Of a stretch of DNA of 24,414 bases, positions 1 to 24,414 are shown in pieces. How positions within the stretch are numbered: the stretch's first letter is position 1; each line of letters starts with the position of its first letter. The notes beneath the pieces were generated by a model that did not search any database, was not told where the DNA came from, and saw only the letters and a program-made list of their open reading frames with translations. The stretch spans positions 1-24,414 of IMG/VR virus record IMGVR_UViG_3300032282_003366. One strand, 5' to 3'. The position numbers were made by a program, and so were the translations under genes. The DNA is from a virus.

Positions 1-76
1 AATTATATACATATCATCGTCCAAAGTCAAGGGGATTCTTTAGATATATTTCGGATTTTCCCTAAGTACTTATCCC

Positions 77-172
77 ATATAGACTTACAGCAAAAAGATT
101 TTTTTCTCCTCTCAATGGACACTCTGTACCATGAGAAAGTGGTCGTAAGTGGTTGATATATATGGACTTACA
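77..172. repeat. Short direct repeats ATATRGACTTACA
   Basis: Two 13-base copies (77-89 and 160-172) differ at one base and are 83 bases apart. Part of the same core appears inverted at 199-205. GGACTTA recurs in the untranslated stretch before the gene at 13075 (13053-13059). These could be protein-binding sites, but in AT-rich DNA chance is a real alternative. Confidence 0.35.
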
Positions 173-275
173 TTAAATCGGGCCTGCCCATATACTCCTA
201 AGTCCTTACGTACCAATAGGTTACGGTGGGGGTTTTATTTTATATGTTTTTCCCCAGTAAAACAGCAGAAAATCG

Positions 276-335
276 CGGGGTGGTTCATTCACAATATCCA
301 TATATATCTATTTATGTATTACCCAATCCACCCCG
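276..335. repeat. Inverted repeat CGGGGTGG / CCACCCCG
   Basis: CGGGGTGG at 276-283 is the exact reverse complement of CCACCCCG at 328-335. The 44 bases between are AT-rich. The match extends to ATT on the outer side if two bases are bulged. It lacks a following T run, so it is not an intrinsic terminator. It could form a structured RNA or be a protein site. Confidence 0.35.
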
Positions 336-360
336 ATTGCCCCTAGTTTCTATTTGCATT

Positions 361-389
361 TTGCGATATTTCTATCATCGGTGTATAAT
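361..389 (+). promoter_or_regulatory. Promoter for the leading operon
   Basis: A perfect TATAAT at 384-389, preceded by GTG, lies 17 bases after TTGCGA (361-366), which matches TTGACA at four of six positions. The predicted start of transcription is at about 395-396. That is the A or T of the ATG of the first small gene, so the transcript would have essentially no leader. The nine bases GTGTATAAT recur before the protease-scaffold gene, so the -10 part may be a phage-specific element. Confidence 0.55.
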
Positions 390-394
390 ACAAT

Positions 395-556
395 ATGAAT
401 AAAAAGAAACAATTAGATTGTGAATTGCATTGCAAGGCTACCGCCGAAGTAAAGCAATCTATACTCAAGGATCTGGTCCAGCCAGATGTTCCTATGGATC
501 AGTTATTAAAGGAAATTGAAGATGAAACTAAAGACGAGCAACCTTCAAGCGATTGA
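395..556 (+). CDS. Small hypothetical protein, 53 aa
   Basis: This is a short charged open frame, rich in Lys, Asp and Glu, with two Cys near the N-terminus (residues 9 and 13). I do not recognise a family. It overlaps the next gene by 35 bases, as many genes here do. The ATG lies 6 bases after a perfect TATAAT and has no Shine-Dalgarno sequence. If real, it is read from a leaderless transcript or starts further in, for example at the ATG at 494. It could also simply be the untranslated leader of the next gene. The even, protein-like composition favours a real gene, but weakly. Confidence 0.45.
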   Translation: MNKKKQLDCELHCKATAEVKQSILKDLVQPDVPMDQLLKEIEDETKDEQPSSD

Positions 557-1298
557 ACTCGCTGAACCATCAGACTATCCAGTACTAGATCTTGTTTTAT
601 GTGGTACTGAGCTTGCTTGTGAACTTTTAGAACCATTTAAACATCAAAAAGAAAAGCCCACATCTGAACAGCATAGTTTTAAATCAATTTTTGGTTTAGA
701 CCATAAGTTCTATTATATAATCAATAAATACAAAAATAAAGATATTGTAAACATAGAAGTTGGTATAGGTTACTTAATAGAACAAGATGATAAAGTTCTT
801 TTAAGAAGATTTAAACCTATGGCTTTCAAACAGCCCAATTGCAATATTGTTCCTGTTAATACAGCCGTAGATGTTTTTAGGCCACAAGGTTCAGATGAGT
901 ACATAATTGTAAGTTCATATGCCCCCACTCTATTAACAGAATTATTAATAGATCCAAATTGCACAATAGCTTCTTCTAAAGAATGCCCCATAAATGTTAT
1001 CGAAATAGAAAATAATTCAGTCTTAGGAAGATTAGATGGTGATATTCAATCTTTATCACTCAATAATATTTCAGATAGGACTATAGATTTACTATCTTCG
1101 TATACAAAACAATTAGTTCTAAGTTGTTCTCAACTTGATGTTAAAAAAATAAAAACCAGTTCTCTACAACTCAAACCATCTAATCGCCCACAATCTAAAG
1201 AAGGCACACTAATATATAACGAAAAAAATAAAACTATAGAATATTATGATGGATCACAGTGGAGAACTCTAATATGGAGTATACTAACTGATTCATGA
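522..1298 (+). CDS. Fibre-like structural protein (putative)
   Basis: This 258-residue protein has no recognised domain over most of its length. Its last 45 residues carry a pattern common at the ends of phage fibre and baseplate proteins: a 'P..RP.S.EGTLIYN' stretch followed by 'YYDGSQWRTL'. The repeated short strands just before it (about 165-215) fit a beta-rich stalk. I therefore infer a virion or virion-accessory role. The ATG at 522 was chosen over an in-frame TTG at 516 because AGGA lies 8 bases upstream of it. The stop overlaps the start of the sigma-like gene by four bases (ATGA), so the two are probably translationally coupled. Confidence 0.7.
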   Translation: MKLKTSNLQAIELAEPSDYPVLDLVLCGTELACELLEPFKHQKEKPTSEQHSFKSIFGLDHKFYYIINKYKNKDIVNIEVGIGYLIEQDDKVLLRRFKPMAFKQPNCNIVPVNTAVDVFRPQGSDEYIIVSSYAPTLLTELLIDPNCTIASSKECPINVIEIENNSVLGRLDGDIQSLSLNNISDRTIDLLSSYTKQLVLSCSQLDVKKIKTSSLQLKPSNRPQSKEGTLIYNEKNKTIEYYDGSQWRTLIWSILTDS

Positions 1299-1789
1299 AG
1301 ATTCCAAAAAATATGACAGAAAAAGAGGTATTACAAAAAATAAACATTGTCGTTAATAGAATCGCCCCCAAGTATACATTTAACGGTTACGACGTTGATG
1401 ATATAAAACAAGAGGCTTTTATTATATGCATGGACGCATTAGATAGATACGACGAACTTCGGCCACTTGAGAATTTCCTATCTGTAAACTTATCTAATCG
1501 TCTCAAAAATTTCGTTCGTGACAACTATTACACAAAGAACGACGAAGAGAAAAAGAAAATATTAAATCCTACACAGTTGTCTTATGAAGATAACATACAA
1601 TCATCCCATATAGATAATGATAAGAATATAGATCTTAACTCAATAAAAACTATTATAGACAAACATCTACCATCTAAATATCGTTCTGATTATCTTAAGA
1701 TTATTAATGATGTTTATGTTCCAAAAAAACGTAAAACCGAAATATTCTCTCTTATTAAGAATATATTAAAGGAAAATAATGATGCGTAA
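1295..1789 (+). CDS. Sigma-70-like factor with region 2 only
   Basis: This is a 164-residue protein. Residues 11-80 resemble sigma region 2: a 'DVDDIKQEAFIICMDALDRYD' type core-binding helix, then a helix with 'FLSVNLSNRLKNFVRD' that in sigma factors contacts the -10 DNA. Residues 115-160 are basic and helical, but I cannot fit them to a normal region 4 helix-turn-helix. This build recalls phage T4 gp55, a short sigma that needs only a -10 element. The inferred role is to direct host RNA polymerase to phage genes, possibly through the GTGTATAAT motif seen twice in this window. It overlaps its neighbours by 4 and 11 bases. A non-sigma DNA-binding protein is a less likely alternative. Confidence 0.75.
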   Translation: MKIPKNMTEKEVLQKINIVVNRIAPKYTFNGYDVDDIKQEAFIICMDALDRYDELRPLENFLSVNLSNRLKNFVRDNYYTKNDEEKKKILNPTQLSYEDNIQSSHIDNDKNIDLNSIKTIIDKHLPSKYRSDYLKIINDVYVPKKRKTEIFSLIKNILKENNDA

Positions 1790-2567
1790 GGGGCGTATTA
1801 GTAAAGAAGAGGAGCGGTTTATTTCTAAAAGTATAGACCATATGACTATAGAAGATATGGCTAAAGAGCTTGATCGTGATGTAGACTCACTGGAGCAGTT
1901 CGTTAAAAGGAAATTAAAGCACGGGCTTTCAGTAGAAGAAGAAGTGGCTTTTTCACTAGAAGACCGTCCTTACTGGATAGAACTAAAAACACAGTTTACT
2001 GAAGATGAACTAGAGTTATTTAAATATCATTGGAGTAGAATTATAGCGCAGTTTAAAGATGATGTCCTACCAACAGAAGAGTTGCAAGTTATAGATGTTA
2101 TTAAATTAGAAATATTAATGAATAGATGCTTAAAGAGCAATAAAGACAACATTGCGTTACTAACAACATACGATCAATTGCTTAAAACAGAGCGTTCACT
2201 AGAAAAAGATCAGCAAGACCAAGACTATATCATTAATATAGAAAGACAATCCGCTTCTGTAAGAGCTAGTCAAGAAAGTTTAAACAGAGACTATCGTGAA
2301 CTACAAGCTAAGAAAGCTAGTATGTTACGAGAAATGAAAGGTACTAGAGAACAGAGAATTAAACGCCTTGAAGATAGTAAACAAAGTTTCACTTCTTGGG
2401 TTGCTCATTTAATTCAAGATCCAGAAACCATGAAAGAGTATGGAATCGAAATGGAAAAAATGAGACTAGCGATGCTAAAAGAAAAGGAACGGTTAAGCGC
2501 ATTCCATAAGTATGATGATGGTATAATTGATCAACCGTTCTTAACCCCCGACACAACACAAGACTAA
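1779..2567 (+). CDS. Probable terminase small subunit (HTH plus coiled coil)
   Basis: This is a 262-residue protein. Residues 5-48 form a likely helix-turn-helix ('EEERFISKSI', 'TIEDMAKELDRDVDSL'). A charged helical stretch follows, with a strong coiled-coil pattern from about 125 to 200 rich in Glu, Lys, Arg and Gln. DNA-binding head plus oligomerising helices, located a few genes before the large terminase, is the usual build and place of a small terminase subunit, which recognises phage DNA for packaging. The assignment is inferred from build and context, not from a signature motif. Two adjacent ATGs (1779 and 1782) are possible, with AGGA 5 or 8 bases upstream. It overlaps the sigma-like gene by 11 bases. 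Confidence 0.55.
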   Translation: MMRKGRISKEEERFISKSIDHMTIEDMAKELDRDVDSLEQFVKRKLKHGLSVEEEVAFSLEDRPYWIELKTQFTEDELELFKYHWSRIIAQFKDDVLPTEELQVIDVIKLEILMNRCLKSNKDNIALLTTYDQLLKTERSLEKDQQDQDYIINIERQSASVRASQESLNRDYRELQAKKASMLREMKGTREQRIKRLEDSKQSFTSWVAHLIQDPETMKEYGIEMEKMRLAMLKEKERLSAFHKYDDGIIDQPFLTPDTTQD

Positions 2568-2569
2568 AT

Positions 2570-3130
2570 ATGGTTTATCCTTACGAAGAAAAAAGCGAAC
2601 ACGGAATTCCTTGGCACACAACTTTTATAGGCAAGTTGATGCAGCATAATTATTGGCTATACGCAGTAGTTGATAAAGTTATGGTTGCTAATCCACAAAT
2701 TAGAAGTATTATTGAAATTGGAACTGGTAATGGCGCACTAACTACTGTTTTTGGTTTATGGGGCATAAAAAGAAATATACCAGTATTAACTATAGATCAT
2801 CAGTTATTATATGATAAAGATATACTATCTAAATTAGGAGTTGAAGTTTTACAAACAGATGAATTTTTAGACTCAACCAAAGAAAAGATTTTATCAGTAA
2901 TAAATAATGAGCCAACTTGGGTCTATTGTGACGGCGGATTTAAAACAAAAGAATTTCTTACATATGCTCCATTAATACCAGTGAATTCTATTATTTCAGC
3001 ACACGATCTTGGAGTAGAATTTTCTGATAAATTAGCATTGCAGCAACTAGGACCAAATATTGTAGAACCATACCAAAAAGAACTCTGGACAGAATTAAAT
3101 ATACAACTTGCATTATTTAGGAGGATATGA
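2570..3130 (+). CDS. Class I methyltransferase-fold protein (CmcI / cephalosporin-hydroxylase-like)
   Basis: This is a 186-residue protein with Rossmann-type motifs. 'IIEIGTGNGALT' (47-58) is the SAM-binding glycine loop and 'LTIDHQ' (73-78) supplies the acidic residue after strand 2. 'WVYCDGGFKTKEF' (117-129) and 'AHDLG' (144-148) resemble the CmcI/rhamnosyl O-methyltransferase group. Members methylate or hydroxylate small molecules or sugars. The substrate cannot be read from the sequence. The next gene makes a deoxysugar nucleotide and the two overlap by one or four bases, so a sugar O-methyltransferase role is plausible. There is no signal peptide. The start follows the previous stop by two bases, with no good Shine-Dalgarno sequence. 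Confidence 0.65.
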   Translation: MVYPYEEKSEHGIPWHTTFIGKLMQHNYWLYAVVDKVMVANPQIRSIIEIGTGNGALTTVFGLWGIKRNIPVLTIDHQLLYDKDILSKLGVEVLQTDEFLDSTKEKILSVINNEPTWVYCDGGFKTKEFLTYAPLIPVNSIISAHDLGVEFSDKLALQQLGPNIVEPYQKELWTELNIQLALFRRI

Positions 3131-4188
3131 TGAAGGCGATTGTTTTTGGAGCAACTGGTCAGGATGGAAGCCACTTGGCGGATTTACTTTTATCAAAGAA
3201 TTATGAAGTTATTGGCGTATCCAGACGTTCTAGCACAGACAATACAAAAAGATTATCTAAATGTATTGGTAATAGTAGATTCAAGCTGGTCGAAGGCGAT
3301 ATTACCGATGTTAGTAGTGTAATAAATACTTTAATATCTAACGAAGATGTAGATGAAATCTATAATCTAGCAGCACAATCGCATGTAGCAACCTCTTTTA
3401 AACAACCAGCTTTGACTTGGGATATTACCGGCAAGGGCTGTATCAATATACTACAAAGCATTATTGATTTATCTATGTTTGATGTAAGATTTTACCAAGC
3501 TTCTTCAAGCGAGATGTTTGGAAGCTCTTATGTCGAAGATAAAAAAAATGGCCTTAAGTATCAAGATGAAAATACGAAATTCATGCCTAATTCTCCATAC
3601 GCTATCGCAAAATGCGCTGCGCATTATGCGGTTCGTATGTACAGAGACGCTTACAATCTTCATGCTAGTTCTGGAATTTTGTTTAACCATGAGGGTCCAA
3701 GGCGTGGAGATAACTTTGTAACTAAGAAAATAATTAACTGGATTCAAGACTTTACCGCTTGGATGAATAAGTATAAAATTGAATTCCATCAATTGGTTTT
3801 ATCTGGAGATTATATTTATGGCCCGGTTCAAGGTATGTCTTATAAAAAACTAAGATTAGGTAATTTAGAAGCTTTTAGAGATTGGGGTTATGCTGGAGAT
3901 TACGTTGAAGCTATGTGGCTAATGTTACAACAGGAAACTCCAGATGACTATGTAATATGTACTGGTAGAACACACACTATAGCAGAGTTTTTAGATATAT
4001 CATTTAATATGGTAGGCTTAACAGAGTGGCGCAATCTGGTTGTTGTAGATCCAGAATTTTATAGACCATCTGAAGTCCCATACTTGTGCGGAAATTCAAA
4101 TAAGGCACAGCAAAAGCTAGGATGGAAGCCAAAACACACACTAGAAGATCTAATAAAACTTATGTTATTAAGCAATGAGAAACTTTAA
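3130..4188 (+). CDS. gmd: GDP-mannose 4,6-dehydratase
   Basis: This enzyme of the extended short-chain dehydrogenase family converts GDP-D-mannose to GDP-4-keto-6-deoxy-D-mannose, the precursor of GDP-fucose, GDP-rhamnose and related sugars. The 352-residue product has the NADP loop GATGQDGSH (7-15), DITD (57-60), NLAAQSHV (79-86), catalytic S126/E128 in 'ASSSEMFG', Y157 and K161 in 'YAIAK', and 'NHEGPRRG' (186-193). 'LGN..AFRDWGYAGDYV' (243-259) is the usual sugar-nucleotide motif. About 25 extra residues (roughly 212-240) separate the last two motifs compared with ordinary Gmd. AGGAGG at 3119-3124 is 5 bases from the ATG at 3130 but only 2 from the one at 3127, so I prefer 3130. No reductase, epimerase or glycosyltransferase is visible here, so the host or another part of the phage must finish the pathway. 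Confidence 0.92.
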   Translation: MKAIVFGATGQDGSHLADLLLSKNYEVIGVSRRSSTDNTKRLSKCIGNSRFKLVEGDITDVSSVINTLISNEDVDEIYNLAAQSHVATSFKQPALTWDITGKGCINILQSIIDLSMFDVRFYQASSSEMFGSSYVEDKKNGLKYQDENTKFMPNSPYAIAKCAAHYAVRMYRDAYNLHASSGILFNHEGPRRGDNFVTKKIINWIQDFTAWMNKYKIEFHQLVLSGDYIYGPVQGMSYKKLRLGNLEAFRDWGYAGDYVEAMWLMLQQETPDDYVICTGRTHTIAEFLDISFNMVGLTEWRNLVVVDPEFYRPSEVPYLCGNSNKAQQKLGWKPKHTLEDLIKLMLLSNEKL

Positions 4189-4423
4189 AGTTTATCTGGA
4201 TCTAACAGACATTTATCCACAAATTAAAAAATTTTTCCTGAGAGAATATGTAGTACAATATCCATTAATTTTTATAGAAGCTGACGATCCAGACGATGCC
4301 TGTTATATGGTAATATATAGATTAATCAAACTTATTATGGACCAAGATCCTTCTATAGAGACTAGAATACTATGTAAACAAATCAAAAGATTAGTTCGCG
4401 TAGACAAGGTAATATCTCTATGA
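4175..4423 (+). CDS. Hypothetical protein, 82 aa
   Basis: I do not recognise this protein. It starts with a beta-like segment ('FKVYLDLTDIYP'), has a hydrophobic-aromatic middle, an acidic 'EADDPDDACYMV' stretch (35-46) and a basic, helical C-terminus ('CKQIKRLVRVDK'). There is no signal peptide or membrane segment. It overlaps gmd by 14 bases and the HNH gene by 4, so it is embedded in the same translation-coupled run. The context suggests no particular role beyond proximity to the nuclease and packaging genes. Confidence 0.75.
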   Translation: MRNFKVYLDLTDIYPQIKKFFLREYVVQYPLIFIEADDPDDACYMVIYRLIKLIMDQDPSIETRILCKQIKRLVRVDKVISL

Positions 4424-4674
4424 AAAGAAACTATAATGATGATGCATATACTCAGTGGAGAAAAGATATATTAAAAAGAGATGGTAAAAAATGCAAAATG
4501 CCGGGATGTGGATCTAAGTCTAGATTACAGGTTCATCATATTAGAAAATGGTCTACAGCTAGCTCTTTAAGATATGATTTATCTAATGGTATAACACTAT
4601 GCAAAAAATGCCACGATTCTATCAGAGGAAAAGAAAACCACTATGTTGGTCTTTTTAGTTTATTAGTGAAATAA
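4420..4674 (+). CDS. Small HNH endonuclease
   Basis: This is an 84-residue HNH nuclease. Visible are a zinc site of C25/C30 with C61/C64, the paired H39-H40 in 'LQVHHI', N56 in 'DLSNG', and H65 after 'CKKC', which complete the beta-beta-alpha metal fold. HNH proteins near terminase genes are known partners in DNA packaging in cos-type phages such as HK97 (gp74). This one lies four genes before the large terminase, so a packaging role is plausible. A free-standing homing nuclease is the alternative, but the gene is neatly embedded with an ATGA overlap and a one-base gap on either side, which favours a resident function. Confidence 0.85.
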   Translation: MKRNYNDDAYTQWRKDILKRDGKKCKMPGCGSKSRLQVHHIRKWSTASSLRYDLSNGITLCKKCHDSIRGKENHYVGLFSLLVK

Positions 4675-4675
4675 T

Positions 4676-5161
4676 ATGGAAAAATTTATTGTTATCAAAG
4701 ATACCAGAGAACAAGAAGGATACTTCTTTAGCGCATTTAATACATGCGCCGGTATGATAGAACGTAAATTAGATACTGGAGATTATTCTATAGAGGGTCT
4801 AGAAGATAAAATCTGTATAGAACGTAAAGGATGTGTTGAAGAGTTAGCAGTTAATCTTGGTCAAAAGAAGTATGCATTTTTAGATGAAATAGAAAGAATG
4901 AAAACTTTTCCACATAAATTTCTTATACTAGAATTTAATATTGAAGATGTGGCTAAGTTTCCAGATGAAACAAGAATACCAATCAAGAACAAATCTTCTG
5001 TAAAAATAACTGGTAAATATATACTAAAGTGTTTATTTGAATTTGCACTATATAATAATGTACAAATTTTATTCTGCGGTAACAAATATAATGGATTTTT
5101 AGCAGTAAGTAGTATCTTAAAAAGAGTTCATGAAATGTATACCACTGGGAGAAAAAAATGA
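4676..5161 (+). CDS. ERCC4/XPF-type nuclease
   Basis: This is a 161-residue protein with the ERCC4 nuclease pattern: D9 in 'DTREQ', 'GDYS' (35-38), and 'ERK' (49-51), followed by 'FLDEIERM' (68-75). Together these are the metal-binding acidic and basic residues of the XPF/Mus81 family, which cuts branched or flap DNA. It contains only the nuclease domain and no helicase or helix-hairpin-helix part. In phages such proteins are thought to resolve replication or recombination intermediates. It starts one base after the HNH stop and overlaps the ClpP-like gene by four bases. An exact substrate cannot be inferred. Confidence 0.85.
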   Translation: MEKFIVIKDTREQEGYFFSAFNTCAGMIERKLDTGDYSIEGLEDKICIERKGCVEELAVNLGQKKYAFLDEIERMKTFPHKFLILEFNIEDVAKFPDETRIPIKNKSSVKITGKYILKCLFEFALYNNVQILFCGNKYNGFLAVSSILKRVHEMYTTGRKK

Positions 5162-5811
5162 TGTCCGAGCCAGAAATACTAAAAGATTTTCATGACTACG
5201 GAGCTAATCTTGCTACTAGAGAGATATTTCTCCATAATCATTATCATACAGAGGATAACGAAAATCCGGGTGTAGAATACAGAATGTCTAATACTTTTAT
5301 TAAGAATTTGAGAGCATTAGATAGTAAAAGTGATTCACCAATAGTTATACATATGCAGAGTATAGGCGGTGAGTGGGACGATGGCATGGCTATGTTTGAT
5401 GCAATAACAATGTGCAGATCATATGTAACCGTTGTAGCATATGGTCAGGCTTCTTCAATGAGTAGTATTATTTTCCAAGCTGCGGATTGGAGACTCATGA
5501 CTGTCAATTCTCATTTTATGTGCCATTATGGATCTTCTGGTTTTGATGGTAGTTATCTTGATAATCAGAATTTCACTGCATATGATAGAAGATGCGCAAT
5601 AAAAATGTTAGAAATTTATTCTGCTAAATGTGTAAATGGTCAATATTTTAAAGACAAATTTGGAAAGAAGCCTACAGAGAAACAGGTTAAAAATTTCTTA
5701 ACTAGAAAATTAAAAGATGGTAATTGGTACTTGAGTTCAGAAGAAGCTGTATACTATGGCTTTTGTGACGATATAATAAAAGATTGGAATCAACTCAAAA
5801 AGGCTATATGA
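5158..5811 (+). CDS. ClpP-like serine protease (S14 family)
   Basis: This is a 217-residue protein with the Clp protease fold. 'IHMQSIGGEWDDGMAMFDAI' (64-83) matches the first handle and oxyanion loop. S100 in 'GQASSMSS' is the likely nucleophile, H123 in 'MCHYGSSG' the histidine, and D187 in 'KDGNWYLSSEEA' the acid, followed by 'YYGFCDDI'. The spacing from His to Asp is longer than in bacterial ClpP. In phages this family often matures proheads. Here, however, a separate prohead-protease candidate sits between portal and capsid, so this one may process another virion protein or work with host Clp ATPases. GGGAG at 5147-5151 supports the start at 5158. The stop overlaps the terminase start by four bases. 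Confidence 0.87.
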   Translation: MMSEPEILKDFHDYGANLATREIFLHNHYHTEDNENPGVEYRMSNTFIKNLRALDSKSDSPIVIHMQSIGGEWDDGMAMFDAITMCRSYVTVVAYGQASSMSSIIFQAADWRLMTVNSHFMCHYGSSGFDGSYLDNQNFTAYDRRCAIKMLEIYSAKCVNGQYFKDKFGKKPTEKQVKNFLTRKLKDGNWYLSSEEAVYYGFCDDIIKDWNQLKKAI

Positions 5812-7805
5812 AAAACAACCTTAAAACTATAGACGAATCTTGGCTTGGTTTAGATACAGTAGATTCTGATATCTTTAACCCTATGGTTTTTGCTAACCCC
5901 TCTCATGATGATTTTGAAAATAGATTTGCTTGGCTTATGAGTAGGCCAGAATATTTATCTTTCTTCTGTCATCATATATTAAATATACAACTTCTTCCAT
6001 CTCAATCATTAATTTTGTATGAACTATGGAACCGTAAGTTTCCCATGTTGATTGGAAGCCGTGGACTTGGTAAGTCTTTTAAGCTCTCATTATATTCGAT
6101 CTTAAGAGCTATTATGATACCAAAAAGAAAGATTGTTGTAGTTGGAGCAGCATTTAGACAGTCTAAGGTACTATTTGAATATATGGAAACTATATGGCGC
6201 AATTCTCCAATGCTAAGAGAAATGTGTGATAATGATAGTGGCCCAAGAAGAGATACTGATAGATGTGTTATGAAAATAAATGATAGCACAATAACATGTT
6301 TACCACTTGGTGATGGTCAAAAAATTAGAGGTCAAAGAGCTAATGATATTATCGCTGATGAGTTCGCTTCTATTCCTAGAGATATTTTTGAAAATGTTGT
6401 TGCTGGTTTCGCCGCAGTTAGTGCAGATCCAGTACAAAATGTTAAACGCATGGCTGCTAGAAAAAAAGCAGCAGAGTTAGGCATTGAAATAGAAGATGTT
6501 TCTCCCGATAGGAGTGGAGAAAAGAAAGATAACCAAATTATTATATCTGGTACTGCTTATTATGATTTTAATCATTTTGCTACATACTGGAAGAAATGGA
6601 AAGCTATTATTAAAAGCAGAGGTAATCCAGCAAAGTTAAGAGAAGTATTTGGTGGAGAAGATTACCCAGAAGATTTTGATTGGACTCAGTATTCTATTAT
6701 TCGTATGCCGTATGAATTATTACCAAAAGGCTTCATGGACGCTGATCAAGTAGCAAGATCAAAAGCTACTGTTCATACAGGTATATATCAAATGGAATAT
6801 GGGGCTTGTTTCACAAGAGATAGCCAAGGATTTTTCAAAAGATCTCTTATAGAATCTTGTGTTATATCTCAAAATAACGAAATAAAAGATTCTCAAGGTA
6901 AGCCAATAACATTTGAGGCAACGCTAATTGGCGATCCTAATAAACGATATATATTTGGAGTTGACCCAGCATCTGAAGTTGATAATTTTAGTATTGTTGT
7001 TTTAGAAGTAAATCCAGACCACAGAAGAATAGTTCACTGCTGGACTACCACAAGATCAGAACATAAAGAAAAAGTTAAAAAGGGATATTCTAGTGAAACA
7101 GATTTCTATTCATACTGCGCTAGAAAAATTAGAGATCTTATGTTACTATTCCCGTGCATACATATTTCAATAGATGCCCAAGGTGGTGGTATTGCAATTA
7201 TAGAATCTCTACACGACCAAGACAAGATTAAAGAGGGTGAATTGCCAATATGGCCTGTAATAGATGACGAGAAACCCAAAGATACTGATGGCGAAAGAGG
7301 ATTGCACATTATAGAGCCATGTCAATTTGCTAAATATGAATGGTTATCTGAATCAAATCATGGAATGAGAAAAGACTTTGAAGATAAAGTTTTATTGTTC
7401 CCTTTCTTTGACTCTATTAGTCTTGGTTTATCAAATTCAGAAGATGCTATTAAAAATAGAATGTTTGATACACTTGAAGAATGCGTTATGGATATTGAAG
7501 AACTAAAAGATGAATTAAGCATGATACAAATGACACAAACAACTAATGGCAGAGATAGATGGGATACTCCAGAAGTTATAGTTGGCACTGGTAGAAAAAG
7601 CAAGATGCGAAAAGACCGATATTCTGCATTATTGATGGCTAATATGGCCGCTAGAGTTTTACAGAGAACGCCAACGCAAGAAGCGTACAATTTCTATGGA
7701 GGTTTTGCTAGCGGAAGAAGCGATGTTGAACAAAAGTCGCAAAATAATGAAAAGTTATACAACGGACCAAGCTGGTTTGCAGAACAAATGAAAGATGTGT
7801 ATTAA
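5808..7805 (+). CDS. terL: Terminase large subunit
   Basis: This is the packaging motor and nuclease, 665 residues long. The ATPase half carries Walker A 'GSRGLGKS' (83-90) and Walker B 'IIADE' with D184-E185. The nuclease half shows the RNase H-like acidic triad: D386 in 'FGVDPA', D456 in 'SIDAQGGG', and D603 in 'RKDRYSAL'. It cuts concatemers and pumps DNA through the portal encoded just downstream. The ATG at 5808 was chosen over an in-frame TTG at 5784 because AAAAAGG lies just upstream and the ATG overlaps the ClpP-like stop by four bases. A charged segment around residues 215-240 ('KKAAELGIEIEDVSPDRSGE') lies between the two halves. Confidence 0.95.
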   Translation: MKNNLKTIDESWLGLDTVDSDIFNPMVFANPSHDDFENRFAWLMSRPEYLSFFCHHILNIQLLPSQSLILYELWNRKFPMLIGSRGLGKSFKLSLYSILRAIMIPKRKIVVVGAAFRQSKVLFEYMETIWRNSPMLREMCDNDSGPRRDTDRCVMKINDSTITCLPLGDGQKIRGQRANDIIADEFASIPRDIFENVVAGFAAVSADPVQNVKRMAARKKAAELGIEIEDVSPDRSGEKKDNQIIISGTAYYDFNHFATYWKKWKAIIKSRGNPAKLREVFGGEDYPEDFDWTQYSIIRMPYELLPKGFMDADQVARSKATVHTGIYQMEYGACFTRDSQGFFKRSLIESCVISQNNEIKDSQGKPITFEATLIGDPNKRYIFGVDPASEVDNFSIVVLEVNPDHRRIVHCWTTTRSEHKEKVKKGYSSETDFYSYCARKIRDLMLLFPCIHISIDAQGGGIAIIESLHDQDKIKEGELPIWPVIDDEKPKDTDGERGLHIIEPCQFAKYEWLSESNHGMRKDFEDKVLLFPFFDSISLGLSNSEDAIKNRMFDTLEECVMDIEELKDELSMIQMTQTTNGRDRWDTPEVIVGTGRKSKMRKDRYSALLMANMAARVLQRTPTQEAYNFYGGFASGRSDVEQKSQNNEKLYNGPSWFAEQMKDVY

Positions 7806-7846
7806 TAATCAAGCAATCCAATTAACAATCCAACTATAGGAAAACC

Positions 7847-9940
7847 ATGAGCAACGAAGAAATGATAACTTGGAATGACAATGATTTACCCAGCAAAGCA
7901 GAAGCTTTTGCGCAGTTTTCTGATAATATTGAATCATATACAGGTTTACCCAAAGCTCAAGGTACTCACTATAGAAATTTCGTAGACATTGAGCCAAATA
8001 GATCTGTTCGCCCCGGTTTTAATCCTAGCGATTATTATGCCTTTAGACCAGATGAAGCCGTTCCCCAGCAGCAGCGCCGTGCAATTAAAATGTGCATGGA
8101 CGCTTATGATAAAGTTGGCATAATTCGTAATATCATTGATCTTATGGGTGATTTTGGAAGTCAAGGAATAGAGATTGTTCATCAAAATAAAAGCGTTGAA
8201 AGATTCTATAAGCAATGGTTTAAAAGCGTTAACGGCAAAGAAAGATCAGAAAGATTTCTAAATAATCTTTATAAAGCTGGAAATGTTATTGTATATCGAA
8301 GTTATGCAAATATGACTCCAGAATTAACAACATATATGAAGTCTTTATCTAAAGATATTAGAGTAGAAACACCTAATGTTCCAGAAAATCAGATACCTTG
8401 GAGATATAATTTTTTTAATCCATTAACTGTAAAAATGAAAGATGGAAATTTATCTCTATTCATGGGCGCACAAAACTATACCTTAAGTACAAATACATTT
8501 TTTGATAAGTTTCCAAATGGAGATATTCCAAGCACTGTTTTAGATACTCTACCAACAGCAATTAAACAAAGTCTAAAGCGTGGTGAAAAAGAAATCCCAT
8601 TAGATCAAGCTAGACTAAGCGTATTTCATTACAAGAAAGATGATTGGCTACAATGGGCTAATCCTATGATTTATGCTATATTAGATGATATTATTATGTT
8701 AGAGAAAATGAGATTAGCAGACTTGTCTGCACTTGATGGAGCTATTTCTAACATTCGTCTTTGGACACTTGGTAGCTTAGAACACAAAATTCTTCCAAAC
8801 AAAGCTGCTATTAACAAACTACGAGATATTTTATCAAGTAATGTTGGCGGTGGTACTATGGAATTAGTATGGGGTCCAGAACTAACATTCAAAGAATCTA
8901 GTAGCGAAGTATATAAATTCTTAGGTTCTGAAAAATACACAGCCGTATTAAATAGTATTTATGCTGGAATGGGAGTTCCACCAACTCTTACTGGCATGTC
9001 AACTAATGGCGGCGGATTCACAAATAACTTCATATCACTTAAAACCCTTGTTGAAAGATTACAATATGGAAGAGATCTATTAGTAAAATTCTGGGAAAAA
9101 GAAATTGAAATTGTAAGAAAAGCTATGGGTTTTAGATATAGCGCACACATACAGTTTGATCAAATGACACTTTCCGACGAAGCCGCAGAGAAGAACTTAC
9201 TTATACAGTTAGCTGATAGAGATATTATTAGCCAAGAGACTCTGCTTGAAAGATTTAAAGAAATTCCAGAGATTGAGAAGATTAGACTTAAGAGAGAAGT
9301 TTCAGATAGACAAGATGAAGCTAATCCAAAGAAAGCCGGGCCATATCATAGCCCACAACAAAAAGAAGCTTTGGAAAAAATTGGTTTACAGTCTGGCAAA
9401 CTATTACCCAAAGATGTTGGCCTAAAATCCAGCGTTCCTACAGACGTTCTATTACAACCAAAGGGTGCTTCTCCTTTTGGCGGTAGCGGCGGTCCAACAA
9501 GTAAACAGCCAGCACCATCAAGCCCAAATGGAAGACCACCGTTAAAACAAGACGATGGTCCTAGAAAGAAAAGAATAGATAATCCAAGATCAAAGCCGGG
9601 AGTAGCAGAATTAGTTGTTTGGTCTGAAACATCTTGGGATAAAATATCTGATATATTAACTAATGCATATTTAAAATCAAACAATAAGAAGAACCTAAGA
9701 CAACTTACTAAATCAGAGTTTAATAATCTAGAACAATTAAAAGTTGATGTACTTACTAATTTAGAATTATTTAGTAATGTAGATGAATCTTGCGTTGCTA
9801 ATATACTTTCTAAAAATCTATCTACCCCTAAAGATTTCTTATCGCTATTAAAAGATAATAATATATCTATAGAAGATATGACTATAGATTCATATAGAAA
9901 GAGTGTTATTGGTTTGTATATTGAGCAAAAATTGTCATAA
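7847..9940 (+). CDS. Portal protein
   Basis: This 697-residue protein would form the ring at the capsid vertex through which DNA enters. The call rests on length, its position directly after terL, and portal-like segments in the first 480 residues: a wing-like N-terminus, 'AYDKVGIIRNIIDLMGDF', 'YRSYA', a 'DDIIMLEKMRLADLSALDG' helix, and a 'GMGVPPTLTG' segment, typical of SPP1/HK97-type portals. Residues about 494-584 are rich in Pro, Gly, Lys and Ser and look disordered. A further helical domain follows (585-697). This extension is longer than in most portals. Spacing from terL is 41 bases, containing CAATCCAA twice (7814-7821, 7826-7833). A TAGGAAAA sequence precedes the ATG. Confidence 0.87.
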   Translation: MSNEEMITWNDNDLPSKAEAFAQFSDNIESYTGLPKAQGTHYRNFVDIEPNRSVRPGFNPSDYYAFRPDEAVPQQQRRAIKMCMDAYDKVGIIRNIIDLMGDFGSQGIEIVHQNKSVERFYKQWFKSVNGKERSERFLNNLYKAGNVIVYRSYANMTPELTTYMKSLSKDIRVETPNVPENQIPWRYNFFNPLTVKMKDGNLSLFMGAQNYTLSTNTFFDKFPNGDIPSTVLDTLPTAIKQSLKRGEKEIPLDQARLSVFHYKKDDWLQWANPMIYAILDDIIMLEKMRLADLSALDGAISNIRLWTLGSLEHKILPNKAAINKLRDILSSNVGGGTMELVWGPELTFKESSSEVYKFLGSEKYTAVLNSIYAGMGVPPTLTGMSTNGGGFTNNFISLKTLVERLQYGRDLLVKFWEKEIEIVRKAMGFRYSAHIQFDQMTLSDEAAEKNLLIQLADRDIISQETLLERFKEIPEIEKIRLKREVSDRQDEANPKKAGPYHSPQQKEALEKIGLQSGKLLPKDVGLKSSVPTDVLLQPKGASPFGGSGGPTSKQPAPSSPNGRPPLKQDDGPRKKRIDNPRSKPGVAELVVWSETSWDKISDILTNAYLKSNNKKNLRQLTKSEFNNLEQLKVDVLTNLELFSNVDESCVANILSKNLSTPKDFLSLLKDNNISIEDMTIDSYRKSVIGLYIEQKLS

Positions 9941-9960
9941 AAACGCACTTAATTTTGATT

Positions 9961-9971
9961 TTGTGTATAAT
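9961..9971 (+). promoter_or_regulatory. -10-only promoter candidate
   Basis: The 49-base gap before the protease-scaffold gene contains TTGTGTATAAT ending at 9971, with a perfect TATAAT at 9966-9971. No good -35 element lies 16-18 bases upstream. Transcription would start near 9978, leaving only AAAGGAAATAT before the ATG at 9989. The nine bases GTGTATAAT are identical to those in the promoter before position 395. This fits a sigma that reads only the -10 region. Confidence 0.5.
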
Positions 9972-9988
9972 GTCTTGAAAGGAAATAT

Positions 9989-11422
9989 ATGAAAATATTC
10001 CAACAAGAAATATTAGACGGCGTATCCGAAAAGGTCAAGGCAGATACTACGATTGCATACTGCGCTCCAGCAGTAATGTGCGATACGCATAATCATTCGT
10101 CTGAATATATCAATAAAATCAAAGCTAGCGCTAACCCAAAACAAATTGATCTCTATTATATTAAATCTATACTAGTTTCTACTGGCTGGAATAAAAATGA
10201 TGACGTATTTCCACCAGAACAAACTTGGGCCGCTAGGACAACTCCAGAAGACAAACAATTTAATTTTATGCATAATGAAAACGACATAATCGGCCATATT
10301 ACTGGTAGTTATGTTGTTGATCGCAATGGTAATGCAATAGCATCTGATTCAGCTACAATTCCTCAAGAATTCGATATTATCACCGAAGCTGTTGTTTATA
10401 ACAGTTGGACCAATCCAGAAAATCGTGATAGGATGTCCAAGATAATAGATGAAATTGAGCAAGGCAAATGGTTCGTTTCTATGGAATGTTTATTTGCTGG
10501 TTTTGATTACGCACTAATAGATCAACAAGGTAATCCAAAAGTAATTTCAAGAACCGAGCAATCTTCATTCTTAACAAAACATTTAAGAGCCTATGGTGGA
10601 AACGGTGAATACGAAGGCTACAAAGTTGGTAGAGCCTTAAAAGAGATTTCTTTTTCTGGCAAAGGCTTGGTTTCAAAACCGGCTAACCCAAGAAGTATTA
10701 TTTTAGATGCTAGCAAAGCCTTTTTCATGAATACAAAAGACGATGTTAATATTATTCCTACAGGAGAAATTCAAATGTCTGATACTAATGTAGAAACAGT
10801 TGTGGCTGAAGAGTCAACACCTGTTGTAACAACTAACGAGGCTATGCCAGCACAAGTTGAAGCAGCACCAGAAAAAGATTATGCCGCAACAATTTCTGCT
10901 CTTGAGGCTAGCCTAACAGAAAAAACTGAAGCTTTTAAGGCTCTTGAAGAGACTTTAAAGGCTAACGAAACCGCTATTAAAGAGCTACAAGATGCACTCG
11001 CAGCTAAAGACGCTGAAATGATGGACATGAAGAAGAAAGAGAAAAATCGTATGCGTAAGGAAAAACTTATGTCTTCCGGTTTTGAAGAATCAGAAGCTGA
11101 TGAATCTCTTTCATTTTATGATAATCTAGATGATTCCGCTTTCGAAGCTATCGTTGCCATGTATAATAAGAAGATGGGCAAGGGTGGCAAGAAGATGGAA
11201 TTCAAAGAGAATATCACAAAGGATGAAACAAATGAAAGTACTAATCCTAAAGCGTCAGTAACAACTTCAGAAGAAAAGACTGAAGAAGTTTCTGAAACAC
11301 TTTTTGATGGTGTTCATTCAACTGAGGCTGCTTTAGTTGATGCTTCTGATGTAAACGACGAACTTCACGCTACAAGAGCAAGTGTGGCTCAGTGGCTAAC
11401 AGAAAACGTACTACGTAAGTGA
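9989..11422 (+). CDS. Prohead protease fused to scaffold domain
   Basis: This is a 477-residue protein between portal and capsid genes. Residues about 25-245 look like a capsid maturation protease of the HK97-type serine class: H95 in 'FNFMHNENDIIGHITG' and S164 in 'GKWFVSMECLF', followed by 'EISFSGKGLVSKPANP' (219-234). I cannot fix the third catalytic residue. Residues 263-477 are acidic and Ala/Glu-rich, with a coiled coil at about 285-350 and a Lys/Met-rich segment, as expected of scaffolding. The protease would cut scaffold and capsid N-termini after assembly. AAAGGAAA lies 3-4 bases before the ATG. The gene has its own promoter-like -10 motif. Confidence 0.82.
   Translation: MKIFQQEILDGVSEKVKADTTIAYCAPAVMCDTHNHSSEYINKIKASANPKQIDLYYIKSILVSTGWNKNDDVFPPEQTWAARTTPEDKQFNFMHNENDIIGHITGSYVVDRNGNAIASDSATIPQEFDIITEAVVYNSWTNPENRDRMSKIIDEIEQGKWFVSMECLFAGFDYALIDQQGNPKVISRTEQSSFLTKHLRAYGGNGEYEGYKVGRALKEISFSGKGLVSKPANPRSIILDASKAFFMNTKDDVNIIPTGEIQMSDTNVETVVAEESTPVVTTNEAMPAQVEAAPEKDYAATISALEASLTEKTEAFKALEETLKANETAIKELQDALAAKDAEMMDMKKKEKNRMRKEKLMSSGFEESEADESLSFYDNLDDSAFEAIVAMYNKKMGKGGKKMEFKENITKDETNESTNPKASVTTSEEKTEEVSETLFDGVHSTEAALVDASDVNDELHATRASVAQWLTENVLRK
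10762..10766 (+). promoter_or_regulatory. Internal ribosome binding site for the nested scaffold
   Basis: AGGAG lies 8 bases before an in-frame ATG (10775) inside the protease-scaffold gene, exactly at the boundary between the protease and coiled-coil parts. It resembles the sites in front of the decoration and capsid genes, which are AAGGAGA-type. It would allow separate production of the scaffold. Confidence 0.6.
10775..11422 (+). CDS. Nested scaffolding protein (internal start)
   Basis: This is a predicted 215-residue product from an in-frame start at codon 263 of the protease gene. It would contain only the acidic, Ala/Glu-rich coiled-coil region and the C-terminal tail. Phage lambda does the same with C and its nested scaffold Nu3, so that many scaffold copies are made per protease. 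Evidence here is the AGGAG 8 bases upstream, the exact domain boundary and the composition. Whether it is used cannot be known from sequence alone. Confidence 0.55.
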   Translation: MSDTNVETVVAEESTPVVTTNEAMPAQVEAAPEKDYAATISALEASLTEKTEAFKALEETLKANETAIKELQDALAAKDAEMMDMKKKEKNRMRKEKLMSSGFEESEADESLSFYDNLDDSAFEAIVAMYNKKMGKGGKKMEFKENITKDETNESTNPKASVTTSEEKTEEVSETLFDGVHSTEAALVDASDVNDELHATRASVAQWLTENVLRK

Positions 11423-11443
11423 TTTAACAAGGAGAAATAAATT

Positions 11444-11920
11444 ATGGCTCTAAAATCAGATAGATACGAACTTCAAACAGACATTAGTTTCTTCTACAAT
11501 GATGGTGCCGTTAGTCGCGGCGGCGTTGTTGTTCATGATACTACTGCCGGTTCTGGCGCATCAATGGATCAAGGTGTTAACCTTGTAAAGTATACAACTG
11601 TATCAGCATCGAATGTCCCCGTAGGCATTCTACTAAATGATGTTGTTAATAAGGATCTAACCCGTACTCATCTTAATCAATACAAGGATGAAGTACAGAA
11701 GGGTGGCAAAGTCACTGTTCTCCGTAAGGGTTATGTTGTTACCAATATGGTTACTGGTTCACCAGCCGCTGGCGATCCTGCTTACGCTTGTACAGCTACC
11801 GCTGGCTACATCCGTAAGGACGCAGCAAGTGCCGCAGCTTCTGGTGCGCTACTTATTGGTCGCTTCCTTACTTCAAAGGATGCTGACGGTTATGCCAAAG
11901 TCGAAGTCAACCTACCCTGA
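11444..11920 (+). CDS. Probable head decoration (capsid cement) protein
   Basis: This is a 158-residue, beta-rich, Gly/Ala/Val/Thr-rich protein directly before the major capsid gene. Its 'GGKVTVLRKGYVVTN' stretch (86-100), with alternating hydrophobic residues and an ending of short strands, matches the general look of lambda gpD-like and related cement proteins. The size is slightly larger than gpD (about 110). Decoration proteins trimerise on the mature shell and stabilise it. The call is from position and character, since I see no diagnostic motif. The ribosome site AAGGAGA precedes the ATG. Arginine codons here are largely CGN rather than the AGA of most neighbours, a sign of high expression shared with the capsid gene. 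Confidence 0.65.
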   Translation: MALKSDRYELQTDISFFYNDGAVSRGGVVVHDTTAGSGASMDQGVNLVKYTTVSASNVPVGILLNDVVNKDLTRTHLNQYKDEVQKGGKVTVLRKGYVVTNMVTGSPAAGDPAYACTATAGYIRKDAASAAASGALLIGRFLTSKDADGYAKVEVNLP

Positions 11921-11950
11921 GATATATAAAAAATAAAAGGAGAATTAAAC

Positions 11951-12958
11951 ATGCCCATTAACAACAGACCTAGTGATGAATTCATCGCTCTCCTACGCAA
12001 GTCAGGAGATGCCGATATCAATGTTGCTTCGGCTGCTCAACGCGAGTTTGCCAAAGCTCTAGAGCTTCCTCTTCGTAAGGGTGTTCTAGTCGGTAATATC
12101 CTTGGCGATATTTTCGAAACAATCAATGTAGAAGCCGGTTCAACAACCGAATTCCCCCTCGACCTAGTTTCTCCCGGCCTTGAAGGTGAGCATGTCGCTT
12201 ACACCAATCCCGGCCACGGCAGAATTCCAGAGCGAAGCGTGGAAGGCGACTACGTGATGATTCCAACCTACACAATCGCTTCATCGGTTGACTATCTCCT
12301 TCGCTATGCCCGCGAAGCCAGATGGGATATCGTTGGTCGTGCAATGCAGGTAATGGAAGCTGGTTTTACAAAGAAGATGAATGATGATGGCTGGCACACT
12401 CTTCTCGCCGCTGGCGTTGACCGTAACATCCTCGTTTATGACGGTGATGCTACAGCCGGTCTATTCAGCAAGAGACTAGTTTCTCTTATGCAGACAGTTA
12501 TGCGCCGCAATAGCGGTGGTAACTCTGCATCAGTTGGTCGTGGCCGTCTAACAGACATCTACGTATCACCAGAGGCTTTAGAAGATATTCGTAACTGGGG
12601 TTTTGATCAAGTTGACGAAGTAACTCGTCGTGAGATCTATACCGCTCCAGCCGGTGGCGCTCCCATCACACGTATCTTCGGTGTTAATCTACGTGACCTT
12701 GATGAACTTGGCGAAGGTCAAGAATATCAGTCATTCTTTACCAATCAGCTTAGTGGCGCTGTGCAGGGTAGCGATCTTGAACTCGTCGTGGGTCTTGACC
12801 TACAGACAAGAGATAGTTTCGTTATGCCCGTCAAGGAGCAGTTACAGGTCTTCGAAGACCCAACTCTCCACCGTCAGCAACGCGCTGGCTACTATGGTTG
12901 GGCTGAACTTGGCTTTGGTGTTCTAGACAACCGTAGAGTAATTCTTGGTTCGTTCTAA
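11951..12958 (+). CDS. Major capsid protein (HK97-type fold, inferred)
   Basis: This is a 335-residue protein after the decoration gene, in the standard place for the shell protein. The middle and end have capsid-like features: 'QVMEAGFTKKMNDDGWHTLL' (130-149), 'IYVSPEALEDIRNW' and the C-terminal 'YYGWAELGFGVLDNRRVI'. Codon use differs clearly from the surrounding genes: by hand count about 20 arginines are CGN and 6 AGA. C-ending codons are also common, as expected of the most abundant phage product. A strong AAGGAGA ribosome site lies 7 bases upstream. A terminator follows 31 bases after the stop. A mature N-terminus after protease cleavage is probable, but the site is not obvious. Confidence 0.85.
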   Translation: MPINNRPSDEFIALLRKSGDADINVASAAQREFAKALELPLRKGVLVGNILGDIFETINVEAGSTTEFPLDLVSPGLEGEHVAYTNPGHGRIPERSVEGDYVMIPTYTIASSVDYLLRYAREARWDIVGRAMQVMEAGFTKKMNDDGWHTLLAAGVDRNILVYDGDATAGLFSKRLVSLMQTVMRRNSGGNSASVGRGRLTDIYVSPEALEDIRNWGFDQVDEVTRREIYTAPAGGAPITRIFGVNLRDLDELGEGQEYQSFFTNQLSGAVQGSDLELVVGLDLQTRDSFVMPVKEQLQVFEDPTLHRQQRAGYYGWAELGFGVLDNRRVILGSF

Positions 12959-12989
12959 TTAAAAGTTAGAGATTATAGCTTTTACGACT

Positions 12990-13021
12990 AGCCACCCTCA
13001 TTTACTTGGGGGTGGCTTTTT
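12990..13021 (+). terminator. Intrinsic terminator after capsid gene
   Basis: AGCCACCCTC (12990-12999) pairs with GGGGGTGGCT (13008-13017), a 10-base stem with one T-G wobble and an 8-base loop. A T run of five (13017-13021) follows. It separates the head operon from the surface-protein block. Confidence 0.9.
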
Positions 13022-13022
13022 C

Positions 13023-13031
13023 GTGTATATA
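13023..13031 (+). promoter_or_regulatory. Possible -10 element before surface-protein block
   Basis: GTGTATATA begins two bases after the terminator T run. It shares GTGTATA with the two stronger motifs and sits 44 bases before the next ATG. No -35 element is visible, as the terminator stem occupies that place. A promoter just after a terminator is logical, but the match is weaker than TATAAT. Confidence 0.3.
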
Positions 13032-13074
13032 CCAGTAGATTGTAAGTTTTGGACTTATTTCTTAGGAGACAATT

Positions 13075-13758
13075 ATGGCATCTATATCGGACTATCTTGA
13101 ATCAAAGATATTGAATCATCTTTTTAGAAGCGAAACTCTTACTAAGCCATCATCAATATCTATCGCATTAACTAGCAGTGTACCATTAGATTCTCATACA
13201 GGTTCTACATTGCCAGAATTGCCAACCGGCGTTGCTAGAGGTGCAACTATGGTAAATACTGGCTATTCTAGGCGCAATTTAGGCGCACCGTCTGGCGTTG
13301 GTGACGCAACATGGTACGCAGTTGGTGTTGATACTGTCACTGTATATTCTGTATATAGTCAAGAAACTGGAAATAGTGGTTATTTTTATCCATTATATTT
13401 ATCTCAGGATGCAGCGCAAAGTGCCGATACAAATCTTAATGCTAATGTTTATACTTTCCCAAAAACATTTCCAAATGTAAATTTTTATGCACCAAGAACA
13501 ATAGCGGTTTCTGGAGGATCTACAGATCCCGGTTATACATTATATGATGGCAATGGATTTATTAAAAATCAAAATCAAATTATTTTTGATACCGCTCTTT
13601 CTGATTGGGGTTGGGTTTCTGGTGTTGCTATTTTAGATAATCATGGTTATGGTTCTGGAAATATGTTAATGTATGCCGCTCTAAAAAATCCAAGATATAT
13701 ATACACTGGCGATAATCTCAAGTTCGATTCAAGATCACTTGAAATTAGCCTTAAGTAA
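13075..13758 (+). CDS. Small tail-associated virion protein (SDYLE..ILNHLF family)
   Basis: This is a 227-residue protein. The N-terminal 'SDYLESKILNHLFRSE' (4-19), then 'SISIALTSSVPLD', an aromatic core, and near the end 'DWGWVSGVAILDN..YGSGNMLMYAAL' followed by 'TGDNLKFDSRSLEISL', match a small beta-sandwich family often found among phage tail and fibre genes. Its exact place in the virion is not known to me. It is somewhat longer than the usual 120-200 residues because of an insert at about 75-145. A TTAGGAGA ribosome site is 5-7 bases before the ATG. It is the first gene after the terminator. Confidence 0.7.
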   Translation: MASISDYLESKILNHLFRSETLTKPSSISIALTSSVPLDSHTGSTLPELPTGVARGATMVNTGYSRRNLGAPSGVGDATWYAVGVDTVTVYSVYSQETGNSGYFYPLYLSQDAAQSADTNLNANVYTFPKTFPNVNFYAPRTIAVSGGSTDPGYTLYDGNGFIKNQNQIIFDTALSDWGWVSGVAILDNHGYGSGNMLMYAALKNPRYIYTGDNLKFDSRSLEISLK

Positions 13759-13776
13759 AAAAGAAGGTTTTAACAA

Positions 13777-16700
13777 ATGATTCTATCAAAACCACAACTG
13801 GTAGAAAATATAGTTAGAGAGATATCAGATAATTCAACATCGCAAATTTCACCATATGACATTAGACACAACCTTTTAGATATTATTGACTCTGTTCATT
13901 TATTAACAGGATCACAAAATTTAAAAGGTAAAAATTTTGATACTCCCAGCTTAAGATCTACTAAGGTTGGTGAATTTACTCTTGACAAACTTGGACTTGA
14001 TGGCTATTTATCTATAGATAATACTGCTATTGGGTATTATGCATTAAATTCAAATTATCAAGGCATAAACAATACCGCAGTAGGTTCTAATGCCTTAAGC
14101 TGTAATATTTATGGAGAAAGCAACTCTGCACTAGGTTTTCATTCTCTAGCTGGTAATACTAATGGTTTTGGTAATATTGGTATTGGTAGTTTTGCTTTAC
14201 ATAATAATAAAATTGGTAACTTCAATATAGCTCTAGGTCATGGTGCTGGCTATTACGTAGACAGAAATACTAGTAATAAATTATTTATTGCTTCTCATGC
14301 TATCGATGATGCATTTTTATGCGCTAATCCAAGCGGCATCGGTTTAGTTCCGCTAATACAGGGAGATATGTCTTCTGGAAATTTACGAGTTGGTATTGCA
14401 GTTTCTGGACTACACGAAGGCGCAACATTACAAATCAGCGGTAATTTTCATCCATCAGATTCTTTAAAGACATTTGACATTGGTCATGACACATACAGAT
14501 GGCGCAGTATTTATTTATCAAGATCTATTTATTTTACTAATAACGATCATATTACATATGACGATGCCTCTAGTAAATTTCTTATTAGCAATGATACGGT
14601 AATAGATGGTTCAGCATCTGTTGGTGGCAATACAACAGTAAGTGGTAATTTATTATCAACGGGTCATGCTAATATAGGATCTTATGCTAATATTAGTGGA
14701 GATTTAACAGTTAATGGAGATGCTAGTTTTAATGGACATCTTACTCCTGTTGCAAATAAATTATTTGACTTGGGCGAATCAGACAAACAGTGGTTGAATA
14801 TATACACTGGTAATATTTATGTTAGTGGCATAGGAAGATTTCAAAAATTTGAAGCTGTTTCACATTCTCATTATCTTAATAAAACAATTAATTTAGCTTC
14901 TAGTGGATATATTAATACTTTAGACGGCGGTGGTCCAAATAGTATATACGATTATTATAATCCAATATATGATACATCAGAACCTAGTGGATATTTATTA
15001 GAAGAAGAGTTACATGATGCTGGATTATTTATTAAATCAAGTAGAAATAAAAGTTATTCATTTATTTATCAATCACCAAAATATCTGTCAACATATATTT
15101 CTGACGCAGAAGGAGATCAGTCGTGGTACACTAATTCTTATTGGAGATCCAATATTAGCTTACTATTGAATTCTGGATGTCATATTATTGCCGATAAAAT
15201 AGCTAGTAGAAATAAACTTTCAGTATTAACTTATGATGATGGTCTTGGATTTCATATTGTTAGTGGAAAACTATATAACTCCCATACTCATAATTTAAAA
15301 CCGCTAGCTGGAATTGGTGATGTCAATTTTATTGCAAACTCTGGAACATTAATAGATTATACGTTATCATTATCTTCTCCAAACTCTGGAGTTAATATTA
15401 ATCAAAGATTTTTATCTCAAGTTTCTGGAATATCAATAGATCTAGATAATAATAAACAAAAACTAACTGGTTTTGAATTATCTTATGTGTCAGATTCCAC
15501 TCTTGATGAGCCAATGTTCTTCAATGAGCAGGCTGGTCAAAATGCTTCTAGATTTATGATAAAGTCATTGAATAATTCATCATATGCACTTAGATCTTTT
15601 ACGCTTTTACAAGATGCTACCGATGGATATGTTGGCATTAGTAATTTCGGTTATGCAGAAAATATGCTTCCAGACACTATTCTTAATATAAGAAGCACTG
15701 GAAATGCTGTTATAAGAGCAACCGCAGAAAATACCGACAACACAATCGCTGCTATTCAACTGTTAGCTCAAGAAAATTGCTTAAAGTATGGCGCTTCTTT
15801 AGAATACAATACAGATAATAATCTTTTAGATCTCAATACATATTATAATGAGACTGAAAAAACAGCACTAAGAATATCAAACAGTGGTAGTTGCATTGGT
15901 ATATTTAGTAGATCATTGCCACACGCAATGGTAACTATTGGTAATTCTGGAGAACGCGAAGCTGTTATTAGTTTATATCACTCTTCTGGGATTCCATCTG
16001 GATATGCAAATTATGGTCAAATATTTGTTAAATCACAGACAGACGAATCCAAGTCCTCATCATTAAATTTCGTTGATGCTAGCGGAAATATATTTGAAGT
16101 ATTGATGAATTCCATCGACATAGGTGGACAGAATCTAGATAAACCATTATTAGCAGATGACAACGGAAATACTTTTGGAGGTAGATTATCACCAAATACT
16201 AAATCAGCGATTCAGTCGTGTATCAGAAATACAACCGTGGGATATAGAGCATTATCATATATAAATGGCGGTAATAATAATGTCGCAGTTGGATATGCTG
16301 CTGGCAGTGGTATTACCACTGGGAGTAACAATGTTATTATTGGATCTAATTCTGCACAATCTCTTACAACTGGTTCTAGTAATATAGTTATAGGGTATAA
16401 CTTACTAAACTCATATCCTACTAGTGGTAGCAATACATTCATATTAGGATCAGATACTAATGTATTAATGTCTGGCAACATATTAACTAAAAACTTATTC
16501 ATGCCAGATGGAAAACTATCTCTTCGTAACGGCTCAAATGAAAGCCTAAAGTTGCAAGCCAATACTATAGAAGTGGTAGACGGCGGTGGGTCAAATTATC
16601 CAGACGTATCTCTATCATTTAAATTTACTGGAAATAGTACTGCTGAATTATTTAAATTAGATCACACTGCAAATCCAATCTCTAAGACTGTAACTTACAC

Positions 16701-17160
16701 ATCCCCAGCAACAGCAAGACCATATGGCGAACTAAAAGGAGATTTAAGATTACTTGGTGCATTAAGATTTAGTGATGGATCTAAAGCTGTTGAGTCTGGT
16801 AGTTTCTTAGATGATATTACCAATTTAAGTAATAGCGGGGTGGCTATTTCTGGAGCTTTATCTAATACTACTGCCGCCAACACAACGCTTAGAAATGATT
16901 TTGATAGTTTAATTATAGAGGGTTTTGCTCAAGAAAACATATCTGCTCCACCCAACGCAAGCGCGGCGGCTACTGGAAGAATAAGGCAAAAAGTAAAGGT
17001 TGGTAATTCATGGCAAGACAAAACAGTGCCTCCCGGTCAAGACCCATACACAACCATCTATAATAGAGATCCATTCCTAAGAATAAACAAGAATGATTAT
17101 GTAGTTGCTATAAGAGTAAATAACGAATATAGACCAATGTGGGTAAGCTATTATAGCTGA
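13777..17160 (+). CDS. Large tail fibre with YadA-like head repeats
   Basis: This 1127-residue protein is Asn-, Ser-, Gly- and Thr-rich. Residues about 83-165 hold four or five 14-residue units of the type 'NTAIGYYAL', 'NTAVGSNAL', 'NSALGFHSL', 'NIGIGSFAL', 'NIALGHGAG', which form left-handed trimeric beta-rolls in YadA-type adhesins. A second block lies at about 818-893. Between them are 'FDIGHDTYRWRSIYL' and 'FDLGESDKQWLNIYTG' motifs, which flank short beta-helical strands ('TVSGNL', 'NISGDLTVNG'). The C-terminus ends 'VRVNNEYRPMWVSYYS'-like, with no recognisable self-cleaving chaperone. It probably binds host surface structures as a trimer. An AGAAGG ribosome site lies upstream. Confidence 0.85.
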   Translation: MILSKPQLVENIVREISDNSTSQISPYDIRHNLLDIIDSVHLLTGSQNLKGKNFDTPSLRSTKVGEFTLDKLGLDGYLSIDNTAIGYYALNSNYQGINNTAVGSNALSCNIYGESNSALGFHSLAGNTNGFGNIGIGSFALHNNKIGNFNIALGHGAGYYVDRNTSNKLFIASHAIDDAFLCANPSGIGLVPLIQGDMSSGNLRVGIAVSGLHEGATLQISGNFHPSDSLKTFDIGHDTYRWRSIYLSRSIYFTNNDHITYDDASSKFLISNDTVIDGSASVGGNTTVSGNLLSTGHANIGSYANISGDLTVNGDASFNGHLTPVANKLFDLGESDKQWLNIYTGNIYVSGIGRFQKFEAVSHSHYLNKTINLASSGYINTLDGGGPNSIYDYYNPIYDTSEPSGYLLEEELHDAGLFIKSSRNKSYSFIYQSPKYLSTYISDAEGDQSWYTNSYWRSNISLLLNSGCHIIADKIASRNKLSVLTYDDGLGFHIVSGKLYNSHTHNLKPLAGIGDVNFIANSGTLIDYTLSLSSPNSGVNINQRFLSQVSGISIDLDNNKQKLTGFELSYVSDSTLDEPMFFNEQAGQNASRFMIKSLNNSSYALRSFTLLQDATDGYVGISNFGYAENMLPDTILNIRSTGNAVIRATAENTDNTIAAIQLLAQENCLKYGASLEYNTDNNLLDLNTYYNETEKTALRISNSGSCIGIFSRSLPHAMVTIGNSGEREAVISLYHSSGIPSGYANYGQIFVKSQTDESKSSSLNFVDASGNIFEVLMNSIDIGGQNLDKPLLADDNGNTFGGRLSPNTKSAIQSCIRNTTVGYRALSYINGGNNNVAVGYAAGSGITTGSNNVIIGSNSAQSLTTGSSNIVIGYNLLNSYPTSGSNTFILGSDTNVLMSGNILTKNLFMPDGKLSLRNGSNESLKLQANTIEVVDGGGSNYPDVSLSFKFTGNSTAELFKLDHTANPISKTVTYTSPATARPYGELKGDLRLLGALRFSDGSKAVESGSFLDDITNLSNSGVAISGALSNTTAANTTLRNDFDSLIIEGFAQENISAPPNASAAATGRIRQKVKVGNSWQDKTVPPGQDPYTTIYNRDPFLRINKNDYVVAIRVNNEYRPMWVSYYS

Positions 17161-17165
17161 TTATA

Positions 17166-17906
17166 ATGAGTGACGATTGTTTAAATGATAGTTGTTTTAG
17201 ACCAGTTGCTGCTGGCAAAAAACATGACCAATTTTTAGATATTCCAGATAGACCATATTTGTCTTTAACTACACCGCCACTAACCACTACAACGTCAACC
17301 ACAACTACAACCACTTCATATCCACAAGATTTATTAGATATTATATATCTTCCAGTTAGTGGTAAAACTTGTCCTTTTGTTACCACTACAACATCTACTA
17401 CTACAACCACCGCAAATCCTTTATATGCTTTAGGTGGGCTGAAATGTCAATTTAATTTTACAAGTAGTTCTTTAAATACTATTGCTCAAGGAGATGTTGG
17501 AATATCAATACCAATTACTAATGGCATAGTATTTCCTAATATTAGTTATACTAATGTTGGAGATAATTATAGTTTTATAGCATTTGGCTATTTCAAACCA
17601 CCATCAAGCGGCCCATATGTATTTTATACTACAAGTCAGCAAGGGAGCGCTGCGTGGTTTGATACTTTGGCTAATATTCAGAGCGGAAGAAATGCTACAA
17701 ATGCTATAATCAATAATGGAGTAACTATATCACAGCCACAAACAAAAAAAGCATCTAAAGCAATACCATTATCTGCAAACAAATTTTATCCAATTAGAAT
17801 TGTACATAGAAATACTACCGGACCCAGTTCTATGTTCTTCAGTTGGAGTGGGCCAAATATACCAGAGACAACAAATTTATCACAATATTTTTATTACGAT
17901 AGTTAG
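17166..17906 (+). CDS. Poly-Thr linker protein with PA14/GLEYA-like domain
   Basis: This 246-residue protein has three Cys in the first 70 residues (5, 10, 69). Threonine runs at 40-50 and 73-82 bracket a short Pro/Leu-rich segment. Residues about 94-246 resemble PA14/GLEYA lectin domains: 'GYFKPPSSGPYVFYTTS' with a following 'AAWFD', then 'LSANKFYPIRIVHRNTTGP', 'FFSWSGPNIPE' and 'QYFYY'. Such domains bind carbohydrates in yeast adhesins and bacterial toxins. A surface or fibre-tip role with glycan binding is inferred. There is no signal peptide, as expected for a virion protein. It starts 5 bases after the fibre gene and ends 8 bases before the next. Confidence 0.7.
   Translation: MSDDCLNDSCFRPVAAGKKHDQFLDIPDRPYLSLTTPPLTTTTSTTTTTTSYPQDLLDIIYLPVSGKTCPFVTTTTSTTTTTANPLYALGGLKCQFNFTSSSLNTIAQGDVGISIPITNGIVFPNISYTNVGDNYSFIAFGYFKPPSSGPYVFYTTSQQGSAAWFDTLANIQSGRNATNAIINNGVTISQPQTKKASKAIPLSANKFYPIRIVHRNTTGPSSMFFSWSGPNIPETTNLSQYFYYDS
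17283..17411 (+). repeat. Two ACN-rich tracts coding poly-Thr
   Basis: Bases 17283-17315 (11 codons, ten Thr and one Ser) and 17382-17411 (mostly Thr) are runs of mixed ACA, ACC and ACT. The third bases vary, so the protein sequence rather than a simple DNA repeat seems to be maintained. Triplet length changes would stay in frame. Confidence 0.85.
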
Positions 17907-17914
17907 GAATTATT

Positions 17915-20230
17915 ATGGCTAATGCTATAGGACTAGCTGGATGGAATCGCGGTGGTGGGAAAGTTGCTGCTTTTACTAAAGCTATCAATACCACAGATTT
18001 GCAGAACGACTCTTTCAAGAGATTATTAATTAATACTATTCATTGGTCATCTCGTCGTAGTAATAATAGTGTATATCTTTGTGACACAGAAAATACTACA
18101 TTTAATAATCTTATTATTAGTACGCTTAATACTGTTGGATATAACGTTGCAATTATAGAGAAATGGTACGAATTTAATGGTGCTTTTCACTTACCGTTGG
18201 TTTCTTGTTTTTTGCTATTTCCAAGTTATAACCCTCTTGGTGGCTTGAAAATGCCCGATAATGGGCAACTAGCATTGATGAATGAAGTTACCAACGGCGG
18301 CATGGGTCTTATTTTGTGCGAATGGTTTCATTATTTACAGTCTTTACCATCTAAAAGATCATTCTCTCTTGTGTCTTCAGACACTGCTGGACTGCATACT
18401 ATCTCTCCATTACAAATAGAAAATTATGTAAATTATTCAAATCCTACTAAAATTATATTATCTAAAAATATTGATGAAGATAGTATTACATATAATTTGC
18501 CAGATCAATTTAGCATAACTCCAACAACCGTTGGATATGCAGGTTCAATATCTCAAATCTCTACTATCAAAAATGGCGCTACTGTTTTTGAATATACAGA
18601 TGTTTTTTCTAGAGGCACAACAACAACCACGACAACCACAACACAAGCTCCTATTAGAAATATTAAATTTAAATTAGCAGACATTAATCTAATAGATTAT
18701 TGTGGACCACACAATATAAGTTTATCTGGCCCAAATAAAGATTATTTTCTATTAGAGAATAATCAACTATATCTTACTGAAAATACTGGACAAACAGGCA
18801 TATATAGTATTAACATTGATGTTGACGATTTATTTGTTCCACAAAGATTTGATACTATTTCACAGACATACAACTTAGAACTTGCAAGATGTGATCCAAG
18901 CATATCCAAGCCATTAGATGGGTCTGGCCCGGCATTTTCTTATAGAAGCCAAATAGTCAATAATTATAATTTACCAACTTTGTGGGGCGAAAACACTCCA
19001 TATGGTATTATTTCTCCGTTTACAGACTACTATCTTGCTGGAGATGGATCTGTAGATGACCATTTAATCTGTTGGCTTGGTGGTCAGCACGGAGATACAA
19101 ATGCGCTATGGTTGCAGATTAATAAATCTGGACCATTGAATTGGAATATTAATGCTTCTTGTGAATATCAAAGAGACTATGCTTCGTTTTGGTTAGTTGT
19201 GACTAGCGGTGTCAATAGTAATGTTAAGCCTTCACAACACGCGCAAAGCTATGGTGCAGAATTCAACAATCCAATAAAATATCAATCTTTATTTAATACT
19301 AGTTTTGAGTTATCTCAGTTAACTGGAGAAAATACAAATAATGGTGTTAGAGATATCACTGTTTCGGTTAACCCAAATATTAAAACTTTTCTTGTTGTAG
19401 CTTATTCAAAAGATGAAAAAGGAAGCAGACTAGATGATAGAATATATGGAGAATTTTTTATTGGAACCACTACAACTACCACTACCACAACTACTACTAC
19501 TACCGCCGCTCCAACTACTACTACAACTACAACAACTAGCCAACCTTTGCCAAACTATTCTTATACTGTAACATTCGCAGATGGCATTGACAATGGTTAT
19601 CCATCTCCATCTTTCTTGACGGTTGTGGCTCCACAAAATAGTAATACTTTAATGGGATATGTATATTATAATGCAAATGCTGGATTTTATTTTACACAAC
19701 CTCCGATTGTCGGAGATACTTTACCATCACCATTAAGTTTTGCTCATGAATCATTTAATAATAGATATGCTGTTTATGTTACAATGCCACAGAATGGAGG
19801 ATCTAGATTAGTTACTATAATTGGAGCGGCTACGCAGGTAACTACTACTACAACCACCACAACAACTACAACAACCACTCCAGAACCGTGTGATAATTTA
19901 ATATATATATTTTGTAAACAAACTTTACACTGCACTAAAGTAAATGGAATATGTCAACCAAATTTATCGCTAAGTACCAATGAAATTTCATTATATACTT
20001 GTTGCAATTTAAATGAGTCACAGATGAGAGTTGCATTTAATAGCCAGTTTGGTCAAACGCCAGAAGAATATTTTTCAAATTTCTGCCCTTCGCCACCATC
20101 TGAAGCTTTTTCAGATTGTCCATCCGTAGATTCTCAAAATAATTGTCAAAATATTATTAATTATGAGACTTTGATTACTATTCCATGTTTTACATATTCA
20201 TCACCAGCTATAGAGAATCCATTACCATGA
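17915..20230 (+). CDS. Multidomain virion protein: amidotransferase-like N-terminus, poly-Thr linkers, Cys-rich end
   Basis: This is a 771-residue protein. Residues about 15-230 have the look of a ThuA/class I amidotransferase-like fold: 'SVYLCDTENTTFN', 'TVGYNVAIIE', 'CFLLFPSYN' and 'ALMNEVTNGGMGLILCEW' follow the strand-loop order of that fold, with C160 in the last strand rather than at a clear nucleophile elbow, so it may not be active. A Thr run (235-243) precedes a cadherin-like segment (about 247-325), then a globular part (to 517). Thr runs at 518-530, 534-541 and 643-655 flank a beta-rich domain. The last 110 residues contain ten Cys. It is probably a surface-exposed virion component. 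Confidence 0.6.
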   Translation: MANAIGLAGWNRGGGKVAAFTKAINTTDLQNDSFKRLLINTIHWSSRRSNNSVYLCDTENTTFNNLIISTLNTVGYNVAIIEKWYEFNGAFHLPLVSCFLLFPSYNPLGGLKMPDNGQLALMNEVTNGGMGLILCEWFHYLQSLPSKRSFSLVSSDTAGLHTISPLQIENYVNYSNPTKIILSKNIDEDSITYNLPDQFSITPTTVGYAGSISQISTIKNGATVFEYTDVFSRGTTTTTTTTTQAPIRNIKFKLADINLIDYCGPHNISLSGPNKDYFLLENNQLYLTENTGQTGIYSINIDVDDLFVPQRFDTISQTYNLELARCDPSISKPLDGSGPAFSYRSQIVNNYNLPTLWGENTPYGIISPFTDYYLAGDGSVDDHLICWLGGQHGDTNALWLQINKSGPLNWNINASCEYQRDYASFWLVVTSGVNSNVKPSQHAQSYGAEFNNPIKYQSLFNTSFELSQLTGENTNNGVRDITVSVNPNIKTFLVVAYSKDEKGSRLDDRIYGEFFIGTTTTTTTTTTTTTAAPTTTTTTTTSQPLPNYSYTVTFADGIDNGYPSPSFLTVVAPQNSNTLMGYVYYNANAGFYFTQPPIVGDTLPSPLSFAHESFNNRYAVYVTMPQNGGSRLVTIIGAATQVTTTTTTTTTTTTTPEPCDNLIYIFCKQTLHCTKVNGICQPNLSLSTNEISLYTCCNLNESQMRVAFNSQFGQTPEEYFSNFCPSPPSEAFSDCPSVDSQNNCQNIINYETLITIPCFTYSSPAIENPLP
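18617..18643 (+). repeat. ACN tract, nine Thr codons
   Basis: Nine consecutive Thr codons with mixed third bases join the amidotransferase-like domain to the cadherin-like segment. Confidence 0.85.
19466..19537 (+). repeat. Double ACN tract, about 13 and 8 Thr codons
   Basis: About 13 Thr codons (19466-19504), then Ala-Ala-Pro, then 8 Thr codons (19514-19537). This is the longest linker in the window. Confidence 0.85.
19841..19879 (+). repeat. ACN tract, 13 Thr codons
   Basis: Thirteen consecutive Thr codons with mixed third bases precede the Cys-rich C-terminal domain. Confidence 0.85.
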
Positions 20231-21603
20231 CATGTCCATACGGTAAATTTTTTATTAGAAAAGGCAACGCTTTCACTACTAATAATAGTGGACTAAGATT
20301 ATCTATAGATAATGGATCAGAAAATTATATTGCTAATTTTATACATTCAACAGATTCATATCTTGAATCTGGAGATAAATTCGTGTCTGTCACAGAAAAT
20401 ATAATAACACACATCACTCCTAAAAAAATAATACTTTTTGGTGGACCATTTATTATATCCAATATGATCAAGCTAACACTCAAAAATAAAAGCACCAAAA
20501 AAATTATAGCATCAAAATATATTGGACAATTAAATCAAACTATGAATGTGGATTATATCAAATTTACATCCCCCAGCATTATTGACCTACACAATGATTC
20601 TATAATTCTAGAAATAGATAGTATATATTGGCAAGACACAGAACCTTGCTGCGATAAACTTCCATCTAGCATTAATATTGTTGATGTACCAAGAGAGGTC
20701 GGTGGTTCTAGATTTTTATGTTTTCCTTTAGAACAATACTACATATTACCGCCCCTTACAGATGGAGAAGATGCTGTATCTACTTATAGCACTATTCCAT
20801 CTTTATATAAGAACAAATCTGAATATATATTAACAATTAATAATCCAATAGCACATAACGATGCAGTTTTCATAGATACAATACCCTTTGGTTCTGATTA
20901 TACATTATTGTTTGTCCTTACAGATTTGAGATTATATTGGGCTGGAATAGAAACAGAATTTTCTTATTGGATTGAACAAAGCATAAATGCTGCTACAAAC
21001 TGGCAAAGAATATCAGATGTTAAAATAGGGAAAACAAATAATTCTTATATTATACCAATAAAACCTAGCACTTGGGCTAGCACATATTACTATCGCATAG
21101 TTACATCAAATCCTTTTGGGTATGTAGATAGTCAATCATTAATAAGTAATATATTTACTCTAAATTTTCAACCATTAGTTACGACTACTACTACAACAAG
21201 CACAACTCCAGCCTGTATCTCAGTGTCAACAACAACTACTACAACTCTTGGTCCGTCAATAGGTTATTTAGTAGAAGGCGCATTTCCAGAATTCTTTAAT
21301 GGCATTTACTGTGAATATGGAACATATGGAGAGTATAATTTTCCAGCGTATAAGCATTATTTAGAAGATATTTATATTTATTTAATTGCTGGAGTGTGGT
21401 ATGTATCAACCCCTTTAGGTTCTGCTATGCAAGGAAGCTATGGATATAATACTTCACCCATACCAAATCCAGAGTATTTAATTGATCCATATGCTATTCA
21501 ATATTTACCTATAGTTCCATCATCACCTTGGAACACATATACACCAGAGGGTGTTACACCAGTAGTAACTGGATCTCCAACTGTAAGTCCACATACGTGC
21601 TAA
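20227..21603 (+). CDS. Poly-Thr linker virion protein with Ig/FN3-like domain
   Basis: This is a 458-residue protein. Residues 1-160 are beta-rich and unassigned, ending at 'DTEPCCDKLP'. Residues about 205-318 look Ig/FN3-like ('YWIEQSINAATNWQRISDV', 'YYYRIVTSNPFGYVDS'). Thr-rich runs at 319-327 and 335-340 lead to a compact C-terminal unit with 'NGIYCEYGTYGEYNFPAYKHY', 'IYIYLIAGVWYVSTPLG' and a terminal Cys. Such small beta units occur in phage and other surface proteins. The start at 20227 was preferred over an in-frame ATG at 20185 because it overlaps the preceding stop by four bases (ATGA). Like its two neighbours it is likely an adhesive or decorating virion protein. Confidence 0.65.
   Translation: MTCPYGKFFIRKGNAFTTNNSGLRLSIDNGSENYIANFIHSTDSYLESGDKFVSVTENIITHITPKKIILFGGPFIISNMIKLTLKNKSTKKIIASKYIGQLNQTMNVDYIKFTSPSIIDLHNDSIILEIDSIYWQDTEPCCDKLPSSINIVDVPREVGGSRFLCFPLEQYYILPPLTDGEDAVSTYSTIPSLYKNKSEYILTINNPIAHNDAVFIDTIPFGSDYTLLFVLTDLRLYWAGIETEFSYWIEQSINAATNWQRISDVKIGKTNNSYIIPIKPSTWASTYYYRIVTSNPFGYVDSQSLISNIFTLNFQPLVTTTTTTSTTPACISVSTTTTTTLGPSIGYLVEGAFPEFFNGIYCEYGTYGEYNFPAYKHYLEDIYIYLIAGVWYVSTPLGSAMQGSYGYNTSPIPNPEYLIDPYAIQYLPIVPSSPWNTYTPEGVTPVVTGSPTVSPHTC
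21181..21246 (+). repeat. ACN tracts, short poly-Thr linkers
   Basis: Six Thr codons, then Ser-Thr-Thr (21181-21207), a short Cys-containing segment, and six more Thr codons (21229-21246). They join the Ig-like domain to the C-terminal unit. Confidence 0.8.
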
Positions 21604-21604
21604 A

Positions 21605-22051
21605 ATGTTAATAGAAACACATAAAAATTTCTTTTTAGAACGATGCTTTGAAAGACATTATTCTGTAGAAGAAGTATCTGAATGTATTGTATCTAAAAAT
21701 GGAGATACTTGGGTCATAGATACTGACCATCCAAAATATCCAAAATATACCAAAAACATAGAAAAAATAGTTGAAAATATGCAAAATGGGGCTGGTACGG
21801 AGCTTAAAAAAATACTAGAATCATTTGGTATCAAAAGCTCTGAAAATTGCTCTTGTAATGCAAAAGCAAAGATTATGAATCATATGGGGATTAAATGGTG
21901 TAAAGATAATATAGACGCAATTGTTGAATGGCTTAAAGAAGAAGCTGAAAAACGCCATTTGCCTTTTTCATCATTAGTTGCCAAGAAAATAGTACAAATC
22001 GCTATCTCTAGAGCAGAAAAGGAAGCAAAATATGCTAGTAGTAGCAGATAG
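21605..22051 (+). CDS. C-x-C motif protein, unknown function
   Basis: This is a 148-residue soluble protein. The first half ('FFLERCFERHYSVEEVSECI', 'GDTWVIDTDHP') looks like a small alpha/beta domain. The second half is helical with 'GAGTELKKILESFGI' (62-76), 'CSCNAKAKIMNHMGI' (82-96), 'WCKDNIDAIVEWLKEEAEKR' (98-117) and 'LPFSSLVAKKIVQIAI'. C82, C84 and C99, with nearby H93, could bind a metal. I have an impression of similar 'GxGTEL...CxC...WC' modules in other phage-associated proteins but cannot check it. It sits between fibre genes, starts two bases after a stop, and overlaps the next gene by 20 bases. An assembly or fibre-accessory role is inferred only from place. Confidence 0.65.
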   Translation: MLIETHKNFFLERCFERHYSVEEVSECIVSKNGDTWVIDTDHPKYPKYTKNIEKIVENMQNGAGTELKKILESFGIKSSENCSCNAKAKIMNHMGIKWCKDNIDAIVEWLKEEAEKRHLPFSSLVAKKIVQIAISRAEKEAKYASSSR

Positions 22052-24414
22052 AGTAAAACAGACCAGCATTACTCAGGGTAGTGGTAATATTATATTTAAT
22101 AGCACATTTGGTGCTTTTCAGTCATTTTCTGATGGAATTGGCGATGGCAATTCTACATATTATGTAATAGAGAATAATAGTAATTTTGAAGTTGGTATTG
22201 GTACATATACAGAGTCTACTAATTCATTATCTAGAGATACCATACTAGTTAGTAGTAATAATAATACTCACATAGATCTACTAGGGGTATCATTAGTATT
22301 CTGTACATATCCAGCTAGCAAAGCTTTATTTAATGATGACTATAGATTATCAGATAATAGAGATCCAAATCCACACACCCATCCTATCTCCGGTATAGTA
22401 AATCTACAGTCTCAACTAGACAACAAACAGCCAAGCGGTTCTTATGCGGCCAGTGTGCATAGTCATTATTCTACAGACATATTAGATTTTGCAACAGCGG
22501 TCAGTTCTGTTGCTCCACCAACTACTGATGCAAGTTTATTAACAACTGGCATATTAAATGACAATAGATTATCTACTAATGTAGTTTTTACTAATGATAG
22601 TAGGCTTTCTGATGCCAGAAATCCTTTATCTCATAATCATATTATTAGTGAGGTTTCTGGACTGCAAATAGCTCTTGATGGCAAGCAACCTTCTGGTAAC
22701 TATGCTAGTTATAGCCATAGTCACACAAGTTCAGCAATAACAGATTTCAACAGTAGTGTTAGTGGGCTAGTGAGTGGTATATATGCGCTATTAAGTGGAG
22801 CAACATTTACTGGACCTATTTCATCTCCCAGTGGATTTTTTACATTCTTACAATTCCCAGATAATTTAACTATTAATGATAGTATTATTAGCAATATGAT
22901 AGTTAATAGTCTTGGCGAAGGAACATATCTATCAACAGGCTCTCAAATTGAAGTGGTTGGTGCTAAGACCGTTATTTCAAACGGAGTTACTAACAGCGTA
23001 AGTGGTGATGGCGGTAGCTCAGTACTAATAGCCCAATCTATCACCGAAGTAGGCAGTGACCATGTTATTCTTGCAACCCAAGTTATCAATAGTTTGGATA
23101 GTAATTCAGTATTAACTAGCCAAAATCAACTTGAAGTTAATAGTAGTGGCGTTCTTATCGGAACCAAAATTATTAATACCTTAGACGGTAATTCTCTTTC
23201 ATCTTTTGACGGATGGGCTTTTGACGCAGCAGATAATAATTTAATATTACCCCGTGGTGGCACTCTTAGTGAAACAAATAACACAGTAGCTCTAACGCCT
23301 CCAACGGCAGTTTCTGGACAAAGTTTAGTTATTAGACCAACACTAGCAAACTGGATCTTAAATTCTAGTGGCTATATAGTATATGGTAGCCCTATTACAA
23401 TTTCAGTTACGTTACAAAGCTGGGATTATTTTGGGACAGTAAACTATACAATCTCTGGCTCTGGAGTAACCCAACAATCACTAGGTCGAGCATTAACTGG
23501 CAAATTAACTTTCGTTAGTACTTCTGCTCCAGATACAGAAACTATTACTTGGACCATACCAGCTAATAGTAATATCTCTGAATTCACTCTCACACTAACA
23601 AGTGTCGATGGAACAGAATCGACTGATCCAGAAATTGAAAATGATCCAGCCTTATATTATAATTTTGAAGAAAATGGTATGCCAACTAATCAATTTGTTA
23701 CTGTGACTAACAGTGGAATATCTAATTCAGAACATAGTCATATTCACCTTGTGGCAGGAGATCCTTCAACTGTTGATATTTATTTAGGCGATGATGATCA
23801 ATATGTTAAAATTGAAAAAAATGGTGGCGATGTTATTATTGGTACAGACTCAAATAATAATCACTGGATTTTTGATACAAATGGTAATTTAATAACTCCT
23901 ACAAATAGTATAATATCTAAGGGTTATCCGGGGCAGACTCAAGATGGGTCAAGCTGGTTTGTGTCGCCATCTGGATCAGTTGGTGGTCTTGCCAGCACAG
24001 ATGGTGAACAATACATACAGATAAGCGATAATAATGAAATTTATATTGGTTTAGGTTGGCCCGATAATAATGCGATGGAATGGATATTTTATAGAAATGG
24101 TACATTTAAATTGCCAGCAATTAGTGGTAATATTAAATTTGCAGATGATACAACTTTAAATTCCGCCAATCACGACCATTCTATATCCAACGTGAGTGGG
24201 CTACAAACAGCCCTAGATGGGAAGCAACCTTCTGGTAGCTATGCCGCCCTAAGTCACAACCACAATATAGCAGATGTAAGCGGACTGCAAACAGCACTAG
24301 ATGGGAAGCAACCTTCTGGTAGCTATGCCGCCCTAAGTCACAACCACAATATAGCAGATGTAAGCGGACTGCAAACAGCACTAGATGGGAAGCAACCTTC
24401 TGGTAGCTATGCCG
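22032..24414 (+). CDS. Very long repeat-rich tail fibre (3' end cut off by window)
   Basis: This is an open frame of at least 794 codons running off the right edge. It starts inside the previous gene with a 20-base overlap. Two 58-residue units ('F..D.RLSD.R.P..H.H', then 'LQ..LD.KQPSG.YA', then 'D..DF..SV') occupy 22329-22502 and 22587-22760. Around 22900-23210 a series of 14-15 residue units ('VLIAQSITEVGSDH', 'VILATQVINSLDSNS', 'VLIGTKIINTLDGNS') suggests a beta-solenoid. A beta-sandwich-like domain follows (about 23310-23640). Then come two 'WIF...G....P' units ('HWIFDTNGNLITP', 'EWIFYRNGTFKLP'), common in marine phage fibres. It ends in 28-residue tandem repeats. It is probably the receptor-binding or long tail fibre. 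Confidence 0.85.
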   Translation, partial: MLVVADRVKQTSITQGSGNIIFNSTFGAFQSFSDGIGDGNSTYYVIENNSNFEVGIGTYTESTNSLSRDTILVSSNNNTHIDLLGVSLVFCTYPASKALFNDDYRLSDNRDPNPHTHPISGIVNLQSQLDNKQPSGSYAASVHSHYSTDILDFATAVSSVAPPTTDASLLTTGILNDNRLSTNVVFTNDSRLSDARNPLSHNHIISEVSGLQIALDGKQPSGNYASYSHSHTSSAITDFNSSVSGLVSGIYALLSGATFTGPISSPSGFFTFLQFPDNLTINDSIISNMIVNSLGEGTYLSTGSQIEVVGAKTVISNGVTNSVSGDGGSSVLIAQSITEVGSDHVILATQVINSLDSNSVLTSQNQLEVNSSGVLIGTKIINTLDGNSLSSFDGWAFDAADNNLILPRGGTLSETNNTVALTPPTAVSGQSLVIRPTLANWILNSSGYIVYGSPITISVTLQSWDYFGTVNYTISGSGVTQQSLGRALTGKLTFVSTSAPDTETITWTIPANSNISEFTLTLTSVDGTESTDPEIENDPALYYNFEENGMPTNQFVTVTNSGISNSEHSHIHLVAGDPSTVDIYLGDDDQYVKIEKNGGDVIIGTDSNNNHWIFDTNGNLITPTNSIISKGYPGQTQDGSSWFVSPSGSVGGLASTDGEQYIQISDNNEIYIGLGWPDNNAMEWIFYRNGTFKLPAISGNIKFADDTTLNSANHDHSISNVSGLQTALDGKQPSGSYAALSHNHNIADVSGLQTALDGKQPSGSYAALSHNHNIADVSGLQTALDGKQPSGSYA
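24195..24414 (+). repeat. 84-base tandem repeat in fibre gene
   Basis: Units start at 24195, 24279 and 24363; the third is cut off at the window edge. Each codes 28 residues ('SGLQTALDGKQPSGSYAA', then 'LSHNHNIADV'). Unit 1 differs from unit 2 at four bases, all in third codon positions and all silent. The visible part of unit 3 equals unit 2. The array probably continues to the right. Confidence 0.95.

Follow-up and report, generated by a model that had tools for sequence, protein, structure and literature searches.

A GDP-mannose 4,6-dehydratase gene in the packaging operon of an uncultured large-phage lineage and the exchangeable gene slot beside it

In an uncultured lineage of large phages, the gene for GDP-mannose 4,6-dehydratase (gmd) is a core gene located inside the packaging gene block, and the genes that occupy the slot directly upstream of it turn over fast. 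As a rule, gmd genes of phages are classed as auxiliary metabolic genes. Viral gmd genes, phage glycosyltransferases and virion glycans are already known (PMC9602691, PMC10611076, PMC10980836, PMC5408694, PMC12363180), and an ocean-wide survey excluded contigs bearing such sugar islands (PMC11360552). Our literature searches brought up no paper recognisable as describing a lineage in which gmd is a fixed member of the packaging operon and adjoins an exchange slot. Our analysis started from a stretch of 24,414 nucleotides (hereafter, the window), i.e., positions 1-24,414 of the virus record IMGVR_UViG_3300032282_003366. As this is the entire available record and comprises just 24,414 bases, further sugar genes missing from it mean little.

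Genetic environment of gmd

The features of the region are compiled in Table 1. The earlier note had described two overlapping open reading frames, a methyltransferase-like gene and gmd, in front of packaging genes, and this description holds: both frames are present as claimed, and genes for an HNH endonuclease, an ERCC4-type nuclease, a ClpP-like protease and the large terminase (TerL) follow downstream. The junction of the pair, ATGATGA, is preceded by AGGAGG, and because of this junction the overlap amounts to four bases or one. Related proteins align with both possible lengths of Gmd, while the spacing to GGAGG favours the start at 3130. Of 122 unique gmd genes, 112 have a Shine-Dalgarno-like tetramer at most 18 bases from the start. 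Since gmd also overlaps the gene that follows it and the downstream genes are closely packed, the region constitutes one tight run into the terminase. In Microcystis phage MaeS, the genes around the terminase are all hypothetical and the gene preceding it measures 861 bases. From its position, the left-flank gene c4 may encode the small terminase.

Table 1. Features of the window discussed in the text
Feature	Position	Strand	Basis or remark
Left-flank conserved gene, sigma-70 region 2-like	1295..1789	+	Sigma70_r2, 27.7 bits (cut-off 24)
Left-flank conserved gene c4, 262 aa	1779..2567	+	phrog_323 regulator match, E 8e-5
Slot cargo, putative class I SAM methyltransferase, 186 aa	2570..3130	+	ORF and motifs
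GGAGG, ribosome-binding-site-like, for gmd	3120..3124	+	within 3' end of preceding gene
gmd, GDP-mannose 4,6-dehydratase (predicted), 353 aa	3127..4188 (start 3127 or 3130)	+	lineage core gene
82-aa gene, overlaps 3' end of gmd	4175..4423	+	relatives in 51 of 81 compared loci, window counted
HNH endonuclease	4420..4674	+	PF01844
ERCC4-type nuclease	4676..5161	+	PF02732, phrog_3490
ClpP-like head maturation protease	5158..5811	+	
Large terminase (TerL)	5784..7805	+	best-covering named phage match Microcystis phage MaeS, 26% identity
Portal-like protein	7847..9940	+	position alone; no Pfam family above cut-off
Two virion-type Thr-run proteins, candidate glycan acceptors	17166..20230 (17166-17906, PA14/GLEYA; 17915-20230)	+	

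Gmd is predicted to be intact

The gmd product is predicted to be an intact GDP-mannose 4,6-dehydratase, an assignment on which Pfam, a PDB search, the predicted structure and a fold search agree. With 361 bits (E 1e-107) the protein passes the cut-off of 27 for PF16363. By far the best NCBIfam model is TIGR01472, which is matched with 351 bits (E 7e-105), below its equivalog cut-off of 415, in a profile match that is split by an insert at residues 207-238. The predicted structure (pLDDT 91, pTM 0.90) has as its best PDB match 1n7g, a Gmd (E 5e-42, rmsd 2.0 Å, 45% identity). The cofactor motif GxxGQDG as well as S128, E129, Y158 and K162 are invariant, which bears out the earlier claim that the enzyme is intact by its motifs; the latter four correspond to S/T-E-Y-K, presumably the catalytic set of Gmd enzymes. 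Cellular Gmd proteins (PDB 1n7g, 1rpn) share the fold, the cofactor motif and the catalytic residues at 44-46% identity in the fold alignment. In contrast to them, the window Gmd is encoded by a phage, fixed in a packaging operon and equipped with the variable insert, about 30 residues that are extra when compared with solved Gmd sequences. The insert varies across the lineage and is mostly absent in three members (L052, L071 and L075), and it was dropped as a functional signature. The fixed position in the packaging operon could be taken to mean that Gmd is catalytically dead and serves packaging as a structural component or a regulator; we hold this to be extremely improbable, as all 113 unique loci in which gmd and terminase are complete retain the catalytic residues, while the insert varies freely.

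gmd belongs to the core genes of the lineage

A first set of relatives, selected by Gmd similarity (the best 80 of 469), exhibited a gene order common to nearly all of them where contigs reach far enough. Such a set is biased towards gmd, and the terminase was therefore used as the query instead. When the window terminase served as bait (best 80 of at least 595), gmd was present in all 47 loci with at least 2.8 kb of upstream sequence, at a distance to the terminase of about 1.6 kb in 45 of them and of 2.4 kb in the other two; the remaining 33 of these best 80 were short upstream, with part of gmd visible in 11. A second scan, which employed the divergent terminase L081 and, for contigs of bacterial genomes, a terminase alignment (best 80 of at least 600), retrieved gmd in each of the 43 loci that had 2.9 kb or more upstream, namely on 40 virus contigs and three MAG contigs, at terminase identities down to 52%. 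Some contigs are near-copies of each other, and the 90 terminase-selected loci contain 41 + 36 = 77 distinct gmd sequences. For contrast, a Gmd-like match (E 1e-5) occurs in 230 of 50,697 phage records.

The distances between Gmd proteins follow those between terminases (Mantel r 0.81, reached in none of 500 permutations), and gmd is under purifying selection, with a median dN/dS of 0.075 and a maximum of 0.21 in 62 close pairs. Because gmd is co-inherited with the terminase, its recent acquisition from a host is unlikely. A sporadic auxiliary metabolic gene was rejected as well, since each of the 90 loci that were selected by terminase and extend far enough upstream carries gmd; as the scans kept the best 80 of at least 595 and of at least 600 matches, remoter members could lack it. 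A gene that, throughout the sample, occurs as constantly as the terminase should have a product that matters to the phage itself.

Cyanophage Gmd proteins (DSL-LC03, ACG-2014f) are 41-44% identical to that of the window. According to PMC9602691, gmd and fcl are consecutive open reading frames in S-SCSM1, and the gmd and fcl genes of S-SCSM1, DSL-LC03 and ACG-2014f are taken as auxiliary members of a cell-wall gene set. Unlike in these cyanophages, gmd of the lineage studied here is a core gene, lies apart from fcl and resides inside the packaging operon.

The three MAG contigs that carry the lineage are assigned to SAR202, Flavobacteriales and Gemmataceae; the assignments conflict, and so we name no host. 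In the SAR202 MAG (G037, locus L186, VFHP01000009), contig C9 bears gmd and a glycosyltransferase of family GT4, and contig C7 bears a GT4 and a GDP-fucose-synthase-like (Fcl-like) gene. With signature genes of the lineage on two contigs, SAR202 or else a mis-binned community may be the host.

A variable slot upstream of gmd

Between c4 and gmd, 56 of 117 unique loci have a gap of less than 130 bases, i.e., an empty slot, and 61 have a filled one of 227-2733 bases. Open reading frames were found in 59 of the 61 filled slots and gave 111 cargo proteins, which single linkage at 1e-4 sorted into 40 families. Among 100 loci there are 35 slot arrangements. Forty-five pairs of loci have terminases that are at least 95% identical: in 27 pairs both slots are empty, five pairs share the same cargo, and 13 differ (e.g., L142 and L150 with 98.9% terminase identity, or L004 and L006 with 98.3%). 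The turnover of slot cargo is fast, and we assume that exchange proceeds via recombination between the conserved flanks.

When a family is counted if its tested representative passes the Pfam cut-off, and other members by similarity to that representative, 16 of the 40 families, with 61 of the 111 proteins in 38 of the 59 loci, are of the glycosyl-, sulfo-, methyl-, nucleotidyl- or pyruvyltransferase type. The other 21 filled slots, including that of the window, lack a protein from these 16 recognised families. In a Pfam search of all 111 cargo proteins at 0.01, in which one protein may match several families, the matches listed (25 of 38 families) comprise Methyltransf_24 (28), TylF (13), Sulfotransfer_2, GT2 and Methyltransf_23 (8 each), FA_hydroxylase (6), GT32-type Gly_transf_sug (5), GT6 and Caps_synth (4 each), GT92 (3), GT25, CTP_transf and Volactin (2 each), GT11 (1) and others. 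The GT11 protein, of what we take to be the fucosyltransferase family, sits in L136.

Part of the cargo is plainly not related to glycans, i.e., the Volactin, lipid desaturase/hydroxylase and MotA-type proteins. Volactin-type, actin-like genes occupy the slot ahead of gmd in L268 (3039-4274, 1e-80) and L245 (459-1736, same family). The slot genes of L069, L070 and L203 are of the fatty acid hydroxylase type and of a lipid desaturase type resembling plasmanylethanolamine desaturase, which suggests lipid changes in some members. The three-gene cargo of L056 (4252-5992) starts with a MotA/ExbB-like gene, to which we attribute a ZorA-type PADLOC match, and is possibly a channel or a defence-type system. 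A defence island was rejected; the PADLOC matches (E 0.01) among all 111 cargo proteins were mad2 in seven (best 3.6e-8), ZorA-type in one and six other kinds of model once each.

The cargo of the window

The slot of the window contains a single gene (2570-3130) that had been labelled CmcI-like. This label could not be upheld at the family level: in profile searches the protein passed no family cut-off, that for CmcI-like or Methyltransf_24 proteins included, two profile-profile comparisons gave no family, and PDB profile searches returned nothing useful. The structure model is poor (pLDDT 56), with alternating strands and helices, and a fold search with it gave no match at E 1e-3 or better. 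Judged by its motifs, the protein is nonetheless likely to be a methyltransferase: motif I of class I SAM methyltransferases (E.GTG.G) and later acidic positions are present, and E49-G51-G53-G55, D76, D121 and H145-D146 are invariant in four sequences. Weak KsgA/Erm-type matches (E 0.005-0.1) of the protein and two relatives fall on the N-terminal SAM-binding part. The protein has relatives, L030 and L175/L278 (73-75% identity), that likewise occupy the slot directly before gmd, and with this order repeated in L030, L175 and L278, it is not an assembly accident. A fixed Gmd-methyltransferase pair or operon, as the earlier note had it, was rejected; the slot is empty in 56 of the 117 unique loci, and gmd has many exchangeable neighbours, of which the methyltransferase is but one.

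We infer that the enzyme acts on the Gmd-derived sugar. The alternative, that it is unrelated to this sugar, methylates RNA, DNA or protein or is some other enzyme, and came into the slot by chance, appears unlikely to us, even though KsgA and Erm are rRNA methyltransferases and the slot also accepts non-glycan cargo. These rRNA-type matches are limited to the shared SAM-binding part, and methyltransferase families are the commonest recognised cargo among the matches listed. The evidence from more distant relatives cuts both ways. The 58% identical proteins of L279/L280 stem from records, two in number, in which a search for gmd found none, and L279 is a different, T4-like phage with a T4-type head completion gene (matched by 2470 phage records). 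On the other hand, the relative in L279 lies two genes past a protein matching Caps_synth, Gly_transf_sug and GT2, on the same strand and in the same gene run.

Sugar pathway genes in related phages

The window record covers only 24 kb, and those of its proteins that were scanned gave no glycosyltransferase match. The large relatives do encode glycosyltransferases, the absence of which from the phage would have spoken against the earlier reading. At E 1e-3, GT4 matches, usually in neighbouring genes, were obtained from 19 of 24 virus records, with 18 above the cut-off, and from all 13 relatives whose records measure at least 100 kb; they were not seen in G008, G010, G014, G015 and G027, which at 41-90 kb may be fragments. 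GT2 was detected in 9 of 21 records, fragments possibly among them. The GT4 cluster of G022 encompasses three GT4, two FkbM methyltransferases, a GT2 and a UDP-GlcNAc 2-epimerase, and by eye the clusters of G022 and G023 adjoin replication-type rather than virion genes.

Of 38 virus records, 8 encode Fcl-like proteins, as do 6 of the 13 large ones. The scores of 284-308 bits lie below the NCBIfam equivalog cut-off of 500, a value reached by just 4 of 14 control genomes; the genes are mostly located in large sugar-gene clusters (five records, by eye). The other seven large records (G001, G005, G006, G022, G023, G025 and G026) contain no Fcl-like protein, no PF01370 member beyond gmd and no PF01041 member. 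PF01041, which stands for an aminotransferase route, is present in 7 of 24 records; with none in the seven large Fcl-less ones, this route was rejected for them. An Fcl-like gene is found in all five large records with a terminase identity of at most 72%. When the terminase is at least 75% identical to that of the window, seven of eight large records are Fcl-less, the eighth, G024, having an Fcl-like gene; the window's branch thus probably lacks a phage Fcl, and exceptions exist. In a phage sugar cluster near genes for virion-type proteins, sialic-acid-type genes (NeuB-like, CMP-sugar synthetase-like; by eye) were noticed at L103 of G002 (12732-14325 and nearby).

Possible functions of gmd and its slot

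We lean towards the view that a hard-wired deoxysugar donor and exchangeable tailoring enzymes together build a phage glycan, probably on virion proteins. Some members of the lineage would use an Fcl-like phage reductase to turn the Gmd product into GDP-L-fucose; in others, either the host or the Gmd enzyme would reduce the keto-sugar, unless it is used otherwise. Phage glycosyltransferases, i.e., the GT4 enzymes of every large relative and others in the slot, would then transfer the sugar, and the swapped slot enzymes, a putative methyltransferase in the window and sulfo-, glycosyl- or pyruvyltransferases elsewhere, would alter the finished glycan. The acceptor would most likely be a virion protein, and swapping would vary the particle surface as O-antigen loci vary that of bacteria. 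In this scheme, we infer the timing, the final sugar, the acceptor and the benefit. The earlier proposal of a methylated deoxysugar survives as far as a tailored glycan is concerned, in keeping with the glycan enzymes in the slot, the GT4 genes and the Fcl-like genes of large relatives, but not with respect to a fixed methyltransferase partner. A more far-reaching version remains tentative, and we would not yet count on it: throughout the lineage, synthesis of a deoxysugar donor would be built into the virion-assembly operon, the glycan would be changed by swapping one to several slot genes between two core genes, and Gmd might form GDP-D-rhamnose where Fcl is lacking. If true, this would be a phage counterpart of O-antigen serotype switching. 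The slot provides a ready comparative test, as near-identical phages with different tailoring enzymes should differ in their glycan.

Known systems offer partial precedents. The chlorovirus PBCV-1 is a virus of eukaryotic algae, whereas the lineage described here consists of bacterial viruses, and to our knowledge no exchange slot adjoins its gmd. According to PMC5408694, PBCV-1 produces its own GDP-deoxysugars with a viral GMD that reduces its own product to GDP-D-rhamnose, and its capsid bears fucose and rhamnose. By analogy, such a reduction is possible in Fcl-less members of the lineage. Glycosyltransferases of the mycobacteriophages Che8, Corndog and Myrna act on capsid and tail tube proteins, and the excerpt of the article reporting this mentions neither Gmd nor a cargo slot (PMC12363180, citing Freeman 2023).

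Instead of its own particle, the phage could remodel the host surface, with Gmd feeding host lipopolysaccharide or capsule synthesis and the slot enzymes altering the surface against superinfection or adsorption to debris. The cargo does resemble O-antigen tailoring genes, G022 has its UDP-GlcNAc 2-epimerase, and cyanophage gmd and fcl are taken as cell-wall synthesis genes (PMC9602691). However, none of 24 records contained the one flippase family searched for (PF01943; 13 of 14 control genomes) or the initiating transferase PF02397 (9 of 14), though host enzymes or other flippases could serve, and gmd lies in the packaging block wherever contigs reach, so its expression presumably comes late for superinfection exclusion. 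We rate this explanation as improbable. Far less credible still is a transfer of the sugar to modified bases of phage DNA. Such a role would fit the location of gmd next to packaging and nuclease genes, and phages with arabinosylated or pentose-modified DNA are reported (PMC6024577, PMC12838424). Against it, the thymidylate-synthase/dCMP-hydroxymethylase family PF00303, which covers one route to modified bases, was found in 0 of 24 records (9 of 14 control genomes), on which basis DNA glucosylation of the T4 type was rejected, and sulfo-, pyruvyl- and many glycosyltransferase families better suit branched glycans. The three results of 0 of 24 argue mildly against a surface polysaccharide made completely by the phage and against T4-style DNA glucosylation; cytoplasmic protein glycosylation is the simplest reading that they leave.

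Threonine runs and other features of virion-type proteins

The earlier note had singled out long threonine runs in downstream virion proteins as candidate acceptors for O-linked sugars. The runs are real in the window, where five of them (at least nine Thr in 12 residues) occur in two proteins and use all four Thr codons, but they are not general. Of seven structural regions, all from gmd carriers, three possess such runs (window, G025 and G014), and none were seen in the matched regions of G022, G023, G001 and G005. Threonine runs as the general acceptor were consequently rejected; they may be acceptors in some members and are not the reason for gmd. One of the two proteins (17166-17906) combines its runs with a PA14/GLEYA domain. 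Directly upstream, an 1127-residue protein (13777-17160) gave no match in a Pfam search and, by eye, displays NTAVGxxAL-type repeats like those of trimeric adhesin heads. The open reading frame that starts at 22032 has a Phage tail repeat-like (PTR) match and extends past the end of the record; within it, positions 24204-24414 consist of 2.5 copies of an 84-base tandem repeat (99%), which possibly reflects fibre-length variation or an end-of-contig repeat.
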